DNA of 64,000 nt from Dyella amyloliquefaciens. GTDB lineage: Bacteria; Pseudomonadota; Gammaproteobacteria; Xanthomonadales; Rhodanobacteraceae. The stretch is taken from NCBI RefSeq assembly GCF_004296575.1, contig NZ_SAYT01000005.1:558001-622000 (forward strand), in the 5' to 3' direction. The stretch's first letter is position 1. Every line of letters begins with the position of its first letter. The notes beneath the pieces were generated by a model. That model did no database searches and was not told where the DNA came from. It was given only the letters and a program-made list of their open reading frames with translations. The position numbers and the translations under genes are program-made. Shown here one piece after another: positions 1 through 64,000 of this stretch.

Positions 1-720
1 GCGCACGCCCGCCTTCGTCACAATGGACTGCACGGGCGTGGCGAAATCGAGCACATCCAGACGCTGGGCGAGGTTGGAAGGCAGACTGGCGTGGTCAATA
101 TCGACCACGACCTTGTCACCCTGGCGCTTCATGTCGGCATTGGCACCCGCGCTGCTGAAGTCAATGAGGATGCGACCCTCCCCATTCGGGCCACGACGGA
201 AGTCGATATTGGACACCGACGGACCATTGGCCATCGAGGGCAGCGCCTTCGACGGATCGATCGTTGCTGCCGTGGTGGTGGTGCCAGCCTCGGTGCCGTT
301 GTTCACGGTCAACACCAGGCTGTTGCCCTCCACGCGGGAGCGATAGGTGGAATCGCGTACCAGTTCAACCACGACGCGGGTGCGCCCGCCCGCGGAGACC
401 GCGGAGACGCCTGTTGCCGCACCCTTGCCGATATCCAGGTGGCGAGGCGCCGCGTTGTCCGTGTCCGCAAAGTCAACCGCGATGCGGGGCGGATTGCCGG
501 TAGTGAAGATCTTCGGTTCCGGCACCGGCCCCTGCGCGAAGTTCAGATGCAGCTCGATGCGGCCTCCCGGCAGCGTGTCGTAGCTGATGTCCTTCAGGGT
601 GCTGGTGGCAGCCGCGGCTGCACTCGACCAGGCAGCGCCCAGTGCCAGCAGGCCTGCGATCATCGTATGGCGAGCCTGGCGCATGACACGGCCTCGAGCA
701 GTTTTGGTTTGGTTCGTCAT
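1..720 (-). CDS. pilQ: Type IV pilus secretin PilQ, N-terminal part (cut by window edge)
   Basis: PilQ forms the outer-membrane secretin ring through which the type IV pilus passes. Only the first 240 codons are in the window; the secretin domain lies beyond the left edge. The protein starts at ATG 720 with a signal peptide (basic start, then a run of Ala/Leu ending near an AAA site around residue 38). Two AMIN-type beta domains follow, at about residues 40-130 and 150-235, the type that binds peptidoglycan. An AGGGG ribosome site lies about 8 nt before the ATG, and the gene begins 18 nt after pilP. It is the last gene of the pilM-N-O-P-Q operon, whose order supports the name even without the secretin domain. 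Confidence 0.93.
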   Translation of the reverse strand, partial: MTNQTKTARGRVMRQARHTMIAGLLALGAAWSSAAAAATSTLKDISYDTLPGGRIELHLNFAQGPVPEPKIFTTGNPPRIAVDFADTDNAAPRHLDIGKGAATGVSAVSAGGRTRVVVELVRDSTYRSRVEGNSLVLTVNNGTEAGTTTTAATIDPSKALPSMANGPSVSNIDFRRGPNGEGRILIDFSSAGANADMKRQGDKVVVDIDHASLPSNLAQRLDVLDFATPVQSIVTKAGVR

Positions 721-738
721 TGCATCAGCCCCTGTTTC

Positions 739-1281
739 TTATTTCTCGCCAAGCGCGATGCTGGCGGGACGTTCCATCCAGCCACCATTTCCGTTGGATA
801 CCAGCTCCACCAGGTCGATATGGTCCTCGCCGATGGCGGTAACCCGACCGTAGTTCTGGCCCATGTATTCGTTGCGGTGGACTCGGTGGATCACTCCCCC
901 AGGATCCTTCACCAGCACTTCCATGCCTGCGCCGGTACCCACCGTGCCAACCATCTTCAGGCTGTCCAACGCGAACATTTCCAGCGGTTCCTTCGTACGG
1001 TTTTCGTCCGGACGCGGCCCCGCATTGCCGTTGCCCTGCTGCAGTTCGGCCGTACTCGGGCTGAATGGATCGCGCTTGTCCTGATCGGCGTACTGAAACG
1101 TTTCGAAAGTCTTGATAACAGGTAGCGCAGGAACCGGCGCGCCCTTTTTATGCTTTTCCTGATCGACCCAATCGCGTAGGTCGGACATACCGCGCGTGCA
1201 GCCGCTGAGCACAAGTGCAACAGCCAGCGTCAATACGATGCGCGTCACCTGGGCGGGCCTGATGGCAGTCAACTTGCTCAT
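739..1281 (-). CDS. pilP: Type IV pilus inner-membrane lipoprotein PilP
   Basis: PilP is a periplasmic lipoprotein that joins the PilM/N/O inner-membrane platform to the PilQ secretin. The 180-residue product has a lipoprotein signal with the lipobox LSGC at about residues 25-28. A low-complexity linker follows, then the compact beta domain (about 75-175) that in homologues contacts the PilQ N-terminus. The motif RDPFSP, common at the start of the PilP globular region, is present near residue 71. The ATG overlaps the pilO stop by 4 nt (ATGA), so translation is probably coupled. Length is typical for the family. Confidence 0.95.
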   Translation of the reverse strand: MSKLTAIRPAQVTRIVLTLAVALVLSGCTRGMSDLRDWVDQEKHKKGAPVPALPVIKTFETFQYADQDKRDPFSPSTAELQQGNGNAGPRPDENRTKEPLEMFALDSLKMVGTVGTGAGMEVLVKDPGGVIHRVHRNEYMGQNYGRVTAIGEDHIDLVELVSNGNGGWMERPASIALGEK

Positions 1282-1982
1282 TTCTGCCCCCCTGTTTTCG
1301 CGCTCGCCTTGCCCGGCGGCGCCTTGCCTGTCACCGACTTCGCATTCGCCGCCTTGGCCTCGGCGCTCTCATCGTCCTCGAGATACCGGTAGGTCTTTAC
1401 CGTACCCTGCAGCACCAGCAGGCCACTGCTGGCACGCCCCGTCTTCGTATCCTTGTCCTTCGGTGTCAGCGAGACGTCGTGCAGGGTGAGAATCACCACG
1501 CGAGGTAACGAGGCGACGCCGCTGATGAAGGTGCCAAACTGGTGATAGGTACCCACCATGCGCAACTGGATCGGCTTCTCGGCGTAGAAGTCCTTTGGCG
1601 CCTCGGGCCCCGGCTGGAACAGCTCGGTTTCCAGACCCGCCGACAAAGCCGTTTGCGAGATATCCACCAGCAGCTCGGGCATTTCCGTTTTGCTGGGCAG
1701 CTGGCGCAACAATTGGCGCAGCATGTCCTGCATCTCGTCGAGTTGCTGCTGCAACGCCTCGAGATTCACCGACTTGGCCTGCTTCTGGGAGAACTCCTGC
1801 TTGAGCTGGTCCTCCTTCTTGGCCGCCTGCTCCAGGGTGCTCTGCTGGTCACTGACGTACAGGTACCAGCCCAGGAACACGACCACGACAAAGACCAGGG
1901 CGGTGAAGAAGATCTTGATCGATTTCGGCCAGCCGCCGATGTTGTTGCGGTCGAGGCTCTGCAGGTCATTGAGGAACTTCAT
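1278..1982 (-). CDS. pilO: Type IV pilus assembly protein PilO
   Basis: PilO is a bitopic inner-membrane protein that pairs with PilN and helps align the pilus motor with the outer-membrane secretin. The 234-residue product has one membrane helix at about residues 24-43, a periplasmic coiled coil at about 46-95 rich in Gln/Lys/Glu, and then a ferredoxin-like domain to about residue 200. The last 30 residues are an Ala/Lys/Gly-rich tail, probably disordered. The start overlaps the end of pilN by 4 nt and the stop overlaps pilP by 4 nt, the tight packing usual in this operon. Confidence 0.95.
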   Translation of the reverse strand: MKFLNDLQSLDRNNIGGWPKSIKIFFTALVFVVVVFLGWYLYVSDQQSTLEQAAKKEDQLKQEFSQKQAKSVNLEALQQQLDEMQDMLRQLLRQLPSKTEMPELLVDISQTALSAGLETELFQPGPEAPKDFYAEKPIQLRMVGTYHQFGTFISGVASLPRVVILTLHDVSLTPKDKDTKTGRASSGLLVLQGTVKTYRYLEDDESAEAKAANAKSVTGKAPPGKASAKTGGQK

Positions 1983-2715
1983 GACTTGGCTCCTCCATTG
2001 CCTGCCTGGCTCTCAGGCTTTGTTCCCACGGTGGCCGCGGAGGCCGGCTTTGCCGACAGCGCGCCAGCGCCACGGCCCGCCGCCGCGTTAGACGCCGGTT
2101 TCGCGCCCGCTGGCGTTGTGTTCGGAAGGACCGGCGTATGCGAATCATCTTCGCCGTTGTCGCCGTCCTCCTGCTTCGGACGGCTCAATGCCACGTCCAG
2201 GCCAAACGCGTAAGGCATGCGGGAGTCGCCGTGCGTGTTCTCGGTCTTGCGCAAATCGGCATGCCCCATCCAAGGCGATGCCTCGATATTGCGCATGTAC
2301 TCGGCGACGCTGGCATTGGACTGCGCCACACCTTCGAGCGTCATCGAATCGCCGACCTGCTTGAGGCCTCCCAGGCGTGCGCTAGCCGGAATGGTCTTCA
2401 CCAGCTCATCGAACAGGTGGACCATCTGCGAGCGGTTCGCCTGCAGCTGCTCGATAATCTGCTTGCGGGCCAACAAGCGCTCACGAACCTTTTCCAGATC
2501 CTTGATCTTGGCAATCCGCTCATCGAGCTGCTTGATCTCCCCCTGCAGGTAAGCATTGCGGTCGCCCTGGTTGTCGATGCGCATGCCCATCCAGAACACC
2601 CACAGGACCAGGACCAGCACCGCCGCCACGAAGGCGGCGCCCAGCTGCATGAAGAACTCGCGCTCGCGCTGCTTGCGGCGCTCGGCGCGCCACGGAAGTA
2701 GGTTGATGTGTGCCA

Positions 2716-2716
<1 letters not shown>
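1979..2716 (-). CDS. pilN: Type IV pilus assembly protein PilN
   Basis: PilN is the membrane partner of PilO; its cytoplasmic start binds PilM. The open frame extends upstream inside pilM, but ATG 2716 is chosen because it gives the family N-terminus MAHINLLPWR (the INLLP motif that docks into PilM) and because it overlaps the pilM stop as TGATG. The 245-residue product has a membrane helix at about residues 22-45, a coiled coil to about 95, and a periplasmic domain. The C-terminal 60 residues are Ala/Gly/Pro-rich low complexity, longer than in many PilN proteins. Confidence 0.94.
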
Positions 2717-3831
<1,115 letters not shown>

Positions 3832-4022
3832 TTAAAACCAAAAATTAATGTAATGGCAACGGCCTACGAGCTTTTTCTCGACTCATTCGCGTGACGGCAT
3901 CCACACTTGGCCGAACTTGTCGATGGCCTGTTTCTTGCTGTGATGTGCTCGGTTCATGCCTGAGATACTGCTACATCTATACTCTGAGTTGTTTTGACTC
4001 ACGTCTCGCTAACACCCAAACC

Positions 4023-6518
4023 ATGCAAATTCTCAAGCGGTTGCTGCGCTGGATCCTGGTCCTGGCTTTCACGGGTTTGCTGCTGGGCGTTGCGGCGATC
4101 GGCGTGGCCTACTGGCTGATTTCCCCCCGTCTCCCCTCGGTGGCCGTCCTTAAGGACTACCACATGCAGGTGCCACTCCGTGTGCTGTCCGCCGACGGCA
4201 AGCTGATCGCAAGCTTCGGTGAGACGCGCCGCATCCCGGTGGGCATCGGCGAGGTCCCCGAGCGCCTCAAGCACGCCGTGCTGGCCGCCGAGGATGCCAG
4301 TTTCTACCAGCACCCGGGCGTGGACTGGCATGGCATCGCCCGCGCGGGCTGGCATGTGGTCGTGTCAGGCGGTGACAAGGGGCCCGGCGGCTCCACCATC
4401 ACCCAGCAGGTGGCGCGCAACTTCTTCCTGAGCCCCGAAAAGCTCTACTCCCGCAAGCTGACCGAGATCTTCATCGCCCTGCGCATGGAGAGCGAGCTGA
4501 CCAAGGACCAGATCCTGGAGCTCTACCTCAACAAGATGTTCCTGGGGCATCGCTCCTATGGCGTGGCCGCCGCCGCTTCCTTCTATTACGGCAAGACCCT
4601 GGATCAGCTGAGCGTGGCCGAGTGCGCCACCCTGGCCTCCACCTTCCAGCTGCCGTCGGTGGTCAATCCGCTGAATAGCCCCAAGCGCATGATCACCCGT
4701 CGCAACTGGGTGCTGGGCCAGATGCTGGAGAACCATTACATCAGCAAGGCCGAGTACGAGCAGGCGGTCGCCGAGCCGAACAATGCCTCGCCGCATGAGC
4801 CGCCGATCGAGGTGGACGCCCCTTACCTGGCTGAAATGGTCCGCCTGCAGGCCCTCGACCGCCTGGGCAACGACGCCCTCACCGAGGGCTATGTGGTGAA
4901 GACCACCGTGGTCAGCACCCGCCAGCAGGCGGCCGTGGACGCGGTCCGCTCCGGGCTGGTCGAGTACGACCATCGCCACGGCTGGCGCGGCCCCGAGGCC
5001 CACCAGGAGCTGGGCAGCGATGCCAGCAACGAGGATCTTGAGCGCGCCCTGGCAGGCTTTACCGACATCTCTGGCATGCAGCCGGGCATCGTCACCGGTG
5101 TCGCCAGTGGCGAAACCAGCGTCTATCTGGCCAGCCGCGAGACCGTGAAGCTCGGCGCCGAACAGATGGCGTGGGCCCGCCCCAAGAGTGGGACCAGCCT
5201 GCTCAAACGGGGCGACATCGTGCGCCTGGCCCGCGATGAGAAGGGCAATTGGCAGCTCACCCAGATTCCGGCGGCGCAGGCCGCCCTGGTCTCCATCAAC
5301 CCGGAGGACGGCTCGCTGCAGGCCCTGGTCGGCGGCTTCAACTTCCTGCGCAGCAAGTTCAACCGCGCGATCATGGCGGCCCGCCAGCCGGGCTCCAGCT
5401 TCAAGCCGTTCATCTACTCGGCGGCGTTCGAGCGCGGGTTCACCCCGGCCTCCATCGTCAACGATGCACCCCTGGCCCTGCCCGATCCGTCGCGCCCCGG
5501 CGGTCTGTGGACGCCCTCCAACGACGATGACAAGTTCGACGGCCCGATCCGCCTGCGTGAGGCGCTGGTGCAGTCCAAGAACCTGGTCTCGGTACGCCTG
5601 CTGGACGCCATCGGCGTGCGTTACGCGCGCGATTACGTGACCCGCTTCGGCTTCAGCCTCGACTCCCTGCCCAGCAACCTGTCGATGGCCCTGGGCACGG
5701 CATCGGTGTCGCCGATGAGCATGGCCCGCGGCTATGCCGTCTTCGCCAACGGTGGCTACCTGGTGACGCCGTTCTTCATCAGCGAGATCGACGACCGCGA
5801 CGGCAAGCCCGTCTACGTCGCCAACCCGGCCCGCGCCTGCCGCAATTGCGCCGAGCGCCTGCTCGACACCCGCCCGCCGGGGCCGCCGCAGCCGGCCGGT
5901 TCCGTGGCTGCGCCAGCCAACACTGTCGCCACGGCCGGCACCGTCGCCGCGCCAGCTGCCACCAGCAGCATCGGTGGCGCCATCCTGCCGGCCGACGCCC
6001 ATGGCGAAGGCGCCCATCCGCCAGCCCTGGCGCCCCAGGTCATCGACGTGCGCAACGATTACCTGATCACCTCGCTGATGCAGGACGTGGTCAAGCGCGG
6101 TACCGGCTCGGCCGCCATGGCGCTCGGTCGCGACGACCTGGCCGGCAAGACCGGCTCCACCAACGACCACCGCGATGCCTGGTTCGCCGGCTTCAACGGC
6201 AACGTGGTCACCACGGTTTGGGTCGGTTTTGACGACTTCAGCTCGCTGGGCAAGGGCGAATTCGGCGCCAAGGCCGCGCTTCCGATCTGGATGACCTATA
6301 TGGGCTCCATCCTGAAGGATCTGCCGTCCACGGTCTTGCCGATGCCGCCCGGCATCAGTACGGTTCAGATCGACCGCTACAGCGGCCTGCCAGCCGGCGC
6401 GGGTGATCCGAACGCCATGCCCGAGATCTTCAAGGTCGAGGACGTGGACCGACTGCGCAACCAGGCCAACCAGCAGCAGGAGGACCAGGACCAACAGCAC
6501 GCCTACGACATCTTCTGA
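4023..6518 (+). CDS. mrcA: Penicillin-binding protein 1A, bifunctional peptidoglycan synthase
   Basis: Class A PBP that polymerises lipid II and cross-links peptidoglycan in the periplasm. ATG 4023 is chosen over an in-frame ATG at 3891 because it places a membrane anchor at residues 9-31. Glycosyltransferase motifs follow: AAEDASFYQHPGVD with catalytic Glu near residue 85, GGSTITQQVARN, and ELYLNKMFLG. An OB-like domain precedes the transpeptidase, which has the SxxK motif in GSSFKPF, the SxN motif as SKN, and KTGS near residue 703. An Ala/Pro/Thr-rich insert (about 615-665) lies between the SxN and KTG motifs. Product is 831 residues, normal for PBP1A. A possible -10 (TATACT) sits at 3978-3983. 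Confidence 0.96.
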   Translation: MQILKRLLRWILVLAFTGLLLGVAAIGVAYWLISPRLPSVAVLKDYHMQVPLRVLSADGKLIASFGETRRIPVGIGEVPERLKHAVLAAEDASFYQHPGVDWHGIARAGWHVVVSGGDKGPGGSTITQQVARNFFLSPEKLYSRKLTEIFIALRMESELTKDQILELYLNKMFLGHRSYGVAAAASFYYGKTLDQLSVAECATLASTFQLPSVVNPLNSPKRMITRRNWVLGQMLENHYISKAEYEQAVAEPNNASPHEPPIEVDAPYLAEMVRLQALDRLGNDALTEGYVVKTTVVSTRQQAAVDAVRSGLVEYDHRHGWRGPEAHQELGSDASNEDLERALAGFTDISGMQPGIVTGVASGETSVYLASRETVKLGAEQMAWARPKSGTSLLKRGDIVRLARDEKGNWQLTQIPAAQAALVSINPEDGSLQALVGGFNFLRSKFNRAIMAARQPGSSFKPFIYSAAFERGFTPASIVNDAPLALPDPSRPGGLWTPSNDDDKFDGPIRLREALVQSKNLVSVRLLDAIGVRYARDYVTRFGFSLDSLPSNLSMALGTASVSPMSMARGYAVFANGGYLVTPFFISEIDDRDGKPVYVANPARACRNCAERLLDTRPPGPPQPAGSVAAPANTVATAGTVAAPAATSSIGGAILPADAHGEGAHPPALAPQVIDVRNDYLITSLMQDVVKRGTGSAAMALGRDDLAGKTGSTNDHRDAWFAGFNGNVVTTVWVGFDDFSSLGKGEFGAKAALPIWMTYMGSILKDLPSTVLPMPPGISTVQIDRYSGLPAGAGDPNAMPEIFKVEDVDRLRNQANQQQEDQDQQHAYDIF

Positions 6519-6582
6519 CCCCCGGGACATCCGTCCCGCCCGCGTTCGCCGAGGCGAACGCCAGCTACCGGGAGGAACAGGC

Positions 6583-7257
6583 ATGGCACGCGGCCAGCAT
6601 CACCGCATCCACGCGCAGGATCGTCTTCAGCGCAACAGGCTGCGCGTCGCCCAGGAGGCGGCGCGACTGATGAGCGAACACGGCATCCGTGATTTCCACC
6701 ACGCCAAGGTCAAGGCAGCCGAGCGGCTTGGCATCCTCGACGCACAGGCGCTGCCACGTAACAACGAGATCGAAGATGCCCTGCGCGAACACCAGCGCAT
6801 CTTCCACGCGGAAAGCCAACCCCAATTGCTGCAGGAACGCCGCGAAGCGGCTGCCGAGGCGATGCGTTTTCTCGAACGCTTCGAACCTCGCCTGGTCGGT
6901 GCCGTACTGGAAGGCACCGCCGACGCCCACTCGGCCGTCTGCCTGCACGTCTTCAGCGATACGCCCGAAGCCGTCGTGCTGTTCCTGCAGGAACGCGGCG
7001 TGCCACTGACCCAACAGACGCGCCGGCTGCGCATCAGCCGCGATGAGCAGAGCGAGTACCCCGTGCTGTTGTTTGCTGCCGATGGCCTGCCCTTCGACAT
7101 CACCGTGCTGCCACTCGACGCGCTCAAGCAGGCGCCGATGGATCGCATCGATGAGAAGCCCATGAAACGAGCCTCGCTCGCGGCAGTCGAGGAACTGCTC
7201 GCCACTGACGACAATGATGATGAGTTCGAGCGGATGCTGCAGTCCGCGCTGCGCTGA
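6583..7257 (+). CDS. Conserved-looking protein of unknown function downstream of mrcA
   Basis: I do not recognise a named family with certainty. The 224-residue product begins at ATG 6583, 7 nt after a strong GGAGGA site; in-frame codons upstream run into mrcA and are less likely. It is soluble and highly charged, with no signal or membrane segment. The first 95 residues are helical and rich in Arg, Glu and Ala. The middle has alternating hydrophobic strands (VLEGTADAHSAV, LFAADGLPFDITVLP), which resembles a nucleotidyltransferase-like fold, but the catalytic signature is not evident. The tail is acidic. It lies 64 nt after mrcA and is followed by a strong terminator, so it is probably co-transcribed with mrcA. 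Confidence 0.75.
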   Translation: MARGQHHRIHAQDRLQRNRLRVAQEAARLMSEHGIRDFHHAKVKAAERLGILDAQALPRNNEIEDALREHQRIFHAESQPQLLQERREAAAEAMRFLERFEPRLVGAVLEGTADAHSAVCLHVFSDTPEAVVLFLQERGVPLTQQTRRLRISRDEQSEYPVLLFAADGLPFDITVLPLDALKQAPMDRIDEKPMKRASLAAVEELLATDDNDDEFERMLQSALR

Positions 7258-7293
7258 ATCGACCAGGGCAAAACAGCAACGTGCCACATAAAA

Positions 7294-7320
7294 AAACGCC
7301 CCGGCATGACCGGGGCGTTT
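7294..7320. terminator. Bidirectional rho-independent terminator between the mrcA unit and gltA
   Basis: An 11-bp perfect GC-rich stem (AAACGCCCCGG with CCGGGGCGTTT) closes a 5-nt loop. It is flanked by an A run on the left and a T run on the right, so it can stop transcripts from both converging sides. Confidence 0.9.
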
Positions 7321-7344
7321 TCTTTATGGCAACCGCGGACAGGC

Positions 7345-8640
7345 TTAGCGCTTGTCTGCCGGCACGTAGTTGCGCACATCGGCGCCGGTGTAGATCTGGC
7401 GCGGACGGCCGATGCGGGCGCCCGGGGTTTCGTGCTGCTCGATCCAGTGGGCGATCCAGCCGGCGGTACGGGCGATGGCGAACATCACGGTGAACATCTC
7501 GGTCGGGATGCCCAGCGCCTTGTAGATGATGCCCGAGTAGAAGTCGACGTTCGGGTACAGCTTGCGCTCGACGAAGTAGTCGTCCTTCAGCGCCGCCTCT
7601 TCCAGCTTCATCGCCACGTCGAGCAGCGGGTCGTTGACGCCCAGCTCGTTGAGCACCTTGTGGCACATCTCGCGGATGATCTTCGCGCGCGGGTCGAAGT
7701 TCTTGTACACGCGATGGCCGAAGCCCATCAGGCGGAAGTTGTCGTTCTTGTCCTTCGCGCGCTTGACGGCGGTCTCGACCTTGTCGGCCGAACCGATTTC
7801 TTCCAGCATCTTCAGCACGGCTTCGTTCGCGCCACCGTGTGCCGGACCCCACAGCGCGGTGATACCCGCGGCGATCGAGGCGTACGGGTTGGCACCGGTC
7901 GAACCGACCAGGCGCACCGTCGAGGTGGAAGCGTTCTGCTCGTGATCAGCGTGCAGGATGAACAACAGGTCCAGCGCCTTGGCGGCGACCGGGCTCATTT
8001 CCAGCGGCTCGCTCGGCACTTCGAACATCATGTGCAGGAAGCGGTCGACGTACTCGAGGTTGTTGCGCGGATAGCGGAACGGCCAGCCGATCGAGTAGCG
8101 GTAGCAGGCCGCGGCGATCGTCGGCATCTTCGCGATCAGGCGGATCGCGGCGAGCTTGCGGTCGTCGGCGTTATCGACGTCGATGTCGTCGTGGTAGAAG
8201 GCCGACAGCGAAGCCACCGAAGCGGCCAGCATGGCCATCGGGTGCGCGTCGTGGTGGAAGCCCTTGAAGAAGTCCTTGAGGGACTCGTGCATCATCGTGT
8301 GATGCGTGATGTCGTGCTCGAACGCCGAGAACTGGTCCTTGGTGGGCAGTTCGCCGTTCAGCAGCAGGTACGAGGTCTCGAGGAAGTTCGACTTCTCGGC
8401 CAGCTGCTCGATCGGGTAGCCGCGATACAGCAGGACGCCCTGGTCACCATCGATGTAGGTGATGGCGCTCTTGGTGCTGGCCGTGCTGCCGTAACCCGGG
8501 TCGTAGGTGAAGTGGCCCGTGTCCTTGTACAGCGTGCCGATGTCGATGCATGCGGGACCAAGGGTACCGCTGAGCAGGGGTAGTTCACTGCTGCGGTTGG
8601 TCGACTCATCCACCAACTTGACGATCTTGGATTCGGACAC
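7345..8640 (-). CDS. gltA: Citrate synthase (type II)
   Basis: Condenses acetyl-CoA and oxaloacetate to citrate, the entry step of the TCA cycle. The 431-residue product matches type II citrate synthases. It has the N-terminal beta domain typical of hexameric Gram-negative enzymes, the catalytic-region motifs [11 protein letters not shown] (first active-site His region), [10 protein letters not shown], and [15 protein letters not shown] with the second His, and Asp in the C-terminal part. It begins with GTG at 8640, 6 nt after a near-perfect AAGGAGG site. It stands alone between two terminators. Confidence 0.97.
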
Positions 8641-8744
8641 GGAAAACCTCCTTCACAAATGGCGTCGCCTGCGTGCCGCGGGACGCGACAGCGGGCGATT
8701 AGGGTTGATGCCGCCTTGGGGAAAGTGACGACACCTCGCCGCCC

Positions 8745-8753
8745 ATTATCGCA
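8745..8753 (-). promoter_or_regulatory. Probable extended -10 promoter of gltA
   Basis: On the minus strand this reads TGCGATAAT: a TGn extension plus a hexamer one base from TATAAT. It lies about 105 nt upstream of the gltA GTG. No good -35 is visible at 17 bp, which is tolerated at extended -10 promoters. Identified by eye only. Confidence 0.4.
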
Positions 8754-8800
8754 TATCGACCCGACAACATGCCCTAGCGGATGGTCGGATGGTGGACGCA

Positions 8801-8836
8801 AAAAAACACGGGGCGAGCCTGGGCTCGCCCCGTGTT
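8801..8836 (-). terminator. Rho-independent terminator downstream of rpmE2
   Basis: A 15-bp inverted repeat (arms 8805-8819 and 8822-8836) is followed on the minus strand by a run of T. It lies 50 nt past the rpmE2 stop and separates rpmE2 from gltA. Confidence 0.88.
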
Positions 8837-8888
8837 CACATGCGTGCTCACACCCCGTACCGGCTGTGTGGCGGCAGCTGCCTCGCGC

Positions 8889-9134
8889 TTACTTCTGCGC
8901 GTAGCGACGACGGAACTTGTCGACGCGGCCGCCGGTGTCAAGCGACTTCTGCTTGCCGGTGTAGAACGGATGGGAATGGCTGGAGATATCCACCTTGATC
9001 AGCGGGTACTCGTTGCCGTCTTCCCACTTGACGGTTTCCTTGGTGGAGATCGTCGAACGCGTAAGGAACGCGAAGTCGGACGACAGGTCCTGGAACACCA
9101 CCGGGCGATAATTCGGATGGGTATCGGGCTTCAT
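8889..9134 (-). CDS. rpmE2: Ribosomal protein bL31, type B (zinc-free)
   Basis: Large-subunit ribosomal protein bL31. The 81-residue sequence begins [16 protein letters not shown], has the bL31 core [12 protein letters not shown], and ends in a basic tail. It lacks the CxxC pair of the zinc-binding type A form, so it is the type B (C-minus) paralogue that in many bacteria replaces the zinc form under zinc starvation. No Zur box was recognised just upstream, so zinc control is not shown here. Monocistronic, with its own terminator. Confidence 0.95.
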
Positions 9135-9242
9135 GACTGGCTCAAAGCGGCGGGTGAAAAGAGCGGCATTTTAACTACAGATCGAAGCCTTTGGCAAGTC
9201 GGTCAGTCACTTGGACCTGCCAGACCCCGCCGACAGCCGTTT

Positions 9243-10169
9243 TCAGGCACCCAAAGCCCGGCGCACCATGGCACTGAAGCGCGCCTGGTCCACCTCCATG
9301 ACGATGCGTGCATTGGCCGGGTGTCCGAAGCGACGCGACCAATCGACCACCGTAGCGCCGCGCGTCAGTCGCCCGTCCATCTCGATCGCCACATGGCGCT
9401 CTTCGATGCGCGTGGCGATCGTCGGGTCGATGGCCACGGCCATCGCAAGTGCATCGGCCGCGATCACACCGCGACGGCCACGCTTGAGGTTGAACGAGCG
9501 CGCCGTACGGAACACCTGCTCGAAGAACGTGGCGCGCTGATCACCTGCCGACAGCCAGCCATCGAATTCGAGATCGTCGAACGCATGACGAAGCACGACT
9601 TCCCAATCGACCAGGTCGAACGACGGGAACGCCTCGAATACCACGTGAGCGGCTTCCGGATCGAAGCCGATGTTGAACTCGGCGGGAATCTTGCCGGTAT
9701 TGCCGAGGCCGGTAACCGCACCTCCCATGATCACCAATCGCTTCACGCGCTGCGGCAGGGACGGATCCAGGCGCACCGCAAGCGCGAGATTGGTGAGCGG
9801 CCCCAGGGCCACCAGGGTGAGGTCGGAGCGCTCGCGCGTCAGGCGCAGGATCGCCTGTACGGCATGCTCATCACTGGCGATCGTCCTCGGCTCGGGAAAG
9901 CCCACGTCGCCCAGGCCATCGGCGCCGTGCACATGCACGGCGTCCTCTTCCGGCAGACGTACCAGCGGCGTCGGGCAACCCGCGAACACCGGCGTCGGTG
10001 TACCCACCAGATCCACCAGCGTGCGCGCATTGCGCGTTGTATGGCCCAGCCCGACGTTGCCCGCCGCAATCGTCAGCCCGTGGACGTCGGCGTGCGCGTG
10101 TGCCATCAGGATGGCGAGCGCATCATCCACGCCGGGGTCGGTATCGATCAGCAGCTGCGGCTTGGTCAT
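9243..10169 (-). CDS. Nucleoside hydrolase (IunH/RihA family)
   Basis: Hydrolyses the N-glycosidic bond of nucleosides to give ribose and a base, for purine or pyrimidine salvage. The 308-residue product carries the calcium-binding signature DTDPGVDDA at residues 9-17, the family stretch VALGPLTNLALA, and NIGFDPEAAHVVFEA with the later calcium/substrate Asp. Which base it prefers cannot be read from the sequence. It is cytoplasmic, with no signal peptide. It stands between rpmE2 and recG, 93 nt downstream of the recG stop, on the same strand. Confidence 0.92.
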   Translation of the reverse strand: MTKPQLLIDTDPGVDDALAILMAHAHADVHGLTIAAGNVGLGHTTRNARTLVDLVGTPTPVFAGCPTPLVRLPEEDAVHVHGADGLGDVGFPEPRTIASDEHAVQAILRLTRERSDLTLVALGPLTNLALAVRLDPSLPQRVKRLVIMGGAVTGLGNTGKIPAEFNIGFDPEAAHVVFEAFPSFDLVDWEVVLRHAFDDLEFDGWLSAGDQRATFFEQVFRTARSFNLKRGRRGVIAADALAMAVAIDPTIATRIEERHVAIEMDGRLTRGATVVDWSRRFGHPANARIVMEVDQARFSAMVRRALGA

Positions 10170-10262
10170 GGAGAGTCTGTTCGTCTTAGGGGGTAGTTAG
10201 CTTAGGCCGTTGGGCGCGAGGCGCAAGGGCTGACCGCGATGGCCGACAGCACGACGTCGGCG

Positions 10263-12383
10263 TCAGGCGTGGGCGTATCGCGCAGCGCCGCCAATCCAGC
10301 GCATGATCAGCTGTTCGGCCTGCTGCGGGTACTGCGCCAACAGATGCGCACCCACCTCCTGCACGGCGGGCAGCAGGTGCGCGTCACGCGCCAGGTCCGC
10401 GATGCGGAAGCTGAGCTGGCCAGTCTGCCGCGTGCCCAGCACCTCGCCGGGACCGCGCAATTCCAGATCCTTTTCGGCAATGCGAAAGCCATCGTTGGTG
10501 TCGCGCATCACCTGCAGGCGTTCGCGTGCCAGCTGGCCAAGCGGAGGCTGATAAAGCAGCACACAATTGGAGGCGACCGCGCCGCGCCCCACGCGGCCAC
10601 GCAACTGGTGCAGCTGCGCCAGGCCCAGTCGCTCGCTGTTCTCGATCACCATCAGGCTCGCATTGGGCACGTCGACACCCACTTCGATCACCGTGGTGGC
10701 CACCAGCACCGACAGCTCGCCGGCCTTGAACGCATCCATCACCGCCTGCTTTTCCTTGGGCTTCATGCGCCCATGGATCAGGCCGATTCGGCAATCGTCC
10801 AGCGCGGCCGACAGTTCGGCATGCGCCACTTCGGCGGCCTGCGCGCGCAGCTGCTCGGATTCCTCAATCAGCGTGCATACCCAATAGGCCTGCCGCCCCT
10901 CCTGGCAGGCCGCGTGAATGCGTTCGATGACGTCGAAGCGGCGCGCATTGGAGATGGCGATGGTCTGTACCGGCGTGCGACCCGGCGGCAGTTCGTCAAT
11001 GGCAGAGACATCGAGATCCGCATAGGCACTCATGGCCAGCGTGCGCGGAATCGGTGTGGCGGTAAGCACCAACTGGTGCGGCACCAGACCCGTGCCGTGG
11101 TCGGCGCCCTTGTCGCGCAGCGCCAGGCGCTGCTGCACGCCGAAGCGGTGCTGTTCGTCGACGATGACCAGGCCCAGCTGCGCGAACGTGACGCCTTCCT
11201 GCATCAGGGCATGCGTGCCCACGACCACATGTGCGCCAGACGCCACACGCTGCAACGCCTGCTGCCGCGCCTTGCCGGCCACCTTGCCGGCCAGCCACGC
11301 CACTTCGAGGCCCAAGGGCGTGAGCCAGTGGCGGAAATGATGCAGATGCTGCTCCGCCAGCAGCTCGGTCGGCGCCATCAGGGCCACCTGATAACCCGAT
11401 TCCACGGCAGCGACAGCCGCCAACGCAGCAACGATGGTTTTGCCGCTACCCACGTCACCCTGCACGAGCCGCAACATCGGGCTCGACTGCGCGATGTCGG
11501 CGGCAATCTCGGTCGTCACGCGCTGCTGTGCGCCAGTGAGCCCAAACGGAAGGCTCGCGAGTAGACGCTCGCGCAGCGCACCCGTGCCGCGCAGCGACGG
11601 CGCATGCCGGCGACGCACGGCCTCGCGCATGCGCTTGAGGCTGAGGTGCTGGGTCAGAAGCTCCTCGAATGCCAGGCGCTGCTGGGTGGGGTGCCGCCCC
11701 GTGGTGAGTTGGCCGAGATGTGCGTCCGGCGGTGGCCGGTGCACATACAACAGGGCTTCACGCAGTGATGTGAGTCCATGCGCCTTGCATAGCACGGGCG
11801 GAATCAGCTCGAGCTGCGCATCGGGCGGCAGCAACGCCAGCGCCTTGGCGATCACGCCCGCCAGTCGCTTCTGCCCCAACCCCTCGGTCGTGGGATAGAC
11901 GGGCGTGAGCAGCTCATCGACTTCCGCGGGCTCGTCGCCACTCAGTCTCTGGTACTGCGGATGCACCATTTCCAGTCCCTGCGAGCCCTGGCGCACTTCG
12001 CCGTAACAGAGCAGGCGCGTGCCCGGCTGCAGTTGATCGGATTGACTGCGACGGAAATGGAAGAAGCGAAGCACGAGCGTCTGATGCGAATCGTCGCCGA
12101 TCGCCACCTTCAATTGCGGTCGGTAGCGAAAGCCGCGCTCGACCGCCTCAACGACGCCCTCGACCTGCGCGCGCTCGCCCGGTCGCAGATCGGCGATCGC
12201 GGTGACGTGCGTCTTGTCTTCGTAGCGCAGCGGCAGGTGAAACCAGAGATCCTGCACGCGCTCCAGCCCCAGCCGTGACAGTGCCTCGGCCAGCGCCGGC
12301 CCGACGCCGGGCAATGACGCGACCGGCGTGGCGCCGGGATCGGCAGGCGCGATCAGGTTGGGAGAGGTGTTACGCGCGGGCAT
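10263..12383 (-). CDS. recG: ATP-dependent DNA helicase RecG
   Basis: RecG remodels stalled replication forks and Holliday junctions. The 706-residue product has the N-terminal wedge/OB domain (about 10-200). Superfamily 2 helicase motifs follow: Walker A GDVGSGKT near residue 308, the DEQHRFGVQQR form of motif II specific to RecG, TATPIPRT (motif III), and TTVIEVGVDVPNA and HQLRGRVGRG (motifs V and VI). Length is close to the Escherichia coli enzyme. It is 80 nt downstream of ridA in the spoT-ridA-recG run, a neighbourhood shared with other gammaproteobacteria. Confidence 0.97.
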   Translation of the reverse strand: MPARNTSPNLIAPADPGATPVASLPGVGPALAEALSRLGLERVQDLWFHLPLRYEDKTHVTAIADLRPGERAQVEGVVEAVERGFRYRPQLKVAIGDDSHQTLVLRFFHFRRSQSDQLQPGTRLLCYGEVRQGSQGLEMVHPQYQRLSGDEPAEVDELLTPVYPTTEGLGQKRLAGVIAKALALLPPDAQLELIPPVLCKAHGLTSLREALLYVHRPPPDAHLGQLTTGRHPTQQRLAFEELLTQHLSLKRMREAVRRRHAPSLRGTGALRERLLASLPFGLTGAQQRVTTEIAADIAQSSPMLRLVQGDVGSGKTIVAALAAVAAVESGYQVALMAPTELLAEQHLHHFRHWLTPLGLEVAWLAGKVAGKARQQALQRVASGAHVVVGTHALMQEGVTFAQLGLVIVDEQHRFGVQQRLALRDKGADHGTGLVPHQLVLTATPIPRTLAMSAYADLDVSAIDELPPGRTPVQTIAISNARRFDVIERIHAACQEGRQAYWVCTLIEESEQLRAQAAEVAHAELSAALDDCRIGLIHGRMKPKEKQAVMDAFKAGELSVLVATTVIEVGVDVPNASLMVIENSERLGLAQLHQLRGRVGRGAVASNCVLLYQPPLGQLARERLQVMRDTNDGFRIAEKDLELRGPGEVLGTRQTGQLSFRIADLARDAHLLPAVQEVGAHLLAQYPQQAEQLIMRWIGGAARYAHA

Positions 12384-12463
12384 CGGCGAAGCCTAACCGA
12401 GCAGGCGCCTTCCGCGCAGCCGGCAGTACCCTGCCGGCTGTCGGCGCATACGAATGCGTTGAA

Positions 12464-12847
12464 TCAGTCCAGCACCATCACGGCATCCACTTCCACATCG
12501 GCGAGCTTCGGCAGGGCCGACACCTCGATGGTGGAACGGGCCGGGTACGGGGCCTTGAAGTACTCACCCATCACTTCGTTGACGGAAGCGAAGTGGCCAA
12601 GGTTGGTGACGTAGATGCCCACGCGCACGATCTTGTCCATCGAGCCGCCAGCGGCTTCGACCACGGCCTTGAGGTTGTCGAACACGCGACGCGTCTGCAG
12701 CGTGATGTCGCCTTCGACCATCTGACCGGTGGCCGGATCAAGCGGAATCTGGCCGGAGAAGTACACGGTATTGCCGGCGCGCACGGCCTGCGAATACGGG
12801 CCGATGGCGGCCGGTGCCTTGTCGGTGGTGATGATCTGGCGGGACAT
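12464..12847 (-). CDS. ridA: RidA family enamine/imine deaminase
   Basis: Hydrolyses reactive 2-aminoacrylate and related enamines released by PLP enzymes. ATG 12847 is chosen over an in-frame ATG at 12868 because it gives the family start [20 protein letters not shown] and has a GAGG site upstream. The 127-residue product shows GPYSQAV, the [10 protein letters not shown] stretch, and ARSTIEV with the conserved substrate-binding Arg near residue 104. It sits between spoT and recG, probably in one transcript. Confidence 0.93.
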
Positions 12848-12933
12848 GGGAAGGCCTCGTGGTTGCACAGACCCATCAGTCTAGAGCGAGACGCGAACGA
12901 TGAGGAGGGACGGAACGTCCCGGCACCCCTGCC

Positions 12934-15099
12934 TCAGAGCGGATAGCGGTAGGCGCCGCTGACCACGCCGGTGCGGCGCACGCGGCGGATCACCTCGGCC
13001 AGATGCTTGCGGTTCTTCACTTCCAGGGCGAACAGCAGGGTCGCCGCCGCGGCATCGCGCTCGACGTACTCCACGTTCTCGATATTGGAGTTGGCCGCCG
13101 CGATGGCCGCCGCCACCGTGGCGAGCACACCCGGGCGGTTGATGACCTCGATGCGCAGCTCGGCACGGTAGTCGCCCTGTACGTCGCGGTCCCATTCGAT
13201 CGCCACGCAGCGCTCGGGCGACTTGCGCAGCTCCACCACGTTCGGGCATTCCACCCGATGCACCACGATGCCCTTGCCCGACGACAGGTAACCGATGATC
13301 TCGTCGCCCGGCAGCGGATGACAGCAGTTGCCGAAGCTGAGCACGCCGCGCTCGGCACCGGTGATGCGGATCTTCTCCATCGCGTGCGGCGCCGTCTGCA
13401 CGTCGGAGGATTTCTTGCCGCGCGCCGCCACCAGCTGGCTGGCCACGAGGTGCGGCATGCGGTTGCCGAGCGCGATGTCGGACAGCAGCTCTTCCAGGCG
13501 CTTGAGTTTGGCCGTCTCGAGGAACCGGTCCAGCACGGCCGGCGGGATCGCATCCAGACTGGTGCCCAGGGCGTCCAATGCGCGGTCGAGCATGCGATGG
13601 CCGAAGTCCACCGCATCCTCGTGCTGCAGATGCTTCAGGTACTGGCGGATCGCAGTGCGCGCCTTGCCCGTTACCACCGATTCCAGCCACGCCGGGTTCG
13701 GCACCGCGGACGGCGCGGTGATGATCTCCACCAGCTGGCCCGATTCCAGGCGCGTGCGCAGCGGTACCAGCTTCTTGTCCACGCGCGCAGCCACCGCGTG
13801 GTCGCCCACGTCGGTGTGCACGGCGTAGGCGAAGTCCAGCGCCGTCGCGTTGCGTGGCAGGGCCAGGATGTCGCCACGCGGCGTGAACAGATAGACCTCG
13901 TCCGGGAACAGGTCGATCTTGACGTTCTCGATGAACTCCGACGATGAGGCCGTATGCGCCTGGCTGTCGGCCAGCGAGGACAGCCATTCGCGAGCGCGCG
14001 CCTGCGCGCTGTTGGCCGGGCCGGAATCGGTCTTGTACGCCCAGTGCGCCGCCACGCCGCGCTCGGCCACCGAATCCATCTCCGCCGTGCGGATCTGCAC
14101 CTCGATCGGTGCGCCGAACGGCCCAAGCAGCACGGTGTGCAGCGACTGGTAGCCGTTCGCCTTGGGAATGGCGATGAAATCCTTGAAACGACGATCGACC
14201 GGCTTGTAGAGGCTGTGCACGGCGCCGAGCGCCATGTAGCAGGTCATCGCCGAGTCGACCACCACGCGAAAACCGTAGACGTCCATCAACTGCGCGAACG
14301 TCTTGTGCTCGCTGCGCATCTTCGAATAGATGCTCCACGGCGACTTGATGCGCCCCACCACGCGCACCGCGATGTGCTCGGCGGTCAGGCGCGTGGACAG
14401 CGCCGCTTCGATCTTGCCCATCGCCTCGCGCCGGTTGCCCAGCGCGGCGCGGATGCGCTCGCTGATGACGCGGTAACGGTCGGGATAAAGCGCGCGGAAG
14501 CCCAGGTCCTGTAGCTCCGCCTTGAACTTGTTCATGCCCAGGCGCTGCGCAATGGGCGCGTAGATCTCCAGCGTCTCGCGCGCAATGCGGCGACGGGACG
14601 GGGCATCTTTCGCGCCCAGGGTGCGCATGTTGTGCAGGCGGTCGGCCAGCTTGATGAGGATCACGCGCAGGTCGCGCGCCATCGCCAGCAGCATCTTCCG
14701 GAAGCTTTCTGCGTCCGCTTCCTGGCGGCTGGAGAAGCGCATCTTGTCCAGCTTGGTGACGCCGTCGACCAGCTCGGCCACGGTCTCGCCGAACTCGCCG
14801 GAAAGCTCCGTGCGGCTAAGCGCCGTGTCTTCCAGGGTGTCGTGCAGGATCGCCGCGATGATGGTCTCGGCGTCCAGGCCCAGCTCGGCCAGGATGCCGG
14901 CCACGGCCACGGGGTGGGTGATGTAGGGCTCGCCGCTCTTGCGGGCCTGGCCCTCGTGAGCCACGGCACCCACCTGATAGGCGCGCACCACGCGTTCGAC
15001 CTGCGGCTCGGGCAGGTAGGCCACGCGTTCCTTCAGGGCCAGCACGTACGGGGGCAGCGTCGACGTATCCAGGGCAGAGGAGTCCGTGACAGCCGGCAT
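12934..15099 (-). CDS. spoT: Bifunctional (p)ppGpp synthetase/hydrolase SpoT
   Basis: Makes and degrades the stringent-response alarmone (p)ppGpp. The 721-residue product has all four usual parts. The HD hydrolase domain (about 45-200) contains the metal motif HDTLEDT, so hydrolase activity should be intact. The synthetase domain (about 240-350) has the VYGFRVVVDS and KANGYQSLHTV motifs. A TGS domain (about 390-450) includes DEVYLFTPRGDILALP. A C-terminal ACT domain (about 645-720) follows the helical and zinc-finger-like region containing FGNCCHPLPGDEI. It lies 130 nt after rpoZ on the same strand. Confidence 0.96.
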   Translation of the reverse strand: MPAVTDSSALDTSTLPPYVLALKERVAYLPEPQVERVVRAYQVGAVAHEGQARKSGEPYITHPVAVAGILAELGLDAETIIAAILHDTLEDTALSRTELSGEFGETVAELVDGVTKLDKMRFSSRQEADAESFRKMLLAMARDLRVILIKLADRLHNMRTLGAKDAPSRRRIARETLEIYAPIAQRLGMNKFKAELQDLGFRALYPDRYRVISERIRAALGNRREAMGKIEAALSTRLTAEHIAVRVVGRIKSPWSIYSKMRSEHKTFAQLMDVYGFRVVVDSAMTCYMALGAVHSLYKPVDRRFKDFIAIPKANGYQSLHTVLLGPFGAPIEVQIRTAEMDSVAERGVAAHWAYKTDSGPANSAQARAREWLSSLADSQAHTASSSEFIENVKIDLFPDEVYLFTPRGDILALPRNATALDFAYAVHTDVGDHAVAARVDKKLVPLRTRLESGQLVEIITAPSAVPNPAWLESVVTGKARTAIRQYLKHLQHEDAVDFGHRMLDRALDALGTSLDAIPPAVLDRFLETAKLKRLEELLSDIALGNRMPHLVASQLVAARGKKSSDVQTAPHAMEKIRITGAERGVLSFGNCCHPLPGDEIIGYLSSGKGIVVHRVECPNVVELRKSPERCVAIEWDRDVQGDYRAELRIEVINRPGVLATVAAAIAAANSNIENVEYVERDAAAATLLFALEVKNRKHLAEVIRRVRRTGVVSGAYRYPL

Positions 15100-15229
15100 G
15101 GATGTACGGTCCCCGCTCAGGCGACCGCCTCCATGCGTTTGGATGACATCAGGGTGGCGGCTTGTTCCAGACAGCGCAAAACGCCGGACATGCCGGCGCT
15201 CAGGAGGCGCTGTCTACAGCCGCCGTCCA

Positions 15230-15520
15230 TCAGTCGTCTCCGCCCTTGGAGAGGTCGTCGTCCACTTCCGCGGCGGCCCACTCCAGCGCCTCGCGCTCGG
15301 CGCGCTCACGCTCGGCCTTGTCGATCTCGTCGATGGTGGCCTGGTCGATGCGGCGGTCAGCGATTTCGCGCAGCGCCAGCACGGTCGGCTTGTCGTGGTC
15401 GGGATTGACTGCCGGCTCGGCACCCTTGGAGAGCTGGCGGGCGCGCTTGGTCGCCATCAGCACCAGTTCGAAGCGGTTGTCGACTACCTGCAGGCAGTCT
15501 TCGACGGTAATGCGGGCCAT
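15230..15520 (-). CDS. rpoZ: RNA polymerase omega subunit
   Basis: Small subunit that supports assembly of beta' into RNA polymerase and contributes to ppGpp binding. The 96-residue protein begins MARITVEDC and has the conserved [16 protein letters not shown] block and the [11 protein letters not shown] helix. The tail is acidic. An AAGGA ribosome site lies 6 nt before ATG 15520. It precedes spoT. The usual upstream neighbour gmk is not adjacent here but lies about 6 kb away, with the mla genes between. Confidence 0.97.
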
Positions 15521-15676
15521 CTGAAATCCTTAGAGAATAAAGCGACTTATCACCTGTCAGTGTAGCCAGCGGCCGCTTTGCTGGCAATGCAGCAAACCGT
15601 AGAATGCGTGGTTCAGCCGGCCTGCAGCCGTTCCCAGAAACACTGCGAGGGCTGTACATAATAAAAAACCAACCAG

Positions 15677-15682
15677 TACAAT
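15677..15682 (+). promoter_or_regulatory. Possible -10 element of the mlaA promoter
   Basis: TACAAT, one base from consensus, lies in an A/T-rich patch (15657-15690) that stands out from the GC-rich surroundings, 31 nt upstream of the mlaA ATG. The -35 is weak. Confidence 0.4.
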
Positions 15683-15713
15683 ATTCTACTTGCCTCCAGG
15701 ACTGTTGCCAGCG

Positions 15714-16550
15714 ATGCCGTCCGCCCTCCTCCCAATCCTCAAGCGCAGCCTTCCCCTGGCTGCGATGACCCTGCTGGCGGGCTGTTCCGTCGCCAAGCCG
15801 CGTACCGACGATCCCCATGAGAAGTTCAACCGGGACATGTACGCGTTCAACGACTCGATGGACAAGGCGATCATCCGGCCGGTCGCGGTGGGCTACCGCA
15901 AGGTGACCAATCCGCCCGTGCGCCGTGCCGTGAGCGACTTCTTCACCAACATCCGCATGCCGATCACGGTTGCCAACGACCTGCTGCAGGCGCGGCCAAT
16001 GCAGGCGGCCCAGAGCACCGGGCGCTTCCTGGTCAACCTGACCCTGGGTATCGGCGGCTTCTTCGACCCGGCCAGCCAGCTGGGCATCCCGCTGCAGGAC
16101 ACCGACTTCGGCATCACCCTGGCGCGCTGGGGCGTGCCGGAGGGTGGCTACCTGGTGCTGCCGTTCATTGGCCCGACCACGGTTCGCGACGTCTGGCGCC
16201 TGCCGGTGGACAGCTATTTCTTCGATCCGCTGAGCTATTACTCGCGCAACCACAGCTTCGAATACGGCCAGGAATACCTGCCCGAGCTGTTCTACCTGGT
16301 GACGCTGCGCTCGCGCGGCATCGATGCCGAGAGCTTCCTGGAGTCGGCCTACGACCCGTACGTGTTCATGCGCGACGCCTACCGCCAGCAGCGCCTGTAC
16401 GAGCTGTACGACGGCAACCCGCCGGCCGACGTCATCGAGCAGATGCAGGGCCTGAAAGACCAGAACTTCGACCCCGATGAACTGCTGGAAGAGCAGCACA
16501 AGTGGGAGAACAAGCAGCCGTCGCAGGAACAGCAGCCGGCCAAGAACTGA
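15714..16550 (+). CDS. mlaA: Outer-membrane phospholipid-removing lipoprotein MlaA (VacJ)
   Basis: MlaA sits in the outer membrane, removes misplaced phospholipids from its outer leaflet and passes them to MlaC. ATG 15714 is preferred to an in-frame TTG at 15690, which has no ribosome site. The 278-residue product has a lipoprotein signal with lipobox LLAGC near residues 20-24. Family blocks follow: DPHEKFNRDMYAFND, NIRMPITVANDLLQ, the glycine-rich channel stretch LGIGGFFDPA and the GPTTVRD motif. A low-complexity Gln/Glu tail ends the protein. It is convergent with the mlaFEDCB operon; the shared terminator lies between. Confidence 0.94.
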   Translation: MPSALLPILKRSLPLAAMTLLAGCSVAKPRTDDPHEKFNRDMYAFNDSMDKAIIRPVAVGYRKVTNPPVRRAVSDFFTNIRMPITVANDLLQARPMQAAQSTGRFLVNLTLGIGGFFDPASQLGIPLQDTDFGITLARWGVPEGGYLVLPFIGPTTVRDVWRLPVDSYFFDPLSYYSRNHSFEYGQEYLPELFYLVTLRSRGIDAESFLESAYDPYVFMRDAYRQQRLYELYDGNPPADVIEQMQGLKDQNFDPDELLEEQHKWENKQPSQEQQPAKN

Positions 16551-16576
16551 GCACGGGCGCGCTGGTCGCAGTCCAA

Positions 16577-16603
16577 AAAAAGGGGCCCCGGAGGCCCCTT
16601 TTT
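16577..16603. terminator. Bidirectional terminator between mlaA and mlaB
   Basis: An 11-bp perfect stem (AAAAAGGGGCC with GGCCCCTTTTT) closes a 5-nt loop, with A and T runs on the two sides. It serves both converging units. Confidence 0.9.
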
Positions 16604-16625
16604 CTTGTCCGGCTTTCGCGGGATC

Positions 16626-16931
16626 TCAGGCTATCAGGCCTTCGACCTCGCACACGCTGGCCAGCAAATGCATGCCTTCAGGCATGTTCCGCACGGTCAG
16701 CGAGCGGCCCCGCTCGGCTGCACCCGACAGTACCGCCAGCACGCAGGCCAGGCCGGCGCTGTCGCTGCGGGTAACGCCCGACAGGTCGATCACGCGGCGA
16801 TCGTCGCGTGCCAGGGCCGCACCGATCACGTCCAGCGCATGCGCGGCATTGGCGAAGGTGAGCACGCCCGACACGCGAACGGCGTCGGGCGCGATGTCAT
16901 CGACCTTCACGGGCGCGGAGGCGTCGCTCAT
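16626..16931 (-). CDS. mlaB: STAS-domain protein MlaB
   Basis: Cytoplasmic STAS-domain protein that binds the ATPase MlaF and is needed for activity of the MlaFEDB complex. The 101-residue product is one STAS domain with the core DLSGVTRSDSAGLA, which carries the conserved Asp-Ser-Ala-Gly loop. The ATG overlaps the mlaC stop by 4 nt. Last gene of the mlaFEDCB operon. Confidence 0.9.
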   Translation of the reverse strand: MSDASAPVKVDDIAPDAVRVSGVLTFANAAHALDVIGAALARDDRRVIDLSGVTRSDSAGLACVLAVLSGAAERGRSLTVRNMPEGMHLLASVCEVEGLIA

Positions 16932-17599
16932 GACTTGCCCTTGGTGTCCTTTTCCATGGTATCCAGCGCCTTCGAGCCCTGGCTTTCCAGGTTGGTGGTC
17001 AGCTGGTCGATGCCGACCTTGCGGATTTCCGCGTCCACCTGGTTGCGGTAGTTGGTGACGTAGGAGATGCCTTCGATGATCACGTCGTAGGCCTTCCAGG
17101 TGCCGTCACTCGACTTGCGGAAGGCGTAATCCACGCCCACGGTCTTGCCGTCGTCCAGCACGACCTGCGTGCGCACCACCGTGCGCTTGTCGTTGAGGTC
17201 GCCGGAGAACGGCAACACCTTCACGCGACCGCGGGTGTAGTTGAGCAGACCTTCCGCATAGCGGTGGGTGATCGAGTTGTAGAACGCCTTGGCGAAGCGC
17301 GCACGCTGCTCGGGCGTGGCCTCGCGGGCATGCTGCCCCAGCACCAGGATCGACGCATAGTCGATGTCGAAGTGCGGCAGGAACACGTCGTCGATCACCG
17401 CGATCAGCTTTTCCTGATCGTTCTTCAGCTGCGCCTGGTGGCCTTCGATGGCACTGGCGAGCTGGTCGGAGATGGCCTGCACCACCTGCTCCGGCTGCTG
17501 CTGGGCGCCGGCCGTGGCAGGGGCGTTCTGGGCGAACGCCGGGGCGGCGATCGCGCTGCCGAAAGCGATGGCGGTGGCAAGAGCCAGGCTACGCAACAT
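16928..17599 (-). CDS. mlaC: Periplasmic phospholipid carrier MlaC
   Basis: MlaC ferries phospholipid between MlaA in the outer membrane and MlaD in the inner membrane. ATG 17599 is chosen because AGGAG lies 8 nt upstream; in-frame ATGs at 17617 and 17656 are less well placed. The 223-residue product has a signal peptide ending in APAFA near residue 23. Family blocks include a QLASAIEG helix region, the stretch FDIDYASILVLGQHAREA, and the C-terminal FRKSSDGTWKAYDVIIEGISYVTNYR, which shapes the lipid pocket. Confidence 0.94.
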   Translation of the reverse strand: MLRSLALATAIAFGSAIAAPAFAQNAPATAGAQQQPEQVVQAISDQLASAIEGHQAQLKNDQEKLIAVIDDVFLPHFDIDYASILVLGQHAREATPEQRARFAKAFYNSITHRYAEGLLNYTRGRVKVLPFSGDLNDKRTVVRTQVVLDDGKTVGVDYAFRKSSDGTWKAYDVIIEGISYVTNYRNQVDAEIRKVGIDQLTTNLESQGSKALDTMEKDTKGKS

Positions 17600-17652
17600 G
17601 GGGAAACTCCTGATCATGATCCATAGGGAATATCGGGACGTGACGTGCCAAC

Positions 17653-18504
17653 TCAATGCTTGGTGTCGCTGTCGGCAGGCTTCTTGTCCGTGGACGAACC
17701 ACTGACCAGGAACTTGCCGATGAGATCTTCGATCTGCAGCGCCGACTGGGTCAGCACGAGCTCGTCACCGTCCTTCAACATGTCCGGCGAACCGCCGGGC
17801 TGGATGGCAACGTACTGCGTGCCGATCAAACCACTGGTGAACACCGCGGCGGCCGAATCGTCCGGAATCTGGCTGTACTTCTTGTCGATGGACAGGCTCA
17901 CTTCAGCATCCAGCTTGACCGGATCCGCCTGTACCGCCTTGACGCTGCCAATGGCCACGCCGGCCATCTTCACCGGGGCACCGACCGACAGTGCGCCGAT
18001 ATTGGTGAAGCGGGCCTTGACCGTATAGCTGCCGGACAGGTTGTCCGCGGCGCCGCCGGCGCCGAAGAACTTGCCCAGCATCTCTTCCAGCTGCTGCGCC
18101 GGGCGCGTCAGCGACAGCGTGCCGCCGTCGGCCAGGGCCTTCTTGGAGCTGCCGTACTGCAGGCCCACGTATTGGTCGCCCAGCAGGCCGCTGGTGAAGA
18201 TGGTGGCGACGGTGTCCTCGGGAATCTTGTCGTAGTGCTGGTCGATGGCCAGCTTCACGTCGGCCGTCTCCTTGCCCGGATCGAGCGTGATCGACTGCAC
18301 CTGGCCCACGCGCACGCCCGCGACCTTCACCGGCGCACGCACCTTGAGCTGGCCGATGTTGGCGAAATGCGCCTCGACGCTATAGCTCGGCCCGCGACTG
18401 GTATTGACCACCGAGGTGGTCTGGGTCGCGAGATAGCCGAGCGTGGCAAAGCCAAGCACGATGAACAGGCCGGTGCCGACGGCGTAGGACGGTCTCTGGC
18501 TCAC
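17653..18504 (-). CDS. mlaD: MCE-domain lipid-binding protein MlaD, with two tandem MCE domains
   Basis: MlaD is the inner-membrane MCE protein that rings the MlaE transporter and binds phospholipid. The start is GTG 18504 with GAGG 8 nt upstream. A membrane helix spans about residues 8-28. Two copies of the MCE domain follow, at about 41-145 and 160-264. Paired motifs make the duplication plain: APVKVAGVRVGQV with APVKMAGVAIGSV, and FTSGLLGDQYVGLQ with FTSGLIGTQYVAIQ. The Escherichia coli MlaD has a single MCE domain and about 183 residues, so this 283-residue form is longer. Operon position between mlaE and mlaC fixes the identity. Confidence 0.93.
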   Translation of the reverse strand: MSQRPSYAVGTGLFIVLGFATLGYLATQTTSVVNTSRGPSYSVEAHFANIGQLKVRAPVKVAGVRVGQVQSITLDPGKETADVKLAIDQHYDKIPEDTVATIFTSGLLGDQYVGLQYGSSKKALADGGTLSLTRPAQQLEEMLGKFFGAGGAADNLSGSYTVKARFTNIGALSVGAPVKMAGVAIGSVKAVQADPVKLDAEVSLSIDKKYSQIPDDSAAAVFTSGLIGTQYVAIQPGGSPDMLKDGDELVLTQSALQIEDLIGKFLVSGSSTDKKPADSDTKH

Positions 18505-18553
18505 GGCACGATCCTCAATGAAAGGTTGATGGTGAATTCGGTCATGGCGGCGC

Positions 18554-19327
18554 TCACATCAGGAAGGCGGTGAGCACGAAGTCGAGCGCCAGGATCGCGA
18601 TCGACGAGGCGACCACGGTACGGGTGGTGGCGTAGGCCACGCCTTCGCTGGTGGGCGGCGTGGTGTAGCCCTGGAAGACGGCGATGAGCGAGACCACGAT
18701 GCCGAACACGAAGCTCTTCCACAGCACGCCGTTGATCACGTCCTTGCCCACCTCGACGGTGGCGGTCATGTTCGACCAGAACGTGCCGTTGTCGATGCCC
18801 AGCCAGCTGACGCCGACCAGGTGGCCGCCAAAGATGCCCATGGCGCAGAACACGCAGCTCAGCAGCGGCATGGCGATCATGCCGGCGAGGAAACGCGGCA
18901 CCGCGACGTAGGCGATCGGATCGACCGCCATCATCTCCATCGCGGCGATCTGGTCGGTGGCGCGCATCAGGCCGATCTCGGCGGTCACTGAGGTACCCGC
19001 GCGGCCGGCGAACAGCAAGGCCGTGACCACCGGACCCAGCTCGCGGTAGATCGCGATGGCGACCACCGTGCCGGTGGCCGAGGTGCCGCCGAAGATGGAC
19101 AGCACGTCATAGAGCTGCAGGCCCAGCACCATGCCCACGAACAGGCCGCAGACCATGATGATGATCAGGCTCATCGCGCCCACGAACCACAGCTGGCGCA
19201 CCGTCTCGCGGTAGTGGCGCAGGCTCTGCGGAATGGCCGCCAGCAGGCGCAGCAGGAACAGGCCGCAATTGCCGATCTGCTCCAGCGAACGCACCACGAT
19301 GTTGTCGCGGCTCATGGTCAGGCTCAT
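18554..19327 (-). CDS. mlaE: ABC-type lipid transporter permease MlaE
   Basis: Inner-membrane permease of the Mla complex. ATG 19327 overlaps the mlaF stop by 4 nt (ATGA) and gives a 257-residue product of the usual size; the open frame upstream of it lies inside mlaF. There are five to six hydrophobic segments (about residues 16-30, 42-70, 90-112, 148-180, 190-205, 230-255). The family core is ELGPVVTALLFAGRAGTSVTAEIGLMRATDQIAAMEMM, which includes the coupling helix. Confidence 0.95.
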   Translation of the reverse strand: MSLTMSRDNIVVRSLEQIGNCGLFLLRLLAAIPQSLRHYRETVRQLWFVGAMSLIIIMVCGLFVGMVLGLQLYDVLSIFGGTSATGTVVAIAIYRELGPVVTALLFAGRAGTSVTAEIGLMRATDQIAAMEMMAVDPIAYVAVPRFLAGMIAMPLLSCVFCAMGIFGGHLVGVSWLGIDNGTFWSNMTATVEVGKDVINGVLWKSFVFGIVVSLIAVFQGYTTPPTSEGVAYATTRTVVASSIAILALDFVLTAFLM

Positions 19328-20160
19328 GCGCCCCTCCGTGGAAAACCGAGCGAGGTCGCGTAGTCGCCCGCGGGATACTGGAACGGTACCGGGCCGTCGG
19401 CCTCGCCGCCGAAGAACTGCCGCGTCCACGGCGAGCCGTCATCGGCGATGGTCTTGGGATCGCCCTGCGCCACGACCTTGCCGTTGGCGATGAGGTAGAT
19501 GTGGTCGGCCACCTGCTTGATCGCTTCCAGCTCGTGCGCCACCAATACGCTGGTGATGCCCAGCGTCTCGTTGAGCGTGCGGATCAGCTTGAGCACCTGG
19601 TTGAGCGCGATGGGATCGAGACCCACGAAGGGTTCGTCGTACAGGATCAGCATCGGGTCGAACACGATGGCGCGGGCCAGCGCCACGCGGCGTGCCATGC
19701 CGCCCGACAGCTCCGTCGGCATCAGCGCAGCGGCGCCGCGCAGGCCCACGGCCTGCAGCTTGGTCAGCACGATGTTGCGGATCAGCACTTCCGGCAGCTC
19801 GGTGTGCTGGCGTAGCGGGAACGCCACGTTCTCGAACACGTCGAAATCGGTGAGCAGCGCGGAATTCTGGAACAGGTAGCCAATGCGCTCGCGCAGCTCG
19901 AACAGCTTCTCGCGCGACAGCTTCGACACGCTGTGGCCGTCCACCCACACCTCGCCGGCATCACCGCGCATCTGGCCGGTGATGTGCTTGAGCAGGGTGG
20001 TCTTGCCGGTACCGCTGGGACCCATGATCGCGGTGATCTTGCCGCGCGGGATATCCATGTCCAGCGAGTCGAATACCTTCTTGCCATTGAGCACCGTGGT
20101 CAGGCCACGGACGCGCACGAGAGCGCTGTCGTCGGGCTTGGCACTAACGGGTTCGGTCAT
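19324..20160 (-). CDS. mlaF: ABC-type lipid transporter ATPase MlaF
   Basis: ATPase that powers the MlaE permease. ATG 20160 is taken as the start; the open frame reaches an in-frame TTG at 20190 with no clear ribosome site. The 278-residue product has Walker A GPSGTGKTT, the Q-loop in YLFQNSALL, the ABC signature LSGGMARRVALARA, Walker B LILYDEPFVGLDP, and the switch His in VLVAHE. The extra C-terminal segment after about residue 240 is typical of MlaF. First gene of the mlaFEDCB operon, next to the repeat-filled gap. Confidence 0.95.
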   Translation of the reverse strand: MTEPVSAKPDDSALVRVRGLTTVLNGKKVFDSLDMDIPRGKITAIMGPSGTGKTTLLKHITGQMRGDAGEVWVDGHSVSKLSREKLFELRERIGYLFQNSALLTDFDVFENVAFPLRQHTELPEVLIRNIVLTKLQAVGLRGAAALMPTELSGGMARRVALARAIVFDPMLILYDEPFVGLDPIALNQVLKLIRTLNETLGITSVLVAHELEAIKQVADHIYLIANGKVVAQGDPKTIADDGSPWTRQFFGGEADGPVPFQYPAGDYATSLGFPRRGA

Positions 20161-20525
20161 GGGCGAGGTGGGGGCTTGGGAAAGCGGCAACGTTAGCCGA
20201 ATACGGGGGTGAAGGCCATGCGGCGATGGTTGGGCCGCTCAGGGTTGGCTAACAAAACAAAGGCTTGCGGGGTGGCATGAATTTGCTGCGCGGTGGAGTG
20301 GCCGGGTGCTGGCAGACCGCCGAGCCTCTCCTCGTGCGAGCTATTACTTCCTCTCCCCCTCACTGCCCCACACGTCCTTTCCAGTGCGGGCATTTACCTC
20401 CCTCTCCCTCCGGCGCGCCGAAGATAATCCCCCGCGGGAGAGAGGGTTGCGCAAACGCCCCTTAGCGCGCGCTCTTACCCCCTCTCCCCTCGGGAGAGGG
20501 CTGGGGTGAGGGTGCGGGGCTTGCG

Positions 20526-20760
20526 TTGCACTCCATGGCCCTCCGTCCCTGCGCAGGCCGGACGGAACGCGAAGCGCGCAGAACGCCCGTAGGGTGGTCC
20601 CGAAGGGGCGAGCGTAGCGAGTCATCCAGCTTCCGTGTGCACGGTTGTCGCGCTACCGCGAGCGTGCCGCCTACGCGGCGGGCGTTTCGACGTCCTGCCG
20701 GCCGCCGAGTCACTTTTCTTTTGCTGGCCCAAAAGAAAAGTAACCCAAAGAAAATGGCCT
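20526..20760 (-). repeat. Dispersed composite repeat, copy 1
   Basis: Copy in minus orientation. Its inner 97 bp (20664-20760) match 39046-39142 exactly in inverted orientation, about 18 kb away. It contains a 12-bp perfect stem (ACTTTTCTTTTG with CAAAAGAAAAGT, 6-nt loop). Its outer part is related to 21436-21520. Confidence 0.85.
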
Positions 20761-20822
20761 TAAGAGCTCTCGTAGCGATATGAGGGATACAAGCTTTGGT
20801 AACTGGTGCCAGCCGGATCGGT

Positions 20823-20962
20823 GACGTGCTACCTCAGACCCAGCGGCTACCCCGCAACGCGCCATCGCCCTGAGGGGGCGCAGCGCTGCCTGGCATACCA
20901 GCCTGAGGACTGAAGCAAGCCGAATGAGGGACGTGCTACCTCGGGCACAGCGGCTACACCGC
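20823..20962. repeat. Pair of 33-bp direct repeats in the centre of the repeat nest
   Basis: Positions 20823-20855 and 20930-20962 agree at 29 of 33 bases; both contain GACGTGCTACCTC and CAGCGGCTAC. A related CAGCGGCTACACC stretch occurs inverted near 38957-38975, in the third repeat cluster. Confidence 0.75.
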
Positions 20963-21309
20963 GGGGCGGCGAAGTACAGAGGACTTAAAGCGTGTGGGAT
21001 GTTGTTCTGCTGTTTTCCACAGCGAATGTGGATGCGCACCAGCAAAGCCTGTGGATAGGCACTCCAAGACATTGATGGCAAAGAACTCCACGACACCGTG
21101 CGCAGAATCTGCGCAAGCGATGTGCCGCTACGCGGCACAAGCCTTCCCGGGGCCCCTGGGAGGCGGTGAGGGGTGGACGAGCAGGCCCCGCAGGGGTGCC
21201 CGACAGGGATGTCGGGCACTTTTCGGCAGGGCAGGAGCCCTGGCGAAAAGCCCGGCCACCCCTCACGGACTGGGCGGGCCGCAGGCCCGGCCAGCGCCGA
21301 CGGGGGTGC

Positions 21310-21520
21310 CGTTTCTCTTGGTTACTTCTCTTTGGGCAAGCAAAGAGAAGTAACCCGGCGGCCGGCAGGCCGGCGGAAGCCCGCCGCAGGCGAGCCAGGT
21401 CGCCTTAGCGCGACAATCGAAGACCGAGGCTGCTGGATGACTCGCTACGCTCGCCCCTTCGGGGCCGCCCTGCGGGCCGTTCTCCGCGCTTCGCGCTCCG
21501 TCCGGCCTGCGCCGGGATGA
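21310..21520 (+). repeat. Dispersed composite repeat, copy 2 (diverged)
   Basis: Plus-orientation relative of copy 1. Its hairpin (arms 21320-21334 and 21341-21355) is a 15-bp perfect stem whose sequence differs from the other copies, with matching changes on both arms. The GATGACTCGCTACGCTCGCC module follows at 21435-21460. Confidence 0.8.
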
Positions 21521-21686
21521 CGAGCAAGGGAGGCTATGGCAAGACCCGCACCCTCTCCCCAGCCCTCTCCCGCAGGGAGAGGGGGTAAACGCTCGCATGA
21601 GGGACGACCTTCGGTTCACCGGCGGGCGAGGGAGTAAAAGCGCGTCCTAGGGGCCGCCGCCGACGTTTACCGGCGCCATCAGGCGC

Positions 21687-22328
21687 TCAGGCCAGCAACT
21701 CCGCGATCAGCGTCTCATGCCGCTGCCACTGCAGCGAAGAACGCTGGCGAACGGCATGCACGATCGCCTGCAAGTCACCCAATGCCACGTCGAAGTCGTC
21801 GTTGACGATGATGTAGTCGAACTCGTGCGCGTGGGCGATTTCCTCGCGCGAGTTGTGCAGGCGCCGCGCGATCACTTCCGGGCTGTCCGAACCGCGGCCG
21901 CGCAGGCGGCGTTCCAGTTCGGGGCGCGACGGCGGCAGGATGAACACGCTCACGCAGTCGGGCTTGGTCTTGCGGATCTGCCGGGCACCCTGCCAGTCGA
22001 TCTCCAGCAGCACGTCACGCCCCTGCTCCAGCAGCGTGTTCACCGTGGTGCGCGAGGTGCCGTACAGGTTGCCATGCACTTCGGCATGTTCGAGGAAGAT
22101 GCCCTCGGCGATCTCGCGCTCGAACTCTTCGCGCTCGACGAAGAAGTAATGCCGGCCGTACTGCTCGCCCGGACGCGGCGGGCGCGTGGTGTGCGAGATC
22201 GAAAGCGAGATGGCCGGCTCGCGCTCCAGCAGCGCATTGACCAGGGTGGACTTGCCCGCGCCCGAGGGCGCAGCCACCACGAACAAGGTGCACTCGGCGC
22301 TCGGGGAGTCGGGCGTGGCGGTATTCAT
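21687..22328 (-). CDS. gmk: Guanylate kinase
   Basis: Phosphorylates GMP or dGMP to the diphosphate. The 213-residue product has the Walker A loop APSGAGKSTLV at about residues 19-29 and the GMP-binding block ISHTTRPPRPGEQYGRHYFFV. It also has DVLLEIDWQGARQIRK and the lid/arginine region EVIARRLHNSREE. The short Ser/Thr-rich extension before the P-loop is common. The ATG overlaps the yicC stop by 4 nt. Confidence 0.96.
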   Translation of the reverse strand: MNTATPDSPSAECTLFVVAAPSGAGKSTLVNALLEREPAISLSISHTTRPPRPGEQYGRHYFFVEREEFEREIAEGIFLEHAEVHGNLYGTSRTTVNTLLEQGRDVLLEIDWQGARQIRKTKPDCVSVFILPPSRPELERRLRGRGSDSPEVIARRLHNSREEIAHAHEFDYIIVNDDFDVALGDLQAIVHAVRQRSSLQWQRHETLIAELLA

Positions 22329-23185
22329 TCGATGTTCTGCACCTGTTCGCGCATCTGCTCGATCAGCACCTTCAGCTCCACGGCCGCATTGGTGCTGCGC
22401 ACGTCCACGGCCTTGGAGCCCAGCGTGTTCGCTTCGCGGTTGAATTCCTGCATCAGGAAATCCAGGCGACGGCCGACGGCTTCCTTGGTACCCAGCACGC
22501 GGCGGGTCTCGGCGATGTGGGCCGTGAGCCGGTCGAGTTCCTCATCGACGTCGCTGCGGGTGATCTGCAGCACCAGCTCCTGCTCCAGGCGACCCGGGTC
22601 GGCGGGCTGCTTGATGTCGGCCAGGCGCGATTCCAGGCGGGTACGCAGGCCTTCACGGATCTGCGGCATGAAACTGCGCACGTCGGCCACGATGCGCTCG
22701 ATCGCGTCGAGGCGATCCTTCAGCAACTCGGCCAGCTTGGCGCCTTCGCGCTCGCGGGTAGCGGTCAGCGCGTCGAGCGCACGTTCCAGCACATCCAGCA
22801 GGGCAGTCTGCAGTTCGTCCTGGTCCACCTCGGCCTGCTGCAGCACACCGGGGAAGCGCAGAAGTTCGGTGAACTCGATGTTCATGCGCGGGAAACGGGC
22901 TTCCAGGTCCAGCGCGAGCTCCGACAGGCGCGCCAGCGTGCCGGCGTTGACCTGCAGCGATTCGCTGCGCGCCTCGCCACGCAGGCGTACGGTGAGGTCC
23001 ACCTTGCCGCGCGAAAGGCGGGCCGCGATGCGTTCGCGCAGGGCCGACTCGAACACGCGCAGCTCGTCCGGCAGGCGCGGGCTGAGCTCCAGATAGCGGT
23101 GGTTGACCGTGCGCAGCTCGCAGCTGAGCGTGCCGGCGGGGCCGGTCGCCTCGGCGGAGGCGTAAGCCGTCATGCTGCGGATCAT
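22325..23185 (-). CDS. yicC: YicC-family endoribonuclease
   Basis: YicC/YloC proteins are now recognised as a family of endoribonucleases; the function here is by family. ATG 23185 is chosen because it gives the diagnostic start MIRSMTAYASAE and has AAGG 7 nt upstream; the open frame continues further. The 286-residue product carries the N-terminal VNHRYLELSPRLPDELR block and the C-terminal DUF1732 block GRRLDFLMQEFNREANTLGSKA. It is divergent from rph, as in many gammaproteobacteria, and its stop overlaps gmk. Confidence 0.93.
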   Translation of the reverse strand: MIRSMTAYASAEATGPAGTLSCELRTVNHRYLELSPRLPDELRVFESALRERIAARLSRGKVDLTVRLRGEARSESLQVNAGTLARLSELALDLEARFPRMNIEFTELLRFPGVLQQAEVDQDELQTALLDVLERALDALTATREREGAKLAELLKDRLDAIERIVADVRSFMPQIREGLRTRLESRLADIKQPADPGRLEQELVLQITRSDVDEELDRLTAHIAETRRVLGTKEAVGRRLDFLMQEFNREANTLGSKAVDVRSTNAAVELKVLIEQMREQVQNIE

Positions 23186-23267
23186 GGGGGGCCTTGAGGT
23201 GTCCGGAAAGGGCGAATGGTAAACTTTCCCGCCCTGGCTTGCCCAATCCTTAAGGCCGACGCGTCCC

Positions 23268-23999
23268 ATGAGCTCCCCCAGCCGCCCCAGTGGCCGCGCC
23301 AGCGATCAGCTGCGCACCGTCACCATCGAACGCCATTACACCCGCCACGCCGAAGGTTCGGTGCTGGTCTCCTTTGGCGATACCAAGGTGCTGTGCACCG
23401 CCAGCATCGAAGACCGCGTGCCGCCGTGGCTGCGCGGCAAGGGTGAAGGCTGGGTCACCGCCGAGTACGGCATGCTGCCGCGCGCCACCAACACCCGCAT
23501 GCAGCGTGAAGCCGCACGCGGCGGACAAGGTGGCCGCACCATGGAGATCCAGCGCCTCATTGGCCGCAGCCTGCGAGCCTGCGTGGACCGCCAGGCCCTG
23601 GGTGAGCGCGTCATCACGCTCGACTGCGACGTGATCCAGGCCGACGGCGGCACCCGCACGGCCGCGATCACCGGCGCCTACGTGGCGCTGGTCGATGCGG
23701 TGAGCCTGCTCATGAAGCGCGAGAACCTCCGCCGCAATCCGGTGATGGGCGCCGTGGCCGCCGTTTCGGTAGGCATCTACCAGGGCGTGCCCGTGCTCGA
23801 TCTCGATTACGCCGAGGATTCGAACTGCGACACCGACATGAACGTGGTGATGAACGACGGCGGCGGTTTCATCGAGGTGCAGGGCACGGCCGAAGGCCAT
23901 GCGTTCCGCCGCGACGAGATGGATGCCATGCTGGCCTTGGCCGAAAAGGGCATCGGCGAGCTGGTGGCGGCTCAGCGCGCGGCGCTGGAACTGGCCTGA
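23268..23999 (+). CDS. rph: Ribonuclease PH
   Basis: Phosphorolytic 3'-5' exoribonuclease that trims tRNA 3' ends. The 243-residue product shows the opening [11 protein letters not shown], the [16 protein letters not shown] block with the phosphate/RNA-binding Arg residues, and [26 protein letters not shown]. It also has [19 protein letters not shown] and the [18 protein letters not shown] metal region. Nothing in the visible sequence suggests a defect like the one in E. coli K-12. First gene of an rph-rdgB-hemW run. A possible promoter (TTGAGG 23194-23199 and TAAACT 23220-23225) has a long spacer. Confidence 0.97.
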
Positions 24000-24005
24000 C
24001 CGCGC

Positions 24006-24605
24006 ATGTCCTCCATCGTTCTCGCCAGCAGCAATCCCGGCAAGCTCGCCGAATTCAACGCCCTGCTTGCCGATAGCGGGCTCAACGTCGTGCCGCAGTC
24101 CGCTTACGCCGTGAGCGACGCCGACGAGACCGGTCTCACCTTCGTGGAGAACGCGCTGCTGAAGGCGCGCCACGCGGCGCGCATCAGCGGCCGGCCTGCG
24201 CTGGCTGACGACTCCGGCCTGTGCGTCGAATACCTGCGCGGCGCACCGGGCCTGTATTCGGCCCGCTACAGCGGTACGCACGGCGACAACGCGGCGAACA
24301 ATGCCAAGCTGCTGCAGGAAATGAAGGACGTACCCACTGAACAGCGTGGCGCGTTCTTCATCTGCGTGCTCGTACTGTTGCAGCACGCGGACGATCCGGC
24401 GCCGCTGATCGCCGAGGGCCGCTGGCATGGTCGCGTGCTGACCGAACAGCGCGGCGCCCACGGCTTCGGCTACGACCCGTTGTTCCTGCCCGACGGGGAG
24501 ACGGTGACTGCCGCCGAGATGCCACCGGGACTGAAGAACCGCATCAGCCATCGCGGGCGCGCACTGGCCGAACTTCGCCAGCGCCTCGCCGCACCACACG
24601 TCTGA
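24006..24605 (+). CDS. rdgB: XTP/dITP pyrophosphatase (HAM1 family)
   Basis: Hydrolyses non-canonical purine triphosphates (XTP, dITP, ITP) and so keeps them out of nucleic acids. The 199-residue product begins with ASSNPGKLAEF (substrate-binding SNxxK motif), then has TFVENALLKARHAA, the active-site ALADDSGLCVEYL with the conserved Asp pair, GAPGLYSARYSG, and the C-terminal GFGYDPLFLP and SHRGRAL. Starts 6 nt after rph and ends 4 nt before hemW. Confidence 0.96.
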   Translation: MSSIVLASSNPGKLAEFNALLADSGLNVVPQSAYAVSDADETGLTFVENALLKARHAARISGRPALADDSGLCVEYLRGAPGLYSARYSGTHGDNAANNAKLLQEMKDVPTEQRGAFFICVLVLLQHADDPAPLIAEGRWHGRVLTEQRGAHGFGYDPLFLPDGETVTAAEMPPGLKNRISHRGRALAELRQRLAAPHV

Positions 24606-24609
24606 AGCC

Positions 24610-25776
24610 ATGTCGTTGATCGCACCACCGCTATCGCTATACGTCCACATGCCGTGGTGCGTGAAGAAGTGCCCTTATTGCGACTTCAATTCGCATGGCG
24701 TCAAAGGCGAGTTGCCGCCATATGCCGAATACGTCGACGTGCTGCTTGCCGACCTCGACGCGGATCTGCGTGATTTCGGCAGCGCCGCGTACGGCCGCCC
24801 GGTGCACAGCATCTTCTTCGGTGGCGGCACGCCCAGCCTGTTCACGCCGGATCTGATCGACCGTTTCCTCGACGGCGTGCGCGAACGCTTGCCGCTGGTC
24901 GAGGGCGCCGAGGTCACGCTGGAGACCAATCCGGGCACGGTCGAGCACGGTCGTTTCGACGGCTACCTCGCGGCGGGCGTGAACCGTTTGTCGTTCGGCA
25001 TCCAGAGTTTCGACGACGACAAGCTGCGTCGCCTGGGCCGTATCCACTCGGCCAGCGAGGCCGAGGCGGCGGTGAAGTCGGCGCAGGACGCAGGCTACGC
25101 CAACATCAACCTCGACCTGATGTATGCGCTGCCCCAGCAGGCCCTCGAGGGCGCGCAGGCCGACGTAACACGTGCCATCGCGCTGCAGCCGACGCATATC
25201 TCGCATTACCAGCTGACCCTGGAACCCAACACCGCCTTCGCCGCGAACCCGCCGCCCCTGCCCGACGATGATCACGCGTGGGCCATGCAGGAAGCCTGTG
25301 AGCAGCAGCTTGCCGCGGCTGGGTATGGGCAGTACGAGATTTCGGCCTATGCGCAGGCGGACCGGCGCTGCGTGCACAACCTCAACTACTGGCGCTTCGG
25401 GGACTATCTCGGCATCGGCGCCGGCGCCCACGGCAAGCTCACGCGCACCGACAACGGCACGGTCCATCGCCGCTGGAAGACACGCCACCCCAAGGCCTAT
25501 CTGGCCGCCGTCGGCGATGCCGGTCGTATCGGTGGTGACGGCCCGGTCGCGATCGACGAGCTGCCATTCGAATACATGCTCAACGCACTGCGACTGATCG
25601 ATGGCGTGCCACTCGTCGATTTTTCCGAGCGTACCGGCATGCCGATGGAGCGCATTGCTTCGGCACTCGCATCGGCACGTCAACGCGGCTGGCTGGTCGA
25701 GGACGCGGCACGCCTGCAAACCACCGCGCTGGGCCAGCGTTTTCTCAACGACGTGATTTCCAGCTTCCTCGACTAA
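24610..25776 (+). CDS. hemW: HemW heme chaperone (radical SAM, coproporphyrinogen oxidase-like)
   Basis: HemW is a radical-SAM protein of the HemN-like family that in E. coli and Lactococcus binds heme and helps insert it into respiratory enzymes. The 388-residue product has the cluster motif CVKKCPYCDF (CxxxCxxC) near residues 16-25, the SAM-binding GGGTPSLF, and ETNPGT. It lacks the longer N-terminal arm of true HemN, which favours HemW. The linkage to rdgB and rph supports this. The following gene converges from the other strand. Confidence 0.93.
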   Translation: MSLIAPPLSLYVHMPWCVKKCPYCDFNSHGVKGELPPYAEYVDVLLADLDADLRDFGSAAYGRPVHSIFFGGGTPSLFTPDLIDRFLDGVRERLPLVEGAEVTLETNPGTVEHGRFDGYLAAGVNRLSFGIQSFDDDKLRRLGRIHSASEAEAAVKSAQDAGYANINLDLMYALPQQALEGAQADVTRAIALQPTHISHYQLTLEPNTAFAANPPPLPDDDHAWAMQEACEQQLAAAGYGQYEISAYAQADRRCVHNLNYWRFGDYLGIGAGAHGKLTRTDNGTVHRRWKTRHPKAYLAAVGDAGRIGGDGPVAIDELPFEYMLNALRLIDGVPLVDFSERTGMPMERIASALASARQRGWLVEDAARLQTTALGQRFLNDVISSFLD

Positions 25777-25789
25777 GCAGCTGCCCGGC

Positions 25790-26437
25790 TCAGCCCAGTC
25801 CGAGCGTCGGTGATTGCACCAGCGCCTCGAGGAACGCAAGCACCACGGCGGAAGTTTCACCCCTCAGCGGCAGCGCGATCGGATGGGCGACCACTGAGCC
25901 GTCCGGTCGGTGCACGTGCGCTACGTTGTCGACGCCCGGATGCGCAACCGGCGCGGTATCGAGCCGCCAGCCCTCCCCCGCCCAGTGCCATTCGAACGAC
26001 CACGCCTGCGGCGTCAGCGCGCGTACCAGCACCTGGATACCCGATTCGCCGCTGAAGGAAATCCCGTCAGGGTGCAAACGCATGCCGCCGGCGAATTCGG
26101 ACGGCAGCGACGACCGGATCCGGTACGCCAGGGCGGCCAGGCCGGAGCGCGGGGGTGGCAGGCGCTTGCCACCGTTGGCGATCAGGCAGCGCCACTGCAG
26201 GGTTTCCTGCAGGGCGCGCTCGCGGTCACCGATGAGCCGCACCGCCAGCCAGGCGTCGTAACCCGGGTGTTCGGGCAAGGCGCCATCGCGTACCGCGGCA
26301 AGCATCGCATCGGCGTCTGCGCAGCCCGTATCCTCGAGCAGGCGCTTGCGCCGCTCACGGAGGTCGTACATCCGCCGCGAAACGTCGGAAATCGCCGAAG
26401 CGGTCCGCGGGTCCACGTTCTCAAAAAAGGCTCTCAT
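25790..26437 (-). CDS. Unknown protein encoded last in the nosRDFYL transcript
   Basis: I do not recognise this family. ATG 26437 follows a GGGAGAG site; the open frame extends 14 codons upstream into nosL. The 215-residue product has no signal peptide or membrane segment. It is helical and charged to about residue 60 (contains DLRERRKRLLED), then mixed alpha/beta with several Trp residues in WSFEWHWAGEGW. Two His/Asp-rich stretches, APVAHPGVDNVAHVHRPDG and VVAHPIALP, lie near 165-195 and could hold a metal, but this is only a composition remark. It starts 10 nt after nosL, so it is almost certainly co-transcribed with the nos genes. Confidence 0.8.
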   Translation of the reverse strand: MRAFFENVDPRTASAISDVSRRMYDLRERRKRLLEDTGCADADAMLAAVRDGALPEHPGYDAWLAVRLIGDRERALQETLQWRCLIANGGKRLPPPRSGLAALAYRIRSSLPSEFAGGMRLHPDGISFSGESGIQVLVRALTPQAWSFEWHWAGEGWRLDTAPVAHPGVDNVAHVHRPDGSVVAHPIALPLRGETSAVVLAFLEALVQSPTLGLG

Positions 26438-26447
26438 ACGCTCTCCC

Positions 26448-26954
26448 TCACATGCCCATGTCGCCGCCGGCGCCGCCATCCAGGCGCACCATGTCCGGCG
26501 TGATCTGTGCGTAGCTCAAAACTTCTCCGCCGAACTGGCGTGCGAACGCCTCCGCGTCCGCGCGCTCGGCAAAGCTGGCCAGGGTGGGTCCCATGCTTCC
26601 GCTGCGATGCGAACCACGCACGTAGTAAGCCTTGGTCGCATCGGTCCAGTGCCCGTGCGGGTGGTCCCAGTCGGCGTGCGCCATGTCCTGGGTATAGGCG
26701 CCCTTCAAGGCACGCACCTGCTCGGGATGCAGCAGCATCGACAGCAGCTCCAGCGTGTCGCAGAAGTACGCCGTCCTGCCGTCCGCGTAGCTGATCTGCC
26801 CCTTGGGGCCGGGGTAGTCGGCCAGGGTCATGCCGTCAAGCTCGCAGTACGCGTCGGCACGCGGCTCGACCGGCCCCTGCGTGTCGGCCTGCTGAGCGCA
26901 CGCCGCAAGCAGCACCACGAGAAGCCCGGGTATCCAACGTCGCATCGAACTCAT
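26448..26954 (-). CDS. nosL: Copper chaperone lipoprotein NosL
   Basis: NosL is a lipoprotein that binds Cu(I) and supplies copper for NosZ maturation. ATG 26954 overlaps the nosY stop (ATGA) and has GGAGG just upstream. The 168-residue product has lipobox LLAAC near residue 20. The NosL core follows: CELDGMTLADYPGPKGQI with the Cys/Met pair, YFCDTLELLSML, and later HADWDHPHGHWTDATKAYYV with several His, and GSMGPTLASFAERADAEAFA. It ends in a Gly/Met-rich tail. Confidence 0.92.
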   Translation of the reverse strand: MSSMRRWIPGLLVVLLAACAQQADTQGPVEPRADAYCELDGMTLADYPGPKGQISYADGRTAYFCDTLELLSMLLHPEQVRALKGAYTQDMAHADWDHPHGHWTDATKAYYVRGSHRSGSMGPTLASFAERADAEAFARQFGGEVLSYAQITPDMVRLDGGAGGDMGM

Positions 26955-27781
26955 CGAAACCTCCAAAGTGCCACGCCGAGCGGCGCGGCGATCCAGGCAA
27001 GCAAGACGCTGTACAGAGTGGCGGGCGCATTCCAGCCCTGGGCCATCAAGGTGCCCAGACCAAACGAGCTGCGCAGCGCGTCAGCGCCGAACACGTTGAT
27101 CACGCGGAACACATCCGCGGGATTGAGCAGCAAGGCATAGGGCGCCCAGGTCGAGGCGTGGCTCCCGGCCGACGCCACCAGCACGCCCAGCAAGGACAGG
27201 TCGAACACCAGGACGAAGCCAAACCACAGCGCGATGGCGGCACCGGTGGCCCGCGTGCGGTCCCGCGCCACCGTCGACACCAGCACGGCCAGGCTGAGGA
27301 AGGCCAGGCCCAGCATCAGCGCGCTGCCGACGAAGCGCAGGTAGATCACCAACGCGGCGCCATCCATCGAGGGCGCCAGTGGCACCAGTGCGGCACCGAA
27401 ACCCACCAGCGTCGCCATCGACAAGGCAGCCGCCAGGCCCAGGTATTTGCCGATCAGCAGCTCGGCGCGCGTGATCGGCTGCGACAGCAGCAGGTCCAGC
27501 ACGCCGCGCTCCCGCTCGCCGACCACCGCGTCGAAACCAAGCAGCAAGGCAATCAGCGGCACCAGGTAAATGGCCAGGCTGGTCAGGCTCGCCACCGTGG
27601 CAGCCGCGCTGCGCAGGCCCACCACGCCCGACTGGGCTCCGCCGAAATACGCGATCAACAGCGCGAAGGCCCCAAACACCACGGCTACTGCCAGCACCCA
27701 GCGGTTGCGCAGGCGGTCACGCCATTCCTTGGCAGCGATTGCGGCAACCAGGCGCCATTGCCAGCACGATGCCCGCTTCAT
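26951..27781 (-). CDS. nosY: NosY, ABC permease for NosZ copper-site maturation
   Basis: Membrane component of the NosDFY ABC transporter, which is required to assemble the CuZ site of nitrous-oxide reductase. The 276-residue product has six hydrophobic segments (about 27-50, 66-84, 112-140, 146-170, 175-200, 245-272). It contains the family motif GERERGVLDLLLSQPITRAELLIGKYLGL, typical of ABC-2 type permeases of this group. The ATG overlaps the nosF stop by 4 nt. Confidence 0.94.
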   Translation of the reverse strand: MKRASCWQWRLVAAIAAKEWRDRLRNRWVLAVAVVFGAFALLIAYFGGAQSGVVGLRSAAATVASLTSLAIYLVPLIALLLGFDAVVGERERGVLDLLLSQPITRAELLIGKYLGLAAALSMATLVGFGAALVPLAPSMDGAALVIYLRFVGSALMLGLAFLSLAVLVSTVARDRTRATGAAIALWFGFVLVFDLSLLGVLVASAGSHASTWAPYALLLNPADVFRVINVFGADALRSSFGLGTLMAQGWNAPATLYSVLLAWIAAPLGVALWRFR

Positions 27782-28737
27782 GCCGCACGCTCCACCCAGG
27801 TGCTGCCACGCTGGTGGCGCAGGAACACGTCCTCGAGGGTAGGCTCGGTGAGCGTGTATTCCAGCAATTCGTCGGACAGTGCCGCGAGCACGCGAAGTAG
27901 CGTCATGCGCTGGGATAACGTCACCGCCGCCTGCACCAGACCATCCGGTGTGTCCTGGGGCAAGAAGCCCGCCGCCAGCAGCGCGCCCCGCACGCGATCG
28001 CGCGCGCCTTCCCGCGGCGTCACTGCCAGGCGTGCCGGCAGGCCGGACGCGGTGGCCAGTGCCGTCACCGTACCTTCCGCTACCAGCTTGCCGCTCGCCA
28101 TGATCACTAGGCGGTCCACCCTCGACTGGATTTCCGCCAGCAGGTGCGAGCTGAGGATGATGGTGGTTCCATCGTTCCTCAGCTGCTGCAGCACGTTGTA
28201 GAAGCCATGGATCGCCTCCGGATCCAGGCCATTGGTCGGCTCGTCGAGCAGCAGCAGGCGCGGCTCGCCCAACAACGCCTGCGCAAAGCCCAGCCGCTGG
28301 CGCATACCCTTGGAGTACTCGCGGACGGCACGATGCATCGCCTCGCCCAGACCCACGCGCTCAAGCAGGCTCTTGCAGCGCGAAGGATCGGCGGACTTCA
28401 GGCGCGCGAAGAAGCGCAGCGTTTCCAGCCCCGAAAGGTTGTCGTACAGCGCCACGTGTTCCGGCAGATAGCCGATGGCGCGGCGCACCTCACGGAACCG
28501 GCTTCCACGCACCGGTTCGCCGAAGAGCAGGATGTCGCCCTCGTCCGCGGCGATGATGCCAAGCATCATCTTGAACAGGGTGCTCTTGCCCGCACCGTTA
28601 TGGCCCGCCAGCCCGACCATCTCGCCTTCCCTGCAGGAAAAGCCAATGCCGCGAACCACGGATGTCGCGCCATAGCGCTTCACCACGCCCTTGATTTCAA
28701 CGACCGCTGCGTTCAAGCCACTGGCTCCAGTCGACAT
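27778..28737 (-). CDS. nosF: NosF, ABC ATPase for NosZ copper-site maturation
   Basis: Cytoplasmic ATPase of the NosDFY complex. Walker A is GHNGAGKSTLF, the signature is YSKGMRQRLGFAQAL, Walker B is LLLLDEPTNGLDP, and the switch His is in LSSHLLAE. The C-terminal 90 residues form the extra domain seen in NosF-type ATPases. ATG 28737 is used, which makes the gene overlap the 3' end of nosD by 41 nt; a start downstream would remove the first beta strand. Product 319 residues. Confidence 0.93.
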   Translation of the reverse strand: MSTGASGLNAAVVEIKGVVKRYGATSVVRGIGFSCREGEMVGLAGHNGAGKSTLFKMMLGIIAADEGDILLFGEPVRGSRFREVRRAIGYLPEHVALYDNLSGLETLRFFARLKSADPSRCKSLLERVGLGEAMHRAVREYSKGMRQRLGFAQALLGEPRLLLLDEPTNGLDPEAIHGFYNVLQQLRNDGTTIILSSHLLAEIQSRVDRLVIMASGKLVAEGTVTALATASGLPARLAVTPREGARDRVRGALLAAGFLPQDTPDGLVQAAVTLSQRMTLLRVLAALSDELLEYTLTEPTLEDVFLRHQRGSTWVERAA

Positions 28738-29953
28738 GATGGGGGCGCATCGCGGGATGCGCATCGATGATGGTGGGCACGCGAAGCACCGGAAACTGCT
28801 TTGCCGCCAGCCCCAGCGCCTGCAACGCGGGACTGCTGTCCAGCAACTTGACGAAGGGATAGCGCGAGACCAGCCGGTCGGTCAGTTCGTTCGCCTCGAA
28901 GGGCACGTCGCCGTAGCCGTCCGCGTCCGCGTCCCAGCCCAGGTAGTTGCTCCAGTAGTTACCTTCGTGCTTGCCCCACTCCACGTCGCGCGTGGCGACG
29001 TAGCTCACCTGTTCGGCATTGCCGATGAAGTCGTTGCCATCCACTTCGTTGTTGTACGAGCCGGCCCACAGGTGCACGCCGACCGCGTTGCCGATCACCA
29101 GGTTGTTACGCAGGGTGAGGTACTCGGCGTCGTAGACGAACAACCCCTCGCCGTTGCCCGCCGATACATTGCCCGTGATGGTCGAATCCTGGATCGTCCG
29201 CAGCATGATGCCGTGACCGACGTTGCCCCAGGCCACGTTGTTGCGCACCTCGAGATCCCGCACCTCCATCAGTGCCAGACCGCCGAGGTTGTGGAAGCTC
29301 TCGTTGCCCTCCCACAGGTTGTGGTACGAGTTCATGTAGTGCGTGCCGTAGCGCACGTCGTGGATACGGTTGCCGACGAAGCGCGCGTGGTGCGACACAT
29401 CCACGTAGATGCCATCGCGGGCGAAGCTGATGTGGTTGCGCTCGATCGATGCGCCTTCGGTGTTGTACAGCTGAATGGCGTTGCCGCGCTGCGAAGAAAA
29501 TTTTTCGCGCATTCCTGTGATCAGGTTGTCTTCCACCGACACCTGGTTGCTCTTCTCGATCCACAGGCCGAACAGCACATGGGCGAAATCGCAGTGGCTG
29601 ACCACGGCACGGTCGGATCCGGGCTGGATGTAGATGCCGGCGTTCTGTGCCCCCAGGTCGTCACCGCTGTCGCGCACGATCACCCCTTCGACGCGTACAT
29701 CCGGGGACGCGATGCGTATGACATCGCCCTTGCCGTCGCCGCTTATGGTGGGCCGGCCCACGCCGACCAGCGTCAACGGCTTGTCGATGCGCAAGCCGCC
29801 GACGTATAGGCCACGCTCGATCTCGATGGTGTCGCCCGGTGATGCCTGCGCTATCGCCGCGCCGATCCGCTCGCCGGGATGCACGCGGAGCGTCGCCGCA
29901 CTCGCGGGCAGCGCAGCCAAGCCGAGCAGCAGGAGCGCCGACAGGCGTTTCAT
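28697..29953 (-). CDS. nosD: NosD, periplasmic copper-site maturation protein
   Basis: Periplasmic right-handed beta-helix protein that works with NosF and NosY to build CuZ in NosZ. ATG 29953 overlaps the nosR stop by 4 nt. The 418-residue product has a cleavable signal (LLLLGLAALPASA). Many CASH-type repeats follow, rich in Asn/Gly/Val turns such as VSVEDNLITG, ITGNVSAGNGEG and LRNNLVIGNAVG. The C-terminal block has YWSNYLGWDADADGYGD, conserved in NosD. Length and position are standard. Confidence 0.95.
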   Translation of the reverse strand: MKRLSALLLLGLAALPASAATLRVHPGERIGAAIAQASPGDTIEIERGLYVGGLRIDKPLTLVGVGRPTISGDGKGDVIRIASPDVRVEGVIVRDSGDDLGAQNAGIYIQPGSDRAVVSHCDFAHVLFGLWIEKSNQVSVEDNLITGMREKFSSQRGNAIQLYNTEGASIERNHISFARDGIYVDVSHHARFVGNRIHDVRYGTHYMNSYHNLWEGNESFHNLGGLALMEVRDLEVRNNVAWGNVGHGIMLRTIQDSTITGNVSAGNGEGLFVYDAEYLTLRNNLVIGNAVGVHLWAGSYNNEVDGNDFIGNAEQVSYVATRDVEWGKHEGNYWSNYLGWDADADGYGDVPFEANELTDRLVSRYPFVKLLDSSPALQALGLAAKQFPVLRVPTIIDAHPAMRPHHVDWSQWLERSGR

Positions 29954-32142
29954 TCGACCAGCTTGATCGGGATGAAGTGGCCGTCGCGACCGATCGGCGT
30001 CAGCGGCAGGCCGGCCTTGGCGCGGCGCTTGCGCTCGGAGCTGAGCGGCGGACAGGCGTGATCGTCGTGATAGAGCACCAGGCAATCCAGGCATTGCATG
30101 CATTCGGAGGGATCGATCCGCCCCTGGGGATCGATGGCCTGCGAACCGCAACCCACCGCGCACGCCTTGCAGGTCGAGCATTCCGCCTTGCGCTTGAGCC
30201 CGAACAGGCGGAAGCGCGACGGCAGTGCGAGCGCGGCGCCCAGCGGACACAGGTACTTGCAGAACGGGCGCTCGACGAACATGGAGAGCGCCACGAGCGC
30301 CGACCAGAACAGCACGAACGGCCAGCTGCGATTCCACACGTGGACCATGAAGGTGGTCTTGAACGGTTCCACTTCGGCCATCCGCTCGGCCAGTGCCATG
30401 GAGTGGAATGAAGCTGCCACCAACACCGCCAGCACGACGTACTTCATCCAGCGCAGGCGATGGTGCCAGCGCGACGGCAAGGCAAACTGCCAGCGCCCGA
30501 GACCAAGGCGCCGTGCGCCGCGAAACAGCAGCTCGCTCATCGAGCCATACGGGCACAGCCAACCGCAGAACACGCCGCGGCCCCACAAGGCGATGGTGAT
30601 GGCGATGAAGATCCAGAACAGGAAGATCAGCGGATCACTGAGAAAAAGGTCCCAGCGCCAGCCGTCGAACGGCGCATGGATCAGCGTAAGCACCTGCACC
30701 ACGGACGGTTGCGCCAACTGCGTCGCGCCGACGAAGCCCACGGCGATGATCCAGCTGGCGGTATGCGGCCACAGGATCCAGCGCTTGTCGTTGCGCCTGG
30801 AGCGTGCGGCCCAGCGCATGCGCAAGGCGTAGAACACGCCAACGGACAGCAGCAGCGCCACGAAGGCGGCGATGGTGAAGGCCTTGGCCTTCCACAGCTT
30901 CACCCAGGCCGGCGTCGGCGTCTCGATGGTCGGGCGGCCCCCTTCCAGGTAGCGCGCCGGCAGCCAGTACTCGGCGTTGAAATTGGCGAAGTCCGCATTG
31001 CCGTGATCACCGGCATGCTTGGACAGGAACGCGAGCCGCCACGGATACGCCGCGGAGAACGACTTGCCACGCAGGATGAAGATGCCCGACTCGTCGTACG
31101 TCGGAACGCCGGGAACATCGACGTGATAGAGGTTGCGGTAATCGCCATCACCGAACTGGAAAGTGTCCGCATCCTGGGTGATCTGGATGCGGTCATACAC
31201 ACCGCCGCGCACGAAGGCCGAGCCCTTGAACGAGCTGCTGCCGCTGTTGATGATGAAGATGGCGTGCTCGCCCGGCTTCAAGTCCGCCATCAAGCGCTGG
31301 TAACCCGCCTCGCCCAGCACGGCCTTGCCCACCGCAGGCGCATTGAGATAGCCGAACCATAGATCGATGAACGGCTGCGCAGCCCGCGGCTCGCCCACCT
31401 GCTCGGGCATCACCTTGAGATGGCTGACACTCCCATCGGCGACCAATCCTGCCCAGTCGGACGGCGCAGCCGTGCCGGCAAACCGGGCCTGGGGGCGTTC
31501 CACGGCATGGATCAACCCGACCTGGCGTGCCACGGCATAGCTGCCCCGCCCCACCATCTGGTTCTCGGCCAGCACGGTGACGGTGGCGCCGCTGATGGCG
31601 TCCATCGGCACGTTGGTGCCATCGGCTCGGCCGAGCTCGAAATGGGCACCGGCCGGCTTGCCGGTGTACTGGGCCACATATGCCACGAGCTTTTCTTCGG
31701 GGATCCCCGCCAGCAGGATCGGCTCGCTGTGGCGCAGGATGCGCACGCCCGTGATGCGCCCCTGTGCATCCATGCCCACCAGGGTGACGATGGGCTTGCC
31801 CGAATAGCCGACGATGTCGGGCGTGGTATCCGTGGACAGGAAGACGTAGCCGACCACTTCGTCATGCCCGTTGTGCTGGCGGATGCCTTCCACGTAGGCC
31901 GGATTGCCTTTGCGCAACGAAAACCGCTCGGCGTCCGGCAGCACGCTGCTGCACGGCGCGTACCGACACAGCTCGGGACTGGCAAACATGGCGGCAGGAA
32001 GCTCCGCCTCATAGGCGCCCGCCAGGGCATGGCCGCTGCCAAGCAGCAGCCAGCACCCGATGATCAATGCGTATAGCCATCCAAACCGATGGCCATACCG
32101 AGTAGCGGCGCCACGCCCACGGCGCAAGCCTTCCATGTTCAT
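29950..32142 (-). CDS. nosR: NosR, flavo/iron-sulfur membrane protein for N2O reduction
   Basis: NosR is a polytopic membrane protein that delivers electrons to NosZ and is needed for its function. ATG 32142 is chosen; the longer frame lies inside the upstream cytochrome gene. The 730-residue product has a signal/anchor at 20-42 and a periplasmic FMN-binding domain. Its flavinylation motif DAISGAT is at 181-187, so Thr187 should carry covalent FMN put on by ApbE. Several membrane helices lie from about 395 on. Two membrane-side CxxxCP motifs (CGWLCP, CKYLCP) and C-terminal 4Fe-4S ligands (CSTCKACAVGC, CMQCLDC) complete the known NosR layout. Confidence 0.95.
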   Translation of the reverse strand: MNMEGLRRGRGAATRYGHRFGWLYALIIGCWLLLGSGHALAGAYEAELPAAMFASPELCRYAPCSSVLPDAERFSLRKGNPAYVEGIRQHNGHDEVVGYVFLSTDTTPDIVGYSGKPIVTLVGMDAQGRITGVRILRHSEPILLAGIPEEKLVAYVAQYTGKPAGAHFELGRADGTNVPMDAISGATVTVLAENQMVGRGSYAVARQVGLIHAVERPQARFAGTAAPSDWAGLVADGSVSHLKVMPEQVGEPRAAQPFIDLWFGYLNAPAVGKAVLGEAGYQRLMADLKPGEHAIFIINSGSSSFKGSAFVRGGVYDRIQITQDADTFQFGDGDYRNLYHVDVPGVPTYDESGIFILRGKSFSAAYPWRLAFLSKHAGDHGNADFANFNAEYWLPARYLEGGRPTIETPTPAWVKLWKAKAFTIAAFVALLLSVGVFYALRMRWAARSRRNDKRWILWPHTASWIIAVGFVGATQLAQPSVVQVLTLIHAPFDGWRWDLFLSDPLIFLFWIFIAITIALWGRGVFCGWLCPYGSMSELLFRGARRLGLGRWQFALPSRWHHRLRWMKYVVLAVLVAASFHSMALAERMAEVEPFKTTFMVHVWNRSWPFVLFWSALVALSMFVERPFCKYLCPLGAALALPSRFRLFGLKRKAECSTCKACAVGCGSQAIDPQGRIDPSECMQCLDCLVLYHDDHACPPLSSERKRRAKAGLPLTPIGRDGHFIPIKLVE

Positions 32143-32156
32143 GACGCGCTTGTTCC

Positions 32157-32591
32157 TTACTGCGCCTTGCTGACCATGTAATCGACCGCCGCCTTGATCG
32201 CGGTCTCGTCGAGGCTCGGGTTGCCGCCGTGCGCGGGCATTGCGCCCTTCTCGCCGGTAAAGCCTTCCATGGCGTGCTTGTAGAGCACGTCCTTGCCCTG
32301 CGCGATGCGCGGAGCCCAGTCGTTCTTGTTGCCAAGCACAGGCGCACCGACCGCTGGGCTGCCATGGCACATCACGCACGTGCCCTGGTACACCTTTTCG
32401 CCCGGCGAAGGCTCGGCCGCGACCGCTTCGGCGGCAGGTGCCGCGGCAGGCTGGGCAGCCGGTGCCTCGACGGCCGTCGACGGCGACGACGCTGCGTCAC
32501 CGGCGGGCGCAGCCTTGTCGCCACCACCACACGCAGCAAGCAGCATGGCCGCCGTGACAATCAGCGGACCACCAAAGTGTCGGACTTTCAT
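32157..32591 (-). CDS. Class I cytochrome c lipoprotein (c5-like), likely electron carrier for N2O respiration
   Basis: Small mono-heme cytochrome c tied to the membrane by lipid. ATG 32591 follows an AGGGA site. The 144-residue product has lipobox LLAAC (Cys21), an Ala/Pro linker to about residue 60, and one heme motif CVMCH at 72-76. The likely axial Met is in GAMPAHGG (Met118). The layout fits the cytochrome c5/c552 family. It is 14 nt upstream of nosR in the same operon, so it probably carries electrons to NosZ or NosR. A cytochrome of this kind is not part of the classic nosRZDFYLX set. Confidence 0.9.
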   Translation of the reverse strand: MKVRHFGGPLIVTAAMLLAACGGGDKAAPAGDAASSPSTAVEAPAAQPAAAPAAEAVAAEPSPGEKVYQGTCVMCHGSPAVGAPVLGNKNDWAPRIAQGKDVLYKHAMEGFTGEKGAMPAHGGNPSLDETAIKAAVDYMVSKAQ

Positions 32592-32688
32592 CGATTGATT
32601 CCCTGGGTACGGATGCGGGTCGTGCACGTGCAAACACTGGCTGCATCGGACGACACGAAGATGAGAGCAGCGGAGGGTGCTTTTCACC

Positions 32689-32702
32689 TTGACGTGCGTC
32701 AG
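32689..32702 (-). promoter_or_regulatory. FNR/DNR-type box for the cytochrome c-nosR operon
   Basis: TTGACGTGCGTCAG is a near-palindrome with the TTGAC-N4-GTCAA spacing of FNR/DNR/NNR boxes. Its centre (32695.5) is 41.5 bp from a start point expected near 32654 on the minus strand. The matching -10 position (32661-32666) reads TCTCAT on that strand, 4 of 6 to consensus. Confidence 0.5.
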
Positions 32703-32750
32703 CCCTGTGGCAATCGATCCCGCGCTCAAAGCGCACAGGTTCGGCCCTGC

Positions 32751-32792
32751 GTGACCTGCATCAATGGCTTGGTGTGAAGCGAATCCTAGAGT
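32751..32792 (+). promoter_or_regulatory. FNR/DNR-type box and -10 for nosZ
   Basis: GTGACCTGCATCAA (32751-32764) has a perfect right half-site ATCAA and a good left one, with 4-bp spacing. A class II arrangement would put the start point near 32799 and the -10 at 32787-32792, where TAGAGT (4 of 6) is found. The nosZ ATG is 36 nt further on, with AGAGGGA before it. Confidence 0.55.
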
Positions 32793-32834
32793 CCGCGTCG
32801 TCTTAAACCGACGCGACCACAGAGGGATGCGCAG

Positions 32835-34775
32835 ATGAGCGGTAACGAAACGAAAGACGGCTATTCGGCAGTCGATCCGAGCCGAAGGAAATTCCTTGGT
32901 AACACCGCGATGGCCGGGCTCGCCGGTACCGGCGCGGCGCTTGGCCTGACGGCATGCGGCGCCTCCCAACCCGCCGGTGACAAGGCGGCCACAGGGTTGG
33001 CTCCGGCAGCGGCGCCCGACCACGGCGCCTACGATGTACCGCCGGGCAAGCTGGACAGCTACTACATCATTTCGTCCGGCGGTCATTCGGGCGAAGTGCG
33101 CATCCTGGGCTGCCCGTCGGGCCGCACGATCAAGCGCATCCCGGTGTTCAACATCGACCCGATGGTGGGCTGGGGTATCACCAACGAATCGCGCGCCATC
33201 ATCGGCACGCGCCCGGATGGCCAGCTGAAGTACTGGACGGGTGACACGCACCACGTGCACGGCTCGTACAAGGACGGCACCTACGACGGCAAGCACTTCT
33301 GGGTCAACGACAAGTTGAATGCGCGCGTGGCACGCATCCGCGGCGACACCTTCGAAGTGGACAAGATCACTGAGCTGCCGAACGTCCAGGGCCACCACGG
33401 CCTGTTCCCGGACAAGCGCGACCCGGTGGATGCGTCGATCAACCACACCACGCGCGTGTTCGCCGGCGCGGAGTTCCACATCCCGTTGCCGAACGACGGC
33501 CGCGATGAAAACTCGCCCGACAAGTACGGCTGCCTTTTCAGCTGCCTCGACGCCGAAACCATGGAAGTCCGCTGGCAGTGCCGCATCGACGGCAACATGG
33601 ACCTGGTCGCCACTACCTACGACGGCAAGCTCGCGGCGTCCAACCAGTACAACACCGAGAACGGCATCCACTACGAGGACATGATGTCCGCGGAACAGGA
33701 CGCCTGCGTGTTCTTCAACATCGCGCGCATCGAAGCGGCGGTGGCGGCGGGCAAGACGACCACCATCGGCGACTCCAAGGTGCCGGTGGTGGATGGCCGC
33801 AAGGACGCCAACGCCGACCCGAAAACGGCGCTCACCTGCTACGTGCCGATCCCGAAGAACCCGCACGGCGTCAACGCCAGCCCGGACGGCAAGTACTTCG
33901 TCTGCTCCGGCAAGCTGTCGCCGACCTGCTCGGTCATCGACCTGGCACTGGTGACCAAGTGGTTCGACGGCGAACTGGCCAAGCCGCGCGACGCCGTGAT
34001 CGCCGAGCCCAACGTGGGCCTGGGTCCCTTGCATACCGGCTTCGATGGCCGCGGCAATGCCTATACGACGTTGTTCCTGGACAGCAAGATCGTGAAGTGG
34101 AGCGTCGACTCCGCCATCGCGCAGTTCAAGGGCGACACCAAGGCCAAGGTGATCCTCGACACCATCGACGTGCATTACCAGCCCGGCCACGGCTACACCA
34201 CCATGGGCGAGACCAAGGAACCGGACGGCAAGTTCTACAACTCGGGCAACAAGTTCTCGAAGGACCGCTTCCTGCCCGTGGGCCCGCTGCACGTGGAGAC
34301 CGAGCAACTCATCGACATCTCCGGCGACAAGATGAAGCTGGTCCACGACCATTCGGCCCACCCCGAGCCGCATGACGCGATCATCGTGCGCGCCGACATC
34401 ATCAAGACGCGCCAGATCTACGACCTCAACGAGTTCCCCAATGCCGTCAAGAGCAAGGAGGAAAGCACGATCGAGCGCAACGGCAACAAGGTGCACATCA
34501 GGCTGATGTCGCAGGCGCCGGCGTACTCGATGCGCGAGTTCAACGTGAAAAAGGGCGATATCGTCACCATCACGCTGACCAACCACGACAAGGTGGAGGA
34601 CCTGACCCACGGCTTCGGCATACCGAAGTACAACATCAACTTCATCGTCAATCCGCAGGAGACGAAGTCGGTGACGTTCGTGGCCGACAAGCCGGGCATC
34701 TTCTGGTGCTACTGCACGCACTTCTGCCATGCACTGCATCTGGAAATGCGCTCGCGCCTGATCGTGGAAGGCTGA
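32835..34775 (+). CDS. nosZ: Nitrous-oxide reductase NosZ (Tat-exported)
   Basis: Reduces N2O to N2 in the periplasm, using the four-copper CuZ site and binuclear CuA. The 646-residue product has a twin-arginine motif SRRKFLG at 16-22, followed by a short hydrophobic stretch that ends LTACGAS. The seven-bladed propeller holds conserved CuZ stretches such as TGDTHHVHGS, VPIPKNPHGVN, GLGPLHTGFDGRGNAYTT and VHYQPGH. The C-terminal cupredoxin domain has the CuA ligands Cys627, Cys631, His635 and Met638 within CTHFCHALHLEM; the residue between the Cys pair is His where the well-studied enzymes have Trp. The Tat signal and partners NosR and ApbE place it with the clade I type. Confidence 0.97.
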   Translation: MSGNETKDGYSAVDPSRRKFLGNTAMAGLAGTGAALGLTACGASQPAGDKAATGLAPAAAPDHGAYDVPPGKLDSYYIISSGGHSGEVRILGCPSGRTIKRIPVFNIDPMVGWGITNESRAIIGTRPDGQLKYWTGDTHHVHGSYKDGTYDGKHFWVNDKLNARVARIRGDTFEVDKITELPNVQGHHGLFPDKRDPVDASINHTTRVFAGAEFHIPLPNDGRDENSPDKYGCLFSCLDAETMEVRWQCRIDGNMDLVATTYDGKLAASNQYNTENGIHYEDMMSAEQDACVFFNIARIEAAVAAGKTTTIGDSKVPVVDGRKDANADPKTALTCYVPIPKNPHGVNASPDGKYFVCSGKLSPTCSVIDLALVTKWFDGELAKPRDAVIAEPNVGLGPLHTGFDGRGNAYTTLFLDSKIVKWSVDSAIAQFKGDTKAKVILDTIDVHYQPGHGYTTMGETKEPDGKFYNSGNKFSKDRFLPVGPLHVETEQLIDISGDKMKLVHDHSAHPEPHDAIIVRADIIKTRQIYDLNEFPNAVKSKEESTIERNGNKVHIRLMSQAPAYSMREFNVKKGDIVTITLTNHDKVEDLTHGFGIPKYNINFIVNPQETKSVTFVADKPGIFWCYCTHFCHALHLEMRSRLIVEG

Positions 34776-34866
34776 GGCTCCACCCGCACGACCCAGGGGC
34801 GCCGCCAGACGGCGCCCCTACCCTCTTCATGGCGCCGGTCGCGGCCGACGCCTTCCCGGAGTACCC

Positions 34867-35991
34867 ATGAAACCCCGCTCGCTCAAGACGGCGATACGTG
34901 CGGGCATCATGCTCACGACGTTCGCCCTGCTCACCGGCCTGTTCCTGTGGCTGCGCCCCCTGCAGCCCATGCAGGGCGAGTTCCTGGTATTCGGCACACG
35001 CGCTCGCATCGAGCTGCTCACGCCCAGTCGCGACGATGCCGACGCAGCCCTGCAGGACATCGGCCACCTCTTCATCCACGACCACCACACCTGGCACCCG
35101 TGGGAACCCAGCGAACTGACCCGGCTCAACGACGCGCTGGCACGCGGCCAGTCCTATCGCGTGCCACCGGATGTCGCTGACCTGATCCGCCGCGCGCAGC
35201 TCGGCTACGCCCAGACCGATGGATTGTTCAACGCCGCGGCCGGCCGCCTGATCGGGGCCTGGGGTTTCCACACCAGCCACTATCCCGTACAGACCGCTGC
35301 GCCCTCCGACGGTGAGGTCACGAACCTGCTCGCCGAGCGGCCCGACATGGACGAGGTCCATATCGCCGCGGATGGCACCATCAGTGCCAGCAATCCGTTT
35401 GTCTCGATCGACATCAACGGCCTGTCCGAGGGCTATGCGTCCTCTCAGGTGCGGGAGCTGCTCGCCCGGCATGGCATCCACCATGCCCTGATCTACCTGG
35501 GCGGCTTCGTCATGGCGGTCGGACGCAACCACGGCCAGACCTGGCGAATCGGCGTCAGCGCCCCGACGGGCGTGCTGGGCAATATCGACCTCGATGGCGG
35601 CGAGTCGCTGGCCTCCTCAGGGGATTACCAGCGCCATCGCGCCTCTTCTCCCGACCTTGGCCACATCGTCGATACCCGCACGGGCTGGCCGCAACGGGCC
35701 AGTGCCGCCACCAGCGTGCTCAGCGACGACGCGGTCTACGCCGACATCGCCGCCACGGCACTGATGGTCGCCGGCCCGGCCGGGTTCCAGCATATGGCCG
35801 ACCATATGCAGATGAACTGTGCCCTGCTGCTGGGGCACGACGGCAAGCTCTACATCACGCCCGGCATGCGTGCCCGGCTGCACACGAGCTTTCCCCCGGC
35901 CATGCTGCAGATCATCCCCCGCCCATCCACAGACTGCCGCCGAAGCGGCGCCAGTGGCGCACCACCGGTCGTGATCCCGGCGGGCATATAG
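34867..35991 (+). CDS. apbE: ApbE-family FAD:protein FMN transferase (NosX-like)
   Basis: Periplasmic enzyme that attaches FMN to Thr in flavinylation motifs; its expected target here is NosR. ATG 34867 follows GGAG. The 374-residue product has an N-terminal membrane anchor/signal at about 10-30. The ApbE core includes FVSIDINGLSEGYA, LIYLGGFVMAVGR, GHIVDTRTGWP and DDAVYADIAATALMV. Two usual residues differ: the Lys of the common GxAKGYA motif is replaced by Glu, and the Asp of the usual GGD motif is replaced by Phe. These may be traits of the NosX subgroup; activity is not assured. It is 91 nt after nosZ. Confidence 0.88.
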   Translation: MKPRSLKTAIRAGIMLTTFALLTGLFLWLRPLQPMQGEFLVFGTRARIELLTPSRDDADAALQDIGHLFIHDHHTWHPWEPSELTRLNDALARGQSYRVPPDVADLIRRAQLGYAQTDGLFNAAAGRLIGAWGFHTSHYPVQTAAPSDGEVTNLLAERPDMDEVHIAADGTISASNPFVSIDINGLSEGYASSQVRELLARHGIHHALIYLGGFVMAVGRNHGQTWRIGVSAPTGVLGNIDLDGGESLASSGDYQRHRASSPDLGHIVDTRTGWPQRASAATSVLSDDAVYADIAATALMVAGPAGFQHMADHMQMNCALLLGHDGKLYITPGMRARLHTSFPPAMLQIIPRPSTDCRRSGASGAPPVVIPAGI

Positions 35992-36139
35992 GCGCTCATT
36001 GGCCGGCACGCCCCCTGATGCCGTCACATTTCCCCGTCCCAACCGCCTCCTGACCCAGCCTCCCCCATACAGCCGATGGCGGGGCTGCGGGCGAGGCCCT
36101 ACACTGCGTTCATTCCGGGGGGAACGCACAGGGTCAGCC

Positions 36140-38428
36140 ATGGATGTCGAACAACAGGGTCGACGTCAACCATTTGCATCCGATCGAGACGCACGTCCAG
36201 ACCGTGCCGACTGGTCGCCGCGTGCCCGCCGCCTGATCGAAGAGACCCATGCGCTGTGCGTCAGCTGGCTGGAGGCGCCGCTGCGTGCATGTCTGTTCGA
36301 CATCGAGCAACGCCTCTATTCGCAGGCCGAGCGCTCGCGCAACAACCTCGAGCAGCAGCGGAGCCTGTTCAGCCGCCAACTGCTGCAGCAACAGCGCCCG
36401 GTGCTGGAGCGGCGTTTCCTCGAAGGCGTGCGCAAGCATTTCAGCCGGCTCGGCTCGGCCGTCATCGCGACGGAAGAGCACGAGCCCGCCCATCGGCCGC
36501 TGGAATTGCTCGACCAGAGCGAGCACGAGCAGAGCGTCGCCGTGCAGACCCTGGTGGCGCGCGGAGAAGCCCGGCATGGCTCCGCGCTGTTCGAACTTGG
36601 CTATCGTTTCGCGGTACTGGTCAGCCAGCCGCCGCTTGAAGGCGAACATCTCCCGCTGGGACCCCTGGCGCTGTCATCGGCATTCCGCGAAGGCGGCGAG
36701 GCGCTGGTCGACTTTCCGGTGGAGCACCGCGTGCTGATGCTGCAGTGCTTCGACACGGCGGTGATCAGCACGCTGGGCTCCCTGTATGACACGGTCAACG
36801 AACACCTGCGTGCTGACGGCGTCCTGCCCCAGCTGCGCGCGTTCCCGACACCGCCACGCACGCAGGTCGAGCGACCGCAGCGTGGTGGAAGCGGCGAAAA
36901 CGCGCCCGCCAATTTCTCGCGCCAGCCTCCCGCTCCGGCCGCACCCGCACCGCTCAGCCCCACCCCTGCTCGCAGCGACAGCATCGCCGTGCTGGATAAC
37001 CTGCGCGAGATGCTGGCCCAGCATCGCGCCGGCCAGGGTGCGCTGAACTATCAGCAGAGCGGTCGCCCTGCCTCGCCGGAGGAACTGCAGCTCGCACTCG
37101 ATGCGCTGCAATTGCACGTCTCCGACGTCGCCGATCACGCGCAGCGCGAACTGCGCAGTGCACACGCGCTGCGCGAGGAGCTGATCACCCAGCTCAATGC
37201 CGGCAAGCCGGCAGGTGCCAGCCAGACCCACCTCACCGCCGAACAGGGCGACACGGTGGAACTCGTCGCCATGCTGTTCGAGCAACTGGGCCACCAATTG
37301 CAGCACGAAGGCAGCGCCCACTCGCTGCTCGGCGACCTGCAGCTGCCGCTGCTGCGCATGGCCGTCGCCGACAAGGGATTCTTCAACCAGCGCGAACATC
37401 CAGCGCGCAAGCTGCTAGGTGTAGTCACCGAGGCCGCCAACGATTGGCTGGATGTGCCCGATGGCGACGCCGATCGCTCACTGGGCGCCAAGCTCAACCA
37501 GCTGGTGGACCGCGCCCGCCGCGAGCCCCCCAGTACCGGCCTTTACACCAGCCTTCTGGCAGACATCGAACATCACCTGAGCCTGCTCAATCGCAAGGCG
37601 CAGATCGCCGAGCGCCGCCAGGTCGAGGCCATGCAGGGGCGCGAGCGCCTTGAGCAGGCGCGCCATCGCGCCGCGGCGCTGATGACCGAACGTTTCGAAC
37701 GCTGCAATCCGCGCGGTCTGCTGCGCACGCTGCTGGAGCGCGCCTGGTCCGATGTGCTGGCCCTGACGTTGTTGCGCCACGGCGAGGACAGTGAAGCGTT
37801 CACGCTGCGCCTGCGCATCACCGACCAGTTGCTGGGCCAGCTGCCGGTGGCTGACCAGGGCCTGCTGCAGTCGGAAGTGGAATCCGGCCTGCAGCAGATC
37901 GGCATGCACGCCGAAGAAGCCGTGCAGGTGGCGCAACGCCTGCTGGGCATTTCAGCCAGCACGCCAGCCGCCACCGAGAACACCGCCACCACGACGGAAC
38001 TCGCGCTCAAGCTCAAGCAGCACCAACGCCTGGGCGAGCACGTTGCACCGGAAGCTCCGGTCGCTGCACCGGCACCACCGCCGGTACCGGCCTCGCCCGA
38101 ATCGCCCGAACGGCGGATCTACCAGCGCCTGCGCCAACTGCCCTTCGGCACGTGGTTCGAGTTCATCGACGCCAACAACGGCAAGGTCAGCCAGCGCAAG
38201 CTGGCCTGGTATTCGCCCGTATCGGGCAACGCCCTGTTCGTGACACGCCGCGGCATGCGCGACGAGGAAATGCCACTGCAGCATCTCGCCCATGAAATGG
38301 CCTGCGGCCACGTGCGCGAAATGGCTCACGTGCGCGACAACCTGCTCGACCGTGCCTGGCACGCGCTGACCAGCCATCTTCGCCAGGTCGCCCGCCCGCT
38401 TACGGCCGCATCGAGGGACGGAGCGTGA
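36140..38428 (+). CDS. DUF1631 family protein
   Basis: Large cytoplasmic protein that matches the layout of the DUF1631 family found in xanthomonads and pseudomonads. ATG 36140 is chosen on the protein start MDVEQQGRRQPF; the longer frame begins in the gap. The 762-residue product has no signal or membrane segment. It is mainly helical, with a Pro/Ala-rich linker at about 250-280 and a second at about 610-655. The last 100 residues (LPFGTWFEFIDANNGKVSQRKLAWYSPVSGNALFVTRRG) look like a small beta domain of the PilZ-like type often seen at the end of this family. The molecular role is unknown. Its stop overlaps the next gene, a PilZ protein, which hints at c-di-GMP signalling. Confidence 0.8.
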   Translation: MDVEQQGRRQPFASDRDARPDRADWSPRARRLIEETHALCVSWLEAPLRACLFDIEQRLYSQAERSRNNLEQQRSLFSRQLLQQQRPVLERRFLEGVRKHFSRLGSAVIATEEHEPAHRPLELLDQSEHEQSVAVQTLVARGEARHGSALFELGYRFAVLVSQPPLEGEHLPLGPLALSSAFREGGEALVDFPVEHRVLMLQCFDTAVISTLGSLYDTVNEHLRADGVLPQLRAFPTPPRTQVERPQRGGSGENAPANFSRQPPAPAAPAPLSPTPARSDSIAVLDNLREMLAQHRAGQGALNYQQSGRPASPEELQLALDALQLHVSDVADHAQRELRSAHALREELITQLNAGKPAGASQTHLTAEQGDTVELVAMLFEQLGHQLQHEGSAHSLLGDLQLPLLRMAVADKGFFNQREHPARKLLGVVTEAANDWLDVPDGDADRSLGAKLNQLVDRARREPPSTGLYTSLLADIEHHLSLLNRKAQIAERRQVEAMQGRERLEQARHRAAALMTERFERCNPRGLLRTLLERAWSDVLALTLLRHGEDSEAFTLRLRITDQLLGQLPVADQGLLQSEVESGLQQIGMHAEEAVQVAQRLLGISASTPAATENTATTTELALKLKQHQRLGEHVAPEAPVAAPAPPPVPASPESPERRIYQRLRQLPFGTWFEFIDANNGKVSQRKLAWYSPVSGNALFVTRRGMRDEEMPLQHLAHEMACGHVREMAHVRDNLLDRAWHALTSHLRQVARPLTAASRDGA

Positions 38429-38784
38429 GCGAGAACATTACCTCCATCGACCAGCGTCGCGCCCAGCGCAAGCGCGCCAACTTCACCGCAATCGTCACCG
38501 ATGTGATCAGCGGCCAGCCGATCGGCCACCTGGGCAACCTGTCGGCCAACGGCATGCTGCTGATCAGCGCCCACCCGCCGCGCAGCGAAGCTATCTACCA
38601 GGTCAGCCTGTCATTGCCCGGACTGGGTAGCGCTCCGCAGACGATCGAAGTGGGTATCCAGGAGCAATGGCACGAAGCCGCCGCCAGCCCGGGACAGATC
38701 TGGGCGGGTTATCGCATCGTGGCGATCGACGATGCGGATGCGGCGCTGCTGGATGCCTGGTTGGAGCAGCCCGGGCATCCGTGA
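38425..38784 (+). CDS. PilZ-domain protein (possible c-di-GMP receptor)
   Basis: The 119-residue product is a single PilZ domain. The c-di-GMP motifs are present: an Arg-rich RRAQRKR (RxxxR) at about residues 11-17 and NLSANG, an [D/N]xSxxG match, near residue 38. It starts with GTG 38425, overlapping the stop of the DUF1631 gene by 4 nt, so the two are translationally coupled and probably act together. Target process unknown. Confidence 0.88.
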   Translation: MSENITSIDQRRAQRKRANFTAIVTDVISGQPIGHLGNLSANGMLLISAHPPRSEAIYQVSLSLPGLGSAPQTIEVGIQEQWHEAAASPGQIWAGYRIVAIDDADAALLDAWLEQPGHP

Positions 38785-38872
38785 GTTTGTCGTCCTCCTT
38801 CGTTTGGGGAGGAGGTTCTGCAGGCATCACCATACGCACGACTCGATCTCTTTGAAGTCTCTCGCAAGCACC

Positions 38873-39142
38873 CACCCCTCACCCCAGCCCTCTCCCCAAA
38901 GGGGAGAGGGAGCGAAGCGGGCTCCGCTTTAAGTCCTCAGCGCCACGGCGCGTTGAGGTGTAGCCGCTGGTTGGCGGCGGAGGCGGTCGCAATCCGGGCT
39001 CCGGAACCTTCAGGGCCTTTCCCATCAGTCCGCTGCCAGCTCTTCAGGCCATTTTCTTTGGGTTACTTTTCTTTTGGGCCAGCAAAAGAAAAGTGACTCG
39101 GCGGCCGGCAGGACGTCGAAACGCCCGCCGCGTAGGCGGCAC
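38873..39142 (+). repeat. Dispersed composite repeat, copy 3, in the 38785-39479 gene-free gap
   Basis: Begins with a 10-bp palindrome (CCCTCTCCCC 38888-38897, GGGGAGAGGG 38901-38910) in the same context as those at 20.5 and 21.6 kb. It then has an inverted relative of the 33-bp direct repeat (about 38930-38980). The 97-bp block 39046-39142 is the exact inverse of 20664-20760. It includes the 12-bp hairpin (39065-39076 with 39083-39094). No gene is seen in the gap. Confidence 0.85.
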
Positions 39143-39220
39143 CCTGGTGCCAGCGTAGCTACCAGAGGCCATGCTCTACTCTCCAAAGAACGGAGAACAT
39201 GAAGACCGGCGCGAAAGGCT

Positions 39221-39310
39221 GTTGCGCACAGGGTGCGCTCCCACAAAAAGGAGCAGCGTTAGTGTGGTGACTGAAGCGAAGTGCGATCGCGCACTGGGTG
39301 CGCTCCTACA
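39221..39310 (-). repeat. Two REP-like palindromic units
   Basis: Units at 39221-39245 and 39285-39310 share GCGCAC, 3 nt, GTGCGCTCC and an ACA end. They resemble the GTAGGAGCGCACC class of short extragenic palindromes on the minus strand. Both have the same orientation and are about 64 bp apart. Confidence 0.7.
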
Positions 39311-39479
39311 CAGGCAGGGGCCTCCAGAGTCCCGGTGAGGCGAGCAAATCCGGCCTTCTCCCGCGAAGAGAGACAGAACAAGACAGCGACTGGCACCCGC
39401 GCCCACCTGGCGCCATCATGTAAAGCCCCACCCCAACTTGCGCGACCCGCTACCTCGCAGCAGTCACCCCGGAGTTCCC

Positions 39480-40802
39480 ATGCACGATCGCCTCGCCTCA
39501 CTCTATCCCCAGCACCTGGCCACGCTGCGCGAGCGCGCCGACAAGGCGCTTGCGCTGGGCGGATTCGATCACCTAGTGATCGCGGCGAGCTTGCCGCTGC
39601 GCAAGTTCATGGACGACCAGGACTATCCGTTCGTCGCCAACCCGCACTTTCGCCACTGGTTGCCGCTGACCGATACGCCGGGGAGCTGGATCGTCTATAC
39701 GCCCGGCCACAAGCCGAAACTGATCTTCCTGCAGCCGAAGGATTACTGGCATGTGGTGCCGGCGGCGCCGAGTGGCTACTGGGTGGAGCATTTTGACATC
39801 GAGATCGTGCGCGAAGCTGCCGACGCCGTGGCCTTGCTGCCCGGCGCCCACACACGTCGTGCCATCCTGGGCCCCGAGTGCCCGACCGTGCCGGGTGCGG
39901 AAGCGAACAACCCGCAGGCCGTGCTCGACTACCTGCATTGGCACCGCTCGTACAAGACGCCCTACGAACTGCAACTGATGCGCGAGGCGAGCCGTATCGG
40001 CACGCTCGCACACCGCGCCGCCGAGCGCGCGTTCCGCGCAGGCGAGAGCGAATTCGGCATCCAGGTGGCCTATCTTGCTGCTGCCCGGCAGCTTGAAGCG
40101 GACCTTCCCTACGCCAACATCGTCGGCCTCAACGAACACGGCGCCGTGCTGCATTACACCCACTTCGATCGCCAGGCGCCCGCCCAGAGCCGCTCCTTCC
40201 TGATCGACGCGGGTGCGAGCGCGGCCGGTTACGCCAGCGATATCACGCGCACGTATGCCGCACATGGCCATGGCGAATTCCAGGCACTGATCGACAGCGT
40301 GGACGCCGCACAACAGGAATTCGCGTCGAAGGTGTGTGCAGGCCAGAGCTATCCGGAACTGCACATCCACGCGCACCACGTGCTGGCCGGCGTATTGCGC
40401 GAGCACGGCATCATCCGCATGAGCGCCGAGAGCGCGGTGTCTTCGGGCGTCACCTCGGCCTTTTTCCCGCATGGCCTGGGTCACCCCATCGGGCTGCAGG
40501 TGCACGACGTGGCCGGCTTCCAGCAGAGCGAGCGCGGCGGCACCATCGCCCGCCCGCAAGGCCACCCGTACCTGCGCATGACCCGTCCGCTGGAGCCGGG
40601 CATGGTGGTCACCATCGAGCCGGGCCTGTACTTCATCGATATGCTGCTGGACGAGCTTCGCGCCAAGCCGGCGGCGAGCGACATCGACTGGGCAAGGGTC
40701 GACTTTTTCCGGCCCTACGGCGGCATCCGCATCGAAGACGATGTGGCGTGCACCGATGGCGCACCGGAGAACCTGACGCGCGATGCGTTCGCGCGGATCT
40801 GA
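39480..40802 (+). CDS. pepQ: Xaa-Pro dipeptidase
   Basis: Cytoplasmic M24B metallopeptidase that cleaves X-Pro dipeptides and, in related enzymes, some organophosphates. ATG 39480 with GGAG upstream is chosen over an in-frame start at 39438. The 440-residue product has the five metal ligands in order: Asp in DAGASAAGYASDITRTY (two Asp), His in FFPHGLGHPIGLQVHD, Glu in EPGLYF, and Glu in GIRIEDD. The N-terminal domain with RDPxYPF-like FMDDQDYPFVANPHFRHW is typical of gammaproteobacterial PepQ. A second M24B enzyme, pepP, lies at 55.7 kb. Confidence 0.94.
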   Translation: MHDRLASLYPQHLATLRERADKALALGGFDHLVIAASLPLRKFMDDQDYPFVANPHFRHWLPLTDTPGSWIVYTPGHKPKLIFLQPKDYWHVVPAAPSGYWVEHFDIEIVREAADAVALLPGAHTRRAILGPECPTVPGAEANNPQAVLDYLHWHRSYKTPYELQLMREASRIGTLAHRAAERAFRAGESEFGIQVAYLAAARQLEADLPYANIVGLNEHGAVLHYTHFDRQAPAQSRSFLIDAGASAAGYASDITRTYAAHGHGEFQALIDSVDAAQQEFASKVCAGQSYPELHIHAHHVLAGVLREHGIIRMSAESAVSSGVTSAFFPHGLGHPIGLQVHDVAGFQQSERGGTIARPQGHPYLRMTRPLEPGMVVTIEPGLYFIDMLLDELRAKPAASDIDWARVDFFRPYGGIRIEDDVACTDGAPENLTRDAFARI

Positions 40803-40808
40803 GCACCC

Positions 40809-40943
40809 ATGGACCAGCCCGTCCGCTATCAGGTCACAAGCGAATGGGCTGTCGATGGCATTCCCCGTGCGGTGCGGTTCGAGGTGGATGCCACCAGTGC
40901 AGCGGACCCGCGCAAAGAACCGCGCCTAGCGACGGGACAATGA
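40809..40943 (+). CDS. Possible 44-codon small ORF after pepQ
   Basis: ATG 40809 lies 6 nt after the pepQ stop and opens 44 codons ending at TGA 40943, with no clear ribosome site. It is neither hydrophobic nor similar to anything I know. It could be a small coupled gene, a remnant or chance. The rest of 40944-41238 shows no gene, only the A-rich element at 41136. Confidence 0.2.
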   Translation: MDQPVRYQVTSEWAVDGIPRAVRFEVDATSAADPRKEPRLATGQ

Positions 40944-41135
40944 CGTAGAGCACCGCTTCGCAGTTCACCGACCAACGAGGCGGCGGCGTAGCCATTGTTT
41001 TCGTAGCGGCATGACCGCCCCTGCCGTCGAATGATGCGCTTGCAGCAAGCCGTGTGGCGCTTTGACCAGGCACTAAACCGCCACTTCAGCGCGAGTCCCG
41101 CGCCGCAGCGCAACACCGGCCAGAAGCCCAGTCGA

Positions 41136-41158
41136 AACAAAAACTATCGTTTGAACAT
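41136..41158 (+). promoter_or_regulatory. Shared upstream element, copy 1 (before citE-like gene)
   Basis: AACAAAAACTA-N5-TGAACAT, A/T-rich against its surroundings, 81 nt before the citE-like ATG. The same two blocks with the same spacing occur at 45569-45591. A common operator or promoter for the accessory locus, perhaps for its LysR regulator, is the simplest reading. Confidence 0.45.
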
Positions 41159-41238
41159 GCTGCGTTCGCTCGATTCACGCAGTATCCGTCACGCACACTC
41201 GTCCGCACCGAACAATACGGCGACAGACGGACCCATTG

Positions 41239-42090
41239 ATGCGCAGCAAGCTTTTCGTTCCCGGGTCCCGTCCGGAACTGTTCGCCAAGGCGCTTGCCGG
41301 TAACGCCGATGCGCTGTCGCTGGATCTCGAGGACTCCGTGTTACCTGCCCTCAAGCAGGAAGCGCGCGAGTGCGTGGGCGAGTTCGTGAGCTCGCCGGCG
41401 GTAAGCGCGGCGGCGAAGCTGATCATCGTGCGGGTCAACGCACCGGATTCGGAGCACTTTCAGGCGGACGTGCACGCGGTCGCACGCCAGGGCCTGACCA
41501 TGCTCAACCTGCCCAAGATCGAATCAGCCTGCGACCTGCTCGAGGCGGTCGCCGTCATCGAGCGTGCCGAAGCGGCCAATCACGTGCATGAGCCTATCCG
41601 CCTGCTGGTGAACGTCGAAACACCGCTGGCACTGGCCCATGCCGCTGCCATCGCGTCGGCACACCCGCGTGTCGCGGGACTGCAGCTTGGCTTGGCCGAC
41701 CTGTTCGAGGCACAGGGCATCGCTCGCCGCGACACGGCGAACGTGCACGCCGCGATGTTTGCCGTGAAGATGGCGGCAGCACAGTCGAGCGTGTTCGCCA
41801 TCGACGGCGCGTTCGCCGATATGGAAGACAGTGACGGTTTCACAGCGGAAGCCGCCATGGCACGACGCCTGGGTTTTACCGGCAAGAGCTGCATCCATCC
41901 GCGCCAGGTGGCGCTGGCGAATGCGGCGTTCGCACCGACCGAAGCCGAACTGTCCGCTGCGCGACGCATTGTCGAAGCGGCACACCGCGCGGAACACGCG
42001 GGGCACGGAGCCTTCGTGTTGGATGGCAAAATGATCGACCTGCCGTTTCTCAAGCGCGCGCAGGCCATGTTGGCAGCAGTGGAGCGATGA
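41239..42090 (+). CDS. CitE-like lyase/aldolase (HpcH/HpaI superfamily)
   Basis: Member of the citrate-lyase-beta-like family that cleaves or forms C-C bonds of acyl-CoA substrates such as citramalyl-CoA, malyl-CoA or related beta-hydroxyacyl-CoA. The 283-residue product begins MRSKLFVPGSRPELFAKAL, the family start with the phosphate-binding PGSRPE. It has SLDLEDSV, the catalytic-site Arg in IIVRVN, the metal ligands Glu in VNVETPLAL and Asp in LGLADLF, and GKSCIHPRQV near the end. It is short, like stand-alone CitE proteins, not citrate lyase complexes (no CitD/F nearby). It overlaps the symporter gene by 4 nt. Substrate unknown. Confidence 0.85.
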   Translation: MRSKLFVPGSRPELFAKALAGNADALSLDLEDSVLPALKQEARECVGEFVSSPAVSAAAKLIIVRVNAPDSEHFQADVHAVARQGLTMLNLPKIESACDLLEAVAVIERAEAANHVHEPIRLLVNVETPLALAHAAAIASAHPRVAGLQLGLADLFEAQGIARRDTANVHAAMFAVKMAAAQSSVFAIDGAFADMEDSDGFTAEAAMARRLGFTGKSCIHPRQVALANAAFAPTEAELSAARRIVEAAHRAEHAGHGAFVLDGKMIDLPFLKRAQAMLAAVER

Positions 42091-44513
42091 TGGGCATGTG
42101 GGGGCAGGCAACGCCGCGGGGGCGGAAGAACACCAGCGCAACGGATCTGTGGTTTGCAAAACTGCTTGCCGTCCTGCTCCTGTTCTCGGGCTTCCCTGCG
42201 ACGGCCGATACCCTGACGCCGATGCGCGCAAGCTCCCTGCCGGTCCCGGCCGCGCAAGCCATTCGGTCGTTGGTCGTCGTTGACGGGCATCCCATCGCCC
42301 TCACCGATCGGGGAGTCGCCGGCTACAACGACCAGCAATGGCGGACGTTGCGGTGGGCGTCCCCTGATGCGACCTCCCAGGTAGCCGCACTATTCGGGAG
42401 TAACCGCCAGGGCTACGCGCTGCTCGGCAGCACCACGGCTGTCACGGGCGTGGCACGCCTGTCATTGCATGGTGACGTGCTTTCGCTCGAACCGCTGCCC
42501 GCACTGCCGCAGGCCATCGCACACGGACAGGCAACCGTTACCGACAACGCGGTGTTCGTCGCAGGCCAGGCACCCAACGGGACTCACCTGCTGCGACTTC
42601 CGCTGGACGTCACTTCAGCGCAGTGGACGGACCGGGCAGGTTGGCCCGGAAACACCGAAGCCACGTCGATCACGGTCCAGAACGCCGGTGCATTCGTTAC
42701 CGTGGCGCGAGCAGATGGCCACGAGCAGCTGTGGCAGGCAGCCAACGACGGAACCTGGAAAGATCGCGGCAACGTGCCCGGCACCATAGTGGCCTCATCC
42801 GCGCGCGCGATGGGACAGGCTCATCTGATGTTCCTCCTGCGCGGATCCGACGGTGGCGTCGCACGCCCTGCCACCTTCCAGACCATCACAAGCGCCTGGA
42901 CCACCCTTCCCGGCGCTTCCGTCCTGTACCCACAGGCCACCACCGCCTGGCAGGACGGCCTGCTGTGGGCGACGGTTGCGGACGGAAAGATGGAACTCAC
43001 CTCCGCCCAGGTGCAGTCCAGCAAGCTGCTGCTGCGTTGGCTGGATTGGATCGTCATCGTGGTCTACCTCGCCGCGATGATCGGCATCGGTCTGTACTTC
43101 TACGTGCGCGAGAAGCGCAATTCCACCTCGAGCTTCTTCGTTGGCGGCCGCAGCATCCCGTTCTGGGCAGCGGGCGTTAGCCTGTATGCAGCCAATACCA
43201 GCTCGATCAGCTTCATCGCTATTCCAGCCAAGGCATTCGAGAGCAACTGGCAGTACCTCACCAACAACCTCATCGCGGTGTTCGGCCTCATGTTCGTCGC
43301 GGTATGGATCGTTCCACTGTTGCGCCGACTGGACCTCATGTCGGTGTTCTCGTATCTCGAGACGCGCTTCCATCCGGCCATCCGCATGCTTGCCAGCGCG
43401 CTTTGCATCCTCACCCAGATCGGCAGCCGCATGAGCGTGATCCTGTTTCTGCCGGCGCTCGCCATTGCCACCATCACGGGCATCAGTGTCACCTGGAGCG
43501 TGATCCTGATGGGTGGATTCACCATCATCTATACCGCCATGGGCGGCATGAAGGCGGTGATATGGACGGATTTCGTACAGGTTATCGTGAAAATGGGCGG
43601 CGCCATCTTCGCCATCGGCTTCATCGTGTGGAACCTGCACGGCGGCGTGGGCGAGTTCGTGCATACCGCCATGGCCGAGAACAAGACGAAACTGTTCGAT
43701 TTCAGCTTCGACCTCACCAAGGCGACGGTCTGGGGCTTCATCTTCCTCGTGCTGTTCGACGTAGTGCTGACTTTCCCGAAGGACCAGGTACTGATGCAGC
43801 GTGCGCTGTCCACCAAGTCGGACAAGGAAGCTGGTCGCTCGATCTGGGCATTCGCCGCGATCATGATACCCGGCGGCTTCGTGTTCTACATGATCGGCAC
43901 GGCGTTGTTCGTCTTCTACAAGACGCATCCCGAGCGCATGAACCCGCTGCTGCCGATCGATGCCACGTTTCCGCTCTTCATTGCGGCCGAGCTGCCCATG
44001 GGCGTGACCGGGCTGATCGTCGCTGGCATCTTTGCCGCAGCCATGGCGACACTGTCGGGGATCATGAACAGCGTGGCTACGCTTATCTCCGTTGACTTCT
44101 ACGACAAGCTGGTGAGTGAAGGCTCGCAGAAAAAGAGCGTGTTCTTCGCTGAAGTCATGACTGTGATGGTGGGATTGATAGGCATCGCCTCGGCGCTGTT
44201 GCTGTCTCGCTTCGACGTGCACTCGCTGTTCGACGTGTCAATCGAGCTGGCCGGCCTGCTGGGGGGCGGCTTCGCGGGTGCCTACACCCTGGGCATGTTC
44301 ACGCGCCGGGCGAACGCGCCGGGCGTGGCCATCGGCATTGGCGCCAGCATCTGCCTCACGCTGATTGCATGGTCGTACAAGCTGGTACATCCGTATTTCT
44401 ATCTGGCCATCTCGATCTTGTTGTGCATCGTGATCGGCTATCTGGCGAGCCTGTTTTTCCCGGCGCCCACGCGCTCGCTGAAAGGGCTGACGATCTACCG
44501 CGACGTGGAGTGA
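42087..44513 (+). CDS. Beta-propeller/sodium:solute symporter fusion protein
   Basis: Two-part membrane protein of 808 residues. Residues 1-42 contain a signal or first membrane helix (LLAVLLLFSGFPATA). Residues 45-310 form a periplasmic beta-rich region with repeated Trp/Gly turns. It is read here as a Kelch-like propeller of the type seen in sialate mutarotases, but the repeat is weak. From about 319 on there is a full SSS-family transporter with about 13 helices. Signatures include FFVGGRSIPFWAAGVSLYAANTSSISFIAIPAKAF (sodium-site helix 1), YTAMGGMKAVIWTDFVQ and MAAAMATLSGIMNS-like AAAMATLSGIMNSVATL. The substrate is likely a sugar or sugar acid. It is coupled to the CitE-like gene by a 4-nt overlap. 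Confidence 0.85.
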   Translation: MMGMWGQATPRGRKNTSATDLWFAKLLAVLLLFSGFPATADTLTPMRASSLPVPAAQAIRSLVVVDGHPIALTDRGVAGYNDQQWRTLRWASPDATSQVAALFGSNRQGYALLGSTTAVTGVARLSLHGDVLSLEPLPALPQAIAHGQATVTDNAVFVAGQAPNGTHLLRLPLDVTSAQWTDRAGWPGNTEATSITVQNAGAFVTVARADGHEQLWQAANDGTWKDRGNVPGTIVASSARAMGQAHLMFLLRGSDGGVARPATFQTITSAWTTLPGASVLYPQATTAWQDGLLWATVADGKMELTSAQVQSSKLLLRWLDWIVIVVYLAAMIGIGLYFYVREKRNSTSSFFVGGRSIPFWAAGVSLYAANTSSISFIAIPAKAFESNWQYLTNNLIAVFGLMFVAVWIVPLLRRLDLMSVFSYLETRFHPAIRMLASALCILTQIGSRMSVILFLPALAIATITGISVTWSVILMGGFTIIYTAMGGMKAVIWTDFVQVIVKMGGAIFAIGFIVWNLHGGVGEFVHTAMAENKTKLFDFSFDLTKATVWGFIFLVLFDVVLTFPKDQVLMQRALSTKSDKEAGRSIWAFAAIMIPGGFVFYMIGTALFVFYKTHPERMNPLLPIDATFPLFIAAELPMGVTGLIVAGIFAAAMATLSGIMNSVATLISVDFYDKLVSEGSQKKSVFFAEVMTVMVGLIGIASALLLSRFDVHSLFDVSIELAGLLGGGFAGAYTLGMFTRRANAPGVAIGIGASICLTLIAWSYKLVHPYFYLAISILLCIVIGYLASLFFPAPTRSLKGLTIYRDVE

Positions 44514-44520
44514 TACACCT

Positions 44521-44545
44521 CGCCATGGGCCGAAAGTCCATGGCG
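44521..44545. promoter_or_regulatory. Palindrome between symporter and lysR
   Basis: CGCCATGG (44521-44528) and CCATGGCG (44538-44545) form a perfect 8-bp inverted repeat with a short loop, 4 nt past the symporter stop. There is no T run, so a terminator is doubtful; a regulator site for the following lysR is possible. Confidence 0.35.
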
Positions 44546-44594
44546 ACACCGGCCGATGGTCAGGTAGGCTGCGACAAAGCAAAGGTGGTCGCAC

Positions 44595-45485
44595 GTGGAA
44601 ACCCAGTTCCTGCATACCTTCATCATCACCGTCGACCAGGGCTCGATGGCGGCGGCAGCACGCGTGCTGAACATCACTCCGGCGGCGGTGGCACAACAGA
44701 TCCGCACGCTCGAGCGCGAAATCGGCGCCACGCTGATTGCCCGCGTGGGGCGCACGGTGAGCGTCACCGAGGAAGGCTCGCGCATCCTGCAGCACTCGCG
44801 CGACCTGTTGCGGCAAGTGGCCAACCTTCGCAGCATCGCGAACGAAAGCGATGTCTCTGGCGAACTCAGGCTCGGCGCCTGCCAGACTGCGCTTGCCGGC
44901 ATGCTGCCGGACATTCTCGCGCGCATGGTTGATGCGTTTCCGCAGATCAACGTATTCATCAAGCCCGGTTTCTCGGTGGACCTCTATCGCGCCGTGGAAG
45001 ATGGCGACCTCGACGCCGCCGTGGTGTTGCAGGCGCCCTTCCCGCTGCCCAAGACCTGCGAGTGGCAGTTGCTGCGCGAAGAACCCCTGATCGTGCTGGC
45101 GCCACGCAGCATGGCCGACCGCGATCCGCACGAACTGCTGTCGACCGAGCCGCTGATCCGCTACGACCGCAACCAGTGGGGCGGCCGCCAGGCCGACGAC
45201 TACCTGCGCATCAACGGCATCAAGCCGCGCGAGCGCTTCGAACTGAATGCGCTGAACGCGATCGCAGTGATGGTGGACCGCGGGCTCGGCGTATCGCTGG
45301 TGCCTGACTGGGCGCAACCCTGGCCCGAGGGACTCGAGCTCGTGCGTATTCCGCTGCCGAATGCTGCGGTACCACGACGTATCGGCATCGTATGGGCGCG
45401 ATCGAGCGTGCGCGTGCGGCTGGTATCGGTTTTTCTGCAGGAGGCGCGAAAAGTCGCGCAAACCATCAGGAACACGACGTCGTGA
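44595..45485 (+). CDS. LysR-family transcriptional regulator
   Basis: Likely local regulator of the accessory locus. The 296-residue product begins with GTG 44595, 6 nt after AAAGGTGG. The N-terminal winged helix-turn-helix (METQFLHTFIITVDQGSMAAAARVLNITPAAVAQQIRTLERE) is followed by a LysR substrate-binding domain (about 90-290) with LRLGACQTALAGMLPDILARM and the pocket-region MVDRGLGVSLVPDW. It lies in the middle of the locus and on the same strand as its presumed targets. The effector is unknown. Confidence 0.93.
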   Translation: METQFLHTFIITVDQGSMAAAARVLNITPAAVAQQIRTLEREIGATLIARVGRTVSVTEEGSRILQHSRDLLRQVANLRSIANESDVSGELRLGACQTALAGMLPDILARMVDAFPQINVFIKPGFSVDLYRAVEDGDLDAAVVLQAPFPLPKTCEWQLLREEPLIVLAPRSMADRDPHELLSTEPLIRYDRNQWGGRQADDYLRINGIKPRERFELNALNAIAVMVDRGLGVSLVPDWAQPWPEGLELVRIPLPNAAVPRRIGIVWARSSVRVRLVSVFLQEARKVAQTIRNTTS

Positions 45486-45568
45486 ACCTGCATGAGCTGC
45501 GCGCGGAGCAGCTCGATCGAAGCAGTTTATTTGCTGCGTCGCGACACATTTTTGCTTGGTTCGTAAGC

Positions 45569-45591
45569 AACAAAAACTAGTCTCTGAACAT
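45569..45591 (+). promoter_or_regulatory. Shared upstream element, copy 2 (before TonB receptor)
   Basis: Same AACAAAAACTA-N5-TGAACAT pattern as 41136-41158 (19 of 23 bases agree), 195 nt before the TonB-receptor ATG. It lies in the 301-bp gap 45486-45786, which otherwise shows no gene. Confidence 0.45.
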
Positions 45592-45786
45592 AGGACGCGC
45601 CGGTTATATGTGGACTGCGTCGCGAGATAGGCTCGCCTTCAGCAACAAAGCGGGGCCGTCGGGACGTTGGGGAGAGAGCACGTCGCCGGCGAATCACCAC
45701 AAGCAAACGTTCCTGGCCATCCTCCGCGATGCGCCGGGTGGGCATCTGCACACCCGCGGACGACTGCATAACAACGAGACCAAACG

Positions 45787-48051
45787 ATGATCAAGCCACT
45801 CACCGCAGCGATCAGCAGCCTGTTGTTGTTCTCCGTCATGGGTTCGTGCGCCCATGCACAGGATGCCCAGGGCGCGGCGCCGGCGAACGCCAGCAGTGTC
45901 GATAAGAACAAGAAGGATGCCGACGCTGCGAAGAAGGAGAAAGTCACCAACCTGGACCAGGTCATCGTGACCGGCGTGCGCACGCCCAAGGCCGTGGACG
46001 AGATCCCCGGCGCGATCACTGTGGTGGGCAAGGCCGAGATCCAGCACACCCTGTTGGTCACCGACGATGCCACCGCCGTGCTGGCTCGCGCCGTGCCGGG
46101 CTATGCCGAATCCTCGCAGGCCATGAGCAACACCGGCGAAACGCTGCGCGGTCGCATTCCGCTCCGCCTGTTAGACGGCGTGCCCCAGGGCTCGCCGCTA
46201 CGCGAAGGTACGCGCAACGGCACCTTCACGGACATGGGCATCGTCGGCCGCGTAGAAGTGATCAACGGCCCGTCCGCCTCCGAGGGCATCGGCGCGGCGG
46301 GCGGCATCATCAACTACATCTCCAAAGTGCCGACCAAGGAAGGCAACGAAACCACCGTCACCATGCGTTACTCGACGCAGGGACCGCGCGACAGCGGCGG
46401 CTGGAAGACCGGCGTGACCTTCACCCGCAAGGAAGATTCATACGACCTGCTGCTGTCCGGCTCGCACATCGACCGCGGTGTCACCTATGACGGCAACGGT
46501 CGCCGCATTGGCCTCAACACCAGCGGCTCGCTGGCCGATTCGCTCTCGGACAACATCTTCCTGAAGGCCGGTTACAACTTCGGCGAAGGCAACGACCAGC
46601 GCGTCCAGGCCTCCTACAGCCACTTCAAGATCGACGGCAAGGGCGACTACTACCAGGTGCTGGGCTGCCGTGGTCCCACCGACGATCCGCCGTGCGCCGT
46701 GCCGCGCACCAATACGTCGGAAAAGGGACATATCTACGGCTCGAAGGACGCCTTCAACGACTTCGAGCAGTACGCGGTGGAGTACACCCACAACAAGCTG
46801 TTTGGCGGCGCGCTGGACATCAACGTGTACCAGGCCAACCAGGCCATGCGCTACCTGCCCGAGCTCACCGACGACAAGCAGGACCCACTGATCGCGCCGT
46901 TGGGCACGCTGTGGGACCAGTCGGAGATCCGCGCCAAGAAGAAAGGCATCCGCACCTCGTGGACGCGCCCCGACCTGTTCCTCACCGGACTGGAGCTGCA
47001 CGTGGGCGTGGACTACGTGAAGGATCAGGCCGACCAGCGCCTGGCCCTGACCAATCGCTTGTGGGTGCCACCCATGAAGTACGACAGCACGGCGCCGTAC
47101 GCGCAGCTGTCCTATGACATCGGCCCGGTCACGCTGAGCGGCGGCATGCGCCACGAGGACGACACTCTCAAAGTGGACAGCTACACCACCACCTACTACC
47201 GCAATCGCGTGTTCGTGCAGGGTGGCAGCCTGAATTACAAGGAAAACCTGAAGAACATCGGTGGCATCTGGCGCATCACCGACGAATGGTCCGCGTTTGC
47301 CTCCTACAGCGAGGGGTTCACGCTGCCCAACATCGGCATCCCGTTGCGCAACATCAACGTGCCGGGCCAATCGGTGGACCGCATCAGCGACCTGCAGCCG
47401 ATCATCTTCAAGAACGACGAGTTCGGCTTCAACTGGCGCGGTGACTTCGCCTCGTTCGGCGCCACGCATTACATCTCCAAGTCGCCCTTCGGCGCCTCGC
47501 TGGCTATCGATCCGCACAGCAACGATTTCATCCTGTCGCGCGCACCGGTACGCATCGAAGGCACGGAACTGACCGGCGACTGGCAGATCAACCCGACCTG
47601 GAAGATCACCGGCCTGTATTCGCACATCAAGGGTGCCACCTCGTTCTGGGCGACCGACCCGGCCGGCCGCTTCCCCGCAGGCGACCTGAAGAAGCCGATG
47701 GGCGTGCTGGACATCAACCCGGACAAGCTGGCCGGATCGGTGACCTGGAACTTCCTCGCCAACGCCGACGCCACGTTGGGTTTCACCTCACTGTTCGGCC
47801 GCCACATCTCCGGATCGGATACCCGCCCATATGACGGCGCCACCTTCAGCTACGACGAGCAGACCCACGGCTACACCCTGTGGGACCTGGGCGTGAACTA
47901 CGACATGGGTCGCAGCGGCAAACTGTCGTTCGGCGTAGAGAACCTTTTCGACAAGCAGTACATCCTTACCTGGTCGCAGCTGGCCGGTTACCAGAACTAC
48001 TGGTCGGGTCGCGGCCGCGTTACCTCGGTCACCTATTCGATCACGTTCTGA
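45787..48051 (+). CDS. TonB-dependent outer-membrane receptor
   Basis: Outer-membrane transporter that takes up a ligand using the proton-motive force through TonB. The 754-residue product has a signal peptide (about 1-24). A Lys/Asp-rich stretch then leads to a TonB-box-like LDQVIVTGVRTPKAVDEIPG, the plug domain (about 57-175, with RVEVINGPSASEGIGAAGGIINYIS), and a 22-strand-type barrel to the C-terminal Phe (VTYSITF). The closest general type is the ferric-siderophore/iron group (plug motif IVGRVEVINGPSA), but its place beside glycan genes suggests a different ligand. No FecR or ECF sigma gene is nearby. Confidence 0.92.
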   Translation: MIKPLTAAISSLLLFSVMGSCAHAQDAQGAAPANASSVDKNKKDADAAKKEKVTNLDQVIVTGVRTPKAVDEIPGAITVVGKAEIQHTLLVTDDATAVLARAVPGYAESSQAMSNTGETLRGRIPLRLLDGVPQGSPLREGTRNGTFTDMGIVGRVEVINGPSASEGIGAAGGIINYISKVPTKEGNETTVTMRYSTQGPRDSGGWKTGVTFTRKEDSYDLLLSGSHIDRGVTYDGNGRRIGLNTSGSLADSLSDNIFLKAGYNFGEGNDQRVQASYSHFKIDGKGDYYQVLGCRGPTDDPPCAVPRTNTSEKGHIYGSKDAFNDFEQYAVEYTHNKLFGGALDINVYQANQAMRYLPELTDDKQDPLIAPLGTLWDQSEIRAKKKGIRTSWTRPDLFLTGLELHVGVDYVKDQADQRLALTNRLWVPPMKYDSTAPYAQLSYDIGPVTLSGGMRHEDDTLKVDSYTTTYYRNRVFVQGGSLNYKENLKNIGGIWRITDEWSAFASYSEGFTLPNIGIPLRNINVPGQSVDRISDLQPIIFKNDEFGFNWRGDFASFGATHYISKSPFGASLAIDPHSNDFILSRAPVRIEGTELTGDWQINPTWKITGLYSHIKGATSFWATDPAGRFPAGDLKKPMGVLDINPDKLAGSVTWNFLANADATLGFTSLFGRHISGSDTRPYDGATFSYDEQTHGYTLWDLGVNYDMGRSGKLSFGVENLFDKQYILTWSQLAGYQNYWSGRGRVTSVTYSITF

Positions 48052-48123
48052 TGCACGGGTGACGGGCAGGGTTGGAACGACGCCCCACGCGAACGGGGCG
48101 TCGTCGCGAAAGCAGGAGAGTCG

Positions 48124-49407
48124 ATGATCGATGGGTACAAGCAGGGAGGCCGATGGCTCGTGACCGCCGTCATGATGCTGTGCGTGATGGCGTGCGCCAA
48201 CGCATCGCCCTGGGACGCCCCCGTCGCGGCAGCCTTCCCCACAGCGCGCTTCGGACGCCTGCATGACTACCTCAACCATGCGACCGACGCGGAGGGTTAC
48301 CTCGGCGCCGTCTCGCTGGTGATGTACGAAGGCCACATTGTCGATTGGCGGGCCTATGGCCATCGCGACCTGGGCCGCCGGGAGCCGATGCGCAGGGACG
48401 ACATCTTCCGCATCTACTCCATGACCAAGACGGTGACTTCCGTCGCCGTCATGATGCTGGTGGAGGAAGGGCGCCTTTCGCTGGAAGACCCCGTTTCGCG
48501 TTATCTCCCCGGCTTCGACGCACCCCAGGTGATGATCGGCGGCACGGCGGAGGCCCCCGTGCTCCGACCGGCCGGCAAGCCCATCACCTTGCATGCCCTG
48601 CTCACCCATACCGCCGGCTTCCCCGCGGGACTCAAGGGCGATGAGCAGGCGACCCAGCGGATGGAAGGCATCGACCCGCACGGTAGCCGCGACCTGCGCG
48701 AATTCGCCGAACGCATGAGCCATATCGCGCTGGCCGCCGATCCGGGCAGGCGATTCGGTTATGACGGCGCCTCGATCGAACTGATGGCGCGCGTCGTCGA
48801 AGTCGTCTCACAGCAGCCCTTCGATCAGTTCCTGCAGCGACGCATCTTCGCGCCACTGAAGATGCGCGACACCGGCTTCAGCGTGCCGATGGCGCAACGC
48901 CAGCGCGTCGTTGACCTCACCACCACGGACTCGCACGGCCGCCTCGTCCTGGCCGATACGAACAGCGCGCGTCATCCCGGCGAGCCGCTCAACGCCTATG
49001 CGAGCGGCGCGGGAGGCCTCTATTCCACGGCGGGCGACTACGCACGCTTCGCCCAGATGCTGCTCAACGGCGGCGCGCTCGATGGCGTGCAGCTGCTCAG
49101 CCGCAAGTCGGTCGAACTGATGATGAGCAACCATCTCACCATGCTCGATCCGCCCGTCACGCAGTTCAGCGACGCGGAAGGCTTTGGCATCGGTGGCTAC
49201 GTGGTAATCGACGCGGCGCGGCGCGGCCAGCTCGGGTCCAATGGCCAATACGGCTGGTCGGGCGCTGCTTCCACTTACTACACGATCGACCCACGGGAAA
49301 AGCTAGTCGCCATCCTTCTGCTGCAACACCTGCCACGCGAAGGCGTGCAGGAGCTTCCTCGCGTCAGCCGTCCGTTCTACAACCTGGTTTACCAATCGCT
49401 GCCATGA
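48124..49407 (+). CDS. Periplasmic serine hydrolase of the beta-lactamase/esterase (class C-like) family
   Basis: The 427-residue product has a signal peptide (about 8-27, ending ANA). It then has a serine-hydrolase fold with the SxxK catalytic motif SMTK at 99-102, within FRIYSMTKTVTSVAVMML. The second motif is Tyr-containing FGYDGASIEL (Y-D-G in place of Y-x-N). The third region, GQYGWSGAASTYYTIDPRE, replaces the KTG block. This pattern fits esterase or D-amino-peptidase-like members (EstB/DUF-type), not resistance enzymes. AGGAGAG precedes ATG 48124. It overlaps the kinase gene by 4 nt. It may remove acyl groups from the imported substrate. Confidence 0.85.
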   Translation: MIDGYKQGGRWLVTAVMMLCVMACANASPWDAPVAAAFPTARFGRLHDYLNHATDAEGYLGAVSLVMYEGHIVDWRAYGHRDLGRREPMRRDDIFRIYSMTKTVTSVAVMMLVEEGRLSLEDPVSRYLPGFDAPQVMIGGTAEAPVLRPAGKPITLHALLTHTAGFPAGLKGDEQATQRMEGIDPHGSRDLREFAERMSHIALAADPGRRFGYDGASIELMARVVEVVSQQPFDQFLQRRIFAPLKMRDTGFSVPMAQRQRVVDLTTTDSHGRLVLADTNSARHPGEPLNAYASGAGGLYSTAGDYARFAQMLLNGGALDGVQLLSRKSVELMMSNHLTMLDPPVTQFSDAEGFGIGGYVVIDAARRGQLGSNGQYGWSGAASTYYTIDPREKLVAILLLQHLPREGVQELPRVSRPFYNLVYQSLP

Positions 49408-50330
49408 ATGCCTCCAGTCCAGGATCCGTGCTCGTCATCGGCTCCGCCAATCTCGATTTCGTAGTGCGCGCTTCGCATGTCCCGGCACCGGGCGAGACGG
49501 TGCTCGGGCGCGAGTTCACCACCCATCCCGGAGGCAAGGGCGCCAACCAGGCCGTTGCCTGCGCGCGGGCCGGCGGTGCGTCCACGCGCATGCTGCTGGC
49601 CCTGGGGGATGATGCCCACGCGCTCCCTTTGGAAACCTCGCTGCGGGACGCCGGCGTGGAACTGGTGGTGATGCGCGCCAAGGCACCGACCGGGGTGGCC
49701 TTCGTGTGCCTCTCCGGTACGGCGGAAAATGCCATCACCGTGGCGCCAGGCGCCAATCTCTCGCTGCAACCGCACCATCTGCCATCGCTGACCGGCGTCA
49801 GCCACCTGCTGATGCAGCTCGAATCACCACTGGAGAGCGTCATCGCCTGGGCGCGCAGCGCGCGCGAAGCCGGGGTGGTAACGGTACTCAACGCTGCGCC
49901 GGCCCAGGCACTGTCACGCGACACCCTGGCGCTGGTGGACATTCTCATCGTCAACGAACCCGAACTGGTGCAACTCACCGGGATCCACGACCTGGATGGC
50001 GCGCTTGACTCGCTGGACAATGCTTGCGTGGTTGTCACGCTCGGCGCGCGGGGTTGCCTTGCACGCGCGAACGGCGAGCGCTTCGTGCAACCCGCGTTCG
50101 CCATCGATCCCGTCGACACCACCGGCGCGGGCGACACGTTCTGCGGCACCCTGGTGGCAGCATTAAGCCGAGGACTTCCGTTGACCGGTGCCCTGCGGCA
50201 CGCCACCGCCGCATCCGCACTGGCATGCACCCGACTGGGCGCTCAAGCTGGAGTTCCTTCGCGCGCCGAGGTCGACGCCCTGCTCGCCCGCGTGCCCACC
50301 ACGCCCGCGCACGCCCATCACGCTCCCTGA
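49404..50330 (+). CDS. Ribokinase/PfkB-family sugar kinase
   Basis: The 308-residue product matches the ribokinase type of the PfkB family. It has GSANLDFVVRASHVPAPGETVLG and the PfkB signature 1 FTTHPGGKGANQAVACARAGG. Further on are LINEPELVQLTG-like VNEPELVQLTG, the anion-hole/catalytic block DTTGAGDTFCGTLVAAL with the catalytic Asp, and a C-terminal ATP site. It presumably phosphorylates the pentose or related sugar released by the neighbouring hydrolases; ribose itself is not proven. The ATG overlaps the hydrolase stop by 4 nt. Confidence 0.88.
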   Translation: MNASSPGSVLVIGSANLDFVVRASHVPAPGETVLGREFTTHPGGKGANQAVACARAGGASTRMLLALGDDAHALPLETSLRDAGVELVVMRAKAPTGVAFVCLSGTAENAITVAPGANLSLQPHHLPSLTGVSHLLMQLESPLESVIAWARSAREAGVVTVLNAAPAQALSRDTLALVDILIVNEPELVQLTGIHDLDGALDSLDNACVVVTLGARGCLARANGERFVQPAFAIDPVDTTGAGDTFCGTLVAALSRGLPLTGALRHATAASALACTRLGAQAGVPSRAEVDALLARVPTTPAHAHHAP

Positions 50331-50350
50331 GCTTCCATAGCGATAGCCCC

Positions 50351-52534
50351 ATGACGACCGCTCCCGACTTCACCACTGCCGACGACGGCGACACCCTGCA
50401 TCCCCGCGTGGGCACCGAGTACAAGTTCTCCCACGTCACCACCGGTCGCTACCTGCCCACGCCGGGCAAGGCACCCGGTTGGCCATTCGCCGAGATCGGC
50501 CATTGGAAGATGGACGTCGACGGCACCGCCGACGACTGGATTGCCGAGCTGATCGACTGGCGCCGCGAACATCTCACGCGCATCGGCTTCGACGACGCGA
50601 ACTACCGGCGTCCCGAGCTGCAATGGGCGCAGCGCAACTTCGTGCATGCGCAGATGATGGTGGAAGATCGCTATTTCTACGACCCCGTGGCGGGCCGTTA
50701 TACGGTCGACCGCTACCTGGACGACCTGGAGGCACGCTTCGGCGGCATCGACAGCGTGCTGATCTGGTTCGTCTACCCGAATATCGGCATCGACGACCGC
50801 AACAAGACCGACCTCGCCTTCGACCTGCCCGGCGGGCTGGAAGGTTTGCGAGGTGCCGTCGCTGATTTCCATCGCCGGGGCGTGCGCGTATTCCTTCCCA
50901 CGATGCCGTGGGACAACGGCACACGGCCATCCGCGGACAACGACTGGCAGGCCATGGCGAAGCTCGTCACCGCCGTCGGCGCCGATGGCGTGAATGGCGA
51001 CACCTACAATGGCGTGCCGCGTGCCTTCTTCACCGCCTGCGACGAAACGGGACGGCCAGTGGTGCTGCAACCCGAATCCACCATCAGCGCCGAAGAGCAG
51101 CTGAACTGGAACGTGCAGAGCTGGGGAAAGAAGGCACCCAACGAAGTCATTCCGCCCGTGGCGAAGTTCAAGTGGCTGGAACCGCGCCACATGATCAACT
51201 ACGAGAACCGCTGGGGCCGCGACCGCAACCACGACCTCCAGTACATCTTCTTCAACGGCATCGGCTACAACGCCTGGGAGAACGTCTGGGGAATCTGGAA
51301 CCAGCTGACGCCGCGTGACGCCGAATCGCTGCGCCGCATTGCCGCCATAGAACGGCAGTTCGCTCCCGCCATGGTGAGCATGGCCTGGCGTCCCTACGAG
51401 CGCACACAGCAGGCGGGTGTCTTCGCCAGCCGCTTCCCACTGGATGACTACACCCTGTGGACGCTGGTGAACCGCAACGAGTACGACGTGGACGGCGAGC
51501 AGCTGGGCGTGCCGCACGTCGAAGGCACGCACTACTTCGACGTCTGGCACGGTGTGGCACTGAATCCGCGTATCACCGACGGCACGGCGCTCTTTTCGTT
51601 CCCGATGGAGGGCCGCGGCTTTGGCTGCGTCCTGGCGTTGCGGGCCGATGCCGGCATCGAAGCGCTGGATGTGTTCCTGCAGCGTGCACGCCAGTGGGCG
51701 AACACGCCGCTGCAGTCACTGTCGAAGACATGGCGATCGCTGCCGCAACACATCGTGCCGGTTCCGGCCACGACGCCGCTCGCCAAGGCGCCGGCAGGCA
51801 TGATCACCATCCCTACCGGCGACTTCGATTTCGTCGTCGGTGGCGTGGAGATCGAAGGCCAGACCTGGGAAGGCAACGACGTGCAATACCCGTGGGAGAA
51901 CAGCGCGCGCCGCCATCACCGGCATCGCATGCAGGTGCCTGCATTCCACATCGACCGCACGCCCGTCACCAACGCGCAGTTCCTCGCGTTCCTGGAAGAC
52001 ACCGGCTGGCGCCCGTCTGACGGGCACCAATTCCTGCATCACTGGCGTGACGGTGCGCCCCAGCCCGGCTGGGAGAACAGACCGGTCACCTGGGTGTCGA
52101 TCGAGGACGCGCGCGCCTACGCCGAGTGGGCGGGCAAGCGCCTGCCGCGGGAATGGGAGTGGCAATACGCGGCACAAGGCACCGACGGGCGCCTGTATCC
52201 GTGGGGCAACTGCTGGGAAGCATCGCGCGTGCCGGCCGTCCACCGCGGCCGCGTACTGACGCCACCGGCTCCTGTCGATGCGCATCCGCAGGGTGCCAGC
52301 CCATTCGGCGTGCTGGACCTGGTCGGCAACGTGTGGCAGTGGACCGACGAATTCCACGACGAGCATACGCGGTCAGCCATCCTGCGCGGCGGCAGCCACT
52401 ACCAGCCGCAGACGTCCCACTGGTATTTCCCCCAGGCCTATCGCCTCGACCAGCACGGCAAGTATCTGCTGATGGCGCCAGGAAAGGATCGCTCCGCATG
52501 CGTGGGTTTCCGCTGCGTGGTGGATGCCGCCTGA
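50351..52534 (+). CDS. Putative glycosidase-like barrel fused to a formylglycine-generating-enzyme (SUMF1) domain
   Basis: Unusual two-domain protein of 727 residues with no signal peptide. Residues 1-470 look like a (beta/alpha)8 sugar hydrolase followed by a small beta domain. Strand-like blocks with acidic ends are DSVLIWFVYPNIGIDDRN, RGVRVFLPTMPWDNG, GADGVNGDTYNG and PVVLQPESTI. I cannot assign a GH family. From about 476 on there is a clear FGE/SUMF1 fold: FHIDRTPVTNAQFLAFLEDTGW, PVTWVSIEDARAYAEWAGKRLPREWEWQYAA, YPWGNCWE, DLVGNVWQWTDEF, LRGGSHY and CVGFRCV. The pair Cys717/Cys722 has the CxxxxC spacing of the FGE copper site, so catalysis is possible. No sulfatase gene is in the window. 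Overlaps the next gene by 1 nt. Confidence 0.8.
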   Translation: MTTAPDFTTADDGDTLHPRVGTEYKFSHVTTGRYLPTPGKAPGWPFAEIGHWKMDVDGTADDWIAELIDWRREHLTRIGFDDANYRRPELQWAQRNFVHAQMMVEDRYFYDPVAGRYTVDRYLDDLEARFGGIDSVLIWFVYPNIGIDDRNKTDLAFDLPGGLEGLRGAVADFHRRGVRVFLPTMPWDNGTRPSADNDWQAMAKLVTAVGADGVNGDTYNGVPRAFFTACDETGRPVVLQPESTISAEEQLNWNVQSWGKKAPNEVIPPVAKFKWLEPRHMINYENRWGRDRNHDLQYIFFNGIGYNAWENVWGIWNQLTPRDAESLRRIAAIERQFAPAMVSMAWRPYERTQQAGVFASRFPLDDYTLWTLVNRNEYDVDGEQLGVPHVEGTHYFDVWHGVALNPRITDGTALFSFPMEGRGFGCVLALRADAGIEALDVFLQRARQWANTPLQSLSKTWRSLPQHIVPVPATTPLAKAPAGMITIPTGDFDFVVGGVEIEGQTWEGNDVQYPWENSARRHHRHRMQVPAFHIDRTPVTNAQFLAFLEDTGWRPSDGHQFLHHWRDGAPQPGWENRPVTWVSIEDARAYAEWAGKRLPREWEWQYAAQGTDGRLYPWGNCWEASRVPAVHRGRVLTPPAPVDAHPQGASPFGVLDLVGNVWQWTDEFHDEHTRSAILRGGSHYQPQTSHWYFPQAYRLDQHGKYLLMAPGKDRSACVGFRCVVDAA

Positions 52535-54363
52535 TGCCAGCACCCGTCACGCGACTCGATGGACTGCTGGGCGAAGCCCTGCGCGCCAATCTGCACGGCC
52601 GCCTTTCGCACTTCATCACCGATGAACACAGCGCCGCCATCGCGCTGTTCGCGCCAGAGCAGCGCCAAAACAATCGCGCCGGCGACTGGTACGGCGAGCA
52701 CGCCGGCAAATGGCTCTATGCGGCGGCCAAGGCGGCGGCACGTAGCGGCGACGCCACGTTGCGCGGGCATCTTTTGCGAGTGGCCGATTTCCTGGTCTCG
52801 GTGCAGGATTCCGACGGTTATCTGGGCACGTACGCAATCGACCATCGATTCATGGTGCAGCAGCCGCCCAAACTGGTGAGCTGGGACGGCGCGCCCAGCG
52901 TACGCACCTGGGACATCTGGACCCATGCTTATCTCGTGCTGGGCCTGCTGGAGGTGCACAAGCACTTTGCCGACGTGCGCTATCTCGACGCTGCACGCCG
53001 CATCGGCGACCTCTGCCTGTACACGCTGACCGAAGGCGGCATCGACATCACCGAACTCGGCAACCACTTCGGCATGTCGGCCACGGTGCTGCTGGACCCG
53101 GCGGTGGAACTGCACCTCGTCACCGGCGAGGCACGCTACCTCGAACTGGCACGCCGCATCCTCGCGCAAGCCAACGACGAACCCGACCTCGCCCTGCTCA
53201 CGCGCGCGCTCGCGGATACCGATGCCGCCTTCATTGCGACGGGCAAGGCCTACCAGCTCGCATGGAACCTGGTGGGCCTGGCCAAGCTCTATCGCGCCAC
53301 CGGCGAGCACGACTACCGCGTAGCGGTGGACAACCTCTGGCGCAGCATCCGCGAGAAGCACCTCACCCTCGGCGGCGGCCCCTGGGGCGGCGTCGCGCAT
53401 CGGTCGCGCGAGGTATTCAATGCGCCCGGCACCTTCAGCCCGCATGCCTACGTGGAAACCTGCTCCACATTGGCCTGGATCCAACTCAACCGCGAACTGC
53501 TTGCCATCAGCGGCGAAGCACGCTACGCCGAAGAAATCGAGCGCTCGGCCTACAACGACCTGCTCGCGGCACAGGCACCCAATGGTGAGGACTGGTGCTA
53601 CTACGTCTTCCCCAATGGCAGACGCGTGCACACGACCTACTGGCGTTGCTGCAAGTCCAGCGGCGCGATGGCATTGGAAGAACTCCCGGCGATCGCCTAC
53701 GCGCATGGCGACGACACGCTCAGCGTGAATCTCTACGGCGCCGGCGAGACGCGCTTCTCGCTACGCGGCCACCAGATCACCGTGCAGCAGCAAACACGCT
53801 ATCCCTTCGACGGCGTCATCGCGCTTCGCGTGCACACCGCGGGTGTCGTGCGCTTCGCCCTGCGTCTGCGCATTCCGTCGTGGGCTACCGACGCCAGCGT
53901 GCAGGTCAACGGAGAGCCACTGGACCGCCCCCCGGCCGGCGGCAATTACGCAGAGATCGAGCGCGAATGGCGTGATGGCGATACGGTGATGCTGCAGCTA
54001 CCGATGCGCCCCTTGCTGCACCACGCCGTGAACCGCAACGTGCAGGAATCGAAGGCACCGGACGGCAGCGACGTGAAGCAGGAAGTGCTGCGCTTCGAAT
54101 ACATCGGCATCACCTGCGGGCCGCTCGTCTACGCCACCGGCCTGATCGACGGCTTCAAGGTCGAGGAGACGGTGCGGCTGCCCGAGGGAAACCCGGACCG
54201 ATGGCTGAGCTTCCATCCAGGCGCGACGGACGCGACGCCGATGGTAAGCCTCGACCTGGGCTACCGGCCGCCGTTGGAATTCACGCCGTATTTCTGCGCC
54301 GGCGGACGCGTGGACGGTGCCTGGCGTCTTGCCTGGCTGCCCCTGGCGCCGCAGCTGCCCTGA
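52534..54363 (+). CDS. GH127-family glycosidase (beta-L-arabinofuranosidase type, DUF1680)
   Basis: Likely cytoplasmic glycosidase; the founding enzyme of the family, HypBA1 of Bifidobacterium, cleaves beta-L-arabinofuranosides. ATG 52534 overlaps the previous stop as TGATG and gives a 609-residue product without a signal peptide. An (alpha/alpha)6 barrel is indicated by blocks such as EHAGKWLYAAAKAAARSGD, SVQDSDGYLGTY, THAYLVLGLLEVHKHFADVRYLDAARR and TGGxF-type FNAPGTFSPHAYVETC. The zinc/nucleophile set of GH127 is conserved: Glu308 and Cys310 in VETC, and Cys372-Cys373 in YWRCC. A C-terminal beta-sandwich follows. Sugar specificity is by family only. Confidence 0.87.
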   Translation: MPAPVTRLDGLLGEALRANLHGRLSHFITDEHSAAIALFAPEQRQNNRAGDWYGEHAGKWLYAAAKAAARSGDATLRGHLLRVADFLVSVQDSDGYLGTYAIDHRFMVQQPPKLVSWDGAPSVRTWDIWTHAYLVLGLLEVHKHFADVRYLDAARRIGDLCLYTLTEGGIDITELGNHFGMSATVLLDPAVELHLVTGEARYLELARRILAQANDEPDLALLTRALADTDAAFIATGKAYQLAWNLVGLAKLYRATGEHDYRVAVDNLWRSIREKHLTLGGGPWGGVAHRSREVFNAPGTFSPHAYVETCSTLAWIQLNRELLAISGEARYAEEIERSAYNDLLAAQAPNGEDWCYYVFPNGRRVHTTYWRCCKSSGAMALEELPAIAYAHGDDTLSVNLYGAGETRFSLRGHQITVQQQTRYPFDGVIALRVHTAGVVRFALRLRIPSWATDASVQVNGEPLDRPPAGGNYAEIEREWRDGDTVMLQLPMRPLLHHAVNRNVQESKAPDGSDVKQEVLRFEYIGITCGPLVYATGLIDGFKVEETVRLPEGNPDRWLSFHPGATDATPMVSLDLGYRPPLEFTPYFCAGGRVDGAWRLAWLPLAPQLP

Positions 54364-54467
54364 CGCGCTTACACAAGGAATTGTGCGTCGAGAAACTAGC
54401 TGCGGCAGCTTCTTCTTTCACACCCCCTGTTGCAGAGTGAATCTCCGCATGGGGCACCTGGAATCGA

Positions 54468-55673
54468 GTGAATACGCAACGCATGGAAACCCTTTCGCCT
54501 GAGTCGAACGCGGCACCCCGCGGCCATGCCGGCCCTCTCGCAGGCATCCGCGTGCTGGACCTGAGCGCCTACATCGCCGGTCCCTACGGGTGCACGCTGC
54601 TGGCTGACCAGGGTGCCGACGTGATCAAGATCGAACCGCCGGGGGGCGACAACCTGCGTCAGTATCCCTCCACGCTCGCCAGCGAGAGCCGTGCGTTCCT
54701 CGGCGTCAATCGCAGCAAGCGCGGCATCGTGCTCGATCTCAAGCGCCCCGAGGACCATGCCGCGCTGCTCAAGCTCGTGCGCGATGCCGACGTGCTCGTG
54801 CACAACTTCCGCCCTGGTGTCGCCGAGCGCCTGGGCATCGACCACGATCGCCTCAATCTCATCAATCCTCGCCTGATCTACTGCGCCCTTACCGGCTACG
54901 GCGAGGCCGGCCCGATGAAGGACAAGGCCGGCTACGACCAGGTGCTGCAGACCATGACCGGCATGTGCGCGCTGCAGGGCAAGCGCGGCGGTCCGCCGGA
55001 AGTGATCTTCGGGTCGGTGGTCGACTACTACGCGGCTGCCCTGCTTGCCGCCGGCGTGGCTTCTGCGTTGTTCGAACGGGAGCGCAGCGGGCTCGGGCAA
55101 TTCGTGGGTGTGTCGCTGCTACGCAGCGCGTTGACCATGCAGTCCGCGCGCATGATCTGGGCAGAAGGCGAGTCGCTCGACATCGGCCGCGACATGCGCT
55201 CGGGCGGGGTCACCGGCATCCATCCTACGCGCGATGGCTACATCTACATCTCTGCGAACACGCCGCATTTCTGGCGCGCGCTATGCGAGAAGACGGGACT
55301 GAAAAGTCTGCGCGACGACTCCCGCTACGATACCGTGCGCAAACGCGCGGAGCATTACAGCGAGATCGTGCCGCAGCTGCACGAGGCATTGTCCACGCGC
55401 AGCGCACTGGAATGGGAGGCGCTGTTCGGCGACGAAGTGCCCAGCGCGGCCGCACGTCGGATCGAAGACATGTTCGAGCATCCGCAGGTGCTGGCCGAAG
55501 GCATGATCGACACGTTCAGGCATCCTGCCGTGGGCCACTATCGCGGCGTCGCGCATCCGATCAAGTTCGGACGCACGCCTGGGCCGCAGGCTTTCGCCGC
55601 GCCGGCACTTAATCAGGACGGCGCCGAGATCCTCACCTCAATAGGCGCGTTCGTGCCCAGGGCCGAGGACTGA
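54468..55673 (+). CDS. Class III CoA-transferase (CaiB/BaiF family)
   Basis: Moves CoA between carboxylic acids without a covalent carrier protein. The 401-residue product (GTG 54468, or ATG 54483) has the opening PLAGIRVLDLSAYIAGPYGCTLLADQGADVIKIEPPGGD, the FLGVNRSKRGIVLDLKRPE block, NFRPGVAERLGID, and FGSVVDYYAAALLAAGVASAL, which holds the catalytic Asp of the family. Close relatives act on formate/oxalate, carnitine, succinate/mesaconate or citramalate. With a CitE-like lyase in the same locus, a C4-C5 dicarboxylate such as citramalate is attractive but unproven. The gene lies 104 nt after GH127; a small CACAA/TTGTG palindrome sits between. Confidence 0.88.
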   Translation: MNTQRMETLSPESNAAPRGHAGPLAGIRVLDLSAYIAGPYGCTLLADQGADVIKIEPPGGDNLRQYPSTLASESRAFLGVNRSKRGIVLDLKRPEDHAALLKLVRDADVLVHNFRPGVAERLGIDHDRLNLINPRLIYCALTGYGEAGPMKDKAGYDQVLQTMTGMCALQGKRGGPPEVIFGSVVDYYAAALLAAGVASALFERERSGLGQFVGVSLLRSALTMQSARMIWAEGESLDIGRDMRSGGVTGIHPTRDGYIYISANTPHFWRALCEKTGLKSLRDDSRYDTVRKRAEHYSEIVPQLHEALSTRSALEWEALFGDEVPSAAARRIEDMFEHPQVLAEGMIDTFRHPAVGHYRGVAHPIKFGRTPGPQAFAAPALNQDGAEILTSIGAFVPRAED

Positions 55674-55698
55674 TCCAGCCCCGACGGCCGCGTCGCGA

Positions 55699-57009
55699 TC
55701 AGCGCGCGGCCAGCAAAGCCTCGATCTCGTCGGCGTCCTTGGGCACGTCGGACGTCAGCACGTCGTTGCCGTCGCGGGTGACCGCCACGTCGTCCTCGAT
55801 GCGGATGCCGATGCCGCGCCAGCGCTCGGCCACGCTGAAATCGCCAGGGGGCACGTAGATGCCCGGCTCCACCGTCACCACCATGCCGGGCTCGAGGATG
55901 CGCGGCTCGCCGTCCACGCGGTAGTCGCCGACGTCGTGCACGTCCAGGCCCAGCCAGTGGCCGGTCTTGGCGGGGAAGAAGCGCTTGTAGCTGCCTTCGG
56001 CAATCGCATCGTCGGCGCTGCCCGGGATCAGGCCGAGCGCACACAGCCCTTCGGCAATCACCCGCACAGCCGCTTCATGCGCGGCGCTGAATGCACGACC
56101 GGGCATCACTTCGTCGATGGCCGCCAGCTGTGCGGCATGTACGACTTCGTACAGTGCGCGCTGCTCGCGGGTGTAGCGACCGCTGATGGGGAAGGTGCGC
56201 GTGATGTCGGATGCGTAGCAATCCATCTCCGCACCCGCATCAACCAGCAAAAGGTCACCCTCGCACAGCACGGCACGGTTGGCGGTGTAATGCATCACAC
56301 AGGCGTTGTGCCCGCTGGCCACGATCGGAGGAAACGCCGGCACCGCGCCGCGGCTGCGCATCACGCGCAGGATCTCCGCTTCCACTTCGTATTCGTGGCG
56401 TCCGGCCAAGGCCGCGTGCATCGCAGCAAGGTGCGCTTCGGCCGCAATCGACGCCGAGGTCTTCATCAGCTTCAGTTCGCCGCGCGACTTGTACAGACGC
56501 AGGTCGTGCAGCAGATGTCCCAGTGCGACGAACTCTTTCGGCACCACACCACCGCCGCGCAACTGGCGCAGGCGGCGCATCCAGCCGAGCAGGCGCGCAT
56601 CGAACTCCGGTTCGCTGCCGAAATGGCAGTAGACGCGCGCCCTGCCCTCGATCATGCCGGGCAGGATGTCGTCGATGTCGTCGATCGGAAACGCGTCGTC
56701 CATGGCGTGCTCGCTGACGGCGCGATCGGTGCCGATGGTCTCGCCGTGCCAGCGCTCATGTTCTTCGTCGCGCTCGCGACAGAACAGCACCGCTTCGCCA
56801 TGCTTGCGTCCCGGCAACAGGGCCAGCACGGCATCGGGCTCGGGAAAACCCGAGAGGTAATGCAGGTCCGAGTCCTGCCGATACGGCCAGTTCGCGTCGG
56901 CATTGCGCACGCGCTCGGGCGCGGCGGCAATGAGCAGCACGGCGTCCTCGCCGGCCATGCGCATCAGCTGGCGGCGACGACGCGTGTATTCCTCGGACGA
57001 AATGCTCAA
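55699..57009 (-). CDS. pepP: Xaa-Pro aminopeptidase P
   Basis: M24B metallopeptidase that removes an N-terminal residue before Pro. The start is taken as TTG 57009, which overlaps the ygfB stop as TTGA. It gives SISSEEYTRRRRQLM, in line with the E. coli PepP start, and a product of 436 residues (E. coli 441). The next ATG (56964) would cut this conserved part. Metal ligands: Asp-Asp in LLVDAGAEMDCYASDITRTFP, His in GHWLGLDVHD, Glu in VEPGIYV, and Glu in GIGIRIEDD. Confidence 0.93.
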   Translation of the reverse strand: MSISSEEYTRRRRQLMRMAGEDAVLLIAAAPERVRNADANWPYRQDSDLHYLSGFPEPDAVLALLPGRKHGEAVLFCRERDEEHERWHGETIGTDRAVSEHAMDDAFPIDDIDDILPGMIEGRARVYCHFGSEPEFDARLLGWMRRLRQLRGGGVVPKEFVALGHLLHDLRLYKSRGELKLMKTSASIAAEAHLAAMHAALAGRHEYEVEAEILRVMRSRGAVPAFPPIVASGHNACVMHYTANRAVLCEGDLLLVDAGAEMDCYASDITRTFPISGRYTREQRALYEVVHAAQLAAIDEVMPGRAFSAAHEAAVRVIAEGLCALGLIPGSADDAIAEGSYKRFFPAKTGHWLGLDVHDVGDYRVDGEPRILEPGMVVTVEPGIYVPPGDFSVAERWRGIGIRIEDDVAVTRDGNDVLTSDVPKDADEIEALLAAR

Positions 57010-57566
57010 TGCAGCGTGTCGTTCTGGCTGGCGGGGCGCTTCGCGCATTCGGCGAACAACAGCATGGCGCCCATGCGCACGAACTCATGCACTTCGATCA
57101 GCGCATCCTCGTCTTCGGCCTCGTCACCGAAGTCGAACGAGGAGGCGGCAATGGTGCCGAGGTCGCGCAGGATCTCCTGCGCCTCTTCGGACAACTTGCC
57201 GTGCGTCTCGGCGCCAGCGAGGCCGAAGCCACCCAGGAAGCCACGACACCAGTCCACCAGCGACTCGGCCCGCTCGGGCAGAGGGCGGTCATCGGCCGGC
57301 AGCAGGGGTTCGAAACCCAGCTCAGGGTCGGCCAGCTCGGCCTCGCTCTGCTTGACCAGCCGTTCGAGCAGGGCCTGGTCACGGCCAGCGGGCACCACCT
57401 CGGCGTCCATATGCAGCGCCTCGATCAGCGACTGCTTGCCGACGCGGGCGCCGCCCGACAGGAATCCGCAGAGGGAGCCATGCAGCTCGCTGGCCGGGAC
57501 AGCCAGCTTCAGATGGACCACGGTGTCGTCCAGTTCGTCGTAGCCAATGAGCTCATCAGCGGCCAT
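57006..57566 (-). CDS. ygfB: YgfB/UPF0149 family protein
   Basis: Small helical protein that in gammaproteobacteria lies next to pepP. The E. coli structure is known but the role is not well defined; the Pseudomonas homologue affects beta-lactamase regulation. ATG 57566 is chosen over 57572 because GGAG is 7 nt upstream. The 186-residue product shows SELHGSLCGFLSGG near residue 26 and WCRGFLGGFGLAG near 108, both diagnostic, and an acidic DFGDEAEDEDALIEVHEFVRMG. Forms a divergent pair with the zapB-like/zapA genes. Confidence 0.93.
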   Translation of the reverse strand: MAADELIGYDELDDTVVHLKLAVPASELHGSLCGFLSGGARVGKQSLIEALHMDAEVVPAGRDQALLERLVKQSEAELADPELGFEPLLPADDRPLPERAESLVDWCRGFLGGFGLAGAETHGKLSEEAQEILRDLGTIAASSFDFGDEAEDEDALIEVHEFVRMGAMLLFAECAKRPASQNDTLH

Positions 57567-57668
57567 GGCCATACTCCATTCAGGGCAAGCCGCCAGTTTA
57601 ATGCACCGCCCCGGGGAACGTGGCGGAGCCTGCTGTTTTGGCCGGACGGCCTGCTATAGTTCCGGGCC

Positions 57669-57908
57669 ATGAGCGCGCCCGAATCCGTCAAGCCAGATCC
57701 CGTCAAGCGAGAGCTAGCAGCCCTCGGCGAACAGGTCGATCGCCTGCTCGACACCGTGCGTCGTCTCAATGAGGAAAACCGCAGCCTGCGGCACAGCCAG
57801 GAACAGCTGGCGAGTGAGCGAGCAGGCCTGATGGCGCGCAACGAACAGGCGCGCAGCCGCGTCGAAGCGATGATCCAGCGACTGAAGGCGCTCGAAAACA
57901 ATGGCTGA
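57669..57908 (+). CDS. ZapB-like coiled-coil protein (TIGR02449 type)
   Basis: A 79-residue protein that is almost all one coiled coil (about residues 12-75; heptads with Leu, for example LGEQVDRLLDTVRRLNEENRSLRHSQEQL). Small proteins of this kind lie just before zapA in many gammaproteobacteria and are thought to be cell-division partners, similar in form to ZapB. The function is inferred from position. Overlaps zapA by 8 nt. Confidence 0.82.
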   Translation: MSAPESVKPDPVKRELAALGEQVDRLLDTVRRLNEENRSLRHSQEQLASERAGLMARNEQARSRVEAMIQRLKALENNG

Positions 57909-58224
57909 GAGCAGCGTGAGCAACACCGCCAGCGAACCGGTCGCCCTGCGCCTGGTCGATCGCGAATTCCTCATCGCCTGCGCGCCGGAAGAACGCGAAG
58001 GCTTGCTGGAATCGGCCGCCTACCTCGATCGCAAGATGCGCGAATTGCGTGCCAACGCCAAGGCGCCGGGCTTCGATCGGCTGGCCGTTCTGGCTGCGAT
58101 CAGCATCACGCACGAATTCCTTGCCTTGCGCAAGCAGCACGGCGGATCCGACCAGAGCGTGACTGATGGTCTGGCCGCATTGCGACAGAAGCTTGAAGCG
58201 GCACTGGACACCCACATAAAATAG
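57901..58224 (+). CDS. zapA: Cell division protein ZapA
   Basis: ZapA binds FtsZ and cross-links its protofilaments at midcell. The 107-residue product has the family globular part (VALRLVDREFLIACAPEEREGLLESAAYLDRKMRELR) and a C-terminal coiled coil containing RLAVLAAISITHEFLALRKQ. The ATG lies within the end of the zapB-like gene. It is followed by the 6S RNA gene, as in E. coli. Confidence 0.93.
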   Translation: MAESSVSNTASEPVALRLVDREFLIACAPEEREGLLESAAYLDRKMRELRANAKAPGFDRLAVLAAISITHEFLALRKQHGGSDQSVTDGLAALRQKLEAALDTHIK

Positions 58225-58228
58225 CCAC

Positions 58229-58418
58229 GGCGTTTTCTGCGGTGTGCGCCAGCACACTCTTACATTTGCCTTGTTCCTAAATACGGCCCCGGGTCGGCTT
58301 TTCATCGGTCGTTGTGCATGTCCGCCGCGTGCGGAAAGCCTTGAGACCATGTCGCCCTCCCACCTGATCCATCGTGGATCAAGGTCGTTCGGTGGGCAGC
58401 GGCATCGCGGTTAACGCC
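58229..58418 (+). ncRNA. ssrS: 6S RNA
   Basis: Regulatory RNA that binds the sigma-70 RNA polymerase holoenzyme by mimicking an open promoter. It lies between zapA and ygfA, the classic place. The 5' end (GGCGTT at 58229-58234) pairs with the 3' end (AACGCC at 58413-58418), and GC-rich closing stems continue inward. The conserved 3' side is easy to see: GAAAGCCTTGAGACC, then a CTTGATCC-type hairpin (TGATCCATCGTGGATCA), then GGCAGCGGCATCGCGG, matching the E. coli GAAGCCTT and GCGGCGGCATC blocks. The size of about 190 nt is right. Ends are estimated from pairing. Confidence 0.88.
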
Positions 58419-58498
58419 ACCTCATTCCCCTCGTACGGCGCCTCTGGCGCCGGGCGTTCAGGTCCGTTCGCGGGCCCGCACTGGCAGGAGACGCGAAC

Positions 58499-59113
58499 GT
58501 GGACGCCCAGCGACGCGAACTACGCCGGCAACTGGCCGAGCAGCGCCGCGCGCTGACGCCACCCCAGCGCATCGCGGCCGCCCAGGGCCTGCGGCGCAGC
58601 CTGGAACAGCTGCCCGAATACCTCACCGACGCTCGCGTCGCCGGCTACTGGGCCTGCGACGGCGAATTGCCGCTGAATCTGGTCATACCGCCCCTGGCCA
58701 CGCGCGGCCAGCAGTTCCTGCTGCCGGTGATCGGTCCCAACTACCAGCTCCGCTTCGCCCCCTGGCACGCCGGCGAGGACGTCGAGCCGAACCGGTATGG
58801 CATTCCTGAACCGGTATCGCCCCGGGAACTGCTGGAGCCGTTCCAGTTGGACCTGGTACTGGTGCCGCTGACGGCCTTCGACCGCCGTGGCAATCGCCTC
58901 GGCACCGGCGGCGGCTACTACGATCGCGCCTTTGCCTTCCTCAACGAGCAGGTCCGTCCGACCGAGCCGCTGTTGGTCGGAATAGCCTATGCGTTCCAGG
59001 AATTGCCGGAGATCGACGAGCAAGACTGGGACGTGCCGCTGGATTTCATCGCCACCGACCGCGAACTGATCGACTGCCACGCCAACGGCGAGGATGGAGA
59101 AGCCCACGCATGA
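58499..59113 (+). CDS. ygfA: 5-formyltetrahydrofolate cyclo-ligase
   Basis: Converts 5-formyl-THF to 5,10-methenyl-THF using ATP. The 204-residue product starts with GTG 58499 (GGAG upstream). It has the family start RRELRRQLAEQRRALTP, VAGYWACDGELPL, the substrate motif NRYGIPEP, and the ATP-binding loop LTAFDRRGNRLGTGGGYYDRAF. It follows the 6S RNA and may be co-transcribed with it, as in E. coli. Confidence 0.95.
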   Translation: MDAQRRELRRQLAEQRRALTPPQRIAAAQGLRRSLEQLPEYLTDARVAGYWACDGELPLNLVIPPLATRGQQFLLPVIGPNYQLRFAPWHAGEDVEPNRYGIPEPVSPRELLEPFQLDLVLVPLTAFDRRGNRLGTGGGYYDRAFAFLNEQVRPTEPLLVGIAYAFQELPEIDEQDWDVPLDFIATDRELIDCHANGEDGEAHA

Positions 59114-59122
59114 GCAAGCCCA

Positions 59123-59375
59123 AGAGCCTGCCTTCATATGCCAAGTGCCTCGCGTTGCGCTTGAGCGGTCGCCAGGCGCTAGTGCGTGGCGCAGCGCCTG
59201 CCTGGCTGGCAGGTCAAGCCGCGCGCTATCGCCTGGCGACCGCTCAAGCGCAACCCGATGGGCCGAAGCTGTTTGCCCGCAGCGCGGCGTCATCACTCGG
59301 TCGTGTATCGACATACACTCCCTCGTTCTTCCTTGTTCTGCGGGCAAACAGCTTCCGGCGCGAGGTACTTGGCAT

Positions 59376-59390
<15 letters not shown>
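59123..59390. repeat. Clover-leaf inverted-repeat element between ygfA and the EVE gene
   Basis: A 268-bp element with a long outer stem and two inner hairpins. The outer arms are 59123-59154 and 59359-59390 (31 of 32 pair). Inner hairpin 1 has perfect 24-bp arms at 59155-59178 and 59230-59253. Inner hairpin 2 has perfect 18-bp arms at 59265-59282 and 59338-59355. The right outer arm runs into the EVE gene and contains its likely ribosome site and ATG (59376). Open frames through the element are read as by-products of its symmetry. It may be a MITE-like insertion or a structured RNA leader. Confidence 0.88.
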
Positions 59391-59840
<450 letters not shown>

Positions 59841-59867
59841 CGCTTTCACCCTTATCGGAATCTACCC

Positions 59868-60509
59868 ATGAGCAACGCCAACGAAAAACGCCAGGCCGGC
59901 GAAGCCGCCATCCGCTACGTCGAGGACGGCGCCATCATCGGCGTCGGCACCGGTTCCACCGTCGCCTTCTTCATCGATGCGCTGGCCGACCTCAAGGACC
60001 GCATCCAGGGCGCGGTATCCAGCTCGGAGCAGTCCACCGCGCACCTCAAGCGCCTGGGCATCCCCGTGCTCGACCTCAACGCCACCGGCTCGCTCTCGCT
60101 GTACATCGACGGCGCGGACGAATGCGATCCGCACAAGCGCCTGATCAAGGGCGGCGGCGCCGCGCTCACACGCGAGAAGATCGTGGCCGAGGCCAGCGAC
60201 AAGTTCGTATGCATCATCGACTCCAGCAAGCGCGTCGATCTGCTGGGCAAGTTCCCGTTGCCGATCGAGGTGATCCCGATGGCACGCAGCCTGATCGGCC
60301 GCGAGATTGTCAAGCGCGGTGGCAATCCGGTGTGGCGCGACGGCGTGGTTACCGACAACGGCAACTGGATCATCGACGTGCATGGCTGGCAGATCGCCGA
60401 TCCGGTGGCGCTGGAGAACGATCTCAACCAGGTTCCCGGCGTCGTTGCCGTCGGCCTGTTTGCACGCCGCGCGGCGGATGTGGTGCTGGTGGGCGACAAG
60501 GTGATGTGA
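59868..60509 (+). CDS. rpiA: Ribose-5-phosphate isomerase A
   Basis: Interconverts ribose-5-phosphate and ribulose-5-phosphate in the pentose phosphate pathway. The 213-residue product shows the phosphate-binding [22 protein letters not shown], the active-site [25 protein letters not shown] with the catalytic Asp and Glu residues, and the late [15 protein letters not shown]. Starts 27 nt after the EVE gene; ends at a strong terminator. Confidence 0.96.
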
Positions 60510-60601
60510 CGCGCCCCTCCATTTTGGGGTGAGGGATCCATCTCACGACAAGGCGTCATCGAGTCCTCCTGTGCGATGAGCCGCAGCGAGCCCCGAAAAA
60601 A

Positions 60602-60625
60602 ACGCCCCCGGTCTCCCGGGGGCGT
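60602..60625. terminator. Bidirectional terminator between rpiA and the S53 peptidase gene
   Basis: A 10-bp stem ACGCCCCCGG/CCGGGGGCGT with a small loop is preceded by eight A and followed by TTGTTTT. It can end both converging transcripts. Confidence 0.9.
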
Positions 60626-60649
60626 CTTGTTTTACCGGTCAATCGTTCG

Positions 60650-62791
60650 TCATGGCCAGTTGTTCACCAGGTTGGCCGCGTTCACCGTACCGATGCCGGT
60701 GGCAAAGTCCCAACCCGTGCCGGTGCCGTAGGCCTTGGCATAGCTCGTGGTCGAGGTCGACAGCACGCCGTAGGTACCCGACGGGCGATAGCAGCTATGC
60801 GTGCCGGTGCAGTTCACGTCCATGTCGCCCTGGGTGACGTCATAGAAGATGCAGCTGCCGCCGGCGGCATTGCCGTTGCTCGAGTTGCACGAGGTGCTGC
60901 CGCTGGTGCCGTACTCGGTCTTGGCCAGGGAGTAGAGCGTCGGGTTCGGGTTGCCCACGCTGGCACCGATCTTCTGGTTCACCAGGGCCTGGATGCCCGC
61001 CATGATCGGCGAGGCAAACGAGGTGCCACCCGCGCCAGCCCAGCCACTCGGGGCGCCCGTGCAGGCCACGCCGCCACCGGCGGTATTGGTGTAGCAGTAC
61101 ACGTAGTAGTGGCCCCACACGCCATTGGCGGCGAACAGCGAGACGTCCGGGATGTCACGCACGCCATCGGCCGGGTTACCGAGGAAGCCGGACTGCCACG
61201 ACGGCTTGGCCGTGCCCTTGCAGGTACCGCTGACCACGCCACTGGTGCTGGCCTTGCCGCTGGCGCAGCCGCTCGGACCACCGCTGCCCGAAGCCGTCGT
61301 CAGGTAATACTCCTTGCCGGTGGCGCTGTTGCAGAAGCCACTGGTGCCGTAGGGCGTGCTGTAGCCGCTCTTGCTGCTGATCAGCGCGCTGGCGCAGGAG
61401 TCGTTCCACGGGATCTCGGGGATGTACGACAGGGCCGAGCCGTAGGTGGAGCCGTTGGTCGAGCTCCAGTACGTGCTGTTGGTCCCTGCGTAGGTATCAC
61501 CGAAGTCCGTGCCGCCCACCGCCACGTTGTACGGGGTGGACGCAAAGCCACTGACGCCGATGCCGTGAGTGGCATTGGTCTTGTCGGCATCGCAGCTGGC
61601 GGCACCCTCGTCACCCGAGGACACGAACACCGACACGCCCTCACTCGCGGCCTGCTCGTAGGTGGAGATGTAGGCCGCATTCGCGGTCGCACCGTTCTCC
61701 GCCTCACACTCGCCGTAGCTGACGCTCATGATCGCCGGCGGCGTGCCGGAAGCGTTGATCAGGTTCTCGATCGCGATCAAGCCACCGAAGGTGGTCGAGG
61801 TATCGGCACAGGACGCCAGCTCCAGCGTGGCACCCGGTGCGGCCGCACCGGCCCACTCCACGTCCAGCTCTGCCTCGCCATCGTTGCCGGTCACCACGCC
61901 CGGGTTGGTACAGCTACTCGGATGCACCTGGGTGAAGGTGGCGGTCGGCAGGCCGAAGGTCGAACGGAAGGTGGTGATATCGGCGGTCGAGTACACGTTG
62001 GTGTCTTCGATGAGCACGATGGTCTGACCCGTGCCGGTGATGCCCGCGTTGTACACCGGGGTGAAGTTGTAGATCTTGGCCAGATCCGCCGGCACCACCG
62101 CCTGGTACGTGCTGCCGCTGCTGGTGAAGGTGTAGTCAGCGTGCGGCTTGAAGTTCGTATGCGGGCGGAAGTCGTGCAGCGAGACCAGGCCCTGCACCAC
62201 GCCGGCAAACGCGGCCGGGATCTGCGGATCGCTCATGTTGGCGATGTGCGCGACGTTGTTGACGCTCAGATGATGGATCTCCGTGCGGAAGGCGCTGCGC
62301 ACCAGTCCGGCCGTACCCGAGAAGTCGATCATCGTGCCGCTGGGATAGACCTGGTTGACGGTGAAACCGTGGGACTTCAGCCAGCTTGTCACCGCATCGA
62401 TATCGAGCTGCGAGGGACCGTACTGCTGACCGAATTGTTCGGCCGTGAGCCACTGGCGATAGTTCGGCGAGCCCTTGGTCTGCTGTGACTGCATGAACTG
62501 CTCGAGCGCAGCTTCGCGATCGGCGGGACGCTTCAGCAACAGCTGCAGGTGCTCCAGCGGCTGGCTGTCGGCAACCGCGCCGCGGTCGTTGTCAGCCGTG
62601 GCGAATGGCGACACGTTGCCCGGCAACGATACGCGATCGTTGTCGTTGGGCGCGCGTGTCACCTGTGGAGCAGACAGCAGGCCGATGGTGCCTGCCTGTG
62701 CGTGCGTGGCGTAGGTAGTGCCTACGCCCGCTGCCAACAGCGTCAGCAGCGCTCTTGCGGTCACTCGACCGCATACGGATTTGAATCTCAC
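60650..62791 (-). CDS. Secreted S53-family serine-carboxyl peptidase (sedolisin/xanthomonalisin-like)
   Basis: Exported peptidase, in characterised relatives active at acid pH and resistant to pepstatin. The start is GTG 62791 with GGGAGG 7-8 nt upstream; no good ATG is near. The 713-residue product has a signal peptide to about residue 33. A pro-domain (about 60-215) follows, with LKRPADREAALEQFMQSQQTKGSPNYRQWLTAEQFGQQYGPS, the Pro-kumamolisin type. The catalytic part has Glu306 and Asp310 in GEAELD, the oxyanion Asp in VSSGDEGA, and the nucleophile Ser in GGTSFASP. DVTQGDMD near the end marks the calcium site. Gly/Ser-rich inserts and several Cys lie in the second half. Confidence 0.94.
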   Translation of the reverse strand: MRFKSVCGRVTARALLTLLAAGVGTTYATHAQAGTIGLLSAPQVTRAPNDNDRVSLPGNVSPFATADNDRGAVADSQPLEHLQLLLKRPADREAALEQFMQSQQTKGSPNYRQWLTAEQFGQQYGPSQLDIDAVTSWLKSHGFTVNQVYPSGTMIDFSGTAGLVRSAFRTEIHHLSVNNVAHIANMSDPQIPAAFAGVVQGLVSLHDFRPHTNFKPHADYTFTSSGSTYQAVVPADLAKIYNFTPVYNAGITGTGQTIVLIEDTNVYSTADITTFRSTFGLPTATFTQVHPSSCTNPGVVTGNDGEAELDVEWAGAAAPGATLELASCADTSTTFGGLIAIENLINASGTPPAIMSVSYGECEAENGATANAAYISTYEQAASEGVSVFVSSGDEGAASCDADKTNATHGIGVSGFASTPYNVAVGGTDFGDTYAGTNSTYWSSTNGSTYGSALSYIPEIPWNDSCASALISSKSGYSTPYGTSGFCNSATGKEYYLTTASGSGGPSGCASGKASTSGVVSGTCKGTAKPSWQSGFLGNPADGVRDIPDVSLFAANGVWGHYYVYCYTNTAGGGVACTGAPSGWAGAGGTSFASPIMAGIQALVNQKIGASVGNPNPTLYSLAKTEYGTSGSTSCNSSNGNAAGGSCIFYDVTQGDMDVNCTGTHSCYRPSGTYGVLSTSTTSYAKAYGTGTGWDFATGIGTVNAANLVNNWP

Positions 62792-63102
62792 GTTGCTTCC
62801 TCCCACGAAAAGGTTTCGGAAAGGTCGTCCGGACGCACGACGCCAACGCCCCCTACGCTGAGGGTGGCCCATGGACCTACGCAAGAAATTGCTTTGCCGC
62901 CTCCCCATACGACACGGCCATCGAAGACCGAGCGGCCCTTCGAGCGATAACGCCCGACCGCTTACGTGTTCCTTTCACTCACCCTGAAAAACGGTCGAAT
63001 GCCGTAGATTTTGTGCCAACCATCACACGTGTTGCACTTCTGCCACACACAAGCTTGCGAAGACTCCGACAAGATCCTGCTTTCGTAGCGCAGGATAGCC
63101 GT
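62792..63102. other. Gap upstream of the S53 gene
   Basis: A 311-bp stretch with no convincing gene. It should hold the promoter of the peptidase gene, but no clear -35/-10 pair was picked out. A 7-bp inverted repeat (ATCCTGC 63073-63079, GCAGGAT 63090-63096) lies just past the stop of the MFS gene and may help end that transcript; it lacks a T run. Confidence 0.4.
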
Positions 63103-64000
63103 CTAAATGTCCTGACCGTCGTCCGCAGGTTGGTCGTCATAGCGGATCGACTGATACGTCACGCTCAAGGTGACGCGCGGCGGCTCGTCGTCTTCATGCA
63201 ACGCCCTCACCTGGTCGATAAGCGCCTTGTCTGACAACGTCATGCGATCGAGCATGCGCAGGTGCTGCAGCCAGCTTTCGACCAGCAGCATCTCGCGCCA
63301 GACTTTCTCGTTGCGGACATCGCGGAACAGTCCCCAGTAGCGGCCGCCATTGCGCAAGCGCAGGCTGCGCAGTGCGTCGGACATCGCCACGAATTCGGCC
63401 GCGCGCTCGACGGGAATGATGTACTCGATCGACATCGCCACGTCGCCACGCTCGTGATCGAAGTCGAGCTGCGGCGGGTTCGTCTTGCCCCGCGTGACCA
63501 GTCGCAGGCTGCCTGCATCCAGTTGCGGGAATTGCGAGTGATAGAGCAGGAAGGTGGCGATGGCCGTCACGATCGCCGAGGCAAGGATCGCGCCCGATAC
63601 GCTCATGGTTTCGGCGAGATGGCCCCACAGGAACGAGCCGATGGCCAGGCCTGCATACAACGCGGTCTGGTAGAGCGCGAGCGCACGTCCCTTCACCCAG
63701 TCCGGCACCAGGATCTGCACATTGGCGTTGTACTCGGTGAGTGCGGCGATCCAGCACGCACCCGCCACGCCCAGCGCCGGCATCATCACGGCCAGGCTTC
63801 GCGCATAGGCCAGCAGCACGAGCATCACCGCCAGCGTGCCAGCTGCCATGCTGATCAGGCGACTCGAACCCACCCGGCGGCGCAGCGACGGCACCAGCAC
63901 GCTGCCGAGGATCGCACCGATACCCAGCATGCCCAGCATGTAGCCGTACAACGCCGCGCTGCCGTCTGGAAAATCACGCGCAACCAGCGGCAGCAGGGCC
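63103..64000 (-). CDS. MFS transporter of the MFS_3 type with a C-terminal soluble domain (cut by window edge)
   Basis: Only the last 298 codons are in the window; the start lies past 64000. The visible part has about six hydrophobic segments (MLGMLGIGAILGSVLV, MAAGTLAVMLVLLAYA, LAVMMPALGVAGACWIAAL, TALYAGLAIGSFLWGHLA, ILASAIVTAIATFLL). A loop of MFS_3 (EntS-like exporter) type lies between helices (NANVQILVPDWVKGRALALYQ). After the last helix there is a soluble domain of about 120 residues (VAMSIEYIIPVERAAEFVAMSDALRSLR to the end), similar in size and form to a dimeric alpha/beta barrel domain. The substrate is unknown. Confidence 0.82.
   Translation of the reverse strand, partial: ALLPLVARDFPDGSAALYGYMLGMLGIGAILGSVLVPSLRRRVGSSRLISMAAGTLAVMLVLLAYARSLAVMMPALGVAGACWIAALTEYNANVQILVPDWVKGRALALYQTALYAGLAIGSFLWGHLAETMSVSGAILASAIVTAIATFLLYHSQFPQLDAGSLRLVTRGKTNPPQLDFDHERGDVAMSIEYIIPVERAAEFVAMSDALRSLRLRNGGRYWGLFRDVRNEKVWREMLLVESWLQHLRMLDRMTLSDKALIDQVRALHEDDEPPRVTLSVTYQSIRYDDQPADDGQDI

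What the first reader, a model, noticed from the sequence alone, without database searches (positions are those of the whole stretch)
41136..55673. Uncharacterised utilisation locus joining TonB uptake, glycosidases, a propeller-symporter and CoA chemistry
Nine plus-strand genes, most overlapping or closely spaced, combine functions that rarely occur together: CitE-like lyase, propeller/SSS symporter, LysR, TonB receptor, periplasmic SxxK hydrolase, PfkB kinase, barrel/FGE fusion, GH127 and a CaiB-type CoA-transferase. What is seen: the families and the tight coupling (4-nt, 1-nt overlaps). Known: GH127 acts on beta-L-arabinofuranosides; CitE and CaiB proteins handle CoA esters of small dicarboxylic acids. 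Inference: the locus takes up an acylated glycoconjugate, frees the acid in the periplasm or cytoplasm, phosphorylates the sugar and activates the acid as a CoA ester. No sulfatase, classic isomerase or full sugar pathway is present, so the substrate is open.
Basis: partly seen in the sequence, partly recalled or inferred. Interest (0 to 1): 0.72.

Follow-up and report, generated by a model that had tools for sequence, protein, structure and literature searches.

The report
Regulon for eating an acidic furanoside
Nine neighbouring genes in a soil-type bacterium form what looks like one co-regulated system that imports an ester-bearing acidic sugar conjugate and takes it apart; the exact nutrient is unknown, and one of its enzymes may found a new sugar-cleaving family.

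Summary
In detail: nine plus-strand genes at 41236-55673, families and overlaps as described. They are one system. In 299 genomes of the order, the barrel/FGE gene, this GH127 clade and this CoA-transferase clade each occur in 30, the same 30. Of 46 long relative loci with the CoA-transferase, 37-46 keep each other gene, even reshuffled in Massilia. New here: an element, AAAAACTA-N5-TGAACAT, precedes both citE and the TonB gene; these are the only exact matches in the 4.83-Mb genome. It is absent in the four Massilia loci, which have LacI in place of LysR; in another genus it precedes an esterase on another contig. So the two units are very probably one LysR regulon.
Mechanism (inferred): TonB uptake, periplasmic ester cleavage, SiaT-like symport of a carboxylated glycoside, cytosolic cleavage by a GH13-like/FGE enzyme without Pfam barrel model and a divergent GH127 (usual His is Lys), ribokinase-type phosphorylation, CoA activation and cleavage of a hydroxy-diacid. 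Ribose is the best guess for the sugar, from ribosyl-hydrolase and ribokinase families near the barrel gene in relatives. Substrate unproven.

The parts
41139..41158 (+). operator copy 1, AAAAACTATCGTTTGAACAT, upstream of citE; probable LysR site
   Evidence: same element upstream of citE in 32 of 51 loci (<=3 mismatches of 14 bases; 1.2% in shuffles); one of two exact matches in the genome
41236..42090 (+). CitE-like CoA-ester lyase (HpcH/HpaI)
   Evidence: PF03328, 137 bits; closest solved relatives malyl-CoA lyases, 148 and 146 bits; below the cut-offs of citE and RipC
42087..44513 (+). Na+ symporter of the SiaT type with an N-terminal, weakly NanM-like propeller-type domain
   Evidence: SiaT (5nv9) 260 bits, next 159; SiaT carboxylate-binding Arg135 aligns with R448
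44595..45485 (+). LysR-type regulator
   Evidence: highest share of conserved positions among the eight proteins aligned; element absent in the Massilia loci that lack it
45572..45591 (+). operator copy 2, AAAAACTAGTCTCTGAACAT, upstream of the TonB receptor gene
   Evidence: 49 of 55 loci (0.5% in shuffles)
45787..48051 (+). TonB-dependent outer-membrane receptor
   Evidence: PF00593, PF07715; no solved relative at 1e-10
48124..49407 (+). SxxK hydrolase, probably an exported esterase (family VIII, label recalled)
   Evidence: PF00144, 229 bits; closest solved relatives a carboxylesterase (4ivi) and 'beta-lactamase domain' proteins, all about 215 bits; signal peptide judged by eye
49404..50330 (+). 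PfkB kinase, ribokinase-like
   Evidence: TIGR02152 258 bits, cut-off 300; best solved ribokinase 217 bits
50351..52534 (+). barrel/FGE fusion: GH13-like TIM barrel (candidate D217, E242) plus FGE-fold domain; core gene of the family
52534..54363 (+). divergent GH127 glycosidase with Cys/Zn-type site kept and K238 in place of His
54468..55673 (+). family III (CaiB) CoA-transferase
   Evidence: PF02515, 392 bits; closest solved relative succinate--hydroxymethylglutarate CoA-transferase, 192 bits

Best explanation
The locus is a single LysR-controlled catabolic regulon with its own TonB receptor, of the kind called CUT loci in Xanthomonas. It takes up an esterified glycoside that carries a carboxylate. 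Best-supported chain: (1) the TonB receptor carries it across the outer membrane; (2) an exported serine esterase (SxxK here, PF00756-type elsewhere) removes the ester; (3) a SiaT-like Na+ symporter with a periplasmic propeller imports the carboxylated glycoside; (4) two cytosolic glycosidases, the GH13-like/FGE enzyme and the divergent GH127, free the furanose, most likely D-ribose, and the hydroxy-acid aglycone; (5) the ribokinase-like PfkB phosphorylates the sugar; (6) CaiB moves CoA onto the acid, probably from succinyl-CoA, and the CitE-like lyase splits the 3-hydroxyacyl-CoA into acetyl-CoA and a 2-oxo acid (malate- or citramalate-type). Shown by sequence and comparison: gene set, joint inheritance, shared upstream element, families, conserved GH127 site residues. 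Inferred: that LysR binds the element, cell location and order of steps, ribose, the nature of the acid.
For: Same 30 of 299 genomes for three of the genes. 44 of 52 loci of 22 kb or more hold at least 8 of the 9 genes, also in Massilia in another order. Shared element upstream of citE (32 of 51) and TonB (49 of 55), against 1.2% and 0.5% in shuffles; upstream of the other seven genes 3 of 378 in all, all three at the 3-mismatch limit, two of them on the other strand; only two exact genomic matches; an extra exact site in G027 and G284 precedes a PF00756-type esterase. SiaT match with Arg135 equal to R448, where SMVT, vSGLT and NIS have Tyr, Asn, Tyr. Ribose: kinases at the locus pass the TIGR02152 ribokinase cut-off in 7 of 9 relatives tested. 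Within about 10 kb of the barrel gene: ADP-ribosylglycohydrolase-type proteins (Pfam-tested in L117 and L125; by cluster in L106, L112, L113, L122) and nucleoside-hydrolase-type proteins (Pfam-tested in L129; L133 by weak NCBIfam matches; L135 by cluster). Permease-like gene next to the kinase and a barrel enzyme with a signal peptide (by eye) in L129, L134, L136, L140. CaiB directly beside CitE in L108 and Massilia. A branched-chain-amino-acid-type ABC importer upstream of the barrel gene in Variovorax L109.
Against: The window's kinase is below the ribokinase cut-off (258 of 300 bits), as is that of Roseateles L077, the tested relative most like it (252); against a second ribokinase model only 1 of 9 passes. 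PfkB is below threshold in 9 of 46 long loci, one of which (L106) has a weaker copy. The ADP-ribosylglycohydrolase, nucleoside hydrolase and permease-like proteins are below NCBIfam equivalog cut-offs or without a match. DUF2961 (GH172-type, label recalled) proteins in the loci of L125 (Pfam-tested), L126, L132 and L135 (by cluster) fit fructose or D-arabinose as well. CitE and CaiB are below every equivalog cut-off, so the acid is a guess. The element is missing at this threshold upstream of citE in 15 of 46 loci that have LysR. At up to 2 mismatches the own genome gives 4 matches and the reversed control 2. Paper searches for such a glycoside or enzyme set returned none (26, 87: no paper) or nothing relevant among the 15 of 164 listed (47). 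No expression or enzyme data here.
Confidence: 0.5

Rival explanations
1. The substrate is a nonulosonic (sialic-acid-like) or other keto sugar acid: the propeller acts as mutarotase, the symporter imports the free acid and the CitE-like protein is a sugar-acid aldolase.
For: Symporter closest to SiaT, N-terminal domain weakly NanM-like.
Against: One search shows no lyase, epimerase or kinase of the sialic acid route among the nine genes. CitE matches CoA-ester lyases and sits with a CoA-transferase. Neither glycosidase is of a sialidase family. SiaT's Thr58, Thr63, Phe78 and Gln82 are Asn, Ser, Tyr and Asn here (read).
Confidence: 0.13
2. A beta-L-arabinofuranoside locus, as the first reader's GH127 lead suggests (acylated arabinofuranosides of plant walls).
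For: GH127 domains with acid E293 and E308, C310, C372, C373 kept.
Against: The His invariant in 16 of 16 paralogues is Lys; the clade stands far from another GH127 in the same genome (30% identity); no arabinose isomerase in the locus (the rest of the genome was not searched for one); a ribokinase-like kinase instead; Neomarinimicrobiota and some alphaproteobacterial loci have the barrel enzyme without GH127.
Confidence: 0.12
3. A sucrose-like glycosyl furanoside: the GH13-like enzyme cleaves an alpha-glycosyl furanoside such as a fructofuranoside and PfkB is a fructokinase-like enzyme, in the manner of the Xanthomonas sux locus (recalled).
For: GH13 folds are the best matches of the barrel; DUF2961 proteins in four relative loci.
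Against: PfkB matches ribokinase at 258 bits and fructokinase at 79; nucleoside hydrolases and ADP-ribosylglycohydrolases are not fructosidases; this leaves CitE and CaiB without a role.
Confidence: 0.12
4. Two functional modules (acid catabolism; glycoside catabolism) are kept as neighbours by descent without serving one substrate.
For: The 19 loci L121 and L123-L140 (mostly Acidobacteria and alphaproteobacteria by record title), and Neomarinimicrobiota L112 and L113, show the barrel gene, in part with a PfkB, but no CitE, CaiB or TonB match of this type.
Against: Shared element, rearranged but nearly complete Massilia loci, strict co-occurrence in the order.
Confidence: 0.08

Closest known systems
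CUT loci of Xanthomonas (carbohydrate utilisation with TonB-dependent receptor; sux locus)
   Same: TonB receptor, inner-membrane symporter, glycosidase and regulator in one locus (class and sux details recalled; PMC1790865 seen only as a search listing with the start of its abstract)
   Different: Adds an acid branch (CoA-transferase plus CoA-ester lyase), a SiaT-like transporter and two glycosidases of unknown specificity; regulator is LysR, but LacI-type in the Massilia loci
Itaconate degradation cluster (Ict, Ich, Ccl; PMC12290011, passages seen)
   Same: CoA-transferase plus (S)-citramalyl-CoA lyase; that the lyase is of the CitE family is recalled and fits the RipC match
   Different: No itaconyl-CoA hydratase among the nine genes; CitE 151 bits against the RipC cut-off of 375. 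The paper notes a second C. necator lyase homologue beside a CoA-transferase without hydratase, which it takes not to be involved in itaconate use
GH127 (HypBA1, aceric acid hydrolase)
   Same: Domains, acid Glu, Cys-rich site
   Different: His to Lys in the putative sugar site; far below the aceric acid hydrolase cut-off (134 of 950 bits)
GH13 alpha-amylase family (clan GH-H)
   Same: Barrel fold; an invariant Asp after strand 4 and Glu after strand 5 at positions like the catalytic pair (catalytic positions recalled)
   Different: 9-13% identity in the 50 matches listed, no Pfam match of the window's barrel at E 1, fused to an FGE-fold domain
SiaT sialic acid symporter and NanM
   Same: Closest solved transporter; Arg for carboxylate kept
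   Different: Fused in one polypeptide; four other ligand residues differ; NanM match below cut-off

Membership tests
CUT-type TonB locus | TonB receptor co-inherited with transporter and glycosidase genes | tested here: met
CUT-type TonB locus | joint expression on a substrate | not testable with these tools
   only a shared upstream element was shown
GH127 | Pfam catalytic domain above cut-off; acid Glu, Glu-x-Cys and Cys-Cys site | tested here: met
   (145.7 bits, cut-off 24.9); roles of the residues recalled
GH127 beta-L-arabinofuranosidase | substrate-site His of classical members | tested here: not met
   K in 14 of 14 clade members compared, H in 16 of 16 paralogues; the role of this His is recalled
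Aceric acid hydrolase (NF049879) | score above cut-off 950 | tested here: not met
   133.7 bits
GH13 / clan GH-H | barrel fold with Asp nucleophile after strand 4 and Glu after strand 5 | tested here: inconclusive
   fold match (TMq about 0.5); D217 and E242 invariant in 58 of 58; no sequence family match
Formylglycine-generating enzyme | copper-binding Cys pair near the C-terminus | tested here: not met
   C722 in 58 of 58, position 717 Cys in only 14 of 58
Ribokinase (TIGR02152) | score above cut-off 299.65 | tested here: not met
   window 258.4; 7 of 9 kinases at relative loci pass
Citramalyl-CoA lyase RipC (NF038242) and citrate lyase beta (TIGR01588) | scores above 375 and 443 | tested here: not met
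   151.5 and 188.3 bits
Family III CoA-transferase | PF02515 above cut-off | tested here: met
   392 bits; specificity untested, all equivalogs matched are below cut-off
Sialic acid symporter SiaT | Arg135 and the other ligand residues | tested here: inconclusive
   Arg135 and Ser60 kept; Thr58, Thr63, Phe78, Gln82 changed
Family VIII esterase | SxxK hydrolase closest to esterases, with esterase activity | tested here: inconclusive
   (esterases and beta-lactamase-domain proteins tie); activity not testable here

The most novel reading that the evidence does not exclude
The barrel/FGE protein founds a new glycosidase family that frees D-ribose from carboxylated ribofuranosides. The regulon is then the first described route for an ester-capped ribofuranosyl hydroxy-diacid, ending in ribose 5-phosphate and, by CoA transfer and retro-Claisen cleavage, acetyl-CoA plus a 2-oxo acid. 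That would imply an unrecognised natural substrate in soil, fresh water and sea.
Probability: 0.3. Interest if true: 0.75.

Novelty: new variant of a known kind. Interest (0 to 1): 0.56.

Why it matters
It gives a testable regulon with two defined upstream sites and a barrel domain without a Pfam model. The scan found 164 genome stretches that encode a relative of the barrel/FGE protein; the 80 kept come from Proteobacteria, Acidobacteria and Neomarinimicrobiota by their record titles, plus one unnamed bacterium. If the sugar is ribose, it would point to a class of ribofuranosides as a common microbial food that I found no description of; if not, the panel of assays would still assign a new glycosidase and a new GH127 specificity.

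Tried and rejected
Rejected: a sialic acid pathway (no lyase, epimerase or kinase of that route among the nine genes); itaconate degradation (no hydratase, scores below cut-offs); the FGE domain as an active formylglycine enzyme (Cys pair not kept); hydroxymethylglutarate as the acid, although CaiB's closest solved relative uses it, because CitE-family lyases act on 2-hydroxy-acid ends (recalled). Sigma-70-like promoters: none found, below the shuffled mean of 2.1; terminator-like sites 5 against 9.8 in shuffles. Rfam: none. Off-locus matches of the element other than the esterase ones: L197 (1 mismatch) lies inside a reading frame of an unrelated gene by eye; L198 (2 mismatches), L226 and L227 (1 mismatch each) show no match to the locus proteins or the esterase and were put down to chance.

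Led nowhere: paper searches returned no paper; others returned papers, none of which, from the listings, describes this locus (two papers were opened for passages; the rest seen as listings with abstract starts). TonB receptor against solved structures: no hit at 1e-10. Class-wide GH127 search: 2 of 369 genomes, one of them the window's own.

Limits: of 164 relatives found, the best 80 loci were kept by the tool, which also says that records of the window's own genome or near it may be left out. Signal peptides were judged by eye. The co-occurrence and operator p-values ignore relatedness. In Massilia 'no LysR' means no match within the 20-22 kb held; LacI was Pfam-tested in L110 only, the other three by cluster. 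Gene calls in relatives come from my own ORF picker and some starts or strands are wrong (e.g. L109, L119); many neighbour families were Pfam-tested in one member and extended by cluster.
Full report
OBSERVATION. Two refinements: the FGE domain covers only residues 483-723 of a 727-residue protein whose barrel part (residues 21-470) matches no Pfam model at E 1, and the symporter's N-terminal part is only weakly NanM-like. The closest named relative of the locus is in Dyella jiangningensis (L061). Within the genus the system is patchy: the GH127 clade is in 2 of 20 genomes.

ONE SYSTEM. A scan of genome contigs with the barrel/FGE protein gave 164 relatives, of which 80 loci were kept. Of the 52 loci of 22 kb or more, 28 hold all nine genes and 16 hold eight; given the CaiB gene (46 loci), TonB and the barrel gene are in 46, GH127 in 45, CitE and SSS in 44, LysR in 43, SxxK in 42, PfkB in 37 (my bit-score thresholds). 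In Massilia (L110, L111, L114, L119) the set is in another order and has a LacI-cluster gene instead of LysR (LacI Pfam-tested in L110). Alphaproteobacterial loci L106, L115 and L122 keep CitE, SSS, LysR, TonB, the barrel gene, CaiB and a PfkB but no GH127. In the same 299 genomes of the order, full-length barrel/FGE matches, GH127-clade matches (E up to 1e-80) and CaiB-clade matches (E up to 1e-150) occur in 30 genomes each, the same 30 (sets compared).

SHARED OPERATOR. A search for gapped words common to the citE and TonB upstream regions found one element, AAAAACTA-N5-TGAACAT in the window. With at most 3 mismatches over 14 bases of its core it precedes citE in 32 of 51 loci and TonB in 49 of 55; shuffled upstream regions reach this in 1.2% and 0.5%. 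Upstream of the other genes it was found in 0 of 49 (LysR), 0 of 50 (SSS), 0 of 43 (SxxK), 1 of 53 (PfkB), 0 of 78 (barrel), 0 of 51 (GH127) and 2 of 54 (CaiB); these three are at the 3-mismatch limit and two are on the other strand. The 32 citE and 49 TonB copies all point the same way, and the promoter regions line up in the 16 loci chosen for printing (16 lines for TonB, 7 for citE). Where citE, TonB and a same-strand LysR gene are all present, 45 of 46 loci have the TonB copy and 31 of 46 the citE copy; L108, with LysR on the other strand, has both at 3 mismatches; the four Massilia loci without LysR have neither. In the window's genome (4.83 Mb) the two sites are the only exact matches; at up to 2 mismatches there are 4 matches and the reversed control pattern has 2. 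In 19 genomes that hold the locus, 18 had a match at up to one mismatch; 32 matches are listed, 27 of them near the locus by their coordinates, and the reversed control had 1 match, in G029. In two genomes of one genus (G027, G284) an exact site lies on another contig than the locus, directly before a PF00756-type esterase with an export signal by eye (Pfam in L211) that is 47-50% identical to the esterase found inside the locus, where SxxK is missing, in Roseateles and Paucibacter (L077, L086). That is the strongest sign that ester cleavage is part of the pathway. The other off-locus matches show nothing related. That LysR binds the element is inferred.

BARREL/FGE ENZYME. AlphaFold models (pLDDT 88, pTM 0.89; barrel alone, pLDDT 88, pTM 0.91) show a TIM barrel, a beta domain and an FGE-fold domain. 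The barrel's best matches in the PDB are GH13 enzymes, TMq about 0.5 (50 rows seen, 9-13% identity). D217 after strand 4 and E242 after strand 5 are invariant in 58 of 58 sequences and are the candidate nucleophile and acid; this is by analogy. The FGE domain lacks the FGE Cys pair. By eye, the protein has no signal peptide in the window and in the Proteobacterial-type and Neomarinimicrobiota loci, but has one in most of the Acidobacterial and in some alphaproteobacterial loci.

GH127. The clade keeps E293, E308, C310, C372 and C373, but K238 replaces a His found in 16 of 16 paralogues (14 clade members compared; K238 kept in at least 95% of 45 aligned). The specificity for beta-L-arabinofuranose should not be assumed.

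THE SUGAR. Neighbours of the barrel gene outside the Proteobacterial type are informative: ADP-ribosylglycohydrolase-type proteins (Pfam in L117, L125; by cluster L106, L112, L113, L122), nucleoside-hydrolase-type proteins (Pfam in L129; weak NCBIfam matches in L133; by cluster L135; a Tat-like leader in L129 and L135 by eye), a permease-like protein beside the kinase (cluster of L129, L130, L132, L134, L135, L136, L140; tested in L129: ureide permease 59 bits, RhaT/GlcU 38 bits, below cut-off) and kinases that pass the TIGR02152 ribokinase cut-off in 7 of 9 tested (1 of 9 for a second ribokinase model). Against: DUF2961 proteins in L125 (Pfam), L126, L132 and L135 (cluster) fit other furanoses; the window's kinase and that of L077 are below the cut-off; 9 of 46 loci lack a kinase at my threshold. 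I put ribose at about one half.

THE ACID AND THE CARBOXYLATE. The symporter domain is closest to SiaT (260 bits; next 159). SiaT's Arg135, which salt-bridges the sialic acid carboxylate (PMC5931594, passages seen), aligns with R448, kept in at least 95% of the 52 locus symporters aligned; SMVT, vSGLT and NIS have Tyr, Asn and Tyr there (read). In Variovorax (L109) the barrel gene follows a branched-chain-amino-acid-type ABC importer (binding protein and one permease Pfam-tested) and a MarR regulator. Both suggest a carboxylated substrate. CaiB's closest solved relative is succinate--hydroxymethylglutarate CoA-transferase and CitE's are malyl-CoA lyases; neither reaches an equivalog cut-off. 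A hydroxyl that carried the sugar and becomes the 3-hydroxyl of the CoA ester would explain why a glycosidase locus needs a CoA-ester lyase; this is inference.

VERDICT. A real, co-inherited and very probably co-regulated catabolic system with two enzymes of unassigned specificity. Chemistry remains unproven.

Noticed in passing
L108:1455-5065; L099:2200-4500: Genes of one cluster (F62) in these two loci from metagenome assemblies; the L108 member at 2936-5065 is a sulfatase (PF00884), so the substrate may be sulfated there. The L099 member was grouped with it by similarity only.
   Followed up: partly
L087, L100, L105 between the barrel gene and GH127: A roughly 1000-1200 aa ORF is inserted inside the operon; in L105 it carries a ThuA domain.
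   Followed up: no
L125, L126: Acidobacterial loci from bog assemblies with GH13, DUF2961 and MGH1-like proteins near a barrel/FGE enzyme with a signal peptide (by eye), and an ADP-ribosylglycohydrolase in L125 (some members by cluster only).
   Followed up: partly
L127:2040-4250 and 9806-11995: Two barrel/FGE copies in one Acidobacterial contig, one beside a LacI-cluster gene.
   Followed up: no
window 59868-60509: An ORF that reads like ribose-5-phosphate isomerase A lies 4 kb downstream; by recalled motif only, not tested, probably housekeeping.
   Followed up: no
window 39480-40802 and 55699-57048: The locus is flanked by two genes that look like M24 peptidases (PepQ tested; the other by eye).
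   Followed up: no
L109:12163-14238: A gene that looks like a molybdopterin oxidoreductase follows the barrel/FGE gene in Variovorax (by eye).
   Followed up: no
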